A stretch of 64,000 bases of DNA, taken from contig JAGOAJ010000011.1 in assembly GCA_017983955.1 (NCBI GenBank), forward strand, positions 1 to 64,000, written 5' to 3'. Position 1 is the first letter of the stretch. Every line of letters starts with the position of its first letter. The stretch comes from Burkholderiaceae bacterium (GTDB lineage: Bacteria > Pseudomonadota > Gammaproteobacteria > Burkholderiales > Burkholderiaceae_B). The notes below the pieces were generated by a model. That model saw only the letters and a program-made list of their open reading frames with translations. It searched no databases and had not been told where the DNA came from. Below, piece after piece: positions 1 through 64,000 of this stretch. The translations under genes were made by a program, and so were the position numbers.

Positions 1-976
1 AAGAGGTGACAAACTCGTACTCGGTTCTTTCCCCGACAAATACACGCCGTATAACGGTTGCGTCTATACAGTTCACCCCCTGTGTACCCAGTGGCAATAT
101 CTCGACGGATTCAGGGCGCACCATGACATAGCCCGCGCGGCTGCCCAAGCCGTGTGGATCACTGACGCTAAGGTCACCTACAGCGGTCTTAACACGACCC
201 AACTCACCTTCTGCACCCAAGTAAGTACATTCAAAAACGTCTGCCTTGCCAATAAAACGTGCAGTAAACAGGTGACGCGGCGCCTGGTATAGCGCCATGG
301 GCGTTCCCTGCTCAACGACTAATCCTTTGTTCATGACGACAACCCGGTCCGACATGGCAAGCGCCTCGTCCTGGTCGTGAGTAACAAATACCGTGGTGGT
401 TCTAAGCTTGCGTTGCAGTTCGCGCAGCTCGTCGCGCATTTGTTCACGCAACTTGGCGTCCAGGTTTGACAGAGGCTCATCGAGCAACAGCACCTTGCCA
501 TTGCGGACAATAGCCCTAGCAAGCGCAACGCGCTGCTGCTGCCCACCAGACAGTTGCGTAGCCGAGCGCCCTGAAAAGTCACCCAAGCCCACCATGTCCA
601 GCGCCCGCCCCACCTCAGCGCGGATTTCCTTTTTACTCATGCCATTTGTTTCCAGCGGAAACGCCACGTTCTCGTAGACGCTCATATGGGGCCAAATCGC
701 ATATGACTGGAACACCATGCCCAAGTCTCGCTTGTGCGTGGGTACATTAATCCGGGACTGACTCTTGAATACATCTTCGCCGTTAATGGAAATATGCCCT
801 TGAGTCGGCTCTTCAAGCCCGGCGATACAGCGCAAAGTTGTTGTCTTGCCGCATCCGCTGGGACCCAGAAAAGTACAAAACTCCCCCTCTTGGATCTCCA
901 GGCTGATCGACTTCACCGCCTCGACTAGTCCGTGGTCAGTCTGGTAATGAACTTGTAAGTCAGCTATACGTAACAC
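1..976 (-). CDS. ABC transporter ATP-binding protein (PotA/FbpC type), partial
   Basis: ATPase of an importer; it hydrolyses ATP at the inner membrane to drive uptake through the permease encoded just upstream. Translation from the GTG at 976 gives a Walker A motif GPSGCGKTT near residue 40, followed by the usual ABC signature region. The frame stays open to base 1, so the C-terminus (TOBE-like region) lies outside the window. The GTG start is chosen because GAGAGG lies 5 nt upstream and the permease stop is only 13 nt away. Domain similarity favours the polyamine/iron(III)/thiamine group, but the ATPase alone does not identify the substrate. Confidence 0.9.
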   Translation of the reverse strand, partial: MLRIADLQVHYQTDHGLVEAVKSISLEIQEGEFCTFLGPSGCGKTTTLRCIAGLEEPTQGHISINGEDVFKSQSRINVPTHKRDLGMVFQSYAIWPHMSVYENVAFPLETNGMSKKEIRAEVGRALDMVGLGDFSGRSATQLSGGQQQRVALARAIVRNGKVLLLDEPLSNLDAKLREQMRDELRELQRKLRTTTVFVTHDQDEALAMSDRVVVMNKGLVVEQGTPMALYQAPRHLFTARFIGKADVFECTYLGAEGELGRVKTAVGDLSVSDPHGLGSRAGYVMVRPESVEILPLGTQGVNCIDATVIRRVFVGERTEYEFVTS

Positions 977-989
977 AAATGCCTCTCAA

Positions 990-2708
990 TTATTTACTTT
1001 CAGATTTACGGCTGCCCCACGTCTGCCATATCAGCATCGTGACAAACAGCAATACCACCAGCCACAGACCTACGGCCGCCGCTTTATTCGGTTCACCCCC
1101 GACCCAGAAGTTCCAAAGAACAACGGGCAGGGTCTGGTTCTCTCCGCCCTGCAGCAACAAGGCCGAGGACAGCTCGCGAACACAGTGGGCAATGACCCAA
1201 ATCCACACGGCCAGCGCCGCAGGCAGCGTCAGCGGAAGCACCACCCGGCGCATGACTCGCCCCCATGAGGCGCCGGAAGTCCGGGCAGCCTCTTCGAGCT
1301 CTTTGTGAAGCTGCATCATTACGGAATTCGTACTGCGTGTTCCAAACGGTATATAAGTCGTGATATAGGCAATCGCGATAATCCAAACGCCGCCATAAAT
1401 GCTCAGGAAGGGCATGTTCAGATATACATAAACCAGAGCCACGCCTATCATCGTGCCGGGTATCGCAATGGGCAGAAACGCCAGAAAATCGATGATCTTG
1501 CCGCTTTTCCCACCCCTACGCACGACTATCCAAGAAATCAGCACCGAAAACAGCGCAACCGCAGTCGCCGCGACAATACCTATCAGGAGTGAATTGCCAA
1601 GCGCGCGCAGGGTCAGCGGATTCGTAAAGAACGCCATGTGATTCGCCCAGCTTGCCATACTCATCGCCTCGAGCGACGGTGGCATCAGCCAAGGCATCAG
1701 ACTGGTCCAACCCAGAATACCTAGCGGTATGATGGTCGCCAGCGAGAAGTAGACAAAGATAACTACAAGCACAGGCACTTTCCATCGCCCAAGCTTGAAC
1801 ATGCGCGGTCGAAAGTTCTTGCCTGTTACCGTGATAAAGCGGCTGGCATTACGCGTCAGCCGATGGTATGCCCATGCCTGCAGCAGCAGGATAACCAAGA
1901 AAAAGACGGCGATAGTGCTGATGATGTTGTATGCCGACATCCCGCCAGCGCTGTCAGTAGCTAAATAAACGATGCGGCTCGACAAGACGAAGATGTTGAC
2001 CGGCATGCCCAACGTTCCTGGCACGTCAAACACCAGAAAACCGACCATAAGCATGAAGATGGCGGCAGCCAATAGCGAAGGCGACAACAAAGGCACGAAA
2101 ATGCGTCGAAACAACATGTAGCGCCCAGCGCCAGCCGTCATGGCAGCCTCTTCGAGGCTAGGATCCATATTTCGGAAGGCGGGACAAAGGATGAGGAAAG
2201 TCGAGGGCACCAGCGACAGTGCCTGAACAAAAATCATACCGCCCAGGGAATAGATATTGATCGAAAATTCTGCTATTCCAGTTATATCCTGCACCAGGGT
2301 GTTAATGAACCCGATACGCGGGCTGAGCAAAAGACTCCAGCCAATCGCCAGCAGAAATGGTGGAATAGCCATCGGCAGCGTCAGACAAATTCTTAGGGCA
2401 CGCTTGCCCGGCAGGTCGGTGCGCTCTACGACCCATGCCAGCGCCACACCTAAGATCATGGCGCCCACCATAGAGCCGACGGCAAACTGGACCGTGGTCC
2501 AAACCATCGTCCAGAACTCTGGATCACCATATACGGTAAAGTAATTTCCAATGGTCCAGCCCGGGTCGAAGGGCAGACCTGACGGAGTCAGGCTGCTTAC
2601 TATCAGAATACCAAGGGGGACCAACACAAGGTAAGCCAGGATCAGTAGAACAACCAATACAGGCAGGCCGAACGTGAATCGCTTCTGTGCTGCTACGCCA
2701 GACGTCAT
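990..2708 (-). CDS. ABC transporter permease, fused two-domain (FbpB/ThiP-like)
   Basis: A 572-residue inner-membrane permease with about twelve hydrophobic segments. It contains two BPD_transp_1 units in tandem. The EAA-loop motif occurs twice, as EEAAMTAGAGRYMLFRRI in the first half and EEAARTSGASWGRVMRRV in the second, which shows an internal duplication. One polypeptide therefore supplies both transmembrane halves of the importer, as in FbpB and ThiP. It sits between the binding-protein gene and the ATPase gene on the same strand, so the three form one transport operon. The substrate is not determined by sequence. Confidence 0.92.
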   Translation of the reverse strand: MTSGVAAQKRFTFGLPVLVVLLILAYLVLVPLGILIVSSLTPSGLPFDPGWTIGNYFTVYGDPEFWTMVWTTVQFAVGSMVGAMILGVALAWVVERTDLPGKRALRICLTLPMAIPPFLLAIGWSLLLSPRIGFINTLVQDITGIAEFSINIYSLGGMIFVQALSLVPSTFLILCPAFRNMDPSLEEAAMTAGAGRYMLFRRIFVPLLSPSLLAAAIFMLMVGFLVFDVPGTLGMPVNIFVLSSRIVYLATDSAGGMSAYNIISTIAVFFLVILLLQAWAYHRLTRNASRFITVTGKNFRPRMFKLGRWKVPVLVVIFVYFSLATIIPLGILGWTSLMPWLMPPSLEAMSMASWANHMAFFTNPLTLRALGNSLLIGIVAATAVALFSVLISWIVVRRGGKSGKIIDFLAFLPIAIPGTMIGVALVYVYLNMPFLSIYGGVWIIAIAYITTYIPFGTRSTNSVMMQLHKELEEAARTSGASWGRVMRRVVLPLTLPAALAVWIWVIAHCVRELSSALLLQGGENQTLPVVLWNFWVGGEPNKAAAVGLWLVVLLFVTMLIWQTWGSRKSESK

Positions 2709-2732
2709 GCCGAAAAAATCCTATAACAAAAG

Positions 2733-2780
2733 ACACACGATGCCATCATGACATCGTGTGTATCACTGCCAAAAGGCAGT
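2733..2780 (-). terminator. Twin stem-loops between binding protein and permease genes
   Basis: Two perfect inverted repeats lie in the 89-bp gap. ACTGCC/GGCAGT (2765-2780, 4-nt loop) is followed on the transcript by a 10-bp stem, ACACACGATG/CATCGTGTGT (2733-2761), and then by CTTTTG. Such hairpins after a binding-protein gene often stabilise its mRNA or attenuate readthrough, so the binding protein is made in excess of the permease. That role is inferred; the inverted repeats are seen directly. Confidence 0.6.
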
Positions 2781-2797
2781 ACGAGAACAAGAAAGAC

Positions 2798-3838
2798 TTA
2801 CCTGGCCTTGGGTCCGTCAGCAAGAATAGCGTTGAACTTGTCGTTAATAACTGCCAACTTTTCCGTATCGTCGAATGACCACTCAGCAAGCTGAACGCCC
2901 TGGAGCATCTTGTGCATATCCGTGCTTGCAACCAAGTGGTTACCACGAGACGTGGCATCTTCGTATATCTTGGCGCCATTTGGAGTCATCAACCACATGG
3001 CAAGCAGCATGGCTGCGTCAGGGTTCACTGTCGACTTCGGGATACCACTAGAGATGGTATACATAGGTGTCGGGTTCAACAGACTGAAATTGATCGGCGC
3101 GCCTGCCTTAAGGACAGGTTGCAACGAGTGGTAGAAACCAATAGCGACATCTACCTCACCGGACGCTACGCCTTGGGCCAAAGGAAATGTCGATTTGAAC
3201 AGGTAGGGTTTAAGGGCAACCAACTTTCTAAGTTCTGTCTCGGCCTTTTCCTCACCCCACACACTGGAAAGCTGTGAAAACACAGCAGCACGCACCCAAT
3301 TGCCGATCTTTCCGGTCCACTTAGGATCAAGCAGTTCATCCCAGCTTTTAGGTACGTCGGCATCCTTAATTTTTTTTGTATTCCATATCTGAACAAAGAC
3401 TGATGCCGTCGTTGGCACTGCGTAGGACGCGGGAAGAAGCTGCTCGGAAAGATCCAGATTTTCTGCACTCAGGTCTTTCAACAGCCCACGACTATTCAAC
3501 TGCCACAAATGATCAGCCCCACCGGTAAGGACATCCGCGCTCTTGCCTGCGGCCTGTTCTTCCTGAATGACCCGTGAGGCAAGTTCATTGCCGCCGACCA
3601 GCCGCACGTACCTGACCTTGACCTCGGGATACTCTTTCGAGAACCCGGCAAGTACTTTACCGATCTGGTCTTCAGGTGAGCTCTCATACCAGGTTATCTG
3701 GTTTCCGTTGGCGACGGCACCCTTGGCGAGGCGGCTCATCACCTCTGCGCTCTGGGCGTGCACCGCGCCAGAGAACATCACCGCAATCACAGCGGCAATA
3801 GGGGCCAGCGACGCTAGACGCGTGCGAATTTTTGTCAT
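2798..3838 (-). CDS. ABC transporter periplasmic substrate-binding protein (family 1, Fe/polyamine-like)
   Basis: Periplasmic receptor of the importer. From the ATG at 3838 it is 346 residues, beginning MTKIRTRLASL and continuing through a hydrophobic stretch to a likely signal-peptidase site after AVHAQ. This start is preferred to an ATG 45 nt upstream because GGAGA lies at a good distance before it and the signal peptide then begins at residue 1. The body looks like the extracellular solute-binding family 1 type used for iron(III), thiamine or polyamines. Ligand residues cannot be assigned by eye. Its closeness to the GntR gene and the aromatic operon suggests, but does not prove, a role in importing that pathway's substrate. 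Confidence 0.85.
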   Translation of the reverse strand: MTKIRTRLASLAPIAAVIAVMFSGAVHAQSAEVMSRLAKGAVANGNQITWYESSPEDQIGKVLAGFSKEYPEVKVRYVRLVGGNELASRVIQEEQAAGKSADVLTGGADHLWQLNSRGLLKDLSAENLDLSEQLLPASYAVPTTASVFVQIWNTKKIKDADVPKSWDELLDPKWTGKIGNWVRAAVFSQLSSVWGEEKAETELRKLVALKPYLFKSTFPLAQGVASGEVDVAIGFYHSLQPVLKAGAPINFSLLNPTPMYTISSGIPKSTVNPDAAMLLAMWLMTPNGAKIYEDATSRGNHLVASTDMHKMLQGVQLAEWSFDDTEKLAVINDKFNAILADGPKAR

Positions 3839-4011
3839 GCTTGTCTCCAAAATTTGTTGGGTAGCGAACAGTGCAAGTTCCATGGTTTAACCTGCACACA
3901 ATTAGTTAACGCGTTTAGTAATATTACATCCATGATCACCTTCGTTCAATAGAAGTAAGGGTAAACCATGAATACAATTTTGATGCCTCAGTGCCTCAAC
4001 GCTGTGCTGCG

Positions 4012-4773
4012 CTATGCGCTGATGGCATGCACTGCAAGTTCGGCTGGGCCGATTGCAGACGAATTACCCAGCTTCTCGCGAGCTTGTCGCAGCTCGTCAA
4101 TAAGTTGGCGTTTGTTTTGCCGGCTACGGTATGCATGCTCGCGCATCAAAGCTTCCGCACGGCTGGCTTCACGATTAATCAACGCCTGCAACACATCCTC
4201 GTGATCACTTTGCGCCCTAGCAACAAACGAGGTTTCAAGCCGCGTGGGCACCAAAGGCAACGTTAACGAGCCTGGCGCCACAAAAGGCAGTTTATTGTTA
4301 TGTTCCAAAGCCGAAACCAGCGCCGAATTGCCGCACGACTCTACCAAGACCTCATGGAAGCGCTGATTCAAACGGCGCCAGGACTCTGCATCCACCATCT
4401 GGCTGTCGGCCTGGGTAGCATCATCAACCAGTTTTCTGCCAAGGCGGACCGCCGATGCCAAGGCCTCTTGTACGCCAGAGGTAAGTCCATGCTCGGCAAG
4501 CAAACGCACAGCCATGCCCTCCAGCACTCCCCTCACATCAACAGCATCAGCAATGTGATCGATGGAAAAGGTGCGCACACGGTACCCACCCGAAGCAAGC
4601 CGCTCAAGCAGGCCTTCTTTCTCGAGTTCGGCAAACGCCAGACGCAACGGCGTGCGGGAAACTCCTAGCCGTGCGGCATAGCCCAGCTCGGTTAGCCGCT
4701 CACCCGGCTGCGCCTCGCCCGACAGGATCAGGTCTCGCAGTTCTGAAATGACACGGTCAGTTTGCACCGCCAT
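4012..4773 (-). CDS. GntR family transcriptional regulator, FadR/FCD subfamily
   Basis: A 253-residue DNA-binding regulator. The N-terminal winged helix contains GERLTELGYAARLGVSRTPL, the hallmark recognition region. The C-terminal two-thirds is helical with the FCD pattern (MVDAESWRRLNQRFHEVLVES and later histidines that usually bind metal or an organic acid). The start is the ATG at 4773, eight codons inside the longest frame, because AAGGAGC lies directly upstream. It is divergent from the operon at 4964, and two palindromes in the shared region fit the FCD-type consensus, so autoregulation and control of the operon are likely. The effector is probably a carboxylate of the pathway (inference). 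Confidence 0.9.
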   Translation of the reverse strand: MAVQTDRVISELRDLILSGEAQPGERLTELGYAARLGVSRTPLRLAFAELEKEGLLERLASGGYRVRTFSIDHIADAVDVRGVLEGMAVRLLAEHGLTSGVQEALASAVRLGRKLVDDATQADSQMVDAESWRRLNQRFHEVLVESCGNSALVSALEHNNKLPFVAPGSLTLPLVPTRLETSFVARAQSDHEDVLQALINREASRAEALMREHAYRSRQNKRQLIDELRQAREKLGNSSAIGPAELAVHAISA

Positions 4774-4832
4774 AAAAAGCTCCTTGGAGTTATGCACTCC
4801 GTAAGTCTAATCCACTCTCTTGCGGAAATCTA

Positions 4833-4875
4833 ATTGTATGCAATTTTGATTGAACAACTAATAATTGCATGCAAT
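4833..4875. promoter_or_regulatory. Paired palindromic operator for the GntR regulator
   Basis: Two near-identical 12-bp sites lie in the divergent promoter region: ATTGTATGCAAT (4833-4844) and the perfect palindrome ATTGCATGCAAT (4864-4875). Their centres are 31 bp apart, about three helical turns, so two dimers would bind the same face. The pattern TTGTATGCAA resembles sites of FCD-type GntR regulators such as VanR and FadR. Assignment to the adjacent regulator is by position and motif type. Confidence 0.7.
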
Positions 4876-4963
4876 AATCCTGTTAATCTACATTTTTACC
4901 TATAAAAACCAAAGAAATGTATCTAAAAAAGAACATTTCTAGCGATCACTCGGAGGGAGACAT

Positions 4964-5806
4964 ATGCATATTGTTCGCTACTCGCACCAGGGGAACCGTC
5001 ACTGGGGCCTCACCGACCAAGCGCAAACGATCGCCCTTGATACCCGTTGGCCTACCATTAGCGAGGGCTTGGCCCAAGGGTGGTCAGCACTACGTGATGC
5101 GGCAAGTGATCCACGTTGCGCACGCACCCCGGTCAGCGAGGTGCAATGGCTCCCACCCGTAGACGCACACTCCAAAATTCTCTGTGTCGGGTTGAATTAT
5201 GGACGGCATGTTCAAGAAACAGGTCGCGCCCAGGCCCAGCACCCATCACTCTTTCTGCGGCACGTTGAATCGTTCGTTGGGCACGAGCAGGCCATCGTAA
5301 AGCCCGCCCACTCCGACCAATTCGACTACGAAGGCGAGCTGGTGGTTGTTATCGGTCGTGAAGGACGCCATATCCCCGCCGAAAGCGCGCTGGACTATGT
5401 CGCGGGCTACACCTGCATGGGCGAAAACTCCGTACGCGACTTCCAAAAACACACGGCTCAAGTGACCGCAGGCAAGAACTTCTTTCGCAGCGGCTCGCTG
5501 GGTCCATGGATCACACCGGCGTCCTATGTCCCTGACCCGTCCGCGCTACACCTGACAACACGTCTTAATGGGCAGACCGTGCAAGACGCCGACCTTTCGG
5601 ATCTGATTTTCCCTATCCCCGCATTGATTGCATACATCAGCACTTTCTGCGTGCTGCGCCCTGGGGACCTGATCGCCACTGGTACGCCGGAAGGCATCGG
5701 TTCCAAGCGGACCCCGCCCTTGTTCATGAAGGACGGTGACACCCTGGAAATCACCGTATCTGATGTCGGCGTATTGCGCACCCCAGTCATTAACGAACAA
5801 ATTTAA
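4964..5806 (+). CDS. Fumarylacetoacetate hydrolase (FAH) family protein, probable acylpyruvate hydrolase
   Basis: A 280-residue FAH-fold hydrolase, first gene of the operon, with GGAGGGAG just before the ATG. The family hydrolyses C-C bonds in acylpyruvates such as fumarylpyruvate or maleylpyruvate. Visible family features are CVGLNYGRHVQE, the metal-ligand region DYEGELVVVIG, GKNFFRSGSLGPW and the C-terminal DLIATGTPEGIG. Metal-binding acidic residues appear intact. Next to a gentisate-dioxygenase-like bicupin the natural reading is fumarylpyruvate hydrolase, releasing pyruvate and fumarate, or an analogous step with an amino-substituted intermediate. The exact substrate remains open because FAH homologues also act as isomerases and decarboxylases. 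Confidence 0.85.
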   Translation: MHIVRYSHQGNRHWGLTDQAQTIALDTRWPTISEGLAQGWSALRDAASDPRCARTPVSEVQWLPPVDAHSKILCVGLNYGRHVQETGRAQAQHPSLFLRHVESFVGHEQAIVKPAHSDQFDYEGELVVVIGREGRHIPAESALDYVAGYTCMGENSVRDFQKHTAQVTAGKNFFRSGSLGPWITPASYVPDPSALHLTTRLNGQTVQDADLSDLIFPIPALIAYISTFCVLRPGDLIATGTPEGIGSKRTPPLFMKDGDTLEITVSDVGVLRTPVINEQI

Positions 5807-5819
5807 TCAAGGAAGAAAC

Positions 5820-6809
5820 ATGCACGACGGAGTTCTCTATCTCACCGAAAAGGATGTGGTTTCGGTTCTGGACATGCCCTCAGCCATAGACGCGCTGCAA
5901 AACATGCTAACGCTGCAAGGTCGCGACCAGGTAAAGAATGTGCCGAAAGCGCTAGGAACGTGGGGCGACGGCAGCTCCATGCATGCGCTAGGTTCTGTGA
6001 TGACAGACGGCGGACAGTGTGGCTTCAAGACCTGGGTCTACACAAAGAAGGGCGGCGGCTCAATGTACAGCTTGTTCGATAGCGAAAACGGCCGGCTACT
6101 CGCCCTGATAGAAGCACGCGCACTGGGCATGATGCGCACCGCCGCAATTAGCGGTGTCGCCACACGAGTGCTTGCTCCTAAGAACAGTCGCGTGGCTGCA
6201 CTTATCGGCACTGGCCCGCAAGCTGTCACCCAGCTTGCCGCACTGGCCGCTGTTCAAGACTGGAGTGAAGTCCGTGTATACAGCCCCACCGCCGAAAAGC
6301 GTCAAGCCTTCGTCGACAAGCTAGCCCCACGCTACCCATTCGCACTACGCGCTTACGATTCGCTGGAAGCGGCCATGGATGGCGCCGACATTGCAACGAC
6401 CATCACACGCGCAAGCGAGCCTTTCCTGACCCCAGCGCATCTGGGCACATGCAAGCACATCAACGCGGTAGGCGCCATCCTGCCCGCCAAGGCCGAGATG
6501 GATCAGGCAGTCATGCAGATGGCGGACCTAATTGTCGTAGACGATAAGGAAAATGCCGTACGTGGCTCGCGGGAGTTGCGCGAACTTCTGGGTTCCGACG
6601 CATCCACATGGACGGATGTTGCCGTGCTTAGCACGCTGCTGGCGGACGGCCAGGGACGCCCCGAAGATGCACAGCTGACCTTGTTCAAGGGCATGGGCAT
6701 GGGTATGTCCGACCTGGCCGTTGCGGGGTGTGTGTATGCGCGCGCCAGCCAGCAAGGCCTGGGCATAACGCTGCCTGCCCAAACCCGCGAAAACCTGTTG
6801 TTGAACTAG
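5820..6809 (+). CDS. Ornithine cyclodeaminase/mu-crystallin family protein with altered active site
   Basis: A 329-residue protein starting at the ATG of MHDGVLYLTEKDV. GGAAG precedes this ATG, and the longer frame would overlap the previous gene. The NAD(P) site is seen as ALIGTGPQAVTQ. Family members include ornithine cyclodeaminase, alanine dehydrogenase and ketimine reductases. The loop that carries the catalytic aspartate of ornithine cyclodeaminase (GGDCPGKTE in the enzyme) reads GAILPAKAE here, so that aspartate is replaced by isoleucine. It is therefore unlikely to be a true ornithine cyclodeaminase. Its place between an FAH hydrolase and a ring-cleavage bicupin suggests action on an imino or amino group of a ring-cleavage product. 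Confidence 0.8.
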   Translation: MHDGVLYLTEKDVVSVLDMPSAIDALQNMLTLQGRDQVKNVPKALGTWGDGSSMHALGSVMTDGGQCGFKTWVYTKKGGGSMYSLFDSENGRLLALIEARALGMMRTAAISGVATRVLAPKNSRVAALIGTGPQAVTQLAALAAVQDWSEVRVYSPTAEKRQAFVDKLAPRYPFALRAYDSLEAAMDGADIATTITRASEPFLTPAHLGTCKHINAVGAILPAKAEMDQAVMQMADLIVVDDKENAVRGSRELRELLGSDASTWTDVAVLSTLLADGQGRPEDAQLTLFKGMGMGMSDLAVAGCVYARASQQGLGITLPAQTRENLLLN

Positions 6810-6844
6810 TCCCTATAAGAACACGACCCATTGGAGCAAAAACC

Positions 6845-7963
6845 ATGAGCAATCCAACCCATCAGTTCGTTGATGTTAGCGGCGCTGCGTCACGTGAACA
6901 GAACAAGTGGCCGGCTATTGTCATTCCAAAAGAAGACATTGACTTAGAAATCACCCGTCTTCAGGACATAACACGCCCCGACAATGGCCGCCGCGCAAGC
7001 CTGATTGTGCACCCACAGGCCACCAGTCCCGGCTTGGGGCTGACCCCTGGTATCGATGTCACGATCAACGTTGTGAACCCGGGCGAGCGCACCTTTAACC
7101 TGCGCAAGAACTCCAACATGGTGGAGATCTGTATTTCGGGTAGCGGCGTTGCTGACTGTGACGGGAAAAAAACCCGCATATCACGTTTCGATGTCTGGAA
7201 CACCCCTTCTATGTCCATTCACAGCTACCACAATGACGGCAACACGCCGTGGGTGCGCCTGTCTTACTCGAACACCCCCCTGCTGGAAAAGCTGGAAGTG
7301 CACTACGTCGAAGAGTTTGAAGGCGACACACCGCCTGCGGACGCTGGCACGTCCCTACCAGCAACGCCCGGCACCACTGGCCCGCGCGCACGCGATCTGG
7401 CTCTGCGTGAACAGATTACAGATGAAGGTGCCTGGCTACTTGGCTATGAATGGCTAATCGATATCGACGTCATCGAATCAAAATCGTTGCACTGGCCGTG
7501 GTCCAAAGTGTCCACCTACCTGCCAACCGTCGAGGATATCGCCAAGGGTTATAACGGCCGCCGCCTTTTCGTGCTGTACAACCCAGCCACCGAGCGACGC
7601 ATAGGGACCACGCACAGCTTCTTCGCGACCATCTCATCATCGCCTCCAAATACACATCACGTTCCCCACCGCCATAGTTCGGCAGCGATGAACTACTACC
7701 TGCGCGGCCGCGGCCATAGCAAGGTCAATGGAGAGCGCCTCGAATGGAAGGAAGGCGACCTGATTCTTTCGGCCCCCGGCTGGGCCATGCACTCGCACCA
7801 CTCGGGCGACCAGGTCACTTCAGCGCTAACCATCCAGGATCATCCCCTGCAGATCGCGATGGAGTCGCTGATATGGCAAGAACGCATCAAGGAGCCGATT
7901 CTGACGCTGGGCCGTCAAGCCGGGTTTGAAAGCAACCGCGCTCAAATCGCCGCGGCAGAGTAA
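6845..7963 (+). CDS. Bicupin ring-cleavage dioxygenase, gentisate 1,2-dioxygenase-like
   Basis: A 372-residue bicupin, close to the usual length of gentisate 1,2-dioxygenase. The start is the ATG of MSNPTHQFVDV, with TTGGAGC upstream. The N-terminal cupin contains NMVEICISGSGVADCDGKK and SIHSYHNDG. The C-terminal cupin has the iron-binding pattern HVPHRHSSAAMNYYLRGRG followed by PGWAMHSHHS. Enzymes of this family use Fe(II) to cleave gentisate, 1-hydroxy-2-naphthoate, salicylate or 5-amino/5-nitrosalicylate between C1 and C2. The adjacent Rieske hydroxylase would supply the para-dihydroxy or aminohydroxy substrate. The specific substrate cannot be read from the sequence. Confidence 0.8.
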   Translation: MSNPTHQFVDVSGAASREQNKWPAIVIPKEDIDLEITRLQDITRPDNGRRASLIVHPQATSPGLGLTPGIDVTINVVNPGERTFNLRKNSNMVEICISGSGVADCDGKKTRISRFDVWNTPSMSIHSYHNDGNTPWVRLSYSNTPLLEKLEVHYVEEFEGDTPPADAGTSLPATPGTTGPRARDLALREQITDEGAWLLGYEWLIDIDVIESKSLHWPWSKVSTYLPTVEDIAKGYNGRRLFVLYNPATERRIGTTHSFFATISSSPPNTHHVPHRHSSAAMNYYLRGRGHSKVNGERLEWKEGDLILSAPGWAMHSHHSGDQVTSALTIQDHPLQIAMESLIWQERIKEPILTLGRQAGFESNRAQIAAAE

Positions 7964-7989
7964 ACAGCCACAACTCAGGAGAACTGACC

Positions 7990-8487
7990 ATGAACACTGT
8001 ATCGGAAGACCAGACCCCGGTAGCCACGTTGCGCGCTGCCCTGCGTGACTTCTATGACGACTATGGCGCCTGCCTTGACGATATGAATCTCGAGGCTTGG
8101 GTGGATTTCTTTACGGATGATTGCCATTACCGCGTGATCTCGCAAGAAAACATGCAGGCCAACCTACCTCTGGGCCTGATCTATTGCATGAATAAGAACA
8201 TGCTAATGGACCGCGTGACCGCAATACGTGAAACAACGATGTATGAGCCCCGCATGCTGCGCCACTTTATCAGCGGCGTACGCGTTAACAGCGTAGAGGG
8301 CGATGTCATCAAGGCCCAGGCCAACTTCATGATTACCGAAGCGTTATCAGACCAGGAGCCCACACTGAATCTAGTGGGCCAATACCAGGATGTGATCGTC
8401 CGGACCAGTGACGGCTTTCTACTGCAGAGCCGCGACTGCGTGTACGACAACTATCGTATTCGCAACTCGATGATTGTCCCGGTTTGA
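7990..8487 (+). CDS. Aromatic-ring-hydroxylating dioxygenase, beta (small) subunit
   Basis: A 165-residue protein of the NTF2-like beta-subunit family (BenB/NagH type) that stabilises the alpha3beta3 oxygenase. It has the typical N-terminal helix and DDMNLEAWVDFFTDDCHYRV, then MLMDRVTAIRETTMYEP and a C-terminal QSRDCVYDNYRI. No cofactor motif is expected. It precedes the alpha subunit gene by 24 nt, the reverse of the usual alpha-beta order (compare the second Rieske operon in this window). GGAGAACTGACC lies before the ATG. Confidence 0.9.
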   Translation: MNTVSEDQTPVATLRAALRDFYDDYGACLDDMNLEAWVDFFTDDCHYRVISQENMQANLPLGLIYCMNKNMLMDRVTAIRETTMYEPRMLRHFISGVRVNSVEGDVIKAQANFMITEALSDQEPTLNLVGQYQDVIVRTSDGFLLQSRDCVYDNYRIRNSMIVPV

Positions 8488-8511
8488 CGCCCAGAACAAG
8501 GAGATTTTGAT

Positions 8512-9777
8512 ATGAGCTGTACCCACGACCACAAGCCGACTGTTGTAGCGGCTCCCATTGTTATCAATCGGCGCTGGCCTGAAGAGGGCCACACTCGCAT
8601 CCCGGCCTGGGTCTACACCGACCCGGACATCTACAAAAAAGAAATGGAAGTGTTCTTTGCCGGCGACACCTGGAATTACATCGGGCTGGAATGCGAAGTG
8701 CCGGAAGTTGGTAGCTACAAGCGCCAGTGGATAGGTGATCGCCCCGTCATCATGGTGCGCAATGAAGAGGGCGAAATCAACGTTATCGAAAACCGCTGTG
8801 CTCACAAAGGTGCGCAGATCTGTTGGCAGAACACCGGCACGGTCAAGGACTTTACATGTCCTTATCACCAGTGGAACTATGACCTGGACGGCAATCTCCA
8901 AGGCATACCATTTCGTCGCGGCGCTCTGGGCAAAGGCGGTATGCCCAAGGATTTTGACCTAAAAAAATTCGGCATCAAGCGGCTGCGTACAGTGAATCGC
9001 GGCGGCTCCATTTGGGCAACCTTCTCCGCATCGGCTCCAAGCTTCGAGACCTATTGCGGAGAAGAAGTGTTGGCCGAAATCGATCATATGCTGCCAGGCA
9101 AAAAGCTTAAGTTGCTGGGTTACAGCCGTCAGCTGATTCCCAGCAACTGGAAGATGTACCTGGAAAACCTGAAAGACCCGTACCACGCCACGCTGCTGCA
9201 CTCGTTCTACATTACGTTCGGCTTGTGGCGCGCAGACTCCAAATCAGAGTGCATTCCTACCGGCGGCGGCGCACATAGCGTGATGGTTTCACACAACGAG
9301 GGCAAGAAGAAGACTGATGCAACGGCCGAAATGTCACGCTTTCGCGACGACTTGCACATTCATGACCTCGAAACTGTTACACCACGCGCAGAGTTCAATC
9401 GTGGTCGTGTGGGTGGCGCATGGGTATTCCCAGCCGCTCAATTTGGCATTCAGGCCAACTCGCTGAAGTCGCGTCATGTTATTCCCCGTGGTCCTAACTC
9501 CCACGAGCTGGTCTTCACATACTACGGCTACGAAGACGACGACGAGGAAATGACCCGCCTGCGCCTGAAGCACGCCAATCTGCTGGGCCCAGCAGGCTTT
9601 GTGTCCATGGACGACAGCGAAATGCTCAAGCAAGTGCAAACCGGCATTTCAGGCTACCCAGACAGCGTCAGCGTCGTGGAAATGGGCGGCCGCGATACAG
9701 AGCCCGCAGACTATATGGTTAGCGAAGTCCTGATCCGTGCCTTCTATCAGTTTTATCGTGGAGCCATGGGGCTATGA
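8512..9777 (+). CDS. Aromatic-ring-hydroxylating dioxygenase, alpha subunit (salicylate 5-hydroxylase/NagG-like)
   Basis: Catalytic subunit of a multicomponent Rieske oxygenase, 421 residues. The Rieske [2Fe-2S] motif is seen as CAHKGAQIC followed by CPYHQW (C-x-H and C-x2-H, about residues 99-122). The mononuclear iron site is in the LENLKDPYHATLLH segment, which provides the two histidines. Overall length and the DPYHATLLHSFYITFGLWRA region resemble the large subunit of salicylate 5-hydroxylase and related anthranilate/terephthalate oxygenases. It would hydroxylate an aromatic acid with electrons from the ferredoxin and reductase encoded downstream. NagG-like specificity is an inference strengthened by the downstream gentisate-type bicupin. 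Confidence 0.88.
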   Translation: MSCTHDHKPTVVAAPIVINRRWPEEGHTRIPAWVYTDPDIYKKEMEVFFAGDTWNYIGLECEVPEVGSYKRQWIGDRPVIMVRNEEGEINVIENRCAHKGAQICWQNTGTVKDFTCPYHQWNYDLDGNLQGIPFRRGALGKGGMPKDFDLKKFGIKRLRTVNRGGSIWATFSASAPSFETYCGEEVLAEIDHMLPGKKLKLLGYSRQLIPSNWKMYLENLKDPYHATLLHSFYITFGLWRADSKSECIPTGGGAHSVMVSHNEGKKKTDATAEMSRFRDDLHIHDLETVTPRAEFNRGRVGGAWVFPAAQFGIQANSLKSRHVIPRGPNSHELVFTYYGYEDDDEEMTRLRLKHANLLGPAGFVSMDDSEMLKQVQTGISGYPDSVSVVEMGGRDTEPADYMVSEVLIRAFYQFYRGAMGL

Positions 9778-10106
9778 CAGACACTCTGAACTGGATCGCG
9801 GTGGGTTCCACCTCAGACATCTCACCCGATACAGGCACGCTGCGCGTGGTTGTGGATGGCGAAGCGGTATGCCTGTACAAGCTGGATGATGACTCTATCC
9901 ACGCCACACAAGACCGCTGCACACATGGCAATGCCAGCCTGGCCGAAGGCTATATCGAGGACGGGCTTATTGAATGCCCCCTGCATCAGGGCTGCTTTGA
10001 CATTCGCACTGGCGCAGCCGTCACAGCACCTTGCAAGGTACCTATCAAGGTGTATCCAGTAAAAATCGAAGATGACACCATTTATGTATCTGGAATAGCT
10101 GCATGA
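9774..10106 (+). CDS. Rieske-type [2Fe-2S] ferredoxin
   Basis: A 110-residue electron carrier between the FAD reductase and the oxygenase. The Rieske ligands are CTHG and CPLHQG (C-x-H ... C-x2-H), the arrangement of BphF/NagAb-type ferredoxins. Its ATG overlaps the alpha-subunit stop as ATGA, and its own stop overlaps the reductase start the same way, so the three are translationally coupled. The C-terminal VKIEDDTIYVSG is typical of the family. Confidence 0.92.
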   Translation: MTDTLNWIAVGSTSDISPDTGTLRVVVDGEAVCLYKLDDDSIHATQDRCTHGNASLAEGYIEDGLIECPLHQGCFDIRTGAAVTAPCKVPIKVYPVKIEDDTIYVSGIAA

Positions 10107-11341
10107 CGACCGAACGCGTTGTTATCGTAGGAGCGGGCCAGGCCGGTGGCTGGACAGCCCGCACCCTGCGAGACGAAGGCTACGCTGGAAGCATTGTTCT
10201 GGTGGGTGCAGAAGCACACCCACCCTATGAGCGTCCGCCCTTATCCAAGGAAATCCTCTTGGGTGAAAGCACACCGGATGCGCTAACCATTGTGGACAAT
10301 GACACACTGAAAGCACTCGATATCGCCACCCTCTTCAACACTACCGTGGTCGACATCGATAAGGTCGCGCGCCAAGTTACGCTTAGCACTGGGCAGCTAC
10401 TTGCTTACGACAAGCTGGTTCTCTGTACCGGAGGACGTGCACGACGCCTGCCTATTGAAGGCATAGAACATGAACGCGTCCATACCCTACGTACGTTAGA
10501 TGATGCCCTACGCCTGAAAGCTGCATTAAGTAACGATACTGGCCATGTGCTAGTGATAGGCGGTGGCTGGATTGGACTTGAAGTCGCTTCATCAGCACGG
10601 CAGATGGGCTGCGAGGTAACCATCGTCGAATATGCAGACCGTCTTTGCCAGCGTAGCGTGGCAGCAGATGTCTCAGAGACATTACTTGCCCTGCATACCA
10701 GCCACAAGGTCAATGTTCTGCTTGGAACCCATGTGCTGGGGGCAAGTCCTTCGGAGACAGGAATAAACCTTATTCTGTCGAACGAGCAAACACTGAGTTT
10801 CACACACGTTATCGTGGCAGCAGGACTGATCGCCAATGACGAGCTTGCACAACAGGCCGGCCTAGTCTGCGACAACGGTATCCATGTCGATGATCGCTGC
10901 CTGACAAGCGACCCCGACATCTACGCCGCAGGAGATGTCGCCATTACGGAAACCGCCCCCGGGGGGATATGGACCCGCCTGGAATCCTGGCAGAACGCGC
11001 AAGACCAGGGCATCGCAGTTGCACATTCAATACTGAGCCATGACCTTAGCTATCGTCCCACGCCTATGCTCTGGTCCCAACAGTACGACCACTTCATCCA
11101 GGTTGCCGGCCATGTAAACAGCGCAACCAAGACGGTGCTGCGCCAGCTACCCAATGGCGGCTCATTGCGCTTTTACCTGGATGCGGACAACACAACACTG
11201 GGCGTAATCGGCATGAATGCTGGCCGCGATTTCCGTTTTGCCCGGCAACTGATAGAACGTGGTGCAAATGTATTGCCGGAAGACCTGGCTGATGCCAACA
11301 AGCCACTGAACCGACTCGCGGCCTCCGCGATCATCGCCTGA
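10103..11341 (+). CDS. FAD-dependent ferredoxin reductase (BphA4/AlkT type)
   Basis: A 412-residue NAD(P)H-dependent flavoprotein that passes electrons to the Rieske ferredoxin. The FAD-binding motif VVIVGAGQAGG lies at the N-terminus and the NAD-binding motif VLVIGGGWIGLEVA near residue 150. The C-terminal FAD contact YAAGDVA is also present. This is the glutathione-reductase-fold reductase used in biphenyl/toluene dioxygenases rather than the plant-type reductase (NagAa) of the classical salicylate 5-hydroxylase. It starts within the ferredoxin stop codon (ATGA). Confidence 0.93.
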   Translation: MTTERVVIVGAGQAGGWTARTLRDEGYAGSIVLVGAEAHPPYERPPLSKEILLGESTPDALTIVDNDTLKALDIATLFNTTVVDIDKVARQVTLSTGQLLAYDKLVLCTGGRARRLPIEGIEHERVHTLRTLDDALRLKAALSNDTGHVLVIGGGWIGLEVASSARQMGCEVTIVEYADRLCQRSVAADVSETLLALHTSHKVNVLLGTHVLGASPSETGINLILSNEQTLSFTHVIVAAGLIANDELAQQAGLVCDNGIHVDDRCLTSDPDIYAAGDVAITETAPGGIWTRLESWQNAQDQGIAVAHSILSHDLSYRPTPMLWSQQYDHFIQVAGHVNSATKTVLRQLPNGGSLRFYLDADNTTLGVIGMNAGRDFRFARQLIERGANVLPEDLADANKPLNRLAASAIIA

Positions 11342-11360
11342 CAAAGCCCTACCATAGAGT

Positions 11361-11762
11361 ATGACTATGCCCGTCTCAATCCCCTATATCCATTGCGCCC
11401 AAGCAATTGCCCTGTTCTACCACAGCCTTGATCAGCAAGACAATGAAACACTACTAAGCTGTCTTGCTCCTGATACCGTGTGGATTCGCCAAGGCAAGAC
11501 GCTTACTGGTCCAGATCAAATCCTGGAGGCTCTAGAACAGCGCAACCCGGACCGCATCACATCCCATCAGTTCAGCAATCTACATGTCGCCCTAGACAAA
11601 GACGGCGCTACCGCCGTCGCCACCTACTACCTGACGGTCTATGACAACCAGCACCCGAGCACTAGCCTACAACTGAAGACCATACTGCGTAGCAAAGATA
11701 TCTTCAGGCGGAAAAATGACAACTGGTTGCTGGCCAAAAAACAGAGCAGTAAGCACCTTTAA
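11361..11762 (+). CDS. SnoaL/NTF2-like protein at end of oxygenase operon
   Basis: A 133-residue single-domain protein with the NTF2-like alpha+beta cone pattern: an N-terminal helix [20 protein letters not shown], then [18 protein letters not shown] and later beta strands ending [17 protein letters not shown]. Such proteins may be isomerases, decarboxylases, dehydratases or non-catalytic partners. It begins 20 nt after the reductase gene on the same strand and probably belongs to the operon. Possible roles include isomerising a ring-cleavage product, since no maleylpyruvate isomerase gene is seen here. That role is speculation. Confidence 0.65.
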
Positions 11763-11880
11763 AAGAGGCCGCCCCTGGCGCGACTGTGTGACCGTACACC
11801 GAGGACACATTGATGATGTGCCCCGACTTTTGCTTCTGCATATGCGGCATCGACAAGCCAGCAAGTCTTGGTCCGGCGGT

Positions 11881-13008
11881 CTACTCAGCAGAGCGCAATA
11901 CGATCTGCGTAATTTCCGACGGACGACCTAGCCGTATAGGAAAACCGTTCCAAAGGCCCGTGCCATTACTTACGTACAGCCGCATACTACCCACCTGATA
12001 CTGGCCGGACACGTAGCCCTGATTGACCCATTGTGTGATGACATGAGCCCCTAGAATCTGCCCCCCGTGGGTATGGCCTGATAACTGCAAATCCACCCCG
12101 GCTGCTGCATTGACCGCTGCACCGGTAGGACGATGGCTAAGTAGAATTACCGGATCTGTCTTCGAGGCACCGTCTAGCGCCGCCGCGATGTCAGGCTGCG
12201 GCTGACCAAAAGCAGACGCCGTACTATCGGTGACCCCAGCCAATACTAGATTGCGACCGTCCTGTGTAATAGTTACGTGTTCGTTCAGTAACATGCGTAA
12301 ACCTAGCTGCTTAAATGCAGGCAACCAGCTTACATAGTCAACATAGTACTCATGGTTACCCGGTATCGCGAATACGCCATCCCTGGCGGCAAGGTTTTTC
12401 AAAGGCTGCACATCCGCCACGCGGGCCTCGGGCGTGCCATCGGTCAGATCTCCGGTAATCACCATCAGGTCCGGGTTCAAGGCATTGGCCTTGGCAACAA
12501 CGGCGGCTATCCAGGGCGCTTGCAACAGTCGACTGGCATGCAAGTCAGTCAGTTGTACGATACGAAAGCCATCAAACTCGTGTGGCAGACGCGGCAAGAC
12601 GATTTCTACCGTCTTGACCTCGGGTACACGTACGGCCTCCCAAACGCCCACGCCCGCCAGCACCACGGCGACAACGCCCATGCCATATCTCAAGCCTGGG
12701 GCTGATAGCAAAGTCCGACCAAGCTTGCGGGCAAACAAGTAACACAGCCCACCCACCAAATCCTTAATCAGCAAGAGCATTGCAAGCAGGATAAGGGCGC
12801 CAAATGCCCAGCCCAATATCATCAGCACCGCAGCCGGAATCTCGGGTGATGCCATGGAGCCGAAGAGGTTCCTAGTAATCAGATGGTGTTCGGCTACCAG
12901 CAACAGTATTGTGGCAAGCAGCGCTTTGGACGTTCTACTGCACGGGAGCGGCCAGACAAAGCGCCCGACCACATACAAACCAATAATCCCGGTGATGACA
13001 TGAAACAC
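11881..13008 (-). CDS. Membrane-anchored metallophosphoesterase (YaeI/YkoQ-like)
   Basis: A 375-residue protein with about four N-terminal hydrophobic segments (to about residue 120), then a calcineurin-like phosphoesterase domain. Metal-binding motifs are in order: QLTDLH, VITGDLTDG, GNHEYY, LLSHRP and SGHTHGGQ. The complete set predicts an active two-metal phosphohydrolase at the membrane face, possibly acting on a phospholipid-type substrate as do some relatives. The start is GTG at 13008 with AGGAA upstream. The gene converges on the aromatic operon and diverges from the EamA transporter. Confidence 0.88.
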   Translation of the reverse strand: MFHVITGIIGLYVVGRFVWPLPCSRTSKALLATILLLVAEHHLITRNLFGSMASPEIPAAVLMILGWAFGALILLAMLLLIKDLVGGLCYLFARKLGRTLLSAPGLRYGMGVVAVVLAGVGVWEAVRVPEVKTVEIVLPRLPHEFDGFRIVQLTDLHASRLLQAPWIAAVVAKANALNPDLMVITGDLTDGTPEARVADVQPLKNLAARDGVFAIPGNHEYYVDYVSWLPAFKQLGLRMLLNEHVTITQDGRNLVLAGVTDSTASAFGQPQPDIAAALDGASKTDPVILLSHRPTGAAVNAAAGVDLQLSGHTHGGQILGAHVITQWVNQGYVSGQYQVGSMRLYVSNGTGLWNGFPIRLGRPSEITQIVLRSAE

Positions 13009-13066
13009 GTTTTAATTCCTGCGATTAACCTGACAGTCCAAGATCATACTGCCTGCCAAGGTAGCC

Positions 13067-14119
13067 ATGGATTACAAGCCGATCTCCCGTAGCATCAACT
13101 CTGCGAAGAGTACAATTAATGACGTACGCCAGACCGTTGTATTAGGGAAAGTCACTTTTAATATGACAAGAAAATCAGGCAACACCAAGCAGCTGTCTGA
13201 CGAAGATCCTGCCACTGCCAGAATCTTTGGCGCCAGTTCGATCGTCCAGACCGCCCTGCTCACCTGTCTGGCTCTGCTCGCGTTTGCCAGCAACTCCATC
13301 CTGTGCCGACTAGCCCTTATGGAAGGTCATATTGACCCCCTTAGCTTTACCACGTTGAGACTCATTAGTGGCGCACTGGTTCTTTATATGTTGGTCCGAT
13401 TCCGATCAGAGCCAGTTAAGTCATCAACATCTGTGCAACCATCGACGCCGATTCGACAGTTTGGAAGTTGGGCTGGCGCTGTCGCACTGTTCCTTTATGC
13501 CATCACCTTCTCGCTCGCCTACATAAAGATGGAAACGGGCGTAGGGGCGCTGATTCTTTTCAGCACCGTACAACTTACCATGCTCCTGTATGGCGTTCTC
13601 AAGGGCGAGCGACTGACGTTACCGTCTCTAGTGGGCCTGTTCATCAGCATCGCTGGCCTTGTATACCTATTGCTGCCCGGCAGTAGCGCCCCGCCACTGG
13701 AGAGTGCACTACTTATGACTGTCGCTGGAGCTGCTTGGGGCTGTTACTCCCTGCTAGGCAAGGGAGCCATCAGACCGCTCGCCACAACGGCAAGTAATTT
13801 CGCTCGGGCAATTCCTTTAAGCGTGTTTGTGACAGTGCCATTTTTCGCCTCCCTTAAGCAGGACGAGTTAGGCGTGCTTTTCGCCGTACTGTCGGGCGCG
13901 TTCGCATCGGCCCTCGGGTATGCAGTCTGGTATAGCGTCATAAGACAGCTCTCCGTGTTCAAGGCTAGTTCAGTACAGCTATGCGTGCCCATTCTTACTG
14001 CTTTAATTGGGACTACGTTTCTCGGTGAAACGTTAACGCTGCGCATCGTATTGGCATGCATCGCAGTGCTTGGCGGTATCGCGCTGGTTTTGGTGAGCAA
14101 GCAGCGAATGCTGGGATGA
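13067..14119 (+). CDS. EamA/DMT family transporter
   Basis: An inner-membrane protein of up to 350 residues with ten predicted hydrophobic segments arranged as two EamA repeats (LALLAFASNSILCRLAL in the first, AVLSGAFASALGYAVWY in the second). It probably exports or exchanges small metabolites; the substrate is unknown. The ATG at 13067 gives an unusually long polar N-terminus, and an internal ATG at 13163 (MTRKSGNTK) is an alternative start. Neither has a strong ribosome-binding site. Only 58 bp separate it from the divergent metallophosphoesterase gene. Confidence 0.85.
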   Translation: MDYKPISRSINSAKSTINDVRQTVVLGKVTFNMTRKSGNTKQLSDEDPATARIFGASSIVQTALLTCLALLAFASNSILCRLALMEGHIDPLSFTTLRLISGALVLYMLVRFRSEPVKSSTSVQPSTPIRQFGSWAGAVALFLYAITFSLAYIKMETGVGALILFSTVQLTMLLYGVLKGERLTLPSLVGLFISIAGLVYLLLPGSSAPPLESALLMTVAGAAWGCYSLLGKGAIRPLATTASNFARAIPLSVFVTVPFFASLKQDELGVLFAVLSGAFASALGYAVWYSVIRQLSVFKASSVQLCVPILTALIGTTFLGETLTLRIVLACIAVLGGIALVLVSKQRMLG

Positions 14120-14254
14120 CTCGCGAATGGACCCGCCACAAACGCGACTCAATCCGCCCGGGGATTATTCGCACATACAATGAGCCCACACACAATCTGC
14201 CTAAAGACATAAAGCATATCAATATGGGGCATCAACGAACGTTAAGGAACGGTT

Positions 14255-14818
14255 ATGGCAGCAACGAAATCTCGTGACCGTGAAACCTTGCTTTTAAACT
14301 TGGTTAATGCTCTTGCGGACCAACCTCGTGCGTCGATGGGGCAACTGGCGTCTATCGTCGGGATAAGCCGCGCAACCTTATGCCGCCACTTCCCTTCGCG
14401 TGACGCCATGATGCTCGCTATGTCAGAAGCAGGCATTACTAGCGCAGAGCAGGCGCTGGCCCGAGCCCGCCCCAACGAGGGTAATTCCCAGCACGCGATC
14501 AAACGCCTTATTGAAGAACTGCTGCCAATTGCGGAGCTCTACGCCTATGTCGACCATCAGATGCGTGCCGATGAAGCAGTGGAGGCTCGGGTACAGCCGT
14601 TAAGAACATCCTTGATAGCACTGTTCCAGAAGTGGCAGGAGTCCGGCGAGCTACGGGTAGATTTGCCTGCGGCGTGGTTGGTCGAATCCATGTCGGCCTT
14701 ACTACGTAGCGCGGCAACCATGATCCGCTCTGGACGACTAGCGCGGCGCGATGCGGCTCAAAGCGTATTTGATCTTCTATGGCAAGGCATGTCGAAAGAT
14801 AAGACTCAGCCATCTTGA
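14255..14818 (+). CDS. TetR/AcrR family transcriptional regulator
   Basis: A 187-residue regulator. The N-terminal helix-turn-helix is ASMGQLASIVGISRATLCRH followed by FPSRDAM, the typical TetR recognition helix. The C-terminal helical ligand domain is divergent, as usual. AAGGA lies before the ATG. It lies downstream of the EamA gene and upstream of the MipA gene on the same strand, so either could be a target. No clear palindrome was identified in the flanks. Confidence 0.88.
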   Translation: MAATKSRDRETLLLNLVNALADQPRASMGQLASIVGISRATLCRHFPSRDAMMLAMSEAGITSAEQALARARPNEGNSQHAIKRLIEELLPIAELYAYVDHQMRADEAVEARVQPLRTSLIALFQKWQESGELRVDLPAAWLVESMSALLRSAATMIRSGRLARRDAAQSVFDLLWQGMSKDKTQPS

Positions 14819-14916
14819 TACAATAATGTCTCATATGGACCAAGCATGCATCCATACGGATGCTCAAACCCGTCGCTTGCGCCTAAACATTCCCCCCGTA
14901 TTCTCAAGGTACCACT

Positions 14917-15696
14917 ATGGCTATTCCGTCAGCGCGCGCCGCTACATCACCGGCTCTGATATCACTCGTTGCACTGGCACTCTCTGCCTTAACGCCAAGT
15001 GTGCAAGCTGAAAATACGATAGGACTGGGCATCGGCTTTATTCCTAAATATGAAGGTTCTGAAGACTATCGCGCATTGCCGGTGCCCATTATCAATTATC
15101 ACAACGGAAGCTTCTTCATTTCTCCACGCGCCGGGCTACCCAGCATGGGCTTGAAAACAGACCTTACCGACAATTGGAGCGCCGGGGTATTCCTGGGTAT
15201 GGGACTGGGCCGCAAGGCGGATAAATCCTCACGTTTAGAAGGAATGGACGACATCAAGTTCCATGGTGCTGCTGGTGTATATACCGAATGGAGACCAGGT
15301 CCATTTTCAATCGGCGCAGCCTATTATCAAGCCTTGCGCAGCGGGTACGGCGGCACCGCTGAATTACGCGCCACCTACCTGGCATGGGCGCAAGGAAACG
15401 ACGCCCTGCGCCTTGGAGTTAGCACCCATTGGGCAAACGGCGACTCAATGAAAACCAATTTCGGCGTCAGGCGGCACGAAGCGGCTGCAAGCAATGGCCG
15501 CTTACGCGCATACTCGCCTTCGTCAGGGTTTAAATCGGCTTCGGTTTACGGCACCTGGCATCACCAGCTAGGCGGAAACTGGAGTATGGTCACCCTGCTG
15601 GGCGTTCAATCCCTGCTTGGTGACGCGGCAGACAGCCCCATTGTCGAAGATAAGACCAGCCTTTTCGGCAATATCGGAATCATGTATTCGTTCTAA
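14917..15696 (+). CDS. MipA/OmpV family outer-membrane protein
   Basis: A 259-residue beta-barrel protein. The N-terminus is a signal peptide ending around SVQAEN. The body begins with IGLGIGFIPKYEGSEDYRAL, the family's signature start, and ends in an aromatic C-terminal residue (GNIGIMYSF), as expected for barrel insertion by the Bam machinery. MipA was described as a scaffold for murein enzymes; OmpV-type homologues are otherwise poorly defined outer-membrane proteins. It follows the TetR gene by about 100 bp. Confidence 0.88.
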   Translation: MAIPSARAATSPALISLVALALSALTPSVQAENTIGLGIGFIPKYEGSEDYRALPVPIINYHNGSFFISPRAGLPSMGLKTDLTDNWSAGVFLGMGLGRKADKSSRLEGMDDIKFHGAAGVYTEWRPGPFSIGAAYYQALRSGYGGTAELRATYLAWAQGNDALRLGVSTHWANGDSMKTNFGVRRHEAAASNGRLRAYSPSSGFKSASVYGTWHHQLGGNWSMVTLLGVQSLLGDAADSPIVEDKTSLFGNIGIMYSF

Positions 15697-15813
15697 GGCG
15701 GCCCGTTGAGCAACGATCTTGAGACTTGCTTTCATTCATGCTACTAATACTCTAAGCTTTAGCACTTTGGCTTGTCGCTCGATAGGCCAAACGCTTTCAC
15801 TGGGAGACCACTT

Positions 15814-16446
15814 GTGGCACTGAAAATTGATCGCTTAAACTCAAGCACCACAGCTTTACTTCTAATCGATTTGCAAAACGACTTCGTCGAACCTGGAGCC
15901 CCATTGGAAACGGCAATGGCCTACAAAAGCCTGCCTAAGCTAAAAGCCCTTATTGAGTTCTGTCGCCAGAAAGGCATCACGTTAATCTACACTCGTCATG
16001 CCCATGACGAAGACGGCTCTGATATGGGCCTGTTTAAAGAAATTTATCCTGGCTTAGGGCAGCGACAAGCATTGATTGAAGGGCAACGAGGCGCCGAAAT
16101 CTATGCCGACGTTGCCCCCCAAAAAGGCGACATCGTAGTCCGTAAACAGCGTTATAGCGGTTTTTTTGAAACTAACCTTGACCTGATTCTACGCACCAAA
16201 GGCATCAAGGACGTTGCTATCGCCGGCGCCACATCTGAAGATTGCTGCCTGGCGACTGCACGAGATGCCATGTATCGCGGTTACCGCGTCGCCTTTCTGG
16301 AAGACGTCATTGGCACTTATGATTACCCTGATATCGGTTATGGCGCCATTGCAGCCGAAGATCTACACCGGATGATTCTGACAGTTGTTGGAGTAACTAC
16401 GGCCCACGTGATGGACTGTGAAGAATTTAAATCTTTAGTTGAATAG
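15814..16446 (+). CDS. Isochorismatase-family cysteine hydrolase
   Basis: A 210-residue alpha/beta hydrolase of the isochorismatase/nicotinamidase superfamily. The catalytic triad can be placed: Asp in LLLIDLQNDF, Lys in VVRKQRYSGF, and Cys in the SEDCCLATARDAMYRG segment. The GTG at 15814 is preferred to an upstream TTG because GGGAG sits about 8 nt before it. Members hydrolyse isochorismate, amides such as nicotinamide or N-carbamoylsarcosine, or related substrates, and the specificity here is unknown. It lies alone between MipA and the NlpD-like gene. Confidence 0.85.
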   Translation: MALKIDRLNSSTTALLLIDLQNDFVEPGAPLETAMAYKSLPKLKALIEFCRQKGITLIYTRHAHDEDGSDMGLFKEIYPGLGQRQALIEGQRGAEIYADVAPQKGDIVVRKQRYSGFFETNLDLILRTKGIKDVAIAGATSEDCCLATARDAMYRGYRVAFLEDVIGTYDYPDIGYGAIAAEDLHRMILTVVGVTTAHVMDCEEFKSLVE

Positions 16447-16482
16447 ACAGACCTGTTTGATTTTGGACATGCTCAATCCTAT

Positions 16483-17196
16483 ATGCTGACACTCTTTACT
16501 TGGTTGCATCATTTTAAATACGCCTTCAGGCGTGCCCCCTACGTTCGGCTGCTTGCCGTAGTAAGCGTTGTAGCCTTATTAGCCGCGTGCGGGACAACTA
16601 AACCCGTTAGCCAGGGCGAATACCGCGTCGTCAGGGGTGACACCCTGACGCAGATTGCGCGTAAGCATGGGCAAAGCGTCAGCTCTTTAAGGCGTTTAAA
16701 CAATCTAAGTAACGTCAATGACATCCGTGTCGGTCAAATTCTGAAGGTCGCAGGCACCTCCACTGCTTCCGCAGCGCCTGTAGCACCTTCCACCCCAGCA
16801 AGCGGCCCATCGCTTGCTGCGCCACGGTCCATTAATCTGATTTGGCCTGCCGACGGTAAATCAAGACGTGGAACCTCGGCGTCCAGTAGCCAAGCCGTCT
16901 ATATCACGGGGGCTGAAGGGTCACCCATCAAAGCGGCCGCAGGCGGCAAAGTCATGTATGCAGGTAGCGGCTTGCGTGGCTATGGCAATATGCTTATCGT
17001 CAATCATGATGCCAACTTTTTAAGTGTGTATGCCCACAACAAAAGCTTACTGGTCAAAGAAGGGGCTCAGGTCAAGCAAGGGCAAACCATTGCCACCATG
17101 GGCAACACTGGAAGCAACGCGGTGAACTTGTATTTTGAGCTACGCTACAACGGCAAAGCTGTTGACGCCTTGCGCTATCTTCCTAAAGCGCACTAG
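16483..17196 (+). CDS. NlpD-like lipoprotein: LysM plus degenerate M23 (LytM) domain
   Basis: A 237-residue lipoprotein. The signal sequence ends in the lipobox LLAAC (Cys at about residue 36). A LysM repeat follows (YRVVRGDTLTQIARKHG), then an Ala/Pro/Ser linker, then an M23 domain. The zinc ligands of active M23 peptidases are lost: the usual H...D pair before AAAGGKV is absent and the H-x-H motif reads NLYFE, although YAHN is kept. Like NlpD and EnvC, it is therefore probably a non-enzymatic activator of amidases in septum splitting. Confidence 0.85.
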   Translation: MLTLFTWLHHFKYAFRRAPYVRLLAVVSVVALLAACGTTKPVSQGEYRVVRGDTLTQIARKHGQSVSSLRRLNNLSNVNDIRVGQILKVAGTSTASAAPVAPSTPASGPSLAAPRSINLIWPADGKSRRGTSASSSQAVYITGAEGSPIKAAAGGKVMYAGSGLRGYGNMLIVNHDANFLSVYAHNKSLLVKEGAQVKQGQTIATMGNTGSNAVNLYFELRYNGKAVDALRYLPKAH

Positions 17197-17246
17197 TAGA
17201 AACAAACCCCTGCTCAAAACTGACCAATCAGGACCGCGATTATAAA

Positions 17247-18182
17247 ATGACCAAACAAGCAGCCCCTATCGGTCCCCCTTCGCTAAAATCTGCCAGAGGA
17301 TCGACGGGCTGGTTATTGATCACCCCTGCAGTTTTTGTGGTGATCTGGAGCACCGGCTTTATCGTTGCACGCTATGGTATGCCCCATGCTCCGCCGATGA
17401 GCTTCCTCAGTGCGCGCTATGCTCTGTCCGTCGGATGCTTCCTTATCTGGGCGCTGGTCTCGGGCGCCAGGTGGCCAACCGACAGGCGCCAGTGCCTACA
17501 TCTAGCCGTGACGGGAGTCCTAATCCAGGGCGTCTATTTGGCCGGTGTGTGGACAGCCATAAAACTAGGAATGGGTGCAGGACTTAGCTCGCTGTTAGTA
17601 AGCCTGCAACCCATACTTACCGCTATCTGGCTGTCTAGCCGCGGACATCGGGTCGGGTCTGCCCAGTGGCTTGGACTTTTTCTTGGGCTTACCGGCCTGC
17701 TACTGGTTGTTTGGGCCAAACTGGGTTTTGGCGAGGTACAACTGGCCAGTTTGGCCTGCACGATTGCTGCGCTGCTGGGCATCACCGTTGGCACCCTGTA
17801 TCAAAAGCGCTTCGTCCAGCCCTGTGATGTGCGTACCGCCAATCTAGTCCAACTTACTGCTGCCTTCCTGGTCACCATACCCATCGCTCTTCTGGAAACC
17901 GAACCTATGCAATGGCTATCCGCGGATGCAACATTAAATATAGAGTTGATCGGCGCTTTGGCCTGGTCCGTACTCGTCTTGACGCTAGGCGGCAGCTCGT
18001 TGCTGTACCTGTTGATCCAGCGCGGTGCAGCTACCTCGGTCACCAGCTTGTTCTATCTGGTTCCGCCGACCACGGCGATCATGGCTTGGGCACTCTTTGA
18101 CGAGCCGATCACGATCCTGATCGGCATCGGCACGGCGATCACAGCGCTAGGTGTGCATTTCGTTGTGCGGCCGTCCAGGTAA
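17247..18182 (+). CDS. EamA/DMT family transporter
   Basis: A 311-residue inner-membrane protein with about ten hydrophobic helices in two EamA repeats. Family-type segments include VIWSTGFIVARYGMPHAPP near the N-terminus and LFYLVPPTTAIMAWALFDEP near the C-terminus. It is a likely metabolite exporter of unknown substrate and starts 50 bp after the NlpD-like gene. It is distinct from the EamA protein at 13067. Confidence 0.87.
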   Translation: MTKQAAPIGPPSLKSARGSTGWLLITPAVFVVIWSTGFIVARYGMPHAPPMSFLSARYALSVGCFLIWALVSGARWPTDRRQCLHLAVTGVLIQGVYLAGVWTAIKLGMGAGLSSLLVSLQPILTAIWLSSRGHRVGSAQWLGLFLGLTGLLLVVWAKLGFGEVQLASLACTIAALLGITVGTLYQKRFVQPCDVRTANLVQLTAAFLVTIPIALLETEPMQWLSADATLNIELIGALAWSVLVLTLGGSSLLYLLIQRGAATSVTSLFYLVPPTTAIMAWALFDEPITILIGIGTAITALGVHFVVRPSR

Positions 18183-18223
18183 GTACAGAAGCACGAATGC
18201 TTATCGCCTTCACCATGGCACAC

Positions 18224-18979
18224 CTACACTAATTTAGTTAGCACTGCCTTACGAGCCTGCGCTCGATACTGTTGTATTCGCTCTTTGAGGCCAGACCGTG
18301 CCGCCGATTGCACTAGTGCTTGTAAATCCTCTGCTAAAGTGGCTGGACCCTCGCCCGACGCAAAATATATACTTTGACGCGTCACAGAGTCTAGACGAAT
18401 AGAGCGCTCAGTCAAACGAGATAGCGCCGCTGACAAAGTTGTTGTGTCTATGCTTGCGGTTGCCAAACCGCTACTCAAAGCGTCTGTAGGTTCAATGTTA
18501 CAGCCACTACTTATCCAGTCACGTGCAAGATTGGTGCCAACCAAACGCGTCAAACGTCCAGTACCCAGTACCAGGCCGAAGGCAGCGCCTGGGAAGCACA
18601 GGGTGGCATCCCCTACCAGCCAACGCTGCTCACACGCAGCAAAAAGATCCGCCCCAGCTCCCATTATGCGGCCATGCCCTAAAGCTAGCGTCGTGAAAGG
18701 CGCTGCTCGAACTGACTGAAGCAGCAGCTCGATCCGTACGAATCGAGCCAACAAACTGTCATCATCCTCACTTTCTAGCTGAGACAAGTCAAAACCCGCA
18801 CAGAAGTGCCGCCCTTCACCAGCCAACACCAATAGGGTCGTACCATCTTGATAGGACCGATAGACAATCTCTTGAAGGGCCTGGACCATTTCACGAGATA
18901 AGCTATTCGCAGCTTCGGGACGATTAAGTGTAATACGCACCGTTGTACCAACACGCTGGATCGTTAGAGTGTTCACCAT
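18224..18979 (-). CDS. Enoyl-CoA hydratase/isomerase (crotonase) family, atypical active site
   Basis: A 251-residue crotonase-fold protein, last gene of the minus-strand CoA cluster. The oxyanion-hole segment GRHFCAGFDL is present. The two glutamates of classical hydratases are not conserved: GGCEL reads GAGADL (Glu to Asp) and the PEI-LG motif reads PGAAFG (Glu to Gly). Syn-hydration by the standard two-glutamate mechanism is therefore doubtful, and isomerase, hydrolase or retro-Claisen chemistry is possible. It lies 94 bp downstream of a CaiB-family gene. Confidence 0.82.
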   Translation of the reverse strand: MVNTLTIQRVGTTVRITLNRPEAANSLSREMVQALQEIVYRSYQDGTTLLVLAGEGRHFCAGFDLSQLESEDDDSLLARFVRIELLLQSVRAAPFTTLALGHGRIMGAGADLFAACEQRWLVGDATLCFPGAAFGLVLGTGRLTRLVGTNLARDWISSGCNIEPTDALSSGLATASIDTTTLSAALSRLTERSIRLDSVTRQSIYFASGEGPATLAEDLQALVQSAARSGLKERIQQYRAQARKAVLTKLV

Positions 18980-19073
18980 AGTCTGTCCACTACATCCGTC
19001 ACCACAGGTTTAAGCAACCATTCGTCCTGGACTATTAATTTCAGCAAGTTTTTATCGCTTTCCATAAACAGTG

Positions 19074-20243
19074 TCATTTCTCTGTAGTTATGGCAAAGCG
19101 GGCACGAACAGCGTCTGTATGCTCACCAAGCGCTGGGGGATTCTGACGGATTGGCAAAGTAGATCCGTTAACTAGCAAAGGGGACGCAAAAGTGCGAATC
19201 GTCTCACCTCCCGGTAATGTAATCGGCCGTATCCACTGCATATGCTCTACCTGTGGATCATTCAGCGCGGCCGCATAGTCATTAATGCGCGCGTGCGGAA
19301 CCCCGACTTTCTTGAAGGTTTCAATCCAATAATCTACCGGCCTTTTCTTAAAGCAGGCTTCAAGAATGTCTTTGAGCTCCACTTGGTTCTTCGCGCGATT
19401 GCTAGTCGTAAGAAAACGAGCATCAGTCTCTAAGTCAGGCCTATCAACCGCTATGCAAACCTCACTCCAAAGCTTCTGATTACCAGCTGCAATCGCAAAA
19501 TACCCGTCGGCGGCTACAAAGGCCTGATAGGGAGCATTACGCGGGTGGGCTGAGCCAAGACGCCCTGGACTTTTTCCGGTGCCAAAGAACTCGCTAGTCT
19601 GTAAAGCAGCAACCCCAAGCGTGCAGCCAAACATAGGGACGTCAACATGACCACCCGCACCGCCTGCTCGTACGCGGTTCAACATCGAAGAAATAGCAAA
19701 TGCTGCATATAGGCCCGAAGAAAAATCCGAAATAGGTACGCCGCACTTAACTGGAGCTCCATTAGGCTCTCCGGTAACGCTCATAACGCCCGCTGCAGCC
19801 TGCATAGTCAGATCGAATCCCCCTTCGTCTGCACGAGGACCAGACTGGCCATAAGCCGATATCGAACAATAAACAAGTCCCGGATGCTTCGAGGCGAAAC
19901 TTGCAAAATCCAAGCCCAACCGCTTCATGACTCCCGGCCGGTTATTTTCAATCAGAACGTCGGCGTCCATCACAAGCTGACGTGCCATTTGGCAGTCATG
20001 CTCATCTTTCAAATTGAGTACTACCGACTCTTTGTTTCGGTTCAACGATGCAAAATTCTCACTAAACCCATCGTTAAGAGGAGGCCATTGCCGGAGTGTA
20101 TCGCCACCTGGAGGTTCTATCTTGATGACCTCCGCACCCATATCTGCAAGCAACATCCCGCAGAACGGCCCGGCAGCGACCGAACAAAACTCGATGACCT
20201 TGATGCCCGCGAGAGGTAATTCATTTGGGTTAAGTTCGTTCAT
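19074..20243 (-). CDS. CaiB/BaiF family (class III) CoA-transferase
   Basis: A 389-residue class III CoA-transferase starting at MNELNPNELPLAG, with GCAGGG upstream; the longer frame adds 13 unlikely residues. The N-terminal GIKVIEFCSVAAGPFCGMLL and DVLIENNRPGVMKRLGLDF are diagnostic. The catalytic aspartate is in GVPISDFSSGLYA, matching the active Asp of formyl-CoA transferase. It would move CoA between carboxylic acids through enzyme-bound anhydride intermediates. It is one of three CaiB-type genes in this cluster, which implies at least two different acid/CoA exchange or epimerisation steps. Confidence 0.88.
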   Translation of the reverse strand: MNELNPNELPLAGIKVIEFCSVAAGPFCGMLLADMGAEVIKIEPPGGDTLRQWPPLNDGFSENFASLNRNKESVVLNLKDEHDCQMARQLVMDADVLIENNRPGVMKRLGLDFASFASKHPGLVYCSISAYGQSGPRADEGGFDLTMQAAAGVMSVTGEPNGAPVKCGVPISDFSSGLYAAFAISSMLNRVRAGGAGGHVDVPMFGCTLGVAALQTSEFFGTGKSPGRLGSAHPRNAPYQAFVAADGYFAIAAGNQKLWSEVCIAVDRPDLETDARFLTTSNRAKNQVELKDILEACFKKRPVDYWIETFKKVGVPHARINDYAAALNDPQVEHMQWIRPITLPGGETIRTFASPLLVNGSTLPIRQNPPALGEHTDAVRARFAITTEK

Positions 20244-20442
20244 TAAATACCCTGCAAAAAAAATTACGGCGTTAAACGGCATGGTTCAACGAATGATCAG
20301 AATGCCTCATCGACACCATTTCGAAACACTTCAGCATGCCAGCCTGACCATTGGCGACTGCCTATGCTTTTATAACGAACGTCGTCTACACCAGGTGCCC
20401 CTGAGTTCTACATTAACAATTTAGTGGCCCGACACGGCGCAG

Positions 20443-21477
20443 TCATAGCTGAGACCAAGTAGGTGTGCTTTTAATCGTCAAATTGCCGTGCTTGTCCTCT
20501 TGGAATATGCCAGCTGATAGATTATGAGGATGTTCAAGCGCCTCCGATAATGACAGGACGGGCGTTACGCACGCATCTGCACTTTCAAATATCGCGCACC
20601 ATTCATTTCTTGTTTTTTGCATAAAAGCATCAGAAAACTCGTTCGCAAGAACGTTCCAATTGGCGCGATCACTCCTACTTGGTAACTGGTTAATGTCTAG
20701 ATCCAATAACTCGACAAAGTACATATAGAATTTTTCTTCAAGCGCACCGACCGCCATGAAGCCGCCACATTGCGTCTTATATGTTCTGTACCACGGCGTT
20801 CCACCATCGAAGGCGTTTGATTCTCTTTCATCGACCCAGCTACCTTTTTGATAGTTATAAAAAACAAATGCCAGCTGTTTAAATATGCCTTCAAACATCG
20901 GCACATCCACGATCATGCCGATACCCGTTTCGCGTGCTTTAAATAATCCGCCAAGTATTCCTATAACAAGATTTGCACCACCCCCTCCGTAATCTCCTAT
21001 GATATTTAAAGGTACGCTTGGCTCACTTTTTTTACCGATAGCGTGTAAAGCACCTGTTAAGGATAGGTAGTTAATGTCATGCCCTGCTTTATTCGCGTAC
21101 GGTCCTTGGCGTCCCCAGCCAGACAGGCGTGCATACACAATTTTGGGATTAATTTCTCTGCATATCTGTGGCGATAGGCCTAAGCGTTCCATTACGCCCG
21201 GCCGCATGCCTTCTACGAGCACATCGTGTTTGGCAATTAATTGCTCTATGGTTCGCCTGTCATTGGCGACATTTACGTCCAGCTCCACAAACTCACGGTT
21301 TTTTGAAAAAATAGGGTGGTGCTTGACATCCAAACTACTACCCGGCCTAGCCACGCACGTGATTTCCGCACCCATTTCAGCCAACATGGACACTGCCCAC
21401 GGAACAGGACCTATAGACTGAAATTCAAGAACTTTTACATTTTCAAGCAAAGTAGACATACAATTATTTGCGCTCAC
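20443..21477 (-). CDS. CaiB/BaiF family protein, alpha-methylacyl-CoA racemase-like
   Basis: A 344-residue class III CoA-transferase-fold protein. Segments typical of the racemase branch are seen: AGHDINYLSLTGALHAIG, with the proton-transfer His, and NIIGDYGGGGANLVIGI, with the partner Asp. This pair matches the His/Asp dyad of alpha-methylacyl-CoA racemase. It would interconvert 2R/2S 2-methylacyl-CoA, so the pathway substrate may be alpha-methyl-branched (inference). The GTG start at 21477 overlaps the upstream gene's stop as GTGA. An internal ATG at 21459 is an alternative. Confidence 0.82.
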   Translation of the reverse strand: MSANNCMSTLLENVKVLEFQSIGPVPWAVSMLAEMGAEITCVARPGSSLDVKHHPIFSKNREFVELDVNVANDRRTIEQLIAKHDVLVEGMRPGVMERLGLSPQICREINPKIVYARLSGWGRQGPYANKAGHDINYLSLTGALHAIGKKSEPSVPLNIIGDYGGGGANLVIGILGGLFKARETGIGMIVDVPMFEGIFKQLAFVFYNYQKGSWVDERESNAFDGGTPWYRTYKTQCGGFMAVGALEEKFYMYFVELLDLDINQLPSRSDRANWNVLANEFSDAFMQKTRNEWCAIFESADACVTPVLSLSEALEHPHNLSAGIFQEDKHGNLTIKSTPTWSQL

Positions 21478-22631
21478 TTGGACATATGAAAGAGCTCGGC
21501 AATGACGTCATCCGTGTGCTCACCTAAGTCCGGTACCGCCATATCGTCAGTCCTCTCGTACAGCGTCCCGAGTTCATCACGAATTTTGAAAGGCACTCCG
21601 GTGCTGAGAAACGAAGAATCCTTGTTTTTTGCCTTAATCAATGTTTTTCTTTCTTGCAGGAACGGGTCTTGAATATATTCTTTGACGGTTCCGTAGGTGC
21701 TTGCCGGTACACCATTGCCTTGAAACAGCGTCTCGCATTCCTCGCTTGATCTTTTAGTCGTCCATTCTTCAATAATTTGATGAAGCTCAATGTCGTTACG
21801 CCAACGTTTTGCTTTGGTGTTAAACCTTTCATCCAGCGCAAGCTCCGGACGGCCTATTGTGTTACAGATACCAGAGAATGTGCGCTCGTTTGTCTCTACT
21901 GCCATCACGTACGAATCCATGGTGCGCAAAGGGCGGTAGCCTTTGCGATCAAAGTCTGGCTTGTATTGGGCTGAGGCAACTTCATAGATCAGCATGGAAA
22001 GTAGCGACTCATCAAGGGCAATATCAACATGCTTGCCCGTTCCAGTGCGTTCGCTGATCCTGAGTGCGCTCAGTATTCCGCTTACAGCCATGGAGCCAGC
22101 CAAAGCGTCAGCCACATAAAGGCCTGTTGCTGGTGGCGGCCCGCTCTCGGGTTGGTACGACATGAATGCGGAGTCATAACCGACTCCCGCATGAATGATT
22201 TGTGCAGTACATGGACGATCGCGCTTTGAGCTGTCTTGTCCATAACCAGAGATTGAACAATATACAATTGCTGGATTCAATTGCTTGACAGAAGCATAGT
22301 CAAGCCCCAGACGCGTCATTACACCGGGTCGGAAGTTTTCGACAAGGACGTCTGCTTGCTTAATCAAGCCTACAAGTATTTCGCGGTCTTTTTCGGTTTT
22401 TAAATCAAGCGCAACACTTCGCTTACCGACATTCAAGATTCCGAAGTAAATGCTGCGTCCGTCTTTGATGGGTTCGGCGCCTCGATTGCTGTCACCCCAT
22501 GGTGGTTCTATTTTGATTACATCAGCACCCAAACCAGCGAGAATCCGTGTGCAGTAAGGACCAGCCAGTACTGCAGAGAGATCCACAATGCGACAACCAT
22601 GTAGGGGTAATTCAGAGTGACTAGTAGGCAT
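21474..22631 (-). CDS. CaiB/BaiF family (class III) CoA-transferase
   Basis: A 385-residue class III CoA-transferase. Seen are CRIVDLSAVLAGPYCTRIL at the N-terminus, NFRPGVMTRLGLDYA, SISGYGQDSSKRDRP, and the catalytic-Asp region GLYVADALAGSMAVSGIL. It overlaps the racemase-like gene by 4 bp, so the two are translationally coupled. It lies downstream of the NMT1-type importer, and might activate the imported acid with CoA from a pathway product. The donor and acceptor are unknown. Confidence 0.88.
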   Translation of the reverse strand: MPTSHSELPLHGCRIVDLSAVLAGPYCTRILAGLGADVIKIEPPWGDSNRGAEPIKDGRSIYFGILNVGKRSVALDLKTEKDREILVGLIKQADVLVENFRPGVMTRLGLDYASVKQLNPAIVYCSISGYGQDSSKRDRPCTAQIIHAGVGYDSAFMSYQPESGPPPATGLYVADALAGSMAVSGILSALRISERTGTGKHVDIALDESLLSMLIYEVASAQYKPDFDRKGYRPLRTMDSYVMAVETNERTFSGICNTIGRPELALDERFNTKAKRWRNDIELHQIIEEWTTKRSSEECETLFQGNGVPASTYGTVKEYIQDPFLQERKTLIKAKNKDSSFLSTGVPFKIRDELGTLYERTDDMAVPDLGEHTDDVIAELFHMSK

Positions 22632-22693
22632 AGTGCAATATCTTTAAATTAACAAGGTTGGCCTGTATAGGCTCATATTAAATATGGCCACTT

Positions 22694-22715
22694 CATCAAA
22701 GTGGTGACTTTGATG
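22694..22715 (-). other. Inverted repeat downstream of binding-protein gene
   Basis: CATCAAAG (22694-22701) and CTTTGATG (22708-22715) flank a 6-nt loop in the 167-bp gap between the binding-protein gene and the CaiB gene. It has no U-tract on the transcript, so it looks more like an mRNA-stabilising hairpin or a protein site than a terminator. The gap holds no other feature I can support. Confidence 0.45.
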
Positions 22716-22798
22716 CAGCCTAGGGTGAACAATGACAACTTGCATAGCCATATATTCACCCCAGTAGCGCTGAGGCTTAATTTGACGGTCGGACGGAT

Positions 22799-23896
22799 CT
22801 ATTTATTAGATGAATAGGAGTTGGCGTCCGCCACGATTTTTTCGCGGTCAAAGTCGTTTGCTTCCTTAATCAAGCTCATATCAACAAAGTTCTTTGTGTC
22901 AAATTGCTCTTTAAGAATGCCCCCTTCATACAGCAAATCTGCTGCATCCTGTATTTGCTCACTAGAGGCGTAACCGTAATAATCCGTGCCTTTTACGGGC
23001 TCTATAAGCGGCAGTCGTGCCAGAAGCAGTGCTTTGGCCAGTGCCATCGCGGCCTCTTCATCATTGGCATTCTTTGGGCGCTGCAGTGGGTATTGCTTCC
23101 AATGCAAGCGCACAGCTTCTTCTGGATTCGCTTTTGCCCATACAGCGCTCTTGTACGTAGCTCGCAAGAACTTAACGAGCGTGTCTCTGTCTTTGGTTAA
23201 GGACTGTTCTCCCACAAGGTAGCCGCCCATAGCAGGAAGGTTGTTCAATTCGGACGGAAGCGCATTAAGGCTGCGTTTCAACAAGTGGCCAATAATAGTG
23301 TTGACCGAGTCCCATAGGGCAAAAGCCTGGATATCACCATTTTCATAGGCGACTGCGGCTTGGCTTCCCACTCCAACCGGCAACCACTTGATGTCCTTGT
23401 CTGGATCTAGCCCTGCTTTTTTTACAGCTAGGCGAGCGTGAAAATAAGAGGCAGACGCAAGGGATTGGACACCGACCGTTTTCCCCTTTAGATCTGCAAT
23501 CGATTTTATTTCGCTATCTTTGGGTACAGAAATTTCATAAATATCGCTATAAAAACCTATTATTCGCAAAGTTGGCTCTTTAACCATAGCTGGATAGAAT
23601 GCTGTCACGCCGGACACCGTCATGAGCGCTTGGTTGCCTGCAACAGCCTGAACACCTTGACCAGCCCCTTGTGTAGGCAGGATTGCTACTTCAAGGCCTT
23701 CATCCTTGAAGTAGCCGAGTTGGACGGGAAGAGATGTGTAAGACGCCGAGGAAACTGCAAAAGACGGATCCGTATAGGCGTAGTTCACCTTAACCGGGCT
23801 TTTGTTGTCAGCCCCATAAGCCTGACCACATGCAAAAATGAATAACGTGCTGGCAAATACGCTACACAGTGATTTTAGAGATACAGATTTTTTCAT
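22799..23896 (-). CDS. ABC transporter substrate-binding protein, NMT1/THI5 (TauA/SsuA) family
   Basis: A 365-residue periplasmic binding protein from the ATG of MKKSVSLKSL; GAGGG sits 8 nt upstream. The signal peptide runs through FASTLFIFACGQAYGAD. The mature part has the NMT1-family look: VQLGYFKDEGLEVAILPTQG, then DLKGKTVGVQSLASASYFHA. The family serves sulfonates, nitrate, pyrimidine precursors and aromatic acids such as phthalate. Ligand identity is unknown, but the position inside a CoA-enzyme cluster points to an organic acid. Confidence 0.88.
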   Translation of the reverse strand: MKKSVSLKSLCSVFASTLFIFACGQAYGADNKSPVKVNYAYTDPSFAVSSASYTSLPVQLGYFKDEGLEVAILPTQGAGQGVQAVAGNQALMTVSGVTAFYPAMVKEPTLRIIGFYSDIYEISVPKDSEIKSIADLKGKTVGVQSLASASYFHARLAVKKAGLDPDKDIKWLPVGVGSQAAVAYENGDIQAFALWDSVNTIIGHLLKRSLNALPSELNNLPAMGGYLVGEQSLTKDRDTLVKFLRATYKSAVWAKANPEEAVRLHWKQYPLQRPKNANDEEAAMALAKALLLARLPLIEPVKGTDYYGYASSEQIQDAADLLYEGGILKEQFDTKNFVDMSLIKEANDFDREKIVADANSYSSNK

Positions 23897-23921
23897 GTCT
23901 ACCACCCTCTGTTGTGATTAA

Positions 23922-24677
23922 TTATTTGTATTTGGTCATTCGCTCAAGAAGCACGAGCAATCCGTATGCAGTCATACCCATCAAAGAAAGAACAAGAAGC
24001 ACTGCATATACTGCGGCTGTATCTCCTAAGAAAGTCAGCTGCAAAATAAGGTATCCCATGCCAGCTTGCGCACCGACAAACTCCCCGACGATCGCGCCCA
24101 ACAATGCCACCACCACAGCTACGGTCAGAGATGGAAAAATATATGCGAGTGCCCGTGGCAAACGCAGATAACGAAACTCTTGAAGAGATGAAGCTTGCAT
24201 GGCGCGCAGCAAATCGATCTCGCCCTCATTAACAGATCGCAAGCCGGCTATCGTATTCACGAATATGGGAAAAAACGCAAGAATTGCCGCAATGACGACT
24301 TTGGGTGCTAAACCATAACCAAGCCAAGTGACCAAAATTGGAGCAATTGCAAGTTTAGGGAATGTCTGCAAAGCTAAAATGTACGGATAAAAGCTAATGC
24401 GCAAGGTGTCAACGAATGCAAAAACAGAGCCTATGATCAGAGCTGCCATTGCACCAAAAAAGAAGCCCAAGGCACCTTCTGTAGCCGTTACACCAATGTG
24501 ATGCCACCATTCCCCTTTTATTATTCCTACCGTGAAGTTTTCAAGCACCTCAGCCATATCAGGGAGTACTAACGGAGAGACAAGTTTCGAGCGATAAGCG
24601 ATTTCCCATAAAATAAGCATGGTTATCCCAACACTCACTGACAATGCAATACGAATGAATTTGTTATTGAAAGACAT
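23922..24677 (-). CDS. ABC transporter permease (TauC/SsuC type)
   Basis: A 251-residue inner-membrane permease with about six hydrophobic segments. The EAA loop, which contacts the ATPase, reads VNEGEIDLLRAMQASSLQEF. The start at MSFNNKFIRIALS is chosen because it places the first membrane helix near the N-terminus. A TTG at 24731 would add 18 residues and shorten the gap to the ATPase gene; neither has a clear ribosome-binding site. It acts as a homodimer with the ATPase and NMT1-type receptor on either side. Confidence 0.85.
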   Translation of the reverse strand: MSFNNKFIRIALSVSVGITMLILWEIAYRSKLVSPLVLPDMAEVLENFTVGIIKGEWWHHIGVTATEGALGFFFGAMAALIIGSVFAFVDTLRISFYPYILALQTFPKLAIAPILVTWLGYGLAPKVVIAAILAFFPIFVNTIAGLRSVNEGEIDLLRAMQASSLQEFRYLRLPRALAYIFPSLTVAVVVALLGAIVGEFVGAQAGMGYLILQLTFLGDTAAVYAVLLVLSLMGMTAYGLLVLLERMTKYK

Positions 24678-24747
24678 AGAAGAAACCAATAAAAGTTGTT
24701 GTTTCGAATTTTCTTTTGCGGTTAAAGCCAATCAAATGCAGTGGCAT

Positions 24748-25539
24748 TTACACAAACAAAGAGCTTCTGATTTCCTTTATATGTTCAAACAATATCGGTG
24801 ACTGTCGCATTAACGTGTCACGCGGCTGAGGCAACTTTATGTTGATATCCGCAAGGATCCTACCTGGACGTTCCGACATCACCACAACTCGATCGGACAT
24901 GTATACGGATTCGGGTATGCTGTGTGTGATAAAAATGACCGTTTTTTTTGTTTCGTCCCATATCCGCAGTAACTCGTCATTCATTGTCTCGCGTGTAAAC
25001 TCATCCAATGCGCCAAAAGGTTCATCCATAAGAAGAATGCTCGGGTCCGTAATCAGGGCCCGCGCGATGGCGACACGCTGCTGCATACCGCCTGACAACT
25101 CTGACGGGTAACGGTGGACAAAATCTTGCAAACCGACCATTTTTAGTAGCTCAAGTCCCTTGTCGCGCTTTTCTTTTGTTAATTCTTTTCTTATTTCAAT
25201 GGGAAGCAGTACATTGTCCAGCACCGTGCGCCAAGGGAGCAAAGTTGCCGCCTGAAACACAACGCCAATGTTGCGATTTGGTCCATTTATTGGGATGCCG
25301 TTTAGTGACAACTTGCCACCACTTATGCCGGTTAATCCACAAATAATTCGTAGAAGCGTCGACTTTCCGCAGCCACTGGGCCCTACGATTGAGACAAATT
25401 CGCCCGCGTCGATTCTGAGATCAATGGGGCCAAGTGCGTGTACATTTCCCGCTGAAGCGGTTTCATACACCTTTTTTAGAGATTCGACTTCAATTTGCGC
25501 TGTGGAACTCATGTTCACAATTGACTCCATTGTGGTCAT
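24748..25539 (-). CDS. ABC transporter ATP-binding protein (TauB/SsuB type)
   Basis: A 263-residue ATPase. Walker A is GPSGCGKST, the signature is LSGGMQQRVAIARAL, and Walker B is ILLMDEPFGALDE, followed by the H-loop FITHSIPESVY. The ATG at 25539 overlaps the upstream CoA-transferase stop codon (TAATG); the longer frame would run 120 bp into that gene. Coupling of a transporter ATPase to a CoA-transferase subunit shows that uptake and activation are co-expressed. Confidence 0.92.
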   Translation of the reverse strand: MTTMESIVNMSSTAQIEVESLKKVYETASAGNVHALGPIDLRIDAGEFVSIVGPSGCGKSTLLRIICGLTGISGGKLSLNGIPINGPNRNIGVVFQAATLLPWRTVLDNVLLPIEIRKELTKEKRDKGLELLKMVGLQDFVHRYPSELSGGMQQRVAIARALITDPSILLMDEPFGALDEFTRETMNDELLRIWDETKKTVIFITHSIPESVYMSDRVVVMSERPGRILADINIKLPQPRDTLMRQSPILFEHIKEIRSSLFV

Positions 25540-26285
25540 TACAGTATCTGGTTTTTTGCGAATACAGGGTAGACTTCCGCTACTTCGTTCTTCACGTAAG
25601 TCCGCAATAGTTCCAGCTCGGCGTCTGTGGGCTCGCCTGTTGTAGGAACAGTAGACGGGCACTCAAAGTCGAAACCAGTATTTTCTTTAATATCGTCCAC
25701 AGTGAACCCAGGATGCACCTCTTTTAATGTGAACTTGGCTTCTTTCTGGCAAAAGGTCATGACACATTTGCTAGTTACTAGTGCGATCGGGCCGCCTAAT
25801 CGATGTGCGTATTCTGGCAATACGCCGGCAGCACTAATAAAGTCAACCTTGGGCACAAGCACTCTTTTACTGTGCTCTGTTACGAACAAGATCGTTCGTA
25901 GGCCAACGTAATACAACAAGGATGTGCCAAAAGAGCCTGCAAATCGGACGTCGGATCGCGGGTAGTCCCCAATACCAACAAGGTTTATATTGCCTTGTCC
26001 GTCGATTTGGCCGCCACCGTAAAACTGGACGTCTATCATGCCCTTGCAGCCAAGGTCATACTGCTCCAGAATTCCACCGGTAAACAACAAGTTGTGCTTA
26101 ACACTACCGAGGATTGAGAGCCTGGGGCGTTTTTCGTTCCTTTTGTAGACCATCAATGCCGCTGAGGCAGGAATAGGCATAGCATTACCAATTTCAAAGC
26201 TTTGCGCGTCATCACAATATCGAGACAATACGCTGGCCAAAAATTCTGCTTCCGTATACTTAACTTCGTCTACTTGTGTTTTCAT
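25539..26285 (-). CDS. Class I CoA-transferase-like beta subunit (GctB/IpdB-like), no catalytic Glu
   Basis: A 248-residue partner of the gene at 26298. Aligning by eye to glutaconate CoA-transferase B gives clear matches: FYGGGQIDGQGNINLVGIGD for the enzyme's FIGGAQIDPYGNVNSTSIGD, and KENTGFDFEC for LENTGFDLDV. The segment with the catalytic glutamate (IIVESGLMD) aligns with LSILGSVKHN, so the glutamate is replaced. The pair may be a CoA-thioester hydrolase like the steroid-ring enzyme IpdAB rather than a transferase. It overlaps the ABC ATPase start by one base. Confidence 0.8.
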   Translation of the reverse strand: MKTQVDEVKYTEAEFLASVLSRYCDDAQSFEIGNAMPIPASAALMVYKRNEKRPRLSILGSVKHNLLFTGGILEQYDLGCKGMIDVQFYGGGQIDGQGNINLVGIGDYPRSDVRFAGSFGTSLLYYVGLRTILFVTEHSKRVLVPKVDFISAAGVLPEYAHRLGGPIALVTSKCVMTFCQKEAKFTLKEVHPGFTVDDIKENTGFDFECPSTVPTTGEPTDAELELLRTYVKNEVAEVYPVFAKNQIL

Positions 26286-26297
26286 CAGTTTTCCCTC

Positions 26298-27134
26298 TTA
26301 GCCCTTGAACACATACTGATTCAAATAATTGCGAAAATCCTTGGACGTTTTAGCGCTCTGCGCGTACATCGTCATGTGTTCAACATCAGTTGAGTGCTCA
26401 TTGCCCAGAAAAATCGGGTATGTGCCATGCTCGACTTGAGTGGTCGCCCGCAAGTAGAAGGAAGCGATGGTTGATGGTGCAAGCTTGGAGTCTTCAAGCA
26501 GGTTGCCGTCGTATAGCTTCTCGAAAGTTACCAATACGTTTTTTGCAGCTTGCGCCATTGCCTTAACCTCAAAGTTTTTACCGATCCAGACATTTCCGTA
26601 ACGGTCACCGTATCGCGCATGGAAAAGTAAAAATTCCGGTTGATACGCCGGTATCAAAACGATAGGGTCCACCCCTGTATCAAGATCGAAAGGATTGTTT
26701 ATGATCCTCCATTCACGGTGAACCTTTAGCACGTCAGAACCGAGCAAACCACGAATAGGCATAAACGGCAGACCTTTTTGGGCCGCCGCAATTGAGGCAT
26801 GAAAAGCGGGGCACGTTGTGTCAATTACTTTAAGCGTACCGGCTGTGATCGCTGCGCGAAATCTGGGCGCCAGCCCAAAATCACCCAGAATAATGCCGGG
26901 GCACTCTATGGTGTCGACCACGCCCGCACCAATTAATAGGTCACTGACATAGCCGGTCGGTGGTCCGCCTATGATTTTCAAATGCGTCTTCCCTTGCCGA
27001 ATAATTTCTCGCGCAGCCTCACCCGGTGACCCCCCGTAATCAGCAGGCAGTGCCAGCGTCGCGCCGTTCGGTATTAAATTTATAAGCTCAGACAAGCTAT
27101 CAAGAACAATTGAATCAATCGAATCTATATTCAC
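26298..27134 (-). CDS. Class I CoA-transferase-like alpha subunit (GctA/IpdA-like)
   Basis: A 278-residue alpha subunit. It has the N-terminal GATLALPADYGGSPGEAARE in place of the usual glycine-rich CoA site, and a later FLLFHARYGDRYGNVWIGK, resembling the conserved HxxxxDxxGN segment. It lies 12 bp upstream of the beta subunit on the same strand, so they form a heteromer. Homologues are glutaconate/3-oxoadipate CoA-transferases and the IpdAB hydrolase. The choice between transfer and hydrolysis depends on the beta subunit, which lacks the usual glutamate. Confidence 0.8.
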   Translation of the reverse strand: MNIDSIDSIVLDSLSELINLIPNGATLALPADYGGSPGEAAREIIRQGKTHLKIIGGPPTGYVSDLLIGAGVVDTIECPGIILGDFGLAPRFRAAITAGTLKVIDTTCPAFHASIAAAQKGLPFMPIRGLLGSDVLKVHREWRIINNPFDLDTGVDPIVLIPAYQPEFLLFHARYGDRYGNVWIGKNFEVKAMAQAAKNVLVTFEKLYDGNLLEDSKLAPSTIASFYLRATTQVEHGTYPIFLGNEHSTDVEHMTMYAQSAKTSKDFRNYLNQYVFKG

Positions 27135-27179
27135 GATGTTTCACCTCGATTACGAAAATATTTTGCAAATATGGCTTAG

Positions 27180-28310
27180 TTAAATATCTCGGGCGATAAT
27201 CTCTTTCATTATTTCATTTGTGCCCCCGAAAATTGAATAGACGCGGGAGTCAACCCAAGCCTTGCCAATCAAATAATCTGCCATAAAGCCATTGCCTCCA
27301 AAAACTTGTAGCAGTTCATCTAGAAGAGCAGTAACTTTTTCGGTCGCATTCAGCTTAACGATCGCAGCCTCGACACTGCTGATCTTTCCGCTCATATGCA
27401 CCGAAATGTAATGCGCAACCATAATTTTCAGCATTTCAGTCTGCGCTTTAACGTGTGCAAGCAAAAATTTCGTATTTTGAAAATCAAACAACGCCTGACC
27501 AAAAGCCCGTCTGTCTTTGGCATACGTAATTGTTTCGTCGAGCATGGCTTCCAATACAGCAACGGCCCGAATTGCAATTAAAAGACGCTCTTGAGGCAGG
27601 TTGTCCATCATGTGGAAAAAGCCACCGTCTTCGTTCCCAATTAAGTTTTCTTTGGGAACAATTATGTTTTGCATGGATAGTTCCGAAGTATCTTGAGCCG
27701 AAAATCCGATTTTATTTAACGGCTTCGATTTGGTTAGACCTTCGACGGTTGACTCTATCGCAATTAACGAGATGCCTTTCACGCCCTTTTGTTTATCAGT
27801 CTTGCAGGCTGTGACAATTAGGTCTGAATTAATACCATTACTTATAAAGGTTTTTTGACCATTTATCAGATACGTTGAGTCTTTAAGTACTGCTGATGTT
27901 GTGATGGCTTTTAGATCAGAGCCCGCGTTTGGCTCTGTCATAGCAATTGCGGCTATCAGTTCTCCGGATGCCATTTTTGGTAGCCACTTTTTCTTTTGTT
28001 TTTCAGTACCGAACTTGCTGATGTAGGGCGCTACCACCATTGAGTGCACGGGAAACCCAGGCCCTGTCGCATTTACTCGCATAAGCTCCTGAACAACGAT
28101 GGCCTCGTGAACAAAGTCGCCACCCGGGCCACCATACTCTTCAGGAACGCTGCAACATAAAAGACCAGCATCACCGGCCTTGCGCCAAACGTCGCGCGGT
28201 ACTATGCCTTGCTTTTCCCATTCGGGGTGATGTGGTGCTACTTCGCGTTCCACAAAACGACGAACTTGCACACGAAACTCTTCATGGTGATCTTCGTAAA
28301 TTGCTGCCAT
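27180..28310 (-). CDS. Acyl-CoA dehydrogenase
   Basis: A 376-residue flavoprotein, close to the standard family length and first structural gene after the IclR regulator. FAD/substrate motifs AMTEPNAGSDLKA and the C-terminal FGGTNEIMKEIIAR are clear. The medium-chain catalytic Glu position (YEGT) is Gly here, but a glutamate occurs in LPQERLLIA, the location used by isovaleryl-CoA and long-chain dehydrogenases. It should introduce an alpha-beta double bond in an acyl-CoA and pass electrons to ETF. Branched substrates fit the racemase-like gene downstream (inference). Confidence 0.92.
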   Translation of the reverse strand: MAAIYEDHHEEFRVQVRRFVEREVAPHHPEWEKQGIVPRDVWRKAGDAGLLCCSVPEEYGGPGGDFVHEAIVVQELMRVNATGPGFPVHSMVVAPYISKFGTEKQKKKWLPKMASGELIAAIAMTEPNAGSDLKAITTSAVLKDSTYLINGQKTFISNGINSDLIVTACKTDKQKGVKGISLIAIESTVEGLTKSKPLNKIGFSAQDTSELSMQNIIVPKENLIGNEDGGFFHMMDNLPQERLLIAIRAVAVLEAMLDETITYAKDRRAFGQALFDFQNTKFLLAHVKAQTEMLKIMVAHYISVHMSGKISSVEAAIVKLNATEKVTALLDELLQVFGGNGFMADYLIGKAWVDSRVYSIFGGTNEIMKEIIARDI

Positions 28311-28413
28311 ATCGCTCCCAGTATATTTCTGTTAGTTGTTCGCTTTCAATTTCCCGGCTATCTTTCCGTGCTCCCACTACATGTTTATATAAAACACGAT
28401 TTTTTACTTTATC

Positions 28414-29160
28414 TTAATCATCCTCACATCCCAACTGCGAGGATATTTTTTTCGATATTACTATTAATTCTTCTGTTATTTCTTTGGTCTTTTCTGGTGT
28501 AAATCGGTAAACAGGACCTGATAATCCGAAGCCCCATACGTTACCCAAACCATCACGTATAGATACTGCTATGCCATATATTTCCGATCGCCATTCACCG
28601 GCATTTATTGCGAACCCTTGCGTGCGAACCTGTTCAAGCTCTTGTTTTAATGACTCCAAGGTTTGGTGAGTGCGATTAGTGTGCGGTTCCAGTCGTGGAA
28701 TGCATAAATCGACATACGAGTTTTCATGCGTCGCCAATAACGCTTTGCCAGTAGCTACTGCATATGCCGGAGCACGTCCGCCAATTCTTGAATAAGCAAT
28801 AAGTGGGTGTATCCCGTCCATCTTGTCTATGTAAATTACTTCACTACCATCCAATATGGATAAGTGTATGGTTTCACCGAACTGCTTTAATAATTTGTAC
28901 TTGTATGGAGACAATATTTTTTTAATGTCAGTGCCATCCAAATGCCGGGCGCCAAGTGCGAGGATTTTTTTTGTACATTTGTACGTTCCGTCGTCATTCC
29001 GTTCTACATAACCGGTATAAATCAAGGTCTGCAGTGTTCTATGTATGTTGCTGCGACTCAGATCTAATCGACTGGTTAATGTCGCAAGCGTATTGTCCGG
29101 CTCACGCGATTGGGCCAAATATTCCAATACTCGCAATCCCTTAAGAAGTGTTTTATCCAT
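28414..29160 (-). CDS. IclR family transcriptional regulator
   Basis: A 248-residue regulator from the ATG of MDKTLLKGLRVLE; an ATG 63 nt upstream would add a polar extension. The N-terminal winged helix includes TLATLTSRLDLSRSNIHRTL, and the C-terminal effector domain includes YSRIGGRAPAYAVATGKALL, both characteristic. It is encoded just upstream of, and on the same strand as, the acyl-CoA dehydrogenase, and probably controls the whole 18.2-28.3 kb cluster in response to a pathway acid. Two inverted repeats upstream may be its autoregulatory site. Confidence 0.9.
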   Translation of the reverse strand: MDKTLLKGLRVLEYLAQSREPDNTLATLTSRLDLSRSNIHRTLQTLIYTGYVERNDDGTYKCTKKILALGARHLDGTDIKKILSPYKYKLLKQFGETIHLSILDGSEVIYIDKMDGIHPLIAYSRIGGRAPAYAVATGKALLATHENSYVDLCIPRLEPHTNRTHQTLESLKQELEQVRTQGFAINAGEWRSEIYGIAVSIRDGLGNVWGFGLSGPVYRFTPEKTKEITEELIVISKKISSQLGCEDD

Positions 29161-29272
29161 AATTACTGGTACATCCACTGACTGGTCCGGTGTGTGGCAT
29201 TTCGGCTGCCTCGGAGGATGCATGTTTGTGATTCATTTCTACGTCTGTCCTTTCGGTAGGGTAACTATTCTG

Positions 29273-29307
29273 TCCCACTATTTGGGATATGCAATCCATT
29301 AAATGGA
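29273..29307. promoter_or_regulatory. Candidate IclR operator: two inverted repeats
   Basis: Upstream of the IclR gene are TCCCA-N5-TGGGA (29273-29287) and TCCATT-A-AATGGA (29295-29307), both perfect, in an AT-rich stretch. Their centres are about 21 bp apart, two helical turns, which fits the tetrameric binding of IclR proteins. Assignment to this regulator rests on position and symmetry only. Confidence 0.5.
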
Positions 29308-29374
29308 ATTTAACATTATTTTGTACTTATGCGCACTAGGGTTTTTACTTAAATTCGAATATATAACGAGCTAA

Positions 29375-29521
29375 TCCACTTGGCCTTTCGGAGTTTTTCA
29401 TGAAGGCCTCACATTGCCCATGAACGATTGGGAAGCAGAGAATGGCCCGGAATATGTCAGTTCGGCCTTGATACAGTGGACCGAACAGCGCTACACCACA
29501 GCAAACTATCAAGACCATTGA
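29375..29521 (+). pseudogene. Possible coding remnant or short peptide in a 380-bp gap
   Basis: The 29224-29609 gap has no full gene. An open stretch here of 48 codons ends in TGA and translates with protein-like composition (WPFGVFHEGLTLPMNDWEAE, then SSALIQWTEQRYTTANYQDH). It lacks a convincing ribosome-binding site; the only ATG would give 33 residues. It may be the tail of a gene lost when the AT-rich cluster inserted next to the SDR gene. I recognise no family. Confidence 0.3.
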
Positions 29522-29609
29522 GGTTAAACTCGCCCCACGCAGATTCATCCTGACGCTGCTTGCGGCACAGGCACAGAAAAAGACTTAAGAACAATTTGGA
29601 GACAATGCT

Positions 29610-30398
29610 GTGAACATCGAATTAAAAAATAAAGTGGTACTGATCACAGGTGGCAGCAAAGGGATAGGTCTGGCCTGCGCAGAAGCATTCGCTCGTGCGG
29701 GTGCACGTGTGGCAATTGCCTCACGCAACGCTGAAAACCTAACCGCAGCACAGCAGCACCTGGAACGCAGCGGCATTAATGTACATACCCATATGGCAGA
29801 TTTATGCGACGCTGATCTAGCCGTTAATTTGGTGGCAGACGTTGAAAAAGCATTAGGACCAATCGATATCCTGATCAATTCTGCGGGCGCCGCCAAGCGT
29901 TACCCGCCCGTCTCGCTGACACCACAAGCCTGGGTTGACGCGATGAATGCAAAATACTTCACGTATATAAATGCCATGGATGCTGCCCTGAAGGGCATGG
30001 TACAGCGCCGCCAAGGCGCAATCGTCAACATCATCGGCGCAGGCGGAAAAACGCCAAGTCCCGTGCACTTGCCAGGCGGCGCTGCAAACGCCGCATTAAT
30101 GCTGGCAACCACCGGTCTGGCTTCGGCTTGGGCATCACACGGCATTCGTATAAACGGCATTAATCCTGGGTCAACCAACACTGACCGCGTACAAGGCGCC
30201 ATTGACGCCGAAGCACAGCTAAGTGGCAAAACCGCCGATCAGGTTTTCGATGCAATGAAGCAGCGGATTCCGATGGGCCGGCTGGCGCAACCAGAAGAAA
30301 TCGCTAATGTTGCCGTGTTTTTGGCATCGGACCTGGCCAGCTACGTGACGGGGACTATCATCACCATGGATGGTGCGGCACACCCCTCTGTAGTGTGA
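29610..30398 (+). CDS. SDR family oxidoreductase lacking the Tyr-x3-Lys motif
   Basis: A 262-residue Rossmann protein. The cofactor motif VLITGGSKGIG and the NSAG motif are normal, as is the C-terminal GRLAQPEEIANVAVFLASDL. The catalytic YxxxK position reads GGAAN in HLPGGAANAALMLATTGLA, so both tyrosine and lysine are absent, and the usual serine is in a glycine-rich segment (IIGAGG). It may bind NAD(P) with a different mechanism or act as a non-classical lyase or reductase. The GTG start has TTTGGAG upstream. It converges on glmS, with 9 bp between them. Confidence 0.85.
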   Translation: MNIELKNKVVLITGGSKGIGLACAEAFARAGARVAIASRNAENLTAAQQHLERSGINVHTHMADLCDADLAVNLVADVEKALGPIDILINSAGAAKRYPPVSLTPQAWVDAMNAKYFTYINAMDAALKGMVQRRQGAIVNIIGAGGKTPSPVHLPGGAANAALMLATTGLASAWASHGIRINGINPGSTNTDRVQGAIDAEAQLSGKTADQVFDAMKQRIPMGRLAQPEEIANVAVFLASDLASYVTGTIITMDGAAHPSVV

Positions 30399-30407
30399 CG
30401 CCCCTCC

Positions 30408-32240
30408 CTACTCCACCGTCACACTCTTAGCCAAATTCCTGGGCTTGTCCACATCCGTGCCCCTGACGCACGCCGTGTGATACGCCAATAACTGCAACGG
30501 TATCGTATGCAATATGGGTGACAGTTTCCCGTAGTTTTCCGGCATGCGTATAACGTGAATGTCGTCGCTGGCTTCAATTTTGGTGTCAGCGTCGGCAAAT
30601 ACGTACAGTTCACCGCCACGGGCGTGAACTTCCTGCATGTTGGATTTCAGCTTTTCCAGCAGTTCGTCACGTGGGGCAATAGTCACCACTGGCATGTGGT
30701 CGGTGACCAGGGCCAACGGACCATGCTTCAGTTCGCCAGCGGGGTAGCCTTCGGCATGTATATAACTGATTTCCTTAAGCTTTAAAGCGCCCTCCATGGC
30801 GATGGGGAAGTGCATGCCGCGGCCCAGGAACAGGGCATTTTCTTTGCTGGCAAAGCGGTCGCCCCAGGCGATGATTTGCGGCTCTAACGCCAGCACGGCG
30901 GCGATGGCTACTGGCAGGTGACGTAGTGCTTTCAGGTAGTCCTGTTCGCGCTCTTCGGTCAATTGTCCTTTGGTTTGGGCCAAGGCCAATGCCAGCAGGA
31001 ATAATGCCGTTAATTGGGTGATGAAGGCTTTAGTGGATGCGACCCCTATTTCCATGCCTGCGCGGGTAATAAAGGCCAACTTGCATTCACGCACCATGGC
31101 GCTGGTGGCGACGTTGCACACGGTCAGGCTGTGTTGCATGCCCAGGCTGTGGGCGTGCTTCAGGGCAGCCAGGGTATCGGCGGTTTCGCCGGACTGCGAA
31201 ATGGTAACCACCAAAGTGCGCGGGTTGGGCACGCTGTCACGGTAGCGATATTCGCTGGCAATTTCGACGTTAACCGGGATTTTTGCCAGGGATTCTATCC
31301 AGTATCGGGCGGTTAGACCGGCATAGTAGCTGGTGCCGCAGGCCAATATCAATACATTGTCGATATCGTTAAATACTTTATAGGCCTGGTCACCAAACAG
31401 GTCTGGGCTGATGTTTTCTATATTTTGCAGGGTGTCGGCGACGGCGCGTGGCTGCTCGAAGATTTCTTTCTGCATGTAATGGCGATACGGGCCCAGGTCG
31501 GCAGCGGCGGTATGCAGGTGTACGGTATGCACTTTGCGATCCACGGCCTGGCCAGCGCTATCGGTAATCCAGACACGGGCCAATTGCAGGTCGACCATGT
31601 CGCCATCTTCCAGATAAATAATCTGGTCGGTGGTGCCCGCCAGCGCCAGGGCGTCGGACGCCAGGAAGTTTTCGTTGACACCGCAACCTACCACCAGCGG
31701 CGAACCGTGACGGGCGCCGACCACACGGTGGGGTTCGTCGCGACAGAATACGGCGATGGCATAGGCACCTTTCAGGCGGCTAATGGCTTGCTGCACGGCT
31801 TGAAACAGATCCCCATTGTATGAATGATCTACCAAGTGGGCGATCACTTCAGTGTCGGTCTGGCTTAGGAAGATATAACCAGCGGTCTGCAATTCAGCAC
31901 GCAATTCGTCGTGGTTTTCTATGATGCCATTGTGAACCAGGGCAATCCGGGGGGTGCTGGAGCCAAGGCCGGAAAAGTGGGGATGAGCATTGTGTGTGGC
32001 AGGCGCGCCATGGGTGGCCCAACGGGTATGGGCAATGCCAGTGAAGCCGCTAAGCTGTTCACGGGCTACTTCCAGCTCCAGCTCAGCTACACGGTCGGTG
32101 CTACGCGCTCGGCGCAGCTCACCATCGGCATGCAAGGCAATACCGCAGGAATCGTAGCCCCGGTATTCCAAGCGCTTAAGGCCTTCAAGAAGGATGGGGG
32201 TGATGTCGCGTTGAGCGACTGCGCCGACTATGCCACACAT
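30408..32240 (-). CDS. glmS: Glutamine--fructose-6-phosphate aminotransferase (isomerizing)
   Basis: A 610-residue cytoplasmic enzyme making glucosamine-6-phosphate from fructose-6-phosphate and glutamine, the first step to UDP-GlcNAc for peptidoglycan and LPS. The N-terminus [12 protein letters not shown] supplies the nucleophilic Cys after Met removal. The amidotransferase domain has HTRWATHG and [12 protein letters not shown]. Two SIS domains follow ([25 protein letters not shown]), and the C-terminus NLAKSVTVE is conserved. glmU, for later steps, lies at 35483. It is divergent from an Lrp-type regulator over a 155-bp AT-rich region. No glmS ribozyme-type leader is apparent. Confidence 0.98.
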
Positions 32241-32395
32241 GGACCTACTCCTGCTAATTTGGAAGATGGTCTATTGTGTCGCACGCAGAAAGAAATTAGA
32301 TTTCATATTTCCATCGAATATGATATTTTATTTCTATCGATCATCCCAGTGAAATATAATTTCATAGAATGATATAAATTCCGATACGTGGACTT

Positions 32396-32890
32396 ATGAC
32401 GCCCAACATTACCTTAGATGAACTGGACCTGCGCATACTGGAACAGCTGCAGTCCGACAGCTCGCTGACCAACCTGGATTTGGCTGAAAAAGTACACGCT
32501 ACACCCCCCACGTGCTTGCGTCGCGTAAGGCGTCTGACCAAGGCAGGTATTATTCAAAAGCAGGTAGCTATTCTGGACCCTGCCAAGCTAGGCAGCGGCC
32601 TGACTGCGATCATAGAAATTACCCTGGACAGACAAAGCACAGAGCACATTGAACAGTTCCAGGCCAAAGCCCATACAGAAGCCGCCATTTTGCAGTGCTA
32701 TCGGGTGTCTCCGGGGCCGGACTTTATTATTATTGCTCAGTTACCCGATATGGCGGCCTACCATGCGATGGCGCACCGGGTGTTTACATCGGACGCCAAT
32801 GTCCGTAATGTACGCAGCTTTTTTTCTATACATCGCAGCAAGTTCGACACCCGTATCGATTTGCCGCACAAGCTTTCGACTAGATCTTAA
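32396..32890 (+). CDS. Lrp/AsnC family transcriptional regulator
   Basis: A 164-residue feast/famine regulator. The N-terminal helix-turn-helix (LDLRILEQLQSDSSLTNLDL then HATPPTCLRRVRRLTKAGII) and C-terminal RAM domain (AILQCYRVSPGPDFIIIAQL) are both complete. It diverges from glmS across a region rich in A/T with several partial inverted repeats, where it may act on both genes (inference). Its stop overlaps the convergent glycosyltransferase stop by 4 bp. Confidence 0.92.
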   Translation: MTPNITLDELDLRILEQLQSDSSLTNLDLAEKVHATPPTCLRRVRRLTKAGIIQKQVAILDPAKLGSGLTAIIEITLDRQSTEHIEQFQAKAHTEAAILQCYRVSPGPDFIIIAQLPDMAAYHAMAHRVFTSDANVRNVRSFFSIHRSKFDTRIDLPHKLSTRS

Positions 32891-34032
32891 GCAGCGACAT
32901 ACGCCTTCAGATAGCGTCTGGCCATGACATTAACGTCGTGTTCGCTGCGCACATAGCGATAGGCTTTATCGACCAGGCTATGGCGTAATTCGCTGTCGTC
33001 CAGTAAACGCAGTATGGCTGCTGCAAGGGCGTCATAATCACCGATAGCGCACAGCAGGCCACGCCCGTGCGCCAGACTTTCTTTCAGCCCGCCCGCATCG
33101 GTGGACACCACAGGCACTTGGTATAAAAAAGCGTCCAGCACACTGGTACCTAAGGCCTCGGACTGCGAGCTTAGAACAAATACATCCATTAGTCGGTAGA
33201 TGTCTTCGATAGCACGATGAAAGCCCGCAAAAATATAGTGCTGCTCCAGCCCCAAATCGTGTACTAATTCACGCGCGGCATATTCTATATCACCGCCAGA
33301 ACCCAGATGCAGAAACACGAAATCATCACGCACCTGGCGCACTGCATGAACAGCGCGTATCAGCGTCAAGGGGTCTTTTTCCGAACTCATGGCTGCCGCC
33401 GTCGCCAGCACAAAACGCTGACCGGGCTGATGCTGCCGGGGCACATCTGTTGACAAATCCAACAATGGATCCAGCGCCACTTCAAGTTGACGGGCAACAT
33501 CGCGCAGATGCTCGCTATCCAGAGGCTGATACTGAACCGCACTAGGTATAACAACCACTTCCAGCCCCAATCGCCTAGGCTCTGCCGCCGCCGCCTGGCT
33601 AATCGCCACCACCACATCAGCCTGTCGCCATTTCCAGCGTGTTTGCTGCTCGCGCGCGTGACTGACGGGGAAGGCTGTACGCCGTGTAAACACAATGCGC
33701 GCACGCAAAAAAGGCTTGAGCAAGGCCAGCCAGGTCATCATATTAGCGGTTTGAGCGTGCAAGACATCGAACTGACGGCCATAGCGCAACAGGGTGCCAC
33801 CTACAGCGGGTATGCCGGAACACGGGTACACCATGAAACCATCTGCCTGGGCACGACTGGCCAAGTCGCCACCCGCCCTGGCCAACAAGGCGACTTCGTG
33901 CCCAGCGGCGCGAAATTCCTGCATGGACAGCAAGGTCTGGCGTTCGCCGCCTCGCCAACCCCGCTCGAAGTTCAATTGCAGTATGCGCAGACGGGATCCC
34001 GTTGCATCGGTAGTCGGCACTACGGTAGTCAT
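32887..34032 (-). CDS. Glycosyltransferase family 4 protein
   Basis: A 381-residue GT-B fold transferase, probably cytoplasmic and acting on a surface glycan. The N-terminal acceptor domain begins LRILQLNFERGWRGGERQTL. The C-terminal donor domain has the retaining GT4 pattern: SEALGTSVLDAFLYQVPVVS (E-x7-E-like motif region) and TDAGGLKESLAHGRGLL. Its ATG overlaps the MFS stop as ATGA, so it is the last gene of a coupled glmU-MFS-GT series. The donor sugar is not identifiable; linkage to glmU hints at a UDP-sugar. Confidence 0.87.
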   Translation of the reverse strand: MTTVVPTTDATGSRLRILQLNFERGWRGGERQTLLSMQEFRAAGHEVALLARAGGDLASRAQADGFMVYPCSGIPAVGGTLLRYGRQFDVLHAQTANMMTWLALLKPFLRARIVFTRRTAFPVSHAREQQTRWKWRQADVVVAISQAAAAEPRRLGLEVVVIPSAVQYQPLDSEHLRDVARQLEVALDPLLDLSTDVPRQHQPGQRFVLATAAAMSSEKDPLTLIRAVHAVRQVRDDFVFLHLGSGGDIEYAARELVHDLGLEQHYIFAGFHRAIEDIYRLMDVFVLSSQSEALGTSVLDAFLYQVPVVSTDAGGLKESLAHGRGLLCAIGDYDALAAAILRLLDDSELRHSLVDKAYRYVRSEHDVNVMARRYLKAYVAA

Positions 34033-35483
34033 AATAGCTCCGGGTCAGCGGCCGGGTTCAGATAGCGCACCACGTTAATGGCGACGGCAGCCAGTGCGCA
34101 CGCCACTGCCACACCCATGCCCAACATAGGCCCATAGCCCTGACTAAGCCCAAAGCTTAACCCCACTAGTGCCGTGCCAAAGCTTTGGCCAAAGACCCGT
34201 GTAGTAGCTTGCAAGCCACCAGCGGCACCACTACGCTGGCGCGGCACTCCTGCCAGCAAGGCACGGTTATTGGGGGTCTGGAAAAACCCAAAGCCCACGC
34301 CGCTAAGCAGCATGGCAGCAAACAGCCAGGCAAATCCCGTATCGCCGGGAGCCACCATCAGCCATAGCAAGCCCAAAGCCATACTACCTGCGCCTATGCC
34401 GCACAACACGGCAATCGAAAATCGGCCTGATAAAAACCCCGCTACCGGCGCCATGACAGCCACTCCGATAGACCAAGCTCCCAGCATGATGCCGATATCG
34501 CCATAGGAATAACTCAAGGTCCTATGAAAATAAAAAGGTAAGGCTACAAACGCCGACATCTGCGACGCAAATGAAAAGGCCGATGCGCCTACCGCAAAAC
34601 GTATGGACATGACTCGCAGCAAATCCAACGGCACCAGCGGCGACACCTGGGTACGCGAACGATATAACAAGGCCCAACCTGCCAGCCCCGCCACCAACAG
34701 ACACAACAAGGCCATGATGGGCTCGCGGACCAGTGCCTCCAGACCAACTATCGCCAGGCCAAAGGCGGGCACGCCCAAAGCGGCAGCCACCCAATCAAAG
34801 CGAGTCGCAGCGCGTGGAATTTCCGGCAGGAAACGTATACCAGCGTAGGTCACCAGGCAAATTGGCACATTGACCAAGAATATCCATTGCCAGGAGGCTA
34901 TCTGCAAGATAAATGCCCCAGCGGCAGGGCCTATCACCGCCGTCAAACCAACCACCATGGCGTTAATGCTGATCCCCATGCCCAGCTTTTTCAAGGGATA
35001 GATATTGCGCACCAAGCCGCCGAACAAACACATCAGCATGGCAGCACCAAAGCCTTGGGCAATACGCGAGATCATCAAGGTCAACAGCGACCCAGCCAAA
35101 GCCGAGCCCACCGAGGCAATCATGAACAAGGTAATACCTGCAGTGAACAAGCGCCTGAAACCGATACGTTCTGCCACCGCCGACAAAGGCAGCAGCGACA
35201 CCACCACTGTCAGGTTATAGGCTATGACCACCCATACAACAGAAGCAGCATCTATACCCAGCTCCTGAGCTATCGCTGGCAGGGCTACATTCGACATGGT
35301 CGAATCCAGCACAGAAACTATCAGCGCCAGGCGCAATACCAGCGCCGCCCAATAACGTTGGGGGGTGGACAGCCCATCATGCGGCGCGACGCCAGCCCGG
35401 GCAGACGATTCCTTAGGCAGCCCGTCTGGCGGGCTGCCTATCGGGACCTGTGCGGTCTGAGCCGACTGGCCACGGTCTGGCAT
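34029..35483 (-). CDS. MFS transporter, DHA2/EmrB-like (14-TMS type)
   Basis: A 484-residue inner-membrane protein with numerous hydrophobic helices, probably 14. Family motifs include SVLDSTMSNVALPAIAQELG near the N-terminus (drug:H+ antiporter-2 motif) and AERIGFRRLFTAG (motif A). The start [12 protein letters not shown] is chosen because its ATG overlaps the glmU stop as TGATG; the longer frame begins inside glmU. It likely exports drugs or a metabolite. Coupling to glmU and a glycosyltransferase is unusual for a simple drug pump. Confidence 0.88.
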   Translation of the reverse strand: MPDRGQSAQTAQVPIGSPPDGLPKESSARAGVAPHDGLSTPQRYWAALVLRLALIVSVLDSTMSNVALPAIAQELGIDAASVVWVVIAYNLTVVVSLLPLSAVAERIGFRRLFTAGITLFMIASVGSALAGSLLTLMISRIAQGFGAAMLMCLFGGLVRNIYPLKKLGMGISINAMVVGLTAVIGPAAGAFILQIASWQWIFLVNVPICLVTYAGIRFLPEIPRAATRFDWVAAALGVPAFGLAIVGLEALVREPIMALLCLLVAGLAGWALLYRSRTQVSPLVPLDLLRVMSIRFAVGASAFSFASQMSAFVALPFYFHRTLSYSYGDIGIMLGAWSIGVAVMAPVAGFLSGRFSIAVLCGIGAGSMALGLLWLMVAPGDTGFAWLFAAMLLSGVGFGFFQTPNNRALLAGVPRQRSGAAGGLQATTRVFGQSFGTALVGLSFGLSQGYGPMLGMGVAVACALAAVAINVVRYLNPAADPELL

Positions 35484-36856
35484 CAACGCTTCTTTGTGGG
35501 CCGTGTCCAACCAGAAATCGTGGTTTGCGCCGCGCGCGTAATCGTCAGCTGATGCGCAGGCGCATCACGCGTCAGGGTAGTGCCTGCGCCCAGCGTGGCG
35601 CCCTGTCCTACACGCACCGGGGCCACCAGCTGGGAATCGGAACCAATGAAGGCATCATCCTCGATGATGGTTTCAAATTTATTGACCCCATCGTAATTGC
35701 AGGTAATCGTGCCCGCGCCAATATTGACCCGCTCGCCCACGGTAGCGTCACCGATATAGGCCAAATGATTCGCTTTGGAGCCTGCGCCCAAATAGGTTTT
35801 TTTGATTTCCACAAAATTACCTACATGAGCACCCGCCCCTATATGGGCTTGGGGCCGCAAGCGCGCGTATGGTCCTATCCGAGCTTGCGTATCCACCACG
35901 GCCTGTTCCAGGTGGCTATAGGCGTCTATACGCGCACCCACGCCGATGCGGCTGTTTTTAATAACGCAATGCGGGCCTACCCGTACGCCATCAGCGAGTT
36001 CAACCTGCCCCTCAAAGACACAACCCACATCAATAAAGACATCACGTCCGCAAACCAGTTCGCCCCTAAGGTCAAACCGGGCGGGGTCGGCCAGGGTGAC
36101 GCCAGCGTCCAGCAAGCGACGCGCCTGTTCCGCCTGCCAAAGACGTTCTAGTTGGGCCTGCTGGGCGCGACTATTCACACCCAGCGTTTCCCAAGCAGCC
36201 CCTGGATGAGCGGCATGCACAGGCACCCCATCAGCCACAGACAACCCAACAATATCGGTCAGATAGTATTCGCCCTGGGCATTATTATTCGTAATACGCA
36301 GCAACCAGTCTTTCAGGCGTGCAGTAGGCGCTACCAGTATGCCGGTGTTGACTTCAGTGATGGCATGTTCCTGGGAGCTAGCGTCTTTGTGCTCGACGAT
36401 GCGCTGCACGTCGCCAGCGGCATTGCGGACTATGCGTCCGTAACCCGTAGGGTCGTCCAGATTTTCAGTCAGCACCGCCATACCCTGCAAACGGGCATCC
36501 AGTAATGACTGCAAGGTCGCTGTCTGCACCAAAGGCACATCGCCATACAACACCAAGGTAGCGTCCTGCGACTGCCCAGCATCCACCAGGACTGGCACTG
36601 CCTGCTGCACAGCATGACCAGTACCCTGCTGGGGACTTTGTATGACAAAGTGCAAATCGGCTTGGTCGGCAAACGACTGCTGAACCTGCTCTGCACCATG
36701 CCCCACCACTACCACGATGCGATCAGGGTTTAATTGACGGGCATTATCTAGAACGTGAGCCAGCATAGGCCTGCCGGCGATGGGATGCAGGACCTTGGGC
36801 AGGTCCGATTGCATACGTTTGCCCAGGCCTGCGGCCAAAATAACAATGTTCAGCAT
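35483..36856 (-). CDS. glmU: Bifunctional GlcNAc-1-P uridyltransferase / GlcN-1-P acetyltransferase
   Basis: A 457-residue bifunctional enzyme producing UDP-GlcNAc. The N-terminal pyrophosphorylase domain starts [20 protein letters not shown] and contains [11 protein letters not shown] and VLYGDVPL. The C-terminal left-handed beta-helix acetyltransferase contains hexapeptide repeats and conserved [20 protein letters not shown] and [10 protein letters not shown]. Length is standard. It lies 3 bp after the PhaM-like gene and is followed, overlapping, by the MFS gene. Confidence 0.98.
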
Positions 36857-36859
36857 AAA

Positions 36860-37846
36860 TTAAGCTTTCCCCCCGACCATGCTCTTACGCGCTGCCTTGG
36901 TAGTGGATTTCGCGATTTTCGCGGTCCTCGCTGCTTTTGCCGCGGATACTGCAACAGCAGGGGCACTTACATTGGCGGCCTTCCTGGAAGCGACTTTGTT
37001 TGGTGTTTTTATAGCTTTAGCCACTGATGGCACTGATTTAGAAGCAGCCTTGGTTGTTTTAACCGATTTTGCCGACTTGGCCGGTTTTGCAGCCGCACCT
37101 GCAGTTCCTGTTGCTTTCGTTGATTTGCGCGGTGCCTTGGTAGTCGCTTTTTTACCCAAAGTGGTGTCGCCCGAAGCAGCTTCGGCATTTTGCATAGTGG
37201 CCGCGGTAGCCGAGGCCAAGGTATCAAATTGCTTTTGCAGCATATCCCACCAACCTTTGACGGCGGTTTCAGCCGAAGCGGCATAGGCTGTCGCAGCCTG
37301 AGCGGCGTGGTCGGCGCGTTCCTGGGCAGCGGCAGCCGCCTCGTCTATGGCGGCTTTAGCCGAGGCGGCCGCTGAAGGCTGCTGATTGGCTGCTTCGGGT
37401 GCTGGGGACGCTTTTGTGTCGGACGGGCTGGCCGCGCCAGACCAAGCACCCGGCTTAATACCCAGCACGACTTCCAAGGGCGAAGGACCAGCTGCGGTAT
37501 CGGTGCTGGCACCAGGGGCACCCGCCACACTGCCGGCACTGGCAGCAAACGACATCAGGGTAGAGATAGTAGAGCGTTGCACCTCCATCCCTTGTATGGT
37601 GCTGGATAGCATGGTTAGATTCATACGCAGCCAGTTCTCCACGACACGCAGTTCGCTAATGCGACGCTCTAGGTCCTCGACTGACATGGGTGTCGCCAGG
37701 GCAGCAGACTCCATCCCCGTTGCACCAGCCATGCCCTGCCACGCGCGCCTCATCATGTCCATACTGGCCATTAACGGGTTTTGCGCCGCATCACCGCTTT
37801 GGCCGAATCCCGGCAAGACAAAGGGATTGTTACTTTCCGTACCCAT
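36860..37846 (-). CDS. phaM: PhaM-like polyhydroxyalkanoate granule protein
   Basis: A 328-residue protein. The N-terminal part (to about residue 90) has the PhaM pattern: NPLMASMDMMRRAWQGMAG then MSVEDLERRISELRVVENWL and LNMTMLSS-type segments forming a coiled coil. A long Ala/Pro linker follows, then a lysine/alanine-rich tail from about residue 230 with repeats such as KKATTKAPRK and STTKAARKS. In Cupriavidus, PhaM binds the PHA synthase and DNA and helps distribute granules to daughter cells. The histone H1-like tail supports DNA binding here. The basic tail is low-complexity, so orthology rests on the N-terminal part. Confidence 0.75.
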   Translation of the reverse strand: MGTESNNPFVLPGFGQSGDAAQNPLMASMDMMRRAWQGMAGATGMESAALATPMSVEDLERRISELRVVENWLRMNLTMLSSTIQGMEVQRSTISTLMSFAASAGSVAGAPGASTDTAAGPSPLEVVLGIKPGAWSGAASPSDTKASPAPEAANQQPSAAASAKAAIDEAAAAAQERADHAAQAATAYAASAETAVKGWWDMLQKQFDTLASATAATMQNAEAASGDTTLGKKATTKAPRKSTKATGTAGAAAKPAKSAKSVKTTKAASKSVPSVAKAIKTPNKVASRKAANVSAPAVAVSAAKAARTAKIAKSTTKAARKSMVGGKA

Positions 37847-37896
37847 AATGACTCCTTAAATGATTTCGCAAGCTTAAACTGAACTATGACTGCCGT

Positions 37897-38727
37897 CTAA
37901 TTGACGGCGCCCTCCATGCGACGTTGCAGGCCTTCAAGTATTACCAATTCAGCCTCGCGGGTAAAGGCATCTGCCTGCACCATAGCCCACAACTCTGGCA
38001 TGTCTACGCAACGAATCTCGCTGACCTCGCCGTCCACGTTATACGGACGCACCGATGCAGCCAACACGCAATCGCTAACCAGTGCGTCTTCAACCTGATA
38101 GCCCTCGGGCAAGCGCTTATGCATGCGCACTATGACGCGCAATGGCGATCTGTTCGCCAAATCGTCAGTGGATAAGCCGGCTTCTTCGTAGCTTTCACGT
38201 AATAGCGACAAATCCAGGCTTTCACCCGCCGCCGCCAAGCCTCCCACCAGGGTGTCCCACATGCCGGGGTCGGTAGATTTTGTGTCAGAACGGCGTGCTA
38301 TCCACAAAGAACCATCCGGGGCCCAAGCATTCAGGTGTACCGCCTTGGTCAACAAGCCCAGCGGCCGCACCGCAGCGCGCTCGATTACCGCCAAACGACG
38401 GCCTTCACCATAGACATCCAGCAGTTCGTTGCGCCAACCGCGCAAACAGCCCGTATCCTTCAGCGCTTCTGCCAAATCAGCCAACACCCCATTTAGCGAT
38501 CTGCGCGCGTGCTGGGAGGCGGTTATATGCACAGCCTCGTCCTCGACATGGACGCCAGGAAGGTCCCGCAAGTACTTAGTGGCCTTGGCGGTTATCCACC
38601 CCGATACCCTGCCCCCAACAGTTAGCGGGCGTGAACCTACAGGGGGTAATTGCTGTATACGTTTAAGGAGTTGTTTGTATCGCGCGGTTACGGCAGAGGC
38701 CGACGCGTAGGCTGGTGCATTTTCCAT
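37897..38727 (-). CDS. NUDIX hydrolase with DUF4743-like N-terminal domain
   Basis: A 276-residue protein. An N-terminal domain of about 120 residues (DUF4743-like, as in plant and yeast NUDIX proteins related to thiamine diphosphate metabolism) precedes a NUDIX fold. The NUDIX box is GGLAAAGESLDLSLLRESYE followed by EAGL, with the catalytic glutamates intact. It would hydrolyse a nucleoside-diphosphate-linked or damaged cofactor substrate. It is the first gene of a minus-strand run leading to PhaM and glmU, 50 bp before PhaM. Confidence 0.88.
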   Translation of the reverse strand: MENAPAYASASAVTARYKQLLKRIQQLPPVGSRPLTVGGRVSGWITAKATKYLRDLPGVHVEDEAVHITASQHARRSLNGVLADLAEALKDTGCLRGWRNELLDVYGEGRRLAVIERAAVRPLGLLTKAVHLNAWAPDGSLWIARRSDTKSTDPGMWDTLVGGLAAAGESLDLSLLRESYEEAGLSTDDLANRSPLRVIVRMHKRLPEGYQVEDALVSDCVLAASVRPYNVDGEVSEIRCVDMPELWAMVQADAFTREAELVILEGLQRRMEGAVN

Positions 38728-38823
38728 GCAATTATTGTAATGTAAGCAGACACTTGGGATTGGTGTTTACACGAACAAGCACCTTACAGGCCGTGTTTTA
38801 ACCCCAGGCCCGCCTGAGTTCGC

Positions 38824-38951
38824 TATAATTCGCTTCGTATTCAGGGAAATCCGAGCGGGCAACACCCCAAAACTATCTTATTTTAAGCCCGCCGTTCAAA
38901 TAATTATGTGTTCCTCCAGCGTTTACCATGGTCTTTATTGATCTGCGTCAA
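38824..38951 (+). promoter_or_regulatory. cox operon promoter region with -10 box and FNR/ANR-like site
   Basis: A perfect TATAAT (38824-38829) lies about 155 bp upstream of ctaC, without a good -35 at 17 bp. Closer to the gene, TTGAT-CTGC-GTCAA (38938-38951) matches nine of ten bases of the FNR/ANR half-site consensus TTGAT-N4-ATCAA and ends 35 bp before the ATG. Its position downstream of the -10 would suit repression of the aa3 oxidase at low oxygen (inference). Confidence 0.5.
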
Positions 38952-38986
38952 CGTTTGTTACGAACACGCCGTATCTCGAGGTCAGC

Positions 38987-40147
38987 ATGAAGAAGTTGAG
39001 AGGATTACTGGGCACTGGCGCACTGCTAATGACGGGAATCGTGAGTGCACAGATCACGGACATGCCGGGTGGACCACGCGTCAACCAGCTGAACCTGACT
39101 GAAGGCGTTACCCAAATTTCACGTGAAATCATGTGGATACACTGGTTGCTGCTTATCATCTGTGCGGTGATTTTTGTCGGTGTATTCGGGGTAATGTTCT
39201 ACTCCATCATCATGCACCGCAAATCGCGTGGTGTTATACCGGCGAAATTCCACGAGCACATAGGCGTAGAAGTCGCCTGGACAGTCATCCCCTTTCTGAT
39301 TGTGATCGCGATGGCGCTACCCGCCACCCGTACCGTGGTCGCCATGAAGGACACCACCAGCAGCGATCTGACCGTCAAGGTCACTGGCTACCAGTGGAAA
39401 TGGGGCTACGAATATGTTGATGGGCCCGCACAGGGCGTCAAATTCCTATCTAACCTGGCCACGCCACGCGCCCAGATAGATGGCCGCGAGCCACCCGGTA
39501 ATCTATACCTGATGGAAGTCGACGAGCCCTTGGTCGTGCCGGTCAACAAGAAAGTCCGTATTGTCCTTACCTCTACCGACGTGATCCACGCCTGGATGGT
39601 CCCTGCGTTTGGCGTCAAACAAGACGCTATGCCTGGTTTCCTGCGCGACACTTGGTTCCGCGCCGAACAAATTGGTACTTACCGTGGGCAATGCGCCGAA
39701 CTGTGCGGCAAGGACCACGCTTTCATGCCTATCGTGGTTGATGTGGTTTCCCAAGAGGACTACGAGGCCTGGGCTGCGAAGAAAAAAGGTGCTTTGGCAG
39801 TAGCTGGCGATGACGCCACCAAAGAATGGACCAAAGAAGACCTGATCGCCCGAGGCGACAAGGTTTATGCGGCTAACTGTGTCGCCTGTCACCAGGCTAC
39901 CGGCAAGGGCATGCCCCCCGCCTTCCCACCCCTGGACGGTGACCAGAAATACGTACTGGCTCCTATGAAAGACCAGATCCTGACCGTCTTGAACGGCCAT
40001 CCCGGAACCGCCATGGCGCCTTTCCGTGATGTGCTTAGCGATGTAGAAATCGCCTCGGTAATCACTTATACCCGCAATGCCTGGAGCAACGCAGGCAAGG
40101 GTGCAGATCCGGTAGTTCAGCCTTCTGATGTCTTGGCACAGCGCTAG
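38987..40147 (+). CDS. ctaC: Cytochrome c oxidase subunit II with fused cytochrome c domain
   Basis: A 386-residue membrane protein of the aa3-type oxidase. After a signal peptide (ending near IVSAQ) come two transmembrane helices, then a cupredoxin domain with the CuA site: His in DVIHAWMVPAFGVK and the ligands in CAELCGKDHAFM. A C-terminal cytochrome c domain carries the heme motif CVACH and a likely Met ligand in APMKDQI or AMAPF, so this is a caa3/betaproteobacterial type subunit. GAGGT precedes the ATG. It is the first gene of the cox locus. Confidence 0.97.
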   Translation: MKKLRGLLGTGALLMTGIVSAQITDMPGGPRVNQLNLTEGVTQISREIMWIHWLLLIICAVIFVGVFGVMFYSIIMHRKSRGVIPAKFHEHIGVEVAWTVIPFLIVIAMALPATRTVVAMKDTTSSDLTVKVTGYQWKWGYEYVDGPAQGVKFLSNLATPRAQIDGREPPGNLYLMEVDEPLVVPVNKKVRIVLTSTDVIHAWMVPAFGVKQDAMPGFLRDTWFRAEQIGTYRGQCAELCGKDHAFMPIVVDVVSQEDYEAWAAKKKGALAVAGDDATKEWTKEDLIARGDKVYAANCVACHQATGKGMPPAFPPLDGDQKYVLAPMKDQILTVLNGHPGTAMAPFRDVLSDVEIASVITYTRNAWSNAGKGADPVVQPSDVLAQR

Positions 40148-40185
40148 ACCACAGTACAGACGTAATACACATTCGAATACTTTTT

Positions 40186-40213
40186 ACCCGGTTACCCTAA
40201 AAGGCAACCGGGT
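40186..40213 (+). terminator. Stem-loop between ctaC and ctaD
   Basis: ACCCGGTT (40186-40193) and AACCGGGT (40206-40213) form an 8-bp stem with a 12-nt loop, followed by only three T residues. It may attenuate or process the cox transcript; it is too weak to be a firm terminator. Confidence 0.4.
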
Positions 40214-40233
40214 TTAGCAGGAAGGAGTCAACC

Positions 40234-41832
40234 ATGAGCAGCGTCACCGCCGATCAAGTACCGGCCATTCAGGGGCACGACGACCACGACCACAAGCCAC
40301 ACGGCTGGCGTCGCTGGTTATTTGCCACTAACCACAAAGACATAGGTACCATGTACCTGTTGTTTTCGTTCATCATGCTGCTGGAAGGCGGCGTACTAGC
40401 ATTGCTGGTACGCACAGAACTGTTCGAACCCGGGCTGCAGTTTTTCCAGCCTGAATTGTTCAACCAGTTCACCACCATGCACGGCCTGATCATGATCTTC
40501 GGGTCTATCATGCCGGCCTTCGTAGGCTTCGCCAACTGGATGATACCGCTGCAAATTGGCGCATCCGACATGGCCTTTGCACGCATGAACAACTTCAGCT
40601 TCTGGCTATTGCCCATAGGCGCGATCCTGTTCACAGCTTCGTTCTTCGTGCCCGGCGGCGCCAATGCCGCAGGCTGGACCATGTACGCGCCTTTGTCGCT
40701 GCAAATGGGTCCTGGCATGGACTTCACCATTTTCGCCGTCCACATCCTGGGTGCTTCGTCCATCATGGGCGCCATCAACATCATCGTCACCGTGCTGAAT
40801 ATGCGCGCACCTGGCATGACCATGATGAAAATGCCTCTGTTCTGCTGGACCTGGTTGATTACCGCCTACCTGCTGATCGCCATCATGCCGGTTCTGGCTG
40901 CCGCCGTTACTATGCTGCTGACCGACCGTCACTTTGGCACGGCCTTCTTTAACGCCGCCGCTGGTGGTGACCCCGTTCTGTATCAGCACGTGTTCTGGTT
41001 CTTTGGACACCCCGAAGTCTATGTGATGATCTTGCCAGCTTTCGGCATCGTGTCATCGGTAGTACCTGCTTTCTCACGCAAGCCACTGTTTGGCTACGCC
41101 TCCATGGTTTACGCGACGGCAGCTATTGCCATCCTGTCCTTCCTGGTCTGGGCGCACCACATGTTTGCAACCGGCATGCCGGTAACGGGCCAGCTGTACT
41201 TCATGTACGCCACCATGCTGATTTCCATCCCCACCGGGGTCAAGGTCTTCAACTGGGTCGCTACCATGTGGCGCGGTGCTCTGACCTTTGAAACACCCAT
41301 GCTGTATGCCATAGGCTTTATCTTCGTGTTCACGATAGGCGGCTTTACTGGCCTGATCATTGCTGTTGCACCCATAGACATTGCCGTACACGATACCTAC
41401 TACATCATTGCCCACTTCCACTACGTCATGGTGGCGGGCTCGTTGTTTGGTATGTATGCAGGCGCCTACTACTGGCTGCCCAAGTGGACTGGCCGCATGT
41501 ACGACGAACGTCTGGGCAAGATCCACTTCTGGAGCAGCATGATTTCGTTTAACATAACCTTCTTCCCCATGCACTTCCTGGGGCTAGCCGGTATGCCACG
41601 TCGTTATGCAGACTACTCCGCTCAGTTCACCGACTTCAACCAAATAGCCACCATAGGCGCATTCTGGTTCGGCCTGTCGCAATTGGTCTTCCTGTACTTG
41701 GCTGTTAAAGCCTGGCGCGGTCACGGCGAACCTGCTCCTGCCAAACCTTGGGAAGGCGCGGAAGGCCTGGAATGGACCGTGCCATCGCCTGCACCTTTCC
41801 ATACCTTTGTTATTCCACCTATTGTCAAATAA
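40234..41832 (+). CDS. ctaD: Cytochrome c oxidase subunit I
   Basis: A 532-residue subunit with twelve membrane helices, containing heme a, heme a3 and CuB. The covalent His-Tyr site is in WFFGHPEVYVMILPAFG. Heme ligands are in TTMHGLIMIFG and in HFHYVMVAGSLFGMYAG. Proton-channel residues in the NDIGTMYLLF-type and helix VI regions appear normal. GGAAGGAG precedes the ATG. Copper and heme insertion would be done by the sco, surf1, ctaA and ctaB products encoded downstream. Confidence 0.98.
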   Translation: MSSVTADQVPAIQGHDDHDHKPHGWRRWLFATNHKDIGTMYLLFSFIMLLEGGVLALLVRTELFEPGLQFFQPELFNQFTTMHGLIMIFGSIMPAFVGFANWMIPLQIGASDMAFARMNNFSFWLLPIGAILFTASFFVPGGANAAGWTMYAPLSLQMGPGMDFTIFAVHILGASSIMGAINIIVTVLNMRAPGMTMMKMPLFCWTWLITAYLLIAIMPVLAAAVTMLLTDRHFGTAFFNAAAGGDPVLYQHVFWFFGHPEVYVMILPAFGIVSSVVPAFSRKPLFGYASMVYATAAIAILSFLVWAHHMFATGMPVTGQLYFMYATMLISIPTGVKVFNWVATMWRGALTFETPMLYAIGFIFVFTIGGFTGLIIAVAPIDIAVHDTYYIIAHFHYVMVAGSLFGMYAGAYYWLPKWTGRMYDERLGKIHFWSSMISFNITFFPMHFLGLAGMPRRYADYSAQFTDFNQIATIGAFWFGLSQLVFLYLAVKAWRGHGEPAPAKPWEGAEGLEWTVPSPAPFHTFVIPPIVK

Positions 41833-41842
41833 GAGACCAGCC

Positions 41843-41953
41843 ATGACACCCGAACAGCGCAGGAAGAACCGTAATACCGCTATCGCACTTGTTATTTTCG
41901 TGATTGCAGTGGTGGTATGGACCTTCACGCGCGGCGGGTCGCTAGGGGGTTAA
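41843..41953 (+). CDS. Small single-helix protein of cytochrome oxidase operon
   Basis: A 36-residue protein with start MTPEQRRKNRNTAI, one transmembrane helix (ALVIFVIAVVVWTF) and a short tail TRGGSLGG. It lies 10 bp after ctaD and 1 bp before the DUF2970 gene. Homologous tiny proteins annotated as cytochrome oxidase small assembly proteins occur at this position in many Burkholderiales. Function is not established; the positively charged N-terminus and single helix suit an oxidase-associated factor. Confidence 0.75.
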   Translation: MTPEQRRKNRNTAIALVIFVIAVVVWTFTRGGSLGG

Positions 41954-41954
41954 G

Positions 41955-42176
41955 ATGGACGAAATCAAAAAGCTTGCTGGTCGTAAACTTAATTTTTTCC
42001 AGACACTGAAAGCAGTGGCCTGGGGGGCTTTCGGAGTACGCCGGGGCCGTGGATACGACAAGGACATTTCTACTCTTAACCCTGTCCATCTTATTATTGC
42101 CGGCTTGCTGGCTACCCTATTTTTTGTGATTGGCCTGGTTCTGGCAGCACGCTGGTTGACCGGCTATGTGTCTTAA
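41955..42176 (+). CDS. DUF2970 family protein
   Basis: A 73-residue membrane protein. The soluble N-terminus KKLAGRKLNFFQTLKAVAWG leads to GVRRGRGYDKD, then one hydrophobic helix (VHLIIAGLLATLFFVIGLVL). DUF2970 proteins sit between ctaD and ctaE in betaproteobacteria and are presumed to aid oxidase assembly. In many relatives a ctaG (Cox11) gene lies just before this position; none is present here. Confidence 0.85.
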   Translation: MDEIKKLAGRKLNFFQTLKAVAWGAFGVRRGRGYDKDISTLNPVHLIIAGLLATLFFVIGLVLAARWLTGYVS

Positions 42177-42212
42177 TCATTTAATTTTAATAATTCCCAT
42201 CAGGAGAACACC

Positions 42213-43088
42213 ATGAGTGCAAGTCACGTGGCTCAGGGCACTAAGGCACCCTACTATTACGTTCCCGGTGAGTCACCTCACCCGGTTCGGACCAGCTTGT
42301 CGTTGCTGCTCACCCTACTAGGCGCCGCGCTATGGATCAACAGCTACGAAGTTGGTTACTGGATGTTCCTGCTCGGCATTACCGGCTTATTTACATCGCT
42401 GTATTTCTGGTTTGGCGACGCCATACGCGAATCAGAAGCAGGCATGAACAGCACACGTGTCGATTCATCCTACCGCTGGAGCATGGCTTGGTTCATTTTC
42501 TCCGAGGTCATGTTTTTCGCGGCGTTCTTTGGCACGCTTTGGTATATGCGCGAAGTCACTACACCCTGGATGAGCAACCTGGATCACCAGACCTTGTTGT
42601 GGCCCAACTTTGCTGGCACCTGGCCTAACTTTGGGCCTGCTGGCGTTGTACCTGACTTCAAAACCGTAGGGCCTTTCTGGTTGCCCACCATAAACACAGC
42701 GCTGCTGCTAACGTCCGGTTTAACCCTGACAATAGCGCACCACGCCCTGCGCGCCAGCCAACGCGGTAAAACCATTTTCTGGCTGGCACTTACCGTTATT
42801 CTGGGCTTTACTTTTGTGTTCTGCCAGGCGTATGAATACATGCACGCCTACAATGACCTGGGTCTGCGTTTTGACTCTGGCGCGTACGGTTCGATCTTTT
42901 ATATGCTGACGGGTTTTCACGGTTTCCACGTTATTCTGGGTTCCGTTTTCCTGACTGTCATATTGTTCCGCTTGATCAAAGGGCACTTTACCGCCGACCA
43001 CCACTTCGGTTTTGAAGGCGCGGCCTGGTACTGGCACTTTGTTGACGTTGTTTGGCTAGGCTTGTACCTGTTTGTGTACTGGTTCTAA
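42213..43088 (+). CDS. ctaE: Cytochrome c oxidase subunit III
   Basis: A 291-residue, seven-helix subunit. Recognisable segments are WFIFSEVMFFAAFFGTLWYM with the conserved glutamate, LLLTSGLTLTIAHHAL, TFVFCQAYEYMHAYNDLGL and TGFHGFHVILGSVFL. It completes the three-subunit core with ctaC and ctaD. AGGAGA lies upstream of the ATG. A strong palindromic terminator follows 26 bp after the stop. Confidence 0.97.
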   Translation: MSASHVAQGTKAPYYYVPGESPHPVRTSLSLLLTLLGAALWINSYEVGYWMFLLGITGLFTSLYFWFGDAIRESEAGMNSTRVDSSYRWSMAWFIFSEVMFFAAFFGTLWYMREVTTPWMSNLDHQTLLWPNFAGTWPNFGPAGVVPDFKTVGPFWLPTINTALLLTSGLTLTIAHHALRASQRGKTIFWLALTVILGFTFVFCQAYEYMHAYNDLGLRFDSGAYGSIFYMLTGFHGFHVILGSVFLTVILFRLIKGHFTADHHFGFEGAAWYWHFVDVVWLGLYLFVYWF

Positions 43089-43114
43089 ATCCTGGACCTG
43101 ATCCGCATAAAACT

Positions 43115-43141
43115 AGGGGTCAGGCATGCCTGACCCCTTTT
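43115..43141. terminator. Bidirectional intrinsic terminator after ctaE
   Basis: A perfect 24-bp palindrome (43115-43138; arms AGGGGTCAGGCA and TGCCTGACCCCT) is followed by TTT on the plus strand and by AGTTTT on the minus strand. It lies between the convergent ends of ctaE and the small minus-strand gene and should terminate both. Confidence 0.85.
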
Positions 43142-43145
43142 GTGT

Positions 43146-43352
43146 TTAGCGCGTTACCATACCCGTGCTTTGTATCCAGCCCATATGATGGGCAAACAAT
43201 ACAAACAAGAACAGCGCTATCGACAAGCCTATGCGTACAGTCAAGGCATTGACTGTACGGTTACTGCCGCCTTTGTCACGCATCAGGTAAATCAGTGCCG
43301 ATGCCAGGCTCCCCAATATACCGACAAGTGCCAGAATAACTACGATACGCAT
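43146..43352 (-). CDS. Twin transmembrane protein (DUF2909-like)
   Basis: A 68-residue protein with two hydrophobic helices (VVILALVGILGSLASALIYL and IGLSIALFLFVLFAHHMG) joined by a short polar loop MRDKGGSNRTVNALTVR. Proteins of this type are found on the opposite strand in the cox locus of many betaproteobacteria. Function is unknown. It converges on ctaE and diverges from surf1, with 35 bp in between. Confidence 0.8.
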   Translation of the reverse strand: MRIVVILALVGILGSLASALIYLMRDKGGSNRTVNALTVRIGLSIALFLFVLFAHHMGWIQSTGMVTR

Positions 43353-43387
43353 TTTTTGGCTCCGGTTAAACGCGAATTATTACAGAT

Positions 43388-44200
43388 ATGGTACGCCCGC
43401 ATTCGATGTTACGCACACTTGTCGCCTTGCTGCTGCTGGCAATCGTTGTGTTGGTAGGGCTAAGACTAGGAAATTGGCAGTTGAACCGGGCTGCCGAGCG
43501 CCTGAACATTGCCGCTACCATCGCCGCCGGTCGGGCCAGCACGCCCCTGCAACTCAGCGCTAGGACCCCAACGCCACAATTAAGCCCATGGCGATCCGCC
43601 AGCGCCAACGGCACCTGGCTGCATCAATACACTGTACTAGTCGACAATCGTAGTTATGGCGGCAGACCCGGATATTGGGTAGCCACGCCATTGCTGCTGG
43701 AACAGGACAGCGGGCCACAAGCCTCTAAGCAGCCTCCTGTGGCCTTACTGGTGCTGCGTGGCTGGATGCCCCGCCCCGTGCACCCAGGTCAAGCACAGCA
43801 GCCAATACCGGCTCCTACGGGCACGCAGACAGTGCAAGGTGAACTATTGGATCGTGTACCCCGGTTGCTACAGCTGTGGTCATGGTCAAAAAACCCCTCG
43901 GGACAACTGCCAGCCACTTGGCCCAAGGACACCGGCACCCCTGTAGTCGTACAAAATCTGGATTTGCACGAACTATCTCAGGTCAGCGGCCTACACTTAT
44001 TACCCACCGTACTGGCGGCCAACCCAGACAATGCCTCGGGACTGCTGCAGGAATGGCCAGAACCATCGCTGGATGCCGATAAAAATCGTGGTTATGCCCT
44101 GCAATGGTTTGGTTTTGCCGCCATTGCAGGCATAGCCTGGATCGTCGTGTTGTGGCGCGCGCTTAGACGCAAACGCCAGCGTCAGTCCGACACCATCTGA
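43388..44200 (+). CDS. SURF1 family cytochrome oxidase biogenesis protein
   Basis: A 270-residue inner-membrane protein with an N-terminal helix (LVALLLLAIVVLVGL), the RLGNWQLNRAAERL segment, a periplasmic domain including TVLVDNRSYGGRPGYWVATP and LLVLRGWMPRP, and a C-terminal helix (YALQWFGFAAIAGIAWIVVL) preceded by the usual YALQWF. SURF1 (Shy1) helps insert heme a into subunit I. It starts the second, assembly part of the cox locus. Confidence 0.92.
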   Translation: MVRPHSMLRTLVALLLLAIVVLVGLRLGNWQLNRAAERLNIAATIAAGRASTPLQLSARTPTPQLSPWRSASANGTWLHQYTVLVDNRSYGGRPGYWVATPLLLEQDSGPQASKQPPVALLVLRGWMPRPVHPGQAQQPIPAPTGTQTVQGELLDRVPRLLQLWSWSKNPSGQLPATWPKDTGTPVVVQNLDLHELSQVSGLHLLPTVLAANPDNASGLLQEWPEPSLDADKNRGYALQWFGFAAIAGIAWIVVLWRALRRKRQRQSDTI

Positions 44201-44228
44201 AAATCCTAACGTTCAACAAGGAAACACC

Positions 44229-44867
44229 GTGGTCACCACTTCTACTGGAAGCCCAACACCCCAGCGCTCAAGACTGCCTTTAGTGCTGATAGTGCTTATT
44301 TGTCTAGCGCCTGTGCTATTTGCACTGCTGGCCTACTACGTACCGTCCCTGGGCCTACGCCCTGACAACACCAATAACTACGGAACGTTAGTGGACCCGC
44401 AACGTCCTGTTCCTGCCCCTCAGGCCCTGTCGTTGACCACGCTTGAGGGCCAGCCCTTTGACCTGGCCAGCCTGCACGGCAAATGGATACTGATTAGCGC
44501 TGACCAGGCTGCCTGCCCCGAGTCCTGCGTCAAGAAACTGTTCATACTGCGTAACTCGCATGCCAGCCAAGGCAAGAATGTGGAACGCCTCAGCCGTGTC
44601 TGGTTCATCACCGACGCTGATAGCGTCCCTGACGAACAAATTCTGGAAGCCTACAAAGGCACGAATATGCTACGCGTCGACCCTGCGCAATTGGTCGCTT
44701 GGCTGGCGCCCCAGGCTAGTCCAGACCAAATCGACGCCGCCCTAAAGGCGCCCATGTGGATAGTTGATCCATTGGGTAACCTGATGATGCAGTTCCCCGC
44801 CGACGCCGACCCCATCTCGGTACGCAACGACATCACCAAACTATTGAAAAACTCACAGATCGGATAG
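44229..44867 (+). CDS. Membrane-anchored thioredoxin-like (Sco-related) protein
   Basis: A 212-residue protein with one N-terminal helix (VLIVLICLAPVLFALLAYYV) and a periplasmic thioredoxin-like domain. The motif CPESC in DQAACPESCVKKLFIL matches the CxxxC copper site of Sco proteins, but the overall sequence is divergent and the distal histidine of Sco is not obvious. Such proteins are regularly found between surf1 and ctaA in betaproteobacteria. A redox or copper-chaperone role in CuA or CuB assembly is likely. The start is GTG with AAGGAAAC upstream. Confidence 0.75.
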   Translation: MVTTSTGSPTPQRSRLPLVLIVLICLAPVLFALLAYYVPSLGLRPDNTNNYGTLVDPQRPVPAPQALSLTTLEGQPFDLASLHGKWILISADQAACPESCVKKLFILRNSHASQGKNVERLSRVWFITDADSVPDEQILEAYKGTNMLRVDPAQLVAWLAPQASPDQIDAALKAPMWIVDPLGNLMMQFPADADPISVRNDITKLLKNSQIG

Positions 44868-44877
44868 ATAGACCACG

Positions 44878-45888
44878 ATGGAACGTATACGTGCACGCTA
44901 CCGAAAACTGGTGTTTGTCACCTGGTTTCTGACCTTGGATCTAATTATGTTCGGCGCCTTTGTGCGCCTGACAGATTCTGGACTGGGCTGCCCAGACTGG
45001 CCAGGCTGTTATGGCAAGCTTAGCCCTGTAGGCGCCAGTCAGCATATAAGGCAAGCCCTGGAGGCTATGCCTTATGGCGCCGTCAGCTTTCCCAAAGCCT
45101 GGATAGAAATGATCCACCGCTATGTGGGTTCGCTGCTGGGCTTGATGATCATAGGTATCGTGTATCTAGGCTGGCGCCATCGCAAGCTTATAGGACGTAG
45201 CCCCAAGCTGGCTGTCTTTACCTTGATTGCTGTATGTATCCAAGGGGCTTTTGGCGCCTGGACAGTCACCCACCAACTCATGCCTGTGGTGGTTACCAGC
45301 CATTTGTTGGGTGGCATGCTGTTACTGGCCCTGATGACATGGCTAGCGGCTCGCGAAAAAACGCACCAACCAGTGGCTATTAGTGCCTATAGGTGGCGGC
45401 CTTGGATGGCCATAGGTACGGCCCTGCTGTTCATACAAATTGCCCTGGGTGGCTGGGTCAGCACCAATTATGCAGCACTGGCCTGTATGGACTTCCCGAC
45501 CTGTCATGGTCAGTGGTTTCCAGCTATGGACTTTGAAGGTGGTTATTCCCTGATACGTGGTCTGGGGCTTATGCCTACCGGCGAGATGATTTCACAACAC
45601 GCCCTGACTGCCATACACTGGGTGCACCGTAACTTTGCCTTCGTTGTGTTTGTCTATTTAGGCATACTGGCCTGGAAACTACGCTCCGATCAGGGTCTTC
45701 GTGGCCCAGCCAACTTAATGCTGGTATTGTTGCTGGCTCAATTGCTAACCGGGCTGACCACTATCTTTTTCCAGTGGCCGCTACTAATCGCTGTATTGCA
45801 CAATGGCGGCGCTGCCGGCTTGGTACTGGCCAGCGTTACCCTGCTGGTCCGCCTTTCTGCTGACAATAGGTCTAAAATACCGTCATGA
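44878..45888 (+). CDS. ctaA: Heme A synthase (COX15/CtaA family)
   Basis: A 336-residue, eight-helix membrane enzyme converting heme O to heme A. The first repeat begins [20 protein letters not shown] and [13 protein letters not shown], with a heme-ligand His. The second has [20 protein letters not shown] and [14 protein letters not shown]. The paired cysteines and histidines fit the type with two Cys loops. Its stop overlaps the ctaB ATG by 4 bp. Confidence 0.96.
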
Positions 45889-46778
45889 CTACCCTAAACG
45901 CTGCGGCGCCGCCCCTGCTAAGACAATATTTGGTGCTTACCAAGCCTCGCGTTACGCAACTGGCGGTATTCTGTGCCGTGATAGGCATGTTTCTTGCCAG
46001 CCCTGGCTTACCCAGCCTGGATGTGGTGGTTGCCGCCACGGTAGGTATCTGGTTGCTGGCCGCAGCGGCCTTTGCCGTCAACTGCTTAATCGAACAGCAC
46101 GTTGATGCGCGTATGCTGCGCACTGCCAGACGCGGCACGGCACGCGGCACCATCAGCAACACCCATGTCATTTTATTTTCTGGACTGCTGGGTGGTTTAG
46201 GCACATTGATTCTGTACCATCTGGTCAACCCACTGACCATGTGGCTGACGCTTGCCACATTTGTGGGCTATGCCCTGATCTACACCATAATACTGAAACC
46301 CCTAACGCCACAAAATATCGTTATCGGCGGGCTATCGGGTGCTATGCCGCCCGCACTAGGTTGGGCAGCCGTGGCCAATGCTGTGCCGGCCGAAGCCTGG
46401 GTGCTAGTCCTGATTATTTTTATCTGGACACCGCCGCATTTTTGGGCGCTGGCCTTGTATCGCAATAACGATTATGCCAAGTCCGGCCTACCTATGCTGC
46501 CGGTAACCCATGGCAAGCAATTTACGCGACTGCATATATTGTTGTACAGTTTTGTTTTGTTTGCCGCCAGCCTGCTGCCTTTTATTGTCCGCATGAGCGG
46601 CATCGCCTACCTGATTGCAGCCGTCATCTTAAGCGGCATGTTCATACGCTATTCCTGGCAACTGCATCGGGAATACTCCGACGAACTGTCACGCAAGCTG
46701 TTCCGGTTTTCTATACTGTATCTGGCTTTGCTATTTGCCGCGCTGCTATTGGACCACTGGGCAGGTCTTGTTTTATAA
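45885..46778 (+). CDS. ctaB: Protoheme IX farnesyltransferase (heme O synthase)
   Basis: A 297-residue UbiA-family prenyltransferase with several membrane helices. The aspartate-rich motif region reads [18 protein letters not shown], and the second is in [20 protein letters not shown]. It adds farnesyl to heme B to give heme O, the substrate of CtaA encoded just upstream and coupled by a 4-bp overlap. Confidence 0.96.
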
Positions 46779-46793
46779 AGCTTGAAGCCAACC

Positions 46794-47411
46794 ATGTCTG
46801 ATTCTTTTTCCACACGCCGCAGCCTGATCGCTGCTGGTGTCGCAATGCTTACCTTGCCCATCCTGTCTGCCTGCTCGCCCGGTGGCTCATCAGGCACTCT
46901 GGATAAACTGAACGGTTCCGATATTTCCGGCACTGGTCTGGGCAAAGAAATGGTTATGCAAGACAGCAGTGGCGCCAGCCGCACACTGGCTAGCTATAAA
47001 GACAAAGTTATTGTTGTGTTTTTTGGCTTTACCCACTGCCCTGACGTATGCCCCACCGCACTGGCGGAACTGGCTCAAACCCTGGAGCTATTGGGTAAGG
47101 ACGCCGACCAAGTGCAGGTGCTGATGATCAGCGTAGATCCGGCACGCGACACCCCGGAAATACTAGGCAGCTATACCACTGCCTTCCACCCCAGCTTCGT
47201 TGGCCTAAGCGGCACAGACGCCCAGTTGCAGACCACGGCTAAATCCTTCAAGGCCTTCTACGCTAAAGCCGCTGGCCCCAGTCCTGATCAATACGCCATG
47301 GATCACTCGTCGTCGTTTTATATCTTCGACAAAAAAGGCGATGTCCGTATTCTGTTGGGTGGCAATGCACCCGCCGACGAAATCGCCCAAGATCTACGCC
47401 AGCTGCTTTAA
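46794..47411 (+). CDS. SCO1/SenC family copper chaperone lipoprotein
   Basis: A 205-residue protein starting at MSDSFSTRRSLIAAG (the in-frame TTG 12 nt upstream is less likely). A lipobox LSAC anchors it to the membrane. The thioredoxin-fold domain has the copper motif CPDVCP in FGFTHCPDVCPTALAEL and the distal His in YAMDHSSSFYI. It delivers copper to the CuA site of subunit II. Last gene of the cox locus; it ends in a 4-bp convergent overlap with the antiporter gene. Confidence 0.94.
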   Translation: MSDSFSTRRSLIAAGVAMLTLPILSACSPGGSSGTLDKLNGSDISGTGLGKEMVMQDSSGASRTLASYKDKVIVVFFGFTHCPDVCPTALAELAQTLELLGKDADQVQVLMISVDPARDTPEILGSYTTAFHPSFVGLSGTDAQLQTTAKSFKAFYAKAAGPSPDQYAMDHSSSFYIFDKKGDVRILLGGNAPADEIAQDLRQLL

Positions 47412-49990
47412 TCGGCCACAGAGTTCGGCACAGGCCCCAAAGGCGGCCTGTCGCCGATTTGATGCTGCATCAGTGGCAAGGCCTCGTGCTGCCGCACCCC
47501 AGACTCAAACTCTTGCCATACCTCAAAGGCCCGCAAGCGCTGTTTAACTATGGCTTCGATCTTTGCACGGAAGACAGGGTCGCCATCCAGCACTGCCTGA
47601 AAATCACGTTCCTGCAGCATCAGCAAACGGCTATATCCTAATGACCTGACACTAGGAACAAACTCAGTTTCAGCCAGCAAGGCAATCTCACCAAAAATTT
47701 CGCCCGTACCCAATTCAGCCGTAGTCCCGTCGGGCAAATGAATCTCAACAGCGCCGGACGCCACAAAGTACATGGCACGCCCCCGGGCCAAATGCATGCT
47801 GATGTGTTGACCAGGCACCGTCAAGCGTGGCTTGAGACGTTTTTTAAGAGCAGCCAAGGTCTGGGGACTTAAATCACAAAACATGGGCACGCGCTGTATT
47901 AGGTCAACAGCGGACAAGGCCATATCCAGAGCTGGAGGCTGTTCAATATGGCTCCAGCGTGAATCAATCTGGCGTATCAAATCAGCGTACATTTCACCGC
48001 TGATCAGAAAGTGCGACAGCATGTCACGATAACGCAAGCGTTCCTGGGCACGCGCCATTCGACCCAGATAGGACTCTTGCAACCATAGGGCAAAATTTGG
48101 GTATTGCAAGGTCAGGCCATGCAAGGCGCTTTCCAGCATCAACAGGCGATGGCGGTGAGCCTGGATAATCTGCTCGGTAGCCTCCTGGCCCAGCAAAGGT
48201 TGGACCTCCTCCTCAATAAAACGCACTATGTGCTCGACAACAGATCGCTTACTAAGTAACGCGGTAAAGCGCTTGGCCAGTTCTGTAGCCAGCCACCCCT
48301 GAAAACCCAGCAGGTAATGGGCACGCAATGCCCATCGGAACGTCGTTGAATATTTAAGATCGGCGGCAATCGCAGCCTCGAAACCTTTGATCCCACCGGC
48401 ACGCACGGCGTCGCTCAAGCGCTCGGCGCGGGCCAGCAGGGATTCGGCCATGCGCCAATCCACCAACTGGGCCTTAAGCGTCTCGTAAAACAACTCTTCT
48501 TCACGCGCAGCCGCCATGGACAACCCGACGGATACCTTTTGTTCTACGGTTAATTGGTGGACCTCACCCCCATCCACGCTGGCCTGAGCACCGTCAAACA
48601 CGGCGTGTACGCGCTCCCTGGCTTCAGCACCTATGTGCTCGCTCTGGGCAAGTTCATCCGTACGAGTGCGCAAATCCTCAAGTGCCACGACTAAGGCCTG
48701 ATTACGCAAAGTACGGTCCGTAGCCGATAACTGATTCAAGCCCAGACGGCGTATCAGCGGGCGTAGGCTGATGCCATTTATAAACAGCGTCAGCAATACA
48801 AAGCCGGTGGTGGCCACCGCAATGAATTGCCTCGCCTCGTGGGGCACGCCAGGCTGTTCGGTAACCGCCAACGCCAGCGCCAGCGATACTGCGCCGCGCA
48901 AACCGCCCCATAGCATCACCGCCCTATAGGAACGACTGACCTGCGTGGCAAAGCGGGTCAAGCCCAACAAGGGCAGCACCCCGAACACCATCAGAGCACG
49001 CGCCATCAAGGTGACCACATACAGCAGCAATATCAGCCCCACCTGCGCCCAGGTGATTTCTGCCACCATGCGCGGTATTAACATGGCGGCAAACACAAAA
49101 ATCAGTGAGTTGGCCCAAAAACCAAATTGCATCCAGGACGCGGTCAGCTGCTCGAAGGTGGCAGACGACATGCGGGTGCGACCAGTGGACCCCACAACCA
49201 GGCCGGCGATTACCGTAGCCACTACCCCAGACACACCCAGATAATGCTCTGACACGTAGAAGGCCAAATACGCCAGTGCGACGGTTAACGTTACCTCTGC
49301 CGTTGGCCAGCCACGCATCCAAACAAATATCCAGGTCGCAATACGCCCCATGACCAAGCCCGCCAGGCCACCACCGACAAAGCTATATAAAAAGCTGTAT
49401 AGCAGGGACGCTGTAGATAATTCGGTGCCACCATACAACATGGTCAACAACACGGTATATAGGGAAATAGACGCCGCATCATTAAATAGGGACTCGCCCT
49501 CGACCAGGGTCGTCAAACGCTTGGGTGCGCCTACCTCACGAAACACACCCACTACGGCTGCCGGATCTGTGGTGGCGACGATAGCGCCCAACATCAGACA
49601 AACCACCAGGCTATAGCCCGACACGGCGCTGATCGAAAAGCCCACCGCCACGGTACACACCACCACCGCAACCACCGCCATCATCAGAATGGGGCCAATT
49701 TCGTCCAGCAGACGCCGTACATTCATGGACAGCGACGCTTCAAACAGCAGTATGGGTAAAAAAACAAACAAAAAGGTTTCGGACGACACCTCGAAGTTCT
49801 GCAAGGAATCCAGAAAATCGGACATGACCATGGGCGCCCAGCTATGGACATGAATAATCAGCCCCAGCACCATGCCGACTATGGCCAGCAATACAGAGTA
49901 AGGCAGTCGCAAACGACCAGCAAGCGCAGGCATGAATGACACCAGGGCCAATAGCCCCGCCAAGCCGAACACCAGGTGTTCTATTTGCAT
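47408..49990 (-). CDS. CPA1-type Na+/H+ antiporter with C-terminal cyclic-nucleotide-binding-like domain
   Basis: An 860-residue protein. Roughly residues 1-400 form a twelve-helix CPA1 exchanger; the ion-site motif is LFNDAASISLY, and ATTDPAAVVGVFREVGAPKR is also typical. A cytoplasmic helical region of about 300 residues follows, then a cNMP-binding-like domain near residues 700-800 (ELGTGEIFGEIALLAETEFV and SLGYSRLLML). The layout resembles plant SOS1 and related bacterial exchangers. The phosphate-binding-cassette arginine expected after FGEIALL is not obvious, so nucleotide binding is uncertain. Roles in sodium or pH homeostasis are inferred. Confidence 0.9.
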   Translation of the reverse strand: MQIEHLVFGLAGLLALVSFMPALAGRLRLPYSVLLAIVGMVLGLIIHVHSWAPMVMSDFLDSLQNFEVSSETFLFVFLPILLFEASLSMNVRRLLDEIGPILMMAVVAVVVCTVAVGFSISAVSGYSLVVCLMLGAIVATTDPAAVVGVFREVGAPKRLTTLVEGESLFNDAASISLYTVLLTMLYGGTELSTASLLYSFLYSFVGGGLAGLVMGRIATWIFVWMRGWPTAEVTLTVALAYLAFYVSEHYLGVSGVVATVIAGLVVGSTGRTRMSSATFEQLTASWMQFGFWANSLIFVFAAMLIPRMVAEITWAQVGLILLLYVVTLMARALMVFGVLPLLGLTRFATQVSRSYRAVMLWGGLRGAVSLALALAVTEQPGVPHEARQFIAVATTGFVLLTLFINGISLRPLIRRLGLNQLSATDRTLRNQALVVALEDLRTRTDELAQSEHIGAEARERVHAVFDGAQASVDGGEVHQLTVEQKVSVGLSMAAAREEELFYETLKAQLVDWRMAESLLARAERLSDAVRAGGIKGFEAAIAADLKYSTTFRWALRAHYLLGFQGWLATELAKRFTALLSKRSVVEHIVRFIEEEVQPLLGQEATEQIIQAHRHRLLMLESALHGLTLQYPNFALWLQESYLGRMARAQERLRYRDMLSHFLISGEMYADLIRQIDSRWSHIEQPPALDMALSAVDLIQRVPMFCDLSPQTLAALKKRLKPRLTVPGQHISMHLARGRAMYFVASGAVEIHLPDGTTAELGTGEIFGEIALLAETEFVPSVRSLGYSRLLMLQERDFQAVLDGDPVFRAKIEAIVKQRLRAFEVWQEFESGVRQHEALPLMQHQIGDRPPLGPVPNSVAD

Positions 49991-50345
49991 GTTTACTTTC
50001 CCTAGCTGCGTGCCCGCCCAACCATCGTGGCGAGCATCCCCTGGAAGATGAATGCCTGGCTACCGGCTAAACACAGTTCGTACTGAACCAGCCTCTAGGA
50101 TATCGCTTTTTATTCGCCCAGCTCATGACGAACTGTATTTTTCTGAAAAAGACATAAAAAATGGGACACCATGAAGGTGTCCCATAAACATCCGCTTCAA
50201 AAGGGAGGGGAAGAGGAGAAGCCGAAGCGGACGATAAGAGCATTAACCGTGCATTACAGCAGCAGATCAACGTCTATAAGGATTAGGGTCGTGTCGTCGC
50301 AATAAGTTCTGAAAACCGCACAGTAATAAGCAAGAGGATGTAACC
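49991..50345. other. 355-bp region between antiporter and rpoH
   Basis: No gene is supported here. It holds the rpoH terminator at 50156-50185 and the upstream region of the antiporter. A 67-codon minus-strand frame at 50067-50270 spans the terminator hairpin and looks non-coding. Confidence 0.6.
50156..50185 (-). terminator. Intrinsic terminator of rpoH
   Basis: On the minus strand, ATGGGACACC and GGTGTCCCAT (50161-50185) form a perfect 10-bp stem with a 5-nt loop, followed by six T residues. It lies about 160 bp downstream of the rpoH stop codon. Confidence 0.85.
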
Positions 50346-51230
50346 TTAGTTGGCTAGGGCGACACGCAGCTTCTTAAACGCAGCGGCTTCTACCTGACGA
50401 ACGCGTTCAGCGGAAATACCCAATTCTGCAGCGAGTTCATGCAAAGTCGCACCACCCTCGTCTTGCAGCCAGCGCGCCTGAACGATACGCCGTGAGCGTG
50501 GGTCCAGATCTTCGATGGCGTTGCTAAGACCTGAGCCATGCAAAACATCTGTAGCACGGCGATCCAACACCTGCATTGGGTCCTGCTCACCCTCATCAGA
50601 CAGCCACGCAATAGGCGCCCAAGAGTTTTCCTCGTCGTCGCCAGCGCCTTCCAGCGCCATTTCGCGGCCCGACATGCGGATTTCCATTTCACTGACGTCC
50701 TGAGGACGTACATTCAATTCCGTGGCGATATCATCAACCTGTTCGGGGTTGAGCGTAGTGCCATCGGGACGCATGCGGCGCAAGTTAAAAAACAGTTTGC
50801 GCTGCGCTTTAGTGGTGGCAACCTTCACCAAGCGCCAGTTACGCACGATATATTCGTGAATTTCGGCCTTGATCCAGTGCACGGCAAACGACACCAAACG
50901 TACACCGCGTTCGGGATCGAAACGCTTCACTGCCTTCATCAGGCCAATATTGCCTTCCTGGATAAGATCGGCGTGCGCCAAGCCATAGCCCAGATACTGG
51001 CGGGAAATAGACACCACCAATCGCAAATGCGAAAGTATCAGTTTACGGGCGGCCTCAAGGTCGGATTCATTACGCAAACGCTGACCCAGCTCCTGCTCCT
51101 GTTCGGGGCTTAGCATGGGCAGACGATTGACAGCGCTAATGTAGGCTTCTATCGTGCCTAAAGCACCAGGATTGGAAACTGCCAAGGCCAACTGTTGGTT
51201 GGACAAGGCCAAAGATTGGGTTTGAGTCAT
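50346..51230 (-). CDS. rpoH: RNA polymerase heat-shock sigma factor (sigma-32)
   Basis: A 294-residue sigma factor. Region 2 contains ADLIQEGNIGLMKAVKRFDP and VRLVSFAVHWIKAEIHEYI. The RpoH box is present as QRKLFFNLRR, which separates it from RpoD and RpoS. Region 4.2 has the helix-turn-helix LHELAAELGISAERVRQVEA. It directs RNA polymerase to heat-shock promoters. AAGGA lies upstream of the ATG. A CIRCE operator 46 bp before the start indicates HrcA control at the DNA level, in addition to any mRNA or protein-stability control known from E. coli. Confidence 0.97.
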   Translation of the reverse strand: MTQTQSLALSNQQLALAVSNPGALGTIEAYISAVNRLPMLSPEQEQELGQRLRNESDLEAARKLILSHLRLVVSISRQYLGYGLAHADLIQEGNIGLMKAVKRFDPERGVRLVSFAVHWIKAEIHEYIVRNWRLVKVATTKAQRKLFFNLRRMRPDGTTLNPEQVDDIATELNVRPQDVSEMEIRMSGREMALEGAGDDEENSWAPIAWLSDEGEQDPMQVLDRRATDVLHGSGLSNAIEDLDPRSRRIVQARWLQDEGGATLHELAAELGISAERVRQVEAAAFKKLRVALAN

Positions 51231-51275
51231 CGGCGATGGGATCCTTTTAAAGAAAACAAATGTCGAACTACTATA

Positions 51276-51302
51276 TTAGCACTGTGACATGCAGAGTGCT
51301 AA
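51276..51302. promoter_or_regulatory. CIRCE element (HrcA operator) upstream of rpoH
   Basis: TTAGCACTG (51276-51284) and GAGTGCTAA (51294-51302) are separated by exactly 9 bp. The CIRCE consensus is TTAGCACTC-N9-GAGTGCTAA, so 17 of 18 arm positions match. It lies 46 bp upstream of the rpoH ATG, in or near the promoter, where HrcA binding would repress. The other flank is the divergent DUF module, more than 200 bp away. Confidence 0.92.
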
Positions 51303-51512
51303 TACGCCATATGCATGTAGAAAGCAAATGACGACATAAGTTCCACACCACCGACCGCCTAGGGCTTCGGCATATTTCACTTTGCCGGGTTTCTGCCCAT
51401 CCCCAGCCGCAACAATCTGCACTAGACTAGCCTTTTACGTAACAAAAATTATCAATAGCTGTGATTTTGCAAAAAAGAGGAATGGGCTGGCATATGAGTG
51501 CAAGGAGGTGAA

Positions 51513-51968
51513 TTGAACGATATTCCTGAGCAAGAGGCCAGAGCACTTCTACAGTTAAGATACATATGCGAAGACTACGGTGAATGGGCTCCCGCAAAGG
51601 CATCTCCAGAGTCTCATCGACTCACGTGTGGACTGCTCGATGAGAGCGGTTCATCCGTCAGGATGTATGTAGAGCTTTTGGTGAAGGAGTCGCAGAAAAC
51701 CAACATCCATCACTATAAGTTTTCGGTCTTGCGACATAAGCCCTTTGAGAGCAGAATCTACCAACTAGAGATTCGCACATCTCCAAAGTCGCTAAAAGAC
51801 CTACATCAGCGCCCCCACGAACATATAGGTAATGCCAGGATTATTGGTGGCCCTGCATGGAGTAATTGGAGCTTTTATGATGTCTTGGCTCATTTCAGCA
51901 AACGGACTAATATAGAATTCAACCCCGACCTTGAAAGCCCACTGGACTTTAGGCTAAGGCCATCATGA
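51513..51968 (+). CDS. Uncharacterised protein, first gene of a two-gene accessory module
   Basis: A 151-residue soluble protein starting at TTG (51513), chosen because a perfect AAGGAGGTG lies just upstream; a GTG 15 nt earlier would place that site inside the gene. I recognise no family with certainty. It contains a histidine-rich stretch, KDLHQRPHEHIGNARIIGG, and a C-terminal WSNWSFYDVLAHFSKRTNIE, somewhat like small proteins of toxin-antitoxin pairs (DUF6978/DUF6516 type). It overlaps the next gene by ATGA. Base composition is more AT-rich than the flanking rpoH and nitroreductase genes. Confidence 0.65.
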   Translation: MNDIPEQEARALLQLRYICEDYGEWAPAKASPESHRLTCGLLDESGSSVRMYVELLVKESQKTNIHHYKFSVLRHKPFESRIYQLEIRTSPKSLKDLHQRPHEHIGNARIIGGPAWSNWSFYDVLAHFSKRTNIEFNPDLESPLDFRLRPS

Positions 51969-52714
51969 TCTGCACAGACATTTCCACTCTTCTCGGTTTC
52001 GCTTGCCATCCGCTGAGCAATGACGGTAGCGTAGCAATGATTCAAACTTCTTTCACCTTCCAAGATGGTGATCGGTTGCCTGTGTTCGTCGAAAAGGTTG
52101 GCAATAATGTTAGATTTTTTGATGACAATGAAGTTGTTTTTCATTTTCTAGGCAGAGGTCTAGGAGACTCGAAAGGTGGGCTTCGGACAAAATTCATTCA
52201 AAACGCCATTGCTCCTTACGGTCTATCCTTGACTGACGCAAATGTCATAGAGATTTGGGCAAACCAAAATCATTCCCAAGAGGCTTTCGCCAGATATATT
52301 AGTGGCCTTCTGGCCATCGCCCAGTGGGAGCATGAAAATCAAGGTGTAAGCACGGACTCCAGCTATCTTGTGGAAGAGGTCGCACTGTGCCTCGCCTCCT
52401 GGAAAAAAAACCACAAAATCACGCCATCTCCTTCGTTCGTTGGTATGTCAAAAACTAAATATTTACTCGATTTCGAAGTAGACGGAGAGGCTGTAATCGC
52501 AATCAAGCCACATCCTTACTCTGTGGGAAATGCATTAAAAAAGATGGTCGATATTGCCGGGCACGATCATGACGTAGTATTTAGAGTAATTATTGATGAT
52601 AGGGCTGATTATGACGCCGCAAAAACACAAGGGGTAATTTTGTCTAGCATGGCAACCATCATGCCCATGAGCAAGCTGATCGAAGTTTCGCACGTATCCG
52701 AAGCGGTAAATTAG
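51965..52714 (+). CDS. DUF1828-like domain protein, second gene of accessory module
   Basis: A 249-residue soluble protein. The N-terminal half fits the DUF1828 pattern: MIQTSFTFQDGDRLPVFVEK then RFFDDNEVVFHFLGRGLGD, and a helical LRTKFIQNAIAPYGLSLTD. The C-terminal half (from about residue 150, SKTKYLLDFEVDGEAVIAIK) may be the DUF1829-type domain that usually follows. Function is unknown. It is translationally coupled to the preceding gene by ATGA and closed by its own terminator, so the two form a self-contained cassette, possibly toxin-antitoxin or phage-defence related (inference). Confidence 0.7.
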   Translation: MICTDISTLLGFACHPLSNDGSVAMIQTSFTFQDGDRLPVFVEKVGNNVRFFDDNEVVFHFLGRGLGDSKGGLRTKFIQNAIAPYGLSLTDANVIEIWANQNHSQEAFARYISGLLAIAQWEHENQGVSTDSSYLVEEVALCLASWKKNHKITPSPSFVGMSKTKYLLDFEVDGEAVIAIKPHPYSVGNALKKMVDIAGHDHDVVFRVIIDDRADYDAAKTQGVILSSMATIMPMSKLIEVSHVSEAVN

Positions 52715-52735
52715 TAGCGACTCAATGCTTAGCTC

Positions 52736-52757
52736 AGCCCTCGCCGAGGGCTTTTTT
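52736..52757 (+). terminator. Intrinsic terminator closing the DUF1828 module
   Basis: AGCCCTC-GCC-GAGGGCT (52736-52752) followed by a run of T residues to 52757 is a textbook Rho-independent terminator. It lies 22 bp after the DUF1828-like gene and separates the module from the nitroreductase. Confidence 0.9.
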
Positions 52758-52815
52758 GTGCCCAAACAGGGCATGGCCTTCGCCCCTGAACTTACCGAAC
52801 TTTTCAAAACACACT

Positions 52816-53517
52816 ATGCGCAACCAGCAAACCAGCCGCCATCAGGTCAGCAACGTCATGCAGGCCCGTCGATCCATACGAGCTTACTTGCCCACCCCTG
52901 TCGCTGCGGACATCATCGAACAGATATTGCAAGATGCGGCGCGAGCTCCATCCGGCAGCAATATCCAACCCTGGAAGGTGCATGTACTGCAAGGCGCTAC
53001 GCTGGAAAAACTAACGGGACTGACCTGCCAGGCGTTTGACGAAGCCAACGCCAACGCCCAGCAGCATAAGCCCGAGTACGACTACTACCCGCCCTCCCTG
53101 TTCGAGCCCTACCTGGCCAGACGGCGTAAGGTAGGCTGGGATCTGTATAGCCTGCTAGAGATCACCAAAGGCGACAAACGAAAAATGCAGGCTCAGCATC
53201 GCAAGAACTTTGCCTTCTTTGGCGCGCCTGTGGGTTTGCTGTTCACCATCAACCGGGCGCTTAGTCAGGGCAGTTGGCTGGACTATGGGATGTTTTTGCA
53301 AAATGTGATGCTGGCTGCACAAGCTCAGGGCTTATCAACTTGCCCGCAAGCCGCTTGGATAGACTACCACCGCATCATTGCCGACGTGCTGGACTTGCCG
53401 CCCGAAGAGCAACTGGTCTGCGGCATTGCCCTGGGTTATGGCGACCCCAATGCCGTAGAAAACTCCCTGGTCAGCGAACGGGCTGATTTACAGGAATTCG
53501 TGACCTGGCACGTGTAG
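52816..53517 (+). CDS. Nitroreductase family protein
   Basis: A 233-residue FMN-dependent oxidoreductase. The N-terminal VMQARRSIRAYLPTPV and DAARAPSGSNIQPWKVHV form the FMN phosphate site. The C-terminal LVCGIALGYGDPNAVEN is also typical. The start at MRNQQTSRHQ is uncertain, as no strong ribosome-binding site is seen; MQARRSIR at 52858 is an alternative. Members reduce nitroaromatics, quinones or enones with NAD(P)H. It stands alone downstream of the DUF module terminator. Confidence 0.88.
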   Translation: MRNQQTSRHQVSNVMQARRSIRAYLPTPVAADIIEQILQDAARAPSGSNIQPWKVHVLQGATLEKLTGLTCQAFDEANANAQQHKPEYDYYPPSLFEPYLARRRKVGWDLYSLLEITKGDKRKMQAQHRKNFAFFGAPVGLLFTINRALSQGSWLDYGMFLQNVMLAAQAQGLSTCPQAAWIDYHRIIADVLDLPPEEQLVCGIALGYGDPNAVENSLVSERADLQEFVTWHV

Positions 53518-53663
53518 CCCTGCCGCATTCAACAATTGAACAAACTTCTAACAATAATAAATAAGACATTCTGATTTTTACCGCTTTTTCTGTAAAAGCA
53601 GACCAGGCAATAACCTCTCCACAAACTCGTCGGACGTGCCCGGCGGAAAATTTAAGGAATCAA

Positions 53664-54050
53664 ATGTTTAGTCATATCATGGTTGGATCGAACGATTTAG
53701 AACTATCAAAAAAATTCTATGATGCCCTATTTATCGCAGCCGGCGGCACTGCAGGTCGATGCGACTCAAAGGGTCGTATCACCTATGTCAAAGATGGGCG
53801 GCTATTTATGGTCACAAAACCCATTGATGGTCAGGCTGCATCTTTCGCAAACGGTGGCACCATTGGTTTTTCAATACCCAGCTCCGACGTGGTCGACGCC
53901 TGGCACGCTATTGGTATTGCCAATGGCGGTACTTCAATCGAAAATCCACCAGGTATACGTGATCATGAAGGGACGAAAATCTACCTCGCCTATCTGCGTG
54001 ACCCCGATGGAAACAAGCTTTGTGCGATAGCACCTGCTAATGCTCAATAA
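53664..54050 (+). CDS. VOC (glyoxalase/bleomycin resistance) family protein
   Basis: A 128-residue protein with two beta-alpha-beta-beta-beta units. It starts MFSHIMVGSNDLELSKKFYD and ends YLRDPDGNKLCAIA, the standard first and last motifs. The metal-binding histidine near the start and a C-terminal acidic position are suggested, but no specific activity can be assigned. AAGGAA lies before the ATG. Its end overlaps the convergent MarR gene by 14 bp. Confidence 0.88.
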   Translation: MFSHIMVGSNDLELSKKFYDALFIAAGGTAGRCDSKGRITYVKDGRLFMVTKPIDGQAASFANGGTIGFSIPSSDVVDAWHAIGIANGGTSIENPPGIRDHEGTKIYLAYLRDPDGNKLCAIAPANAQ

Positions 54051-54471
54051 TCGCGTGCAGCATATCCACTAAGCGATCTGCATGATCCGGGTCCAGGTTG
54101 GCCAGCACACGGCGCTGATGTTCCATGGCGCGGTCGCATAGACCGCTGATCAGCCGCGCCCCCTTGGGCGTAATCTGGACGACTGTCTGGCGGCGGTCGG
54201 CACGGGCTGTCTGCAAACTAATGTACCCCTGGGCTTCCAGGCGAGGCAGTACCTTGCTTAAGGTGGGCTGCTTGGTTACCGCTAGTTCAGCCAGCGCCCC
54301 CACGGTTTCACCATCGCCTTCGACCAAGCTGCCTAGCACCCGCCACTCAGTGACGGTAAGACCGGCCTTTTTGACTTCGACATGAAATTCAGCAGAAATC
54401 TTATGGCTAGCCTGCGCCAGCACGGAGGCCAAATAACGGTGCACAAAGCGAGTGGGTGTAGCAGTCAGCAT
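54037..54471 (-). CDS. MarR family transcriptional regulator
   Basis: A 144-residue winged-helix regulator. The recognition region is GALAELAVTKQPTLSKVLPR and the wing is ARADRRQTVVQITPKGARL with the conserved DxR. It diverges from the operon starting at 54685, so it is the best candidate regulator for it. MarR proteins in such positions usually repress and respond to an aromatic acid or its CoA thioester (family knowledge). Confidence 0.9.
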   Translation of the reverse strand: MLTATPTRFVHRYLASVLAQASHKISAEFHVEVKKAGLTVTEWRVLGSLVEGDGETVGALAELAVTKQPTLSKVLPRLEAQGYISLQTARADRRQTVVQITPKGARLISGLCDRAMEHQRRVLANLDPDHADRLVDMLHAIIEH

Positions 54472-54516
54472 GACAGGTCTCGGATTAATAATCTTACTTA
54501 TAGTAGCCGATACATC

Positions 54517-54548
54517 ATTAGAAAATAGCTAATAACTTAGCAGACTAA
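54517..54548. promoter_or_regulatory. Candidate MarR operator
   Basis: In the divergent gap two adjacent inverted repeats are seen: ATTAG-N7-CTAAT (54517-54533) and TTAG-N4-CTAA (54537-54548). The first has the 17-bp span typical of MarR sites. Assignment rests on symmetry and position. Confidence 0.45.
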
Positions 54549-54684
54549 TGGTAATCACTTATACCCAAGCAGCTGTTTTATCTATTAAATTTCGGTAATA
54601 CATGAATTTTCATGCTTATATTCGCCATACTGTTGCTTGAAGCTTAAACAGTATTGTTTGGCTGCAAGCGCCTCGGGAGACATC

Positions 54685-57006
54685 ATGGCAGAACGTTCCT
54701 TCAAAAAAGAAGTACAGCAGCTACGTATAGGCGCTGGCGAAGAGTTTCGCGGCGAGGGCATACTGGCAGTCACCAAAGGCCTGCTGCAATCCGGCGTGGG
54801 GTATGTGGCTGGCTACCAGGGCTCGCCCATTTCCCACCTGATGGATGTGTTGGCCGATGCTCAGGAAATTCTGGACGAACTAGGTGTGCATTTTGAAGCC
54901 AGCGCGTCCGAAGCCACGGCGGCCGCTACGCTGGCTGCCTCGGTCATGTACCCGATACGCGGCGCGGTCACCTGGAAGTCCACCGTGGGCACCAACGTGG
55001 CCTCGGATGCGCTGGCCAATCTAGCATCGGGCGGGGTGACTGGCGGAGCACTGGTGATTGTGGGCGAGGATTACGGCGAAGGCTCGTCCATCATGCAGGA
55101 ACGTACGCACGCTTTTGCGATGAAGTCGCAAATCTGGCTGCTGGACCCGCGTCCTAATCTGGAAAGCATGGTCAAGGCCGTCGAGGACGGTTTTCAGCTG
55201 TCTGAAGCCAGTAATACGCCGGTGATCCTACAGTTGCGCATACGCGGCTGCCATGTCCACGGGCGTTTTACGGCCAAAGACAATAAACGACCTGAGTTTT
55301 CCCTGCGCCATGCGCTGGAAAATCCCGTCCGTGACGTCAGCCGCATTGTGTTGCCGCCAGCGTCTTTCTTGCACGAACATGAAAAAATTAAAACCCGCTG
55401 GCCAGCGGCCGTTGATTTCATTAAAGAAAACAAACTGAATGAGTTCTTCGATGGCCAGTACAAAGATATAGGCCTGATTTTGCAGGGTGGCTTGTATAAC
55501 GGCGTGATACGCGGCCTGCAACTGTTGGGACTGGCTGACCATTTTGGCAATAGCCTGATCCCGCTGTATGTGATGAACGTCACTTACCCGGTGATAGATG
55601 ATGAAATCACCGAGTTTTGTCGCGACAAAAAAGCCGTGCTGTTGCTGGAAGAAGGACAGCCCAACTACATAGAGCAAAACCTACACAGCATATTGCGCCT
55701 GGCAGGCATAGATACCGTATTGACGGGCAAAGGCCCCTTACCCATTGCTGGCGAATACACCACTGCCGTCATCCGCGATGGCCTGCAAGCTTTTCTGACG
55801 ACGCATAGCCCGGAACTGCTGCCGGTCATTGAAACTCGACGCCCTACTGTCCGGCCCATGACAGTGAGCGAAACTGCGCGCCGCACCACAGCACCGGCCA
55901 TGGGTGCTAGCGCACTGCTTGCCACAGCCCACATAGCCGATCAGCAGGAACAGCCAGCCGCAACACCCACCGCTGAAATCGTCAACCTGGCCACGGTTAC
56001 GGAAGATCCTGTGCCTGAAGTTGCGCTTGACCCCGCCATACTGGCCAGACTGGGCCAGGTTGTGCCTCAGCGCCCTGCGGGTTTTTGCACTGGCTGTCCG
56101 GAACGACCGATTTTTTCAGCACTGACCCTGGCCCAGGAAAAGCTGGGCGATCATCACATTGCATGCGACATCGGTTGCCACCTGTTCTCCATCTTGCCGC
56201 CTTTTAACTTGGGCGCCACCACCATGGGCTATGGCCTGGGCGCATCCAGCGTGGCAGCCTTTAATGTCGAATCATCCAAACGCCCCATCTCCATCATGGG
56301 TGATGGCGGTTTCTGGCACAACGGTTTGGCTTCGGGCGTGGGCAACGCGGTCTTCAATAAATACGACGGCGTCATTATTATTATTGATAACTATTATTCA
56401 GCCGCCACAGGCGGGCAGGACATCTTGTCGTCGCGTGCCCGCAATAAACTGCGCTCTACCAACAACCCCATCGTTGATGCCGTCAAGGGCGTGGGGGTGA
56501 AGTGGGTACGCGAACTGACACGTACCTACGATGTCAGCAAGATGCAAGCCACTATCGAAGAAGCACTGACCACATCCACCAAAGGCCCCAAGGTGATTAT
56601 TGCGTCCTCGGAATGCATGCTGAATAAGCAGCGCCGCGAACGCCCCATCGTCAACAAAGCCATCAGCAGCGGCAAACGGGTGGTCAAGGAACGGTTCGGC
56701 ATAGATTCGGATGTCTGCACTGGCGACCATGCCTGTATACGGCTGTCCGGCTGTCCTTCCCTAACCGTCAAAGACAGCGGCGATCCCTTAAAAGAGGACC
56801 CTATCGCCCACATAGACAACACCTGTGTAGGCTGTGGCAACTGTGGCGAAGTGGCGCATGCCGCCGTGCTGTGCCCATCGTTCTATCGTGCAGACATCGT
56901 CCACAACCCTAGCCGCTGGGACTTATTCAGCGCCAAGCTGCGCCAGCGCGTGATTGGCTATCTGCAAGCTCGACGCACTAGCCGTCTGAATCAATTTTCT
57001 TTATAA
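54685..57006 (+). CDS. Indolepyruvate:ferredoxin oxidoreductase-like alpha subunit (TPP and Fe-S)
   Basis: A 773-residue protein from MAERSFKKEVQQ (GGGAG upstream; the longer frame starts with TTG). The N-terminal pyruvate-oxidoreductase domain includes VGYVAGYQGSPISHLMDVL and EATAAATLAASVMYP. A TPP-binding C-domain has FCTGCPERPIF and the GDG...N motif MGDGGFWHNGLASG then IDNYYSAATGGQ. A C-terminal ferredoxin-like part has CVGCGNCGEVAHAAVLCP and an upstream CTGDHACIRLSGCP. It should decarboxylate a 2-oxoacid to an acyl-CoA, with electrons passing through Fe-S clusters. It is paired with the next gene. Confidence 0.88.
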   Translation: MAERSFKKEVQQLRIGAGEEFRGEGILAVTKGLLQSGVGYVAGYQGSPISHLMDVLADAQEILDELGVHFEASASEATAAATLAASVMYPIRGAVTWKSTVGTNVASDALANLASGGVTGGALVIVGEDYGEGSSIMQERTHAFAMKSQIWLLDPRPNLESMVKAVEDGFQLSEASNTPVILQLRIRGCHVHGRFTAKDNKRPEFSLRHALENPVRDVSRIVLPPASFLHEHEKIKTRWPAAVDFIKENKLNEFFDGQYKDIGLILQGGLYNGVIRGLQLLGLADHFGNSLIPLYVMNVTYPVIDDEITEFCRDKKAVLLLEEGQPNYIEQNLHSILRLAGIDTVLTGKGPLPIAGEYTTAVIRDGLQAFLTTHSPELLPVIETRRPTVRPMTVSETARRTTAPAMGASALLATAHIADQQEQPAATPTAEIVNLATVTEDPVPEVALDPAILARLGQVVPQRPAGFCTGCPERPIFSALTLAQEKLGDHHIACDIGCHLFSILPPFNLGATTMGYGLGASSVAAFNVESSKRPISIMGDGGFWHNGLASGVGNAVFNKYDGVIIIIDNYYSAATGGQDILSSRARNKLRSTNNPIVDAVKGVGVKWVRELTRTYDVSKMQATIEEALTTSTKGPKVIIASSECMLNKQRRERPIVNKAISSGKRVVKERFGIDSDVCTGDHACIRLSGCPSLTVKDSGDPLKEDPIAHIDNTCVGCGNCGEVAHAAVLCPSFYRADIVHNPSRWDLFSAKLRQRVIGYLQARRTSRLNQFSL

Positions 57007-57016
57007 GCAGGCCCGC

Positions 57017-58573
57017 ATGAGCACACCTATTACCTTGCACGCCGGCACCCCTCTGAAGATCGCCATCCTGGCCATGGGCGGCCAAGGCGGTGGCGTACTG
57101 GCAGACTGGATCGTTGACCTGGCCGAACACTGTGGCTGGTGGGCGCAAACCACATCCGTGCCTGGGGTAGCCCAGCGCACCGGAGCGACCATTTATTATC
57201 TGGAACTATTGCCAGAATCCGCGGTAAGCGCAGCTGGGCGCCAGCCGGCACTGGCCATGATGCCCACACCGGGCGATGTGGATCTGGTGGTGGCCGCCGA
57301 ACTGATGGAAGGCGGCCGGGCCATACAGCGCGGTCTGGTGACGCCCGGACGTACCACCCTGATATCCTCATCGCACCGCAGCTATGCTGTGGCTGAAAAA
57401 TCCGCTCATGGTAATGGCATTGCCGATCCCAACACCGTGATTGCGGCTGGCAAGGCCGCCGCTCGGCGCTTTTACTGCTTCGACCTGCAAGCCCTGGCGG
57501 ACCAGGGCGGCAGCGTGATCAGCGCCAGCATGTTTGGCGCGGTAGCGGGCAGTGGCGTACTGCCGTTTCAGCGTGCCGACTTCGAGGCAACCATAGAACG
57601 GGCTGGCCTGGGCGTGCAGGCCAGCCTCAGGGCTTTTGGCTTAGGTTTTGATGCCACCCAGCAAGCACCCGACACCCCAGACTTGATAGATACCCGTCTA
57701 GCCATGCCCGACATTCCCGCACAAGCCGCCAGCTCGGCGGTACAGCACCTGCTGGACGACGTCACGCAAAATTTTCCCTTGCCCGCCCAGCCTCTGTTGA
57801 TAGCAGGACTGCGACGCACCTTGGACTTCCAGGACCTGCGCTACGCCGAAGAATACCTGGCCCATATGCGTGACATCCTGGCCTTAGACACCCAGTTTGG
57901 CGGCCCCGCCAAAGACTGGGCCTTAACCACGGCAGCAGCACGCTATGTGGCTGTGGCCATGTCTTACGACGACGTCATACGGGTTGCCGACCTGAAAACA
58001 CGCGAAGCACGCTTTCAGCGGGTACGTGGCGAAGTGGGTGCGGCACAGGGCCAATTGGTGTACACCACCGAATATATGCATCCCCGCGTGGATGAAATTT
58101 GCGGCACCATGCCAGCAGCTCTAGGCCGTGCTGTAGAAAGCTCCGCCCGCCTAAGCCGCTTTATCAACCGCTTTTGCCGCAAAGGACGCTTCCTGAAAAG
58201 CGGCACGCTGCACGGTTTCTTGATGCTGTATGGACTGGCAGGCATGCGCCGCTTCCGGCGCTCTACCCTGCGCCATCAGGTCGAAGCTAAAAGCCTTAAC
58301 CAATGGCTGAAGTTGATTTCCGATCTGGTCCATCACGATTACGACCTAGCGGTTGAAATGGTCAATTGCCGACGCCTGGTGAAGGGCTATAGCGATACCC
58401 ATGAACGCGGCAACAGTAAATACCAGCGCCTTTGCCTGGCCGCCAGCCAGTTGCTGGGCCAGGCCCATGCCGCTAGCCGCCTGAAAGCCCTGCGCACCGC
58501 CGCGTTATCCGACGACAAAGGCAACAAACTGGATGAACTGATGGCCGCCACCTTAAACACCGCTGCCCACTGA
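57017..58573 (+). CDS. Indolepyruvate oxidoreductase beta-family protein (with DUF6537-like C-terminus)
   Basis: A 518-residue protein. The N-terminal 200 residues form the pyruvate-oxidoreductase gamma-type domain (ILAMGGQGGGVLADWIVDLA, then TSVPGVAQRTGATIYYLEL). The C-terminal 300 residues are an extra helical domain of DUF6537 type (FQDLRYAEEYLAHMRDILAL, VVHHDY-like segment near the end). The extension is absent from archaeal IorB and is found in large fused bacterial enzymes, so here the fused form appears split. It starts 10 bp after the alpha gene. Confidence 0.85.
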   Translation: MSTPITLHAGTPLKIAILAMGGQGGGVLADWIVDLAEHCGWWAQTTSVPGVAQRTGATIYYLELLPESAVSAAGRQPALAMMPTPGDVDLVVAAELMEGGRAIQRGLVTPGRTTLISSSHRSYAVAEKSAHGNGIADPNTVIAAGKAAARRFYCFDLQALADQGGSVISASMFGAVAGSGVLPFQRADFEATIERAGLGVQASLRAFGLGFDATQQAPDTPDLIDTRLAMPDIPAQAASSAVQHLLDDVTQNFPLPAQPLLIAGLRRTLDFQDLRYAEEYLAHMRDILALDTQFGGPAKDWALTTAAARYVAVAMSYDDVIRVADLKTREARFQRVRGEVGAAQGQLVYTTEYMHPRVDEICGTMPAALGRAVESSARLSRFINRFCRKGRFLKSGTLHGFLMLYGLAGMRRFRRSTLRHQVEAKSLNQWLKLISDLVHHDYDLAVEMVNCRRLVKGYSDTHERGNSKYQRLCLAASQLLGQAHAASRLKALRTAALSDDKGNKLDELMAATLNTAAH

Positions 58574-58587
58574 CCCTAGAGACCTCC

Positions 58588-59565
58588 ATGACGCCCCTGA
58601 AACTTACCGTCACCCATATCCATGCGGAAACACCGCTGATACGGTCCTTGATCCTGGTCTGTGCCAACGGTCAGCCCCTGCCGTCCTATACGGCGGGCTC
58701 CCACCTGAAAGTCAGCATACCTGGCCAAGCAGAGCCGCGCTGCTATTCCCTGGTGTGCCTGGCCCCGGATAACAGCAGCTTCGATGCGCCTCAGACCTAT
58801 CATCTGGGCGTGCGTCTTGAAGATCCCAGCACAGGGGGCTCACGCTATATGCACGACTTGGCGGTAGGCGACACCCTGGACGTGCTGGGTCCCAAGAACG
58901 ACTTCGCCCTGCACCCACCAGCCGCCGACGAGGCCACCAGCATCTTGGTCGCAGGCGGCATAGGCATCACCCCCATCGCCGCCATGGCTAGCACCTTGCA
59001 ACAGGCCCAACGACCGTATCAGCTGCACTACTATGGCCGCAGCACCGACCAAATGGCCTTCCTGGACGCCTTACGCTGCCAGCATGGCAGTGCGCTGCAC
59101 ATACACGCCGATGACGAGCCGGCCACCCACTGCCCGCTTAGCCAATTGCTGGATGGTTTGGGCAATCACCAGCATCTGTATGTGTGCGGACCCAAGGGCC
59201 TGATAGACACCGTGGTCGCAGAATCACACGGCAGGCACTGGCCACACTCGCATGTGCACTTCGAACTGTTCACTACCGCAGCACCACAACAGGGCGATCG
59301 TGGCTTCGAAATCGAATTGCGTCAGTCTGGCCTGACGCTGCAGGTACCGCCCGACAAAACCATACTGGAAGTATTAGAAGAGGCCGGTTGCGATCCCATG
59401 TACGATTGCAAACGCGGCGAGTGTGGCGTGTGTCAGGTCGATGTGCTGGAAGGCATACCTGATCATCGCGACTATTACTTGTCGGATGATGAGCGCGCGT
59501 CAGGCAAGACCATACAAGTCTGCATTTCGCGCAGTCATTCCGACCGTCTGGTTCTGGATCTTTAA
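58588..59565 (+). CDS. Oxygenase reductase component (phthalate dioxygenase reductase family)
   Basis: A 325-residue NAD(P)H:oxygenase reductase. The flavin motif RCYSLV and the pyridine-nucleotide motif LVAGGIGITPIAAMAS are followed by a C-terminal plant-type [2Fe-2S] domain with ligands in YDCKRGECGVCQVDVLEG and IQVCISR. The order flavin-NAD-[2Fe-2S] is that of the phthalate dioxygenase reductase/VanB family. It passes electrons straight to the Rieske alpha subunit encoded next, so no separate ferredoxin is needed. Confidence 0.93.
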   Translation: MTPLKLTVTHIHAETPLIRSLILVCANGQPLPSYTAGSHLKVSIPGQAEPRCYSLVCLAPDNSSFDAPQTYHLGVRLEDPSTGGSRYMHDLAVGDTLDVLGPKNDFALHPPAADEATSILVAGGIGITPIAAMASTLQQAQRPYQLHYYGRSTDQMAFLDALRCQHGSALHIHADDEPATHCPLSQLLDGLGNHQHLYVCGPKGLIDTVVAESHGRHWPHSHVHFELFTTAAPQQGDRGFEIELRQSGLTLQVPPDKTILEVLEEAGCDPMYDCKRGECGVCQVDVLEGIPDHRDYYLSDDERASGKTIQVCISRSHSDRLVLDL

Positions 59566-59579
59566 CAGAAGGTGCCATC

Positions 59580-60902
59580 ATGAGCTATCGCAACAATCCC
59601 GCCGCCGTCGCCGCCTTGGTACGCCCCACCGAGGTGCATAAAGATCTGTATATAGATGACGAGATTTTCGACCTGGAAATGGAGCATTTATTTGCCAATA
59701 CCTGGGTCTACGTAGGACACGCCAGTCAAATCCCCAATGTGGGTGATTTCTACACCACCACGGTGGGCAATCAGCCCGTGATCATGGTCAGGCACACCGA
59801 CAAAACCGTCAAAGTACTGCACAACCGCTGTCCGCACAAAGGCGTGAAGGTTGCCGGTGAAACCTGTGGCAACACGGGCAAATTCTTCCGTTGCCCCTAT
59901 CACGCCTGGACTTTCAAAACCGATGGCAAGCTGCTGTCCATCCCCCTGAAGAAGGGCTATGAACCCGAGGTATTCAACGCCTGTGAAGCCAGCAAGGGCA
60001 TGGCTGCCGTAGAAGATGTGCGCGACTACCGTGACTTTATTTTTTGCCGCCTGAATCCCGAAGGCCAGTCCTTCGAGGACTTCTTTGGCGAGTCGCTATC
60101 CACTCTAGACAACATGATAGACCGCTCGCCCGAAGGCAAGCTGGAAATTGCCGGGGGCGTGCTGCGTTACAGCCACGACTGCAACTGGAAAATGCTGGTC
60201 GATAACCAGACCGACACTTGCCACCCCATGGTGGCGCACGAATCCTCCGCCGGCACTGCTGTTCGCGTATGGAATGAAGCCCCGGAAGGCACACCCAAAC
60301 CCATGGCAGTCGAACAGTTCGCGCCGTTTATTTCGCCCTATGAGTTCTTTGAAGGCATGGGCATACGGGTATGGGAAAACGGTCACGGCCACACCGGTGT
60401 CAGCAATTCCATCCATGCTGCATATGCTGCCGTACCCGGTTATTACGAAGCCATGGTGGCATCCTACGGCGAAGAACGTGCCAAGAGCATATTGGGTGAC
60501 ACCCGCCACAACACCACCTACTTCCCCAACATCATGGTCAAGGGTCCTATACAGACCCTACGCATCTTCAAGCCCATAGCCGCCAATAAAACGCTGGTGG
60601 AGTCCTGGACCTTCCGGCTGGTGGGCGCGCCCGACAAGCTGCTGGAACGCACCCTAATGTACAACCGCCTGATTAATGCGCCTACGTCGGTGGTCGCCCA
60701 TGACGACTACGAGCTGTATGAACGTTCCCAACATGGGCTGCACAGCCGAGCCTTGCAATGGCTGAACCTGGCCCGCCTATACGAGGCTGGCGAAGAAGAC
60801 CGCAAAAATGAAGTCACCAATGGCACCAATGAATGGCAGATGCGTAATCAGTATCACGCCTGGGCACGCTATATGACAGCCACCATGAAGGAATCCACAT
60901 GA
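59580..60902 (+). CDS. Aromatic-ring-hydroxylating dioxygenase, alpha subunit
   Basis: A 440-residue Rieske oxygenase alpha subunit. The Rieske ligands are CPHKG and CPYHAW (C-x-H ... C-x2-H, about residues 84-107). The mononuclear iron site lies in the VDNQTDTCHPMVAHESS segment, with two histidines. Length and layout resemble benzoate/halobenzoate-type alpha subunits. It differs clearly from the alpha subunit at 8512, so the two systems are not recent duplicates. The substrate is unknown; the CoA ligase downstream may act before or after hydroxylation. Its stop overlaps the beta-subunit ATG by 4 bp. Confidence 0.93.
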   Translation: MSYRNNPAAVAALVRPTEVHKDLYIDDEIFDLEMEHLFANTWVYVGHASQIPNVGDFYTTTVGNQPVIMVRHTDKTVKVLHNRCPHKGVKVAGETCGNTGKFFRCPYHAWTFKTDGKLLSIPLKKGYEPEVFNACEASKGMAAVEDVRDYRDFIFCRLNPEGQSFEDFFGESLSTLDNMIDRSPEGKLEIAGGVLRYSHDCNWKMLVDNQTDTCHPMVAHESSAGTAVRVWNEAPEGTPKPMAVEQFAPFISPYEFFEGMGIRVWENGHGHTGVSNSIHAAYAAVPGYYEAMVASYGEERAKSILGDTRHNTTYFPNIMVKGPIQTLRIFKPIAANKTLVESWTFRLVGAPDKLLERTLMYNRLINAPTSVVAHDDYELYERSQHGLHSRALQWLNLARLYEAGEEDRKNEVTNGTNEWQMRNQYHAWARYMTATMKEST

Positions 60903-61393
60903 GCTCATTTACCGATCAGCAACTTATCGAGTTCGCCTATACCGAAGCGCGCCTGCTGGACGATCTGGACTTGAATCGCTGGCTGGAGCTATTCAGCGAT
61001 GACGGCTACTACTGGATGCCACTGTCGCATGGGCAAACCGACCCTGTGCTGCAAGGCTCGTTGATGTACGAAGACACCTTGCTGCTGAAAATACGCATAG
61101 AGCGCCTGCACGGCAACCGCACCTATTCACAACAGCCTAAAAGCCGTTGCCATCATTTGCTGCAACAGCCCACGGTAGAAACCGATCACGAATGGCATCG
61201 ACCCGATGCAGGCCAATATGTGGTGCGCTGCGCCTTTCATTATGTAGAAACACGCAGCGACACCCAGGCCATGTACGTGGGGTGGTCGACCTTCCAATTA
61301 GTTACCATAGACGGCCAGCTGCGCATACGTCAAAAACGTGTCGATCTGCTGAACTGCGATGCAGCGCTGGGCACTATCCAGCTGTTCATGTAA
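60899..61393 (+). CDS. Aromatic-ring-hydroxylating dioxygenase, beta subunit
   Basis: A 164-residue NTF2-like beta subunit. Typical stretches are LLDDLDLNRWLELFSDDGYY near the N-terminus, LLLKIRIERLHGNRTYSQQP, and QLRIRQKRVDLLNCDAALGT near the C-terminus. It is coupled to the alpha subunit by ATGA overlap. The oxygenase is therefore alpha3beta3, with the reductase at 58588 as sole partner. Confidence 0.93.
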   Translation: MSSFTDQQLIEFAYTEARLLDDLDLNRWLELFSDDGYYWMPLSHGQTDPVLQGSLMYEDTLLLKIRIERLHGNRTYSQQPKSRCHHLLQQPTVETDHEWHRPDAGQYVVRCAFHYVETRSDTQAMYVGWSTFQLVTIDGQLRIRQKRVDLLNCDAALGTIQLFM

Positions 61394-61402
61394 GGGGTAT
61401 TT

Positions 61403-63040
61403 GTGTCAACATACAGCACGGTTTATCAAGCGTTCACACGCGCTGCGGCGCAATGGCCGCAACATGCTTTTTTACACACCGTCGCCGAAACCGCGCAGCA
61501 TTACGGTATTGCCGACGGCGAACTACAGTATCAACACGCCCTGGATCAGATTGAAGGCCTGAAAACTGCCTATCTGGCCGCTGGTTATGGCCATGGCCAC
61601 CGCGTTGGTCTGCTGCTGGAAAATCGGCCATCCTTTTTGTTGCACTGGTTCGCCCTGAATTCCCTGGGTGCGTCAGTCGTACCCATCAATGCAGAGCTAC
61701 GCGCCAGCGAACTGGAATACCTGACCGAGCACTCTGAAGTCGCCTTGGTGGTCGCCCTGATAGACCGCCACGCCTCGCTGGCGGCGGCTGCCAAAGCCAC
61801 GTGCAGGCCTGTCATGCTGATGGGCCCCGACGAAGCACCACCACCGGCGCCCTTCCCGGCCCCACTTAGTGGCCAGCCCCTGACTGTAGATACCGAATGC
61901 GCCTTGTTGTATACCTCGGGCACTACTGGCAAACCCAAGGGCTGCATACTGTCCAACCAATATTTTCTGCATGCTGGTCACTGGTATGCCAACATTGGCG
62001 GACTAGCCACCCTACAGCCCGGCGTCGAACGCATGCTGACCCCACTACCCTTGGTGCACATGAACGCCATGGCGTATTCGGTGATGGCCATGGTGCTAAC
62101 CGGTGGCTGCCTGATTGCACTAGACCGTTTCCACCCGCGTAGTTGGTGGGACACCGTACGTAACTCACGCGCGACCGTAGTGCATTATCTGGGCGTAATG
62201 CCTGCGATATTGATGAAGGCTGAACCTAGCCCAAATGACCGCAACCATCAGGTACGCTTTGGCTTTGGTGCGGGTATAGACCGCTGTCTGCATCAACCCT
62301 TCGAGGAACGCTTCAACATTCCCCTGTTGGAAGCCTGGGCCATGACAGAAACTGGCGCGGGCGCCGTCATTATCGCCAACAAAGAACCCCGCTATATAGG
62401 CAGCAGTTGCTTTGGCCGCGAGGAAGACGATGTCCAGGTCAAGCTGGTCAACGACGCTGGCCAGGAGGCCGCCATTGAAGAAAATGGCGAACTGTTGGTC
62501 AGACACGCAGGCCCAGACCCTAAGTTTGGGTTCTTTACGGCTTACCTGAAAGACGAGGCCGCCACCCATGAAGCCTGGGCGAACGGCTGGTTTCACACCG
62601 GCGACATCGTAAGGCGCAATGCACAAGGGCATCTGCACTTTGTCGATCGCAAGAAAAATGTCATACGGCGCAGCGGTGAAAACATTGCCGCCGTTGAAGT
62701 GGAAAGCGTGCTGCTACAACACCCCGCGATTAAAACCGTAGCCGTCGCAGCCGTGCCCGACCCCGTACGCGGCGACGAGGTCCTGGCTTGCGTGGTTGCC
62801 CATACCTTGCCCGGCTCCAGCGAACAAGCCGCCATCCTGGCTCACGACATCGTCAACTGGTGCCTGACCCAACTGGCCTATTACAAGGTGCCGGGTTATG
62901 TGGCCTTCGTGGATGCCCTACCACTGACAGCCACCAACAAAATCCAACGGGGCGAGCTAAAAACCTTGGCGGCCACCTTGCCAGGCAGCGCCATGTGCGT
63001 CACCACTGGCCATCTGAAAAAACGCCAGGACCCCGCATGA
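61403..63040 (+). CDS. AMP-dependent acyl/aryl-CoA ligase (ANL superfamily)
   Basis: A 545-residue adenylate-forming ligase. The P-loop motif is LLYTSGTTGKPKGCILS, the A5 region is LEAWAMTETGAG, and the C-terminal hinge region has WFHTGDIVRRN and HFVDRKKNVIRRSGENIAAV. The catalytic lysine is expected in TNKIQRGELK near the C-terminus and is present. It converts a carboxylic acid to its CoA thioester with ATP. The GTG start at 61403 follows AAGGGG; its stop overlaps the thiolase-like gene ATG. The substrate may be an aromatic or side-chain acid generated in this pathway. Confidence 0.93.
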   Translation: MSTYSTVYQAFTRAAAQWPQHAFLHTVAETAQHYGIADGELQYQHALDQIEGLKTAYLAAGYGHGHRVGLLLENRPSFLLHWFALNSLGASVVPINAELRASELEYLTEHSEVALVVALIDRHASLAAAAKATCRPVMLMGPDEAPPPAPFPAPLSGQPLTVDTECALLYTSGTTGKPKGCILSNQYFLHAGHWYANIGGLATLQPGVERMLTPLPLVHMNAMAYSVMAMVLTGGCLIALDRFHPRSWWDTVRNSRATVVHYLGVMPAILMKAEPSPNDRNHQVRFGFGAGIDRCLHQPFEERFNIPLLEAWAMTETGAGAVIIANKEPRYIGSSCFGREEDDVQVKLVNDAGQEAAIEENGELLVRHAGPDPKFGFFTAYLKDEAATHEAWANGWFHTGDIVRRNAQGHLHFVDRKKNVIRRSGENIAAVEVESVLLQHPAIKTVAVAAVPDPVRGDEVLACVVAHTLPGSSEQAAILAHDIVNWCLTQLAYYKVPGYVAFVDALPLTATNKIQRGELKTLAATLPGSAMCVTTGHLKKRQDPA

Positions 63041-64000
63041 ATCATCCCCGTCATAGTTACCACGGCGTAGTTGCCACCGTACCGGTCAGCATTCCCTATG
63101 TGCGCTACTCCACCCACAGCGCGCACTGGTGGCTGGGCAAGGCCTTAGGATCGCTGATACGCGGCGCAGGCATCGCCAAAGACGAGGTGGATGGCTTATG
63201 TGTATCCAGCTTCACCTTGGGGCCAGATACCGCCGTTGGCCTGGTTCAGCATCTAGGGCTAAGCCCACGCTGGTTGGATCATATCCCCATGGGCGGCGCC
63301 AGCGGCGTTGTGGCCCTGCGGCGCGCAGCCCGCGCCGTCCAGGCCGGCGACGCCGACATCATTGCCTGCGTCGCGGGCGACACCAACGAAGTCAGTTCTT
63401 TTCGCCACACCGTCAGTCAGTTTTCACGCTTCGCCCAGGACGCCGTCTACCCCTATGGCGCGGGTGGTCCCAATGCCAGCTTTGCCCTGCTGACCAAACA
63501 CTATATGCAGGCCACAGGCGCAACACGCGAAGACTTTGGCAAGTTGTGCGTGGCACAGCGCGATAATGCCTTGCGCTACCCGCACGCCCTGATGAAAAAG
63601 CCCCTGACCTTACAGCAGTATATGGAGGCCCGTGAAATCACCGACCCCATACACTTATTCGATTGCGTCATGCCCTGCGCCGGCGCCGATGGCTTCCTGG
63701 TCATGAGCGAAGCAAAAGCCCTGGAACTGAACCTGCCATTTGTTCGCATTCTATCCACCATAGAACGGCACAACGCCTATATCGAAGACCCCATACAAAT
63801 ACGGGGCGGCTGGGCGCTAGACCGCGAAGCCTTTTATGAACATGCTGGCGTGGGTCCTGCCGATGTTGACTTCCTGCAAGCCTATGACGACTACCCGGTA
63901 ATCAATATGATGCAGATAGAAGATCTGGGATTCTGTGCCAAGGGCGCGGCGCCGCAATTTGTGCGTGACCATAGCTTCACCATAGACGGCAGTTTCCCCT
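63037..64000 (+). CDS. Thiolase-fold protein without nucleophilic cysteine (Ltp2/SCP2-like), partial
   Basis: The first 321 residues are present; the right edge cuts the gene. The thiolase fold is clear (ALRRAARAVQAGDADIIACV; GFCAKGA). Where thiolases have the nucleophilic Cys the sequence reads MGGASGVVAL, as in non-thiolytic members such as the retro-aldolase Ltp2. A tyrosine motif AYDDYPVINMMQIEDLGF matches the YDxF region conserved in that group. It may cleave a beta-hydroxyacyl-CoA by retro-aldol reaction, usually with a DUF35 partner that could lie just beyond the window. The ATG overlaps the ligase stop. Confidence 0.82.
   Translation, partial: MNHPRHSYHGVVATVPVSIPYVRYSTHSAHWWLGKALGSLIRGAGIAKDEVDGLCVSSFTLGPDTAVGLVQHLGLSPRWLDHIPMGGASGVVALRRAARAVQAGDADIIACVAGDTNEVSSFRHTVSQFSRFAQDAVYPYGAGGPNASFALLTKHYMQATGATREDFGKLCVAQRDNALRYPHALMKKPLTLQQYMEAREITDPIHLFDCVMPCAGADGFLVMSEAKALELNLPFVRILSTIERHNAYIEDPIQIRGGWALDREAFYEHAGVGPADVDFLQAYDDYPVINMMQIEDLGFCAKGAAPQFVRDHSFTIDGSFP

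Follow-up and report, generated by a model that had tools for sequence, protein, structure and literature searches.

A probably horizontally acquired gene cluster that may import and cleave a sulfur-containing carboxylate in a Burkholderiaceae bacterium

Our analysis of the window (the whole stretch of 64,000 nucleotides) revealed a gene cluster that we explain best as a horizontally acquired, mosaic, IclR-controlled operon through which a sulfur-containing carboxylate, possibly with an alpha-methyl branch, would be taken up and undergo C-S cleavage in CoA-dependent steps. We give this reading about an even chance, and we infer the substrate and the reaction of the A-B pair from sequence comparisons. 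The CaiB1 and crotonase genes belong to a widespread module that mostly has a 3-mercaptopropionate-type dioxygenase nearby, and the A subunit carries a Cys in place of the IpdA Glu. To our knowledge, CoA-dependent catabolism of sulfur acids is understood in few strains only. V. paradoxus TBEA6 is one of the few strains known to use thiodipropionate (PMC6370202), and in ethylene oxidisers the steps from coenzyme-M adducts to acetyl-CoA are mostly predicted, according to parts of one account (PMC11507031).

Layout, composition and conservation of the cluster

Eleven ORFs of 248-402 aa each occupy positions 18224-29223 on the minus strand (Table 1). They are transcribed in the order IclR, acyl-CoA dehydrogenase, A (IpdA-like), B (IpdB-like), ABC ATPase, permease, NMT1-type binding protein, CaiB3, CaiB2, CaiB1 and crotonase. 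These ORF calls bear out the initial annotation, which described eleven same-strand genes headed by IclR and a layout leading from uptake to CoA chemistry. Both overlaps that it named are present: GTGA lies at the CaiB3/CaiB2 junction (21474-21477) and TAATG at the B/ATPase junction (25537-25541), the latter placing the ATPase start at the ATG at 25539 and giving a protein of 263 aa. GC content is 0.470 in the cluster against 0.543 in the left and 0.551 in the right flank, and none of 153 overlapping 11-kb flank segments falls below 0.527. The cluster is thus AT-richer than its flanks, as first described (47% vs 54-55% GC), which supports the proposed horizontal transfer.

Table 1. Features of the cluster and of the adjoining gene, with positions in the window
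Feature	Position	Strand	Basis
IclR-family regulator, first gene of the cluster	28414..29223	-	NCBIfam KdgR/PcaR-type matches below cut-off
Acyl-CoA dehydrogenase, LCAD/IVD-like	27180..28310	-	Pfam; best solved relatives 2pg0, human LCAD
A: class I CoA-transferase-fold alpha subunit, Cys108 at IpdA Glu position	26298..27134	-	PDB matches GctA, IpdA, AibA; residue census; alignment; tree
B: beta subunit without CoA-transferase Glu	25539..26285	-	PDB matches GctB, AibB, IpdB
ABC ATPase, Ssu/Tau/Sao type	24748..25539	-	Pfam and NCBIfam; start corrected
ABC permease, SaoP/SsuC type	23922..24731	-	Pfam; NCBIfam matches below cut-offs
NMT1/SsuA-type periplasmic binding protein	22799..23905	-	PF09084 7.6e-23; SsuA_fam below cut-off
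CaiB3: class III CoA-transferase homologue, Ala at catalytic Asp position	21474..22631	-	Pfam; closest solved YfdE; alignment
CaiB2: alpha-methylacyl-CoA racemase-like, GHD and GD motifs kept	20443..21477	-	PDB MCR/AMACR E 1e-83
CaiB1: class III CoA-transferase, catalytic Asp157	19074..20282	-	Pfam; alignments; homologous loci; tree
Non-canonical crotonase, Asp111/Gly131 replacing two catalytic Glu	18224..18979	-	Pfam; alignment; 60% to Pusillimonas UBA6240 copy
Divergent SDR gene, possible but unproven partner	29610..30398	+	PF13561/PF00106

No cluster protein reached a curated NCBIfam cut-off among the matches listed (the best 25 for the crotonase and the ATPase). On that measure none can be called sulfur-specific, which we count against the sulfur reading. 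The names SaoA and SaoP for the ABC proteins were rejected as below cut-off and express family likeness only; Sao presumably denotes the selenocysteine-assisted organometal system. The SDR gene directly adjoins IclR on the side away from the cluster and has a flank-like GC content of 0.545. Its product reached no cut-off among the 25 best of 224 NCBIfam matches, and it may be an enzyme of the 3-hydroxyacyl-CoA dehydrogenase type. The earlier claim that the cluster has no thiolase stands, and that on the absence of a 3-hydroxyacyl-CoA dehydrogenase is weakened.

Conservation was assessed in a table of 95 rows, comprising the window, 79 named loci, nine plasmid loci (top of the plasmid match list or obtained earlier), five loci chosen for A' (L182-L186) and one from the same genus (L166). 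L036 and L167, which duplicate L182 and L047 respectively, were left out, as was G028, in which a contig end truncates CaiB1. At thresholds of 38-40% identity over 70%, all eleven genes together occurred in none of the 94 comparison loci, nor did the window's acyl-CoA dehydrogenase or CaiB3, several of these loci being short or cut so that absences there are weak. What the loci share is CaiB1-crotonase-IclR; an A-B pair lies within about 5 kb of CaiB1 in 7/94 and CaiB2 occurs in 2/94. The initial annotation had proposed synteny of all eleven genes as a check, and this held for the three-gene part and failed for the full set; since the dehydrogenase is absent from all 94 loci, the conserved part is not an IclR/dehydrogenase pair. 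The IclR protein shares 47% identity with that of the G029 locus and mostly 35-45% with those of CaiB1 loci. As initially stated, no match to a known pathway was found.

This patchy conservation is what a decaying island would show, in which transferred pieces of several pathways form no single working route. The lack of a dioxygenase in the window genome and of the catalytic Asp in CaiB3 point the same way, but none of the eleven frames is interrupted, the genes are closely packed and at two junctions a stop overlaps the next start, and we allow such a patchwork only a slim chance.

The CaiB1-crotonase module and its dioxygenase neighbours

The 79 named loci were collected through CaiB1 alone, irrespective of neighbours, and are the best 79 of at least 520 relatives. 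Among these best 79, a 3-mercaptopropionate-type thiol dioxygenase lies near CaiB1 in 68, a crotonase is present in 50 and both occur in 46. The crotonase is missing from the available stretch in 29. CaiB1 is thus more closely tied to the dioxygenase than to the crotonase and might instead act on the dioxygenase product, which we count against the sulfur reading. The L039 dioxygenase matches PA2602 at E 1.5e-62 and is thus of the 3MDO type, and the others were counted by likeness (at least 42%) to the L039 or L036 copy. In a set of 61 genomes, a strong dioxygenase (hand-counted, at E 1e-50 or better) was found in 15/20 genomes with CaiB1 and in 9/41 without it (Fisher p 1.7e-4). In a CaiB1 tree of 36 loci hand-picked from the 94, the window's CaiB1 nests in a clade of 28 rows (support 99/94), with G001 outside; the dioxygenase is near CaiB1 in 23 of the 27 other loci of that clade. 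The window's CaiB1 and crotonase thus belong to the dioxygenase-linked lineage, which we infer to act in thio-acid catabolism. These counts indicate a standing partnership between 3-mercaptopropionate-type dioxygenases and one CaiB lineage; our literature search found no paper on mercaptosuccinate dioxygenase with a CoA-transferase.

CaiB1 has the catalytic Asp of class III CoA-transferases (Asp169 in Frc) as Asp157, which is invariant in six sequences. In the crotonase, as in 64/64 aligned family members, Asp and Gly replace the two catalytic Glu (presumably 144 and 164 in the rat enzyme). It is therefore not a standard enoyl-CoA hydratase, in agreement with the initial remark that it lacks the usual catalytic residues. 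In the same-genus genome G001 an AcuI acrylyl-CoA reductase adjoins CaiB1-crotonase (566 bits, cut-off 440), and a 63% homologue of it occurs in two Alcaligenes CaiB1 loci. Herminiimonas has CaiB1, crotonase, IclR, Act (assigned from its context) and Acd together. Overall, a few CaiB1 loci have an acrylyl-CoA reductase, or a 3-sulfinopropionate CoA-transferase with a desulfinase.

The window genome (94% complete) yielded no CDO-family gene by protein query or PF05995, with a positive B. subtilis control; the same protein query matched 32/61 relatives, about 24 of them strongly. AcuI above cut-off was not found there either. If the chemistry is as in relatives, the step after sulfur release is therefore missing, a further point against the sulfur reading. 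No orthologue of the 3-sulfinopropionyl-CoA desulfinase AcdA was found at E 1e-80 in the 61 genomes, window genome included, whose best matches reach 34-36%; the query recovered orthologues elsewhere. Among 399 genomes sampled from the order, with the best few candidates per genome scored, the known desulfinase occurred at E 1e-100 in two, suggesting that another enzyme may perform desulfination where the dioxygenase occurs without it.

The A-B pair and competing readings

Alignments with solved relatives and with the wider family place Cys108 of A at the catalytic Glu of IpdA, presumably Glu105; this position is E in 6co6 and A in 6coj. The B subunit has Ser61 at the position of AibB Cys56 and of the Gct Glu, in a stretch where the alignment is loose, and so lacks the beta-subunit Glu of a class I CoA-transferase (GctB Glu54). 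The meaning of this position for CoA transfer is taken from passages of two reports (PMC7756340; PMC5380842), and AibB Cys56 is not essential for AibAB (PMC7756340). Its residues appear to set the pair apart from standard CoA-transferases and from IpdAB hydrolases alike. The earlier description of a CoA-transferase-like pair without standard residues thus holds; the ring or C-C hydrolysis assigned to it is not supported as the leading reading.

The initial annotation had favoured a branched or alicyclic acid, with hydrolysis of a ring or C-C bond by the IpdAB-like pair. Worked out in full, this reading has the acid imported, activated with CoA and dehydrogenated, and the crotonase would act together with the pair in the hydrolysis, like EchA20 and IpdAB in steroid breakdown. 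One of the solved proteins closest to A is IpdA, and EchA20 and IpdAB hydrolyse steroid rings D and C, as stated in part of one report (PMC5380842). The racemase-like CaiB protein first noted is confirmed as CaiB2, whose AGHDINY and GDYGGG motifs align to an AMACR chain and hold the racemase His/Asp pair (which we take to be MCR His126 and Asp156), so an alpha-methyl group in the substrate stays possible. The LCAD/isovaleryl-like dehydrogenase has QERL at residues 240-243, aligned with the QERL of 2pg0, and GGT near its C-terminus; the QERL Glu is presumably the catalytic Glu at the IVD/LCAD position. The best relatives of the dehydrogenase in 61 genomes share 51-52% identity, and none of four looked at adjoins CaiB1. 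A branched acid would suit the racemase and the dehydrogenase just as well, which we count against the sulfur reading. Nevertheless, the IpdA Glu position is Cys in A and its close relatives, the CaiB1-crotonase lineage is dioxygenase-linked and the cluster has no thiolase, so this reading is not our first choice and keeps a minor, if appreciable, probability.

Alternatively, CaiB1 could be a succinyl-CoA-dependent transferase for a glutarate-like acid, with the dehydrogenase forming a glutaconyl-type CoA, the A-B pair decarboxylating it like AibAB and the crotonase hydrating the product. The best NCBIfam match of CaiB1 is indeed succinate-glutarate CoA-transferase (301 bits, cut-off 750), and AibA and AibB are homologous to A and B. 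However, AibA has Gly at the Cys108 position, the persistence of the Cys (or UGA) across distant clades speaks for thiol chemistry, the route gives no explanation for the dioxygenase link and the crotonase lacks both hydratase Glu. We give this dicarboxylate route a small chance.

A residue census and alignment showed that the Cys is kept in close relatives of A. It is common to pairs from 3-mercaptopropionate-type clusters and from coenzyme-M alkene plasmids, where all four loci looked at have a Cys-type pair. Of the four coenzyme-M B subunits, three carry a Glu near the position used by transferases (LVEGAT) and that of Py2 reads LVAGAT, so Cys-type pairs are not uniform. In the A tree, AibA falls inside the Cys side on a long branch, and A' is near CaiB1 in only one of the 79 named loci (the best 79 of at least 520). 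These three points are also counted against the sulfur reading. The G028 locus has the order IclR-ligase-A-B-ABC-CaiB1. Mutual exclusion as an argument for A as Acd replacement was rejected: A (8 rows) and acs modules (16) never co-occur in the 95 rows, with a chance P of 0.21.

We tentatively suggest, while thinking it doubtful, that the CoA-transferase fold has an overlooked Cys/Sec-type branch to which A-B belongs. Its members would break C-S bonds in acyl-CoA thioesters that bear sulfur, by dethiolation or desulfination. Pathways for 3-mercaptopropionate, thioethers and coenzyme-M alkenes require such a reaction, and in some bacteria the catalytic residue would be selenocysteine. Cys108 of one heterodimer would then bear on both sulfur-acid catabolism and coenzyme-M alkene steps. 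The A relatives G040 and G047 have an in-frame UGA at the Cys108 position, a putative selenocysteine codon in place of the key Cys. They share a SECIS-like hairpin, for which codon identity gives weak support (5/6 in the hairpin vs 90/186 overall, P 0.09) and fold energies, no better than shuffles, give none (z -0.58 and +1.24). A tRNA-Sec search that covered about 0.75 of the 4.6 Mb of G047 and 0.08 Mb of G040 found none. A plasmid search with the UGA-type A gave no closer relatives and, in the regions then examined, no further UGA; a phage search gave one weak match. Selenocysteine in the dioxygenases was rejected: TGA was listed inside three, none in the aligned frame on re-reading.

Proposed route and closest known systems

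For the sulfur-acid operon, we propose the following steps, listed in a tentative order. The ABC system would import an acid of the thioether, sulfinate or sulfonate kind. The CoA thioester would be formed by CaiB1, possibly aided by a non-catalytic CaiB3, and the crotonase would strip the beta sulfur substituent to give an acryloyl- or methacryloyl-type CoA. CaiB2 would epimerise an alpha-methyl-acyl-CoA, the dehydrogenase would oxidise or reduce the carbon skeleton, and the A-B pair would cleave a second C-S bond by desulfination or dethiolation, with Cys108 as nucleophile or acid. The importer resembles Ssu/Tau-type importers, a family that also carries sulfur-free substrates. Its ATPase shares 50% identity with that of a Bradyrhizobium importer beside CaiB1-dioxygenase-crotonase, and its permease 51.5% over 196 aa with the permease of the same locus.

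The 3,3'-thiodipropionate/3-mercaptopropionate cluster of TBEA6 (mdo, act, acdA, ech-20, ech-30), compared by description, is alike in CoA activation, there by the CaiB-family Act for 3-sulfinopropionate. Its crotonases are needed for growth on the thioether, and the window cluster also has a crotonase. Work on thiodipropionate (TDP) in TBEA6 has proposed CoA activation followed by either of two variants, one of them beta-elimination to acrylyl-CoA, and found that TDP-CoA stabilises Ech-20 (PMC6370202). Relatives of the window's CaiB1 are accompanied by an mdo-type gene in 74/94 loci and by act-acdA in one. In contrast, the window genome has no mdo and no acdA orthologue was found; the cluster has an ABC importer instead of TctC, and A-B, CaiB2, CaiB3 and the dehydrogenase in addition.

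The coenzyme-M epoxyalkane operons of Xanthobacter Py2, Nocardioides JS614 and M. chubuense NBB4 resemble the window cluster in having a Cys-type A-B pair and CoA activation nearby. The window cluster lacks coenzyme-M genes, however, and has CaiB proteins where they have a nucleoside-diphosphate-type CoA ligase; the role of their pair is only predicted, as given in part of one account (PMC11507031). IpdAB and AibAB share the fold by sequence homology and, like the window pair, lack the transferase Glu in B. IpdAB differs in having Glu for Cys108 and a steroid gene context absent from the window cluster, and AibAB, a 3-methylglutaconyl-CoA decarboxylase, in having Gly for Cys108 and Cys56 for Ser61. 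The closest named relatives found for A (37-46%) and B (44-52%) lie in A-B-CaiB triplets on Rhodobacterales plasmids and in Diaphorobacter, whose CaiB is Act-like rather than CaiB1 and whose importers and enzymes differ.

Architecture, composition and origin of the cluster

As the initial annotation had described, the cluster consists of eleven open reading frames on one strand, running from an IclR regulator to a crotonase (Table), with two stop-start overlaps. Its GC content is 0.470, compared with 0.543 and 0.551 in the flanks, and it is lower than that of all 153 overlapping flank windows of equal length, which agrees with the earlier description of the region as AT-rich. A second low-GC stretch of the window has a GC content of 0.506 (0.476 in 51001-53000).

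The earlier suggestion of transfer was also supported by comparison with G001, the only genome of the same genus met in our searches. The GlmS-side flank is syntenic with G001 up to GlmS, and gene content diverges in the next 5.4 kb compared. No match to A, the IpdA-like subunit of the cluster, was found anywhere in G001. The CaiB1-crotonase locus of G001 lies on a contig other than the GlmS-syntenic one, and matches the window at 63% (CaiB1) and 38% (crotonase); the values for Pusillimonas UBA6240 are 76% and 60%. In the CaiB1 tree, the window groups with Pusillimonas and Advenella (support 91/98) within a 28-row clade (99/94) that excludes G001. A dioxygenase lies near CaiB1 in 23 of the 27 other rows of that clade versus 4 of 9 comparison rows outside it. 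Gain of the cluster by transfer is the simplest reading.

Table. Coordinates of the cluster and of features in comparison loci
Feature	Location	Remarks
Eleven-gene cluster	window 18224-29223, minus strand	IclR (29223) to crotonase (18224)
Second low-GC stretch	window 50346-53517	
Second A-B pair of the window's own genome, Glu type	G000:C33:17115-17780 (L037)	branched-chain-type ABC operon by appearance
A gene with in-frame UGA	L187:9921-10799	UGA 10227; two genomes, same order, other families
A gene with in-frame UGA	L188:9994-10875	UGA 10300; two genomes, same order, other families
Racemase-crotonase locus, same-genus genome	L166:1529-5325	

The A-B pair and its Cys108 position

The most interesting part of the cluster is its A-B pair, of a type that carries Cys here and, in two relatives, probably Sec, a property not visible from the window alone. 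GctA, IpdA and AibA are the nearest solved relatives of A. The transferase glutamate was not found in B (IpdB-like) when it was aligned with solved homologues, and the crotonase has Asp111 and Gly131 at the hydratase Glu positions, as do all 64 aligned family members, so both proteins lack standard residues, as had been noted. Arg79, Arg82 and Glu84 of the crotonase are conserved in at least 95% of the aligned family. Cys108 of A aligns with an IpdA position occupied by Glu in PDB entry 6co6 and by Ala in 6coj. Among fetched homologues, counted as alignments with some loci entered twice, this position is Cys in 49, Glu in 9, an in-frame UGA in 4 (two genes), His in 4 and other in 4.

The Cys group includes the window, A-B-CaiB triplets of Rhodobacterales and Diaphorobacter, A' pairs situated no further than about 5 kb from CaiB1 at seven comparison loci, and coenzyme-M alkene operons of M. 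chubuense NBB4 (two plasmids), Nocardioides JS614 and Xanthobacter Py2 (L031, L189, L190, L191). A nucleoside-diphosphate-type CoA ligase directly follows the pair in L031 and L189 and lies a few genes on in L190, while the gene after the pair in L191 is annotated merely as CoA-binding. A Glu near the transferase position occurs in three of the four coenzyme-M B subunits, which does not sit well with the route proposed below. Glu-type pairs whose surroundings were examined sit in other contexts: these are the pair on own-genome contig C33 (Table), one in Azospirillum beside sugar-type ABC genes and one in Simplicispira, whose neighbours are a hydrolase and an SDR. Further Glu matches are L019, L020 and L024. 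Separately, a recurrent protein of ~520-550 aa with a like N-terminus adjoins clusters with CaiB1-associated A genes (L182, L183, L184, L186); the one copy tested (L182) has PF13454 (FAD/NAD(P)-binding).

The A tree, read as unrooted, has a branch (85/81) that sets all Cys and UGA rows apart on a single side; AibA falls within that side on a long branch. The window's A belongs to a nine-row clade (100/99) with the two UGA genes as sister (98/96). The nearest gene order is that of G028 (IclR, AMP ligase, A, B, an ABC importer of another type, CaiB1, contig end), where a dioxygenase is on a separate contig from A-B-CaiB1.

In genomes G040 and G047, the UGA falls exactly at the Cys108 position. 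Past it the frame stays open for ~190 residues, ~160 of them alignable with the triplet A. The two genes share a hairpin (GGCCCA-GGC-UGGGUC) with its loop ~24 nt downstream of the UGA. Judged from these sequences, the UGA probably encodes selenocysteine. Energy and codon tests on the hairpin gave weak results, and, of the Sec machinery, tRNA-Sec was not found in the ~0.75 Mb of G047 and ~0.08 Mb of G040 searched. No earlier report of a Cys/Sec-type protein of this kind was found in the literature searched; a 2026 review on selenoproteins of prokaryotes does not mention glutaconate in the passages searched, and its three CoA mentions concern other proteins (PMC13188914).

The CaiB1-crotonase module and its dioxygenase

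Scanning a CaiB1 alignment against species genomes gave at least 520 relatives, of which the best 79 loci (62-76% identity) were kept by name. Among these best 79 of at least 520, the commonest other family is a dioxygenase, found near CaiB1 at 68 loci; a crotonase is found at 50 and both at 46. Both dioxygenase copies tested match PF05995, and comparison of one copy with solved structures placed it in the 3-mercaptopropionate dioxygenase type. The crotonase occurs mainly in Burkholderiales, and Reyranella loci have CaiB1 and the dioxygenase without it. Within a set of relatives, the dioxygenase is present in 15 of 20 genomes with CaiB1 versus 9 of 41 without. Loci L047-L125 present a recurrent module of one CaiB lineage and this dioxygenase, often with crotonase and IclR, for which no assigned pathway was found.

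Some loci carry accessory genes indicative of acryloyl-CoA and sulfur, though these are few: AcuI at the CaiB1 locus of G001, a 63% homologue of it in two Alcaligenes loci, and Act-Acd beside CaiB1 in one Herminiimonas locus. Tripartite-transporter binding proteins occur at 54 of 94 comparison loci. V. paradoxus TBEA6 requires for growth on thiodipropionate a thiodipropionate binder of that family (PMC8102459) and two enoyl-CoA hydratases, one of which is stabilised by the CoA thioester of thiodipropionate (PMC6370202). In L166, a CaiB2-type racemase and a further CaiB accompany a pair of neighbouring crotonases, reminiscent of the adjacent ech-20/ech-30 in TBEA6. Three loci, L042 (P. graminis), L046 (Bradyrhizobium Ash2021) and L038 (Caballeronia NK8), have a Rieske oxygenase alpha subunit close to CaiB1; the P. 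graminis locus also has a formaldehyde-type dehydrogenase, hinting at demethylation.

Proposed route and remaining misfits

The earlier observation is sound, and with medium confidence we would move its pathway guess from ring or C-C hydrolysis by the pair toward organosulfur chemistry. The ABC importer would take up the acid; it resembles a Bradyrhizobium importer beside CaiB1, dioxygenase and crotonase (ATPase 50%, permease 51.5%, binding protein 35.5%). By alignment, CaiB1 has the catalytic Asp and CaiB3 has Ala at that position. CaiB3 might be a partner subunit of CaiB1, like those of heteromeric relatives. The A-B pair would afterwards cleave a C-S bond in a Cys-dependent manner. Searches of the window's genome found no CDO-family gene (protein and PF05995) and no AcuI above the cut-off. 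Absence of the dioxygenase would make sense if the imported compound were already a sulfinate or sulfonate, or had a leaving group needing no oxidation.

The full eleven-gene set is unique among 95 loci, so that synteny of the whole cluster was not recovered at any of the 94 others, and an A-B pair near CaiB1 is rare (1 of the best 79 of at least 520 loci, a set unbiased by neighbours). CaiB2 retains racemase motifs and has homologues near CaiB1 in Acidovorax MR-S7 and G001. At none of the 94 other loci is there a counterpart of the acyl-CoA dehydrogenase or of CaiB3, and the four best dehydrogenase relatives examined lie beside acyl-CoA ligases or beta-oxidation genes. On this basis the dehydrogenase and the racemase could be signs of a branched skeleton, which leaves part of the earlier guess viable.
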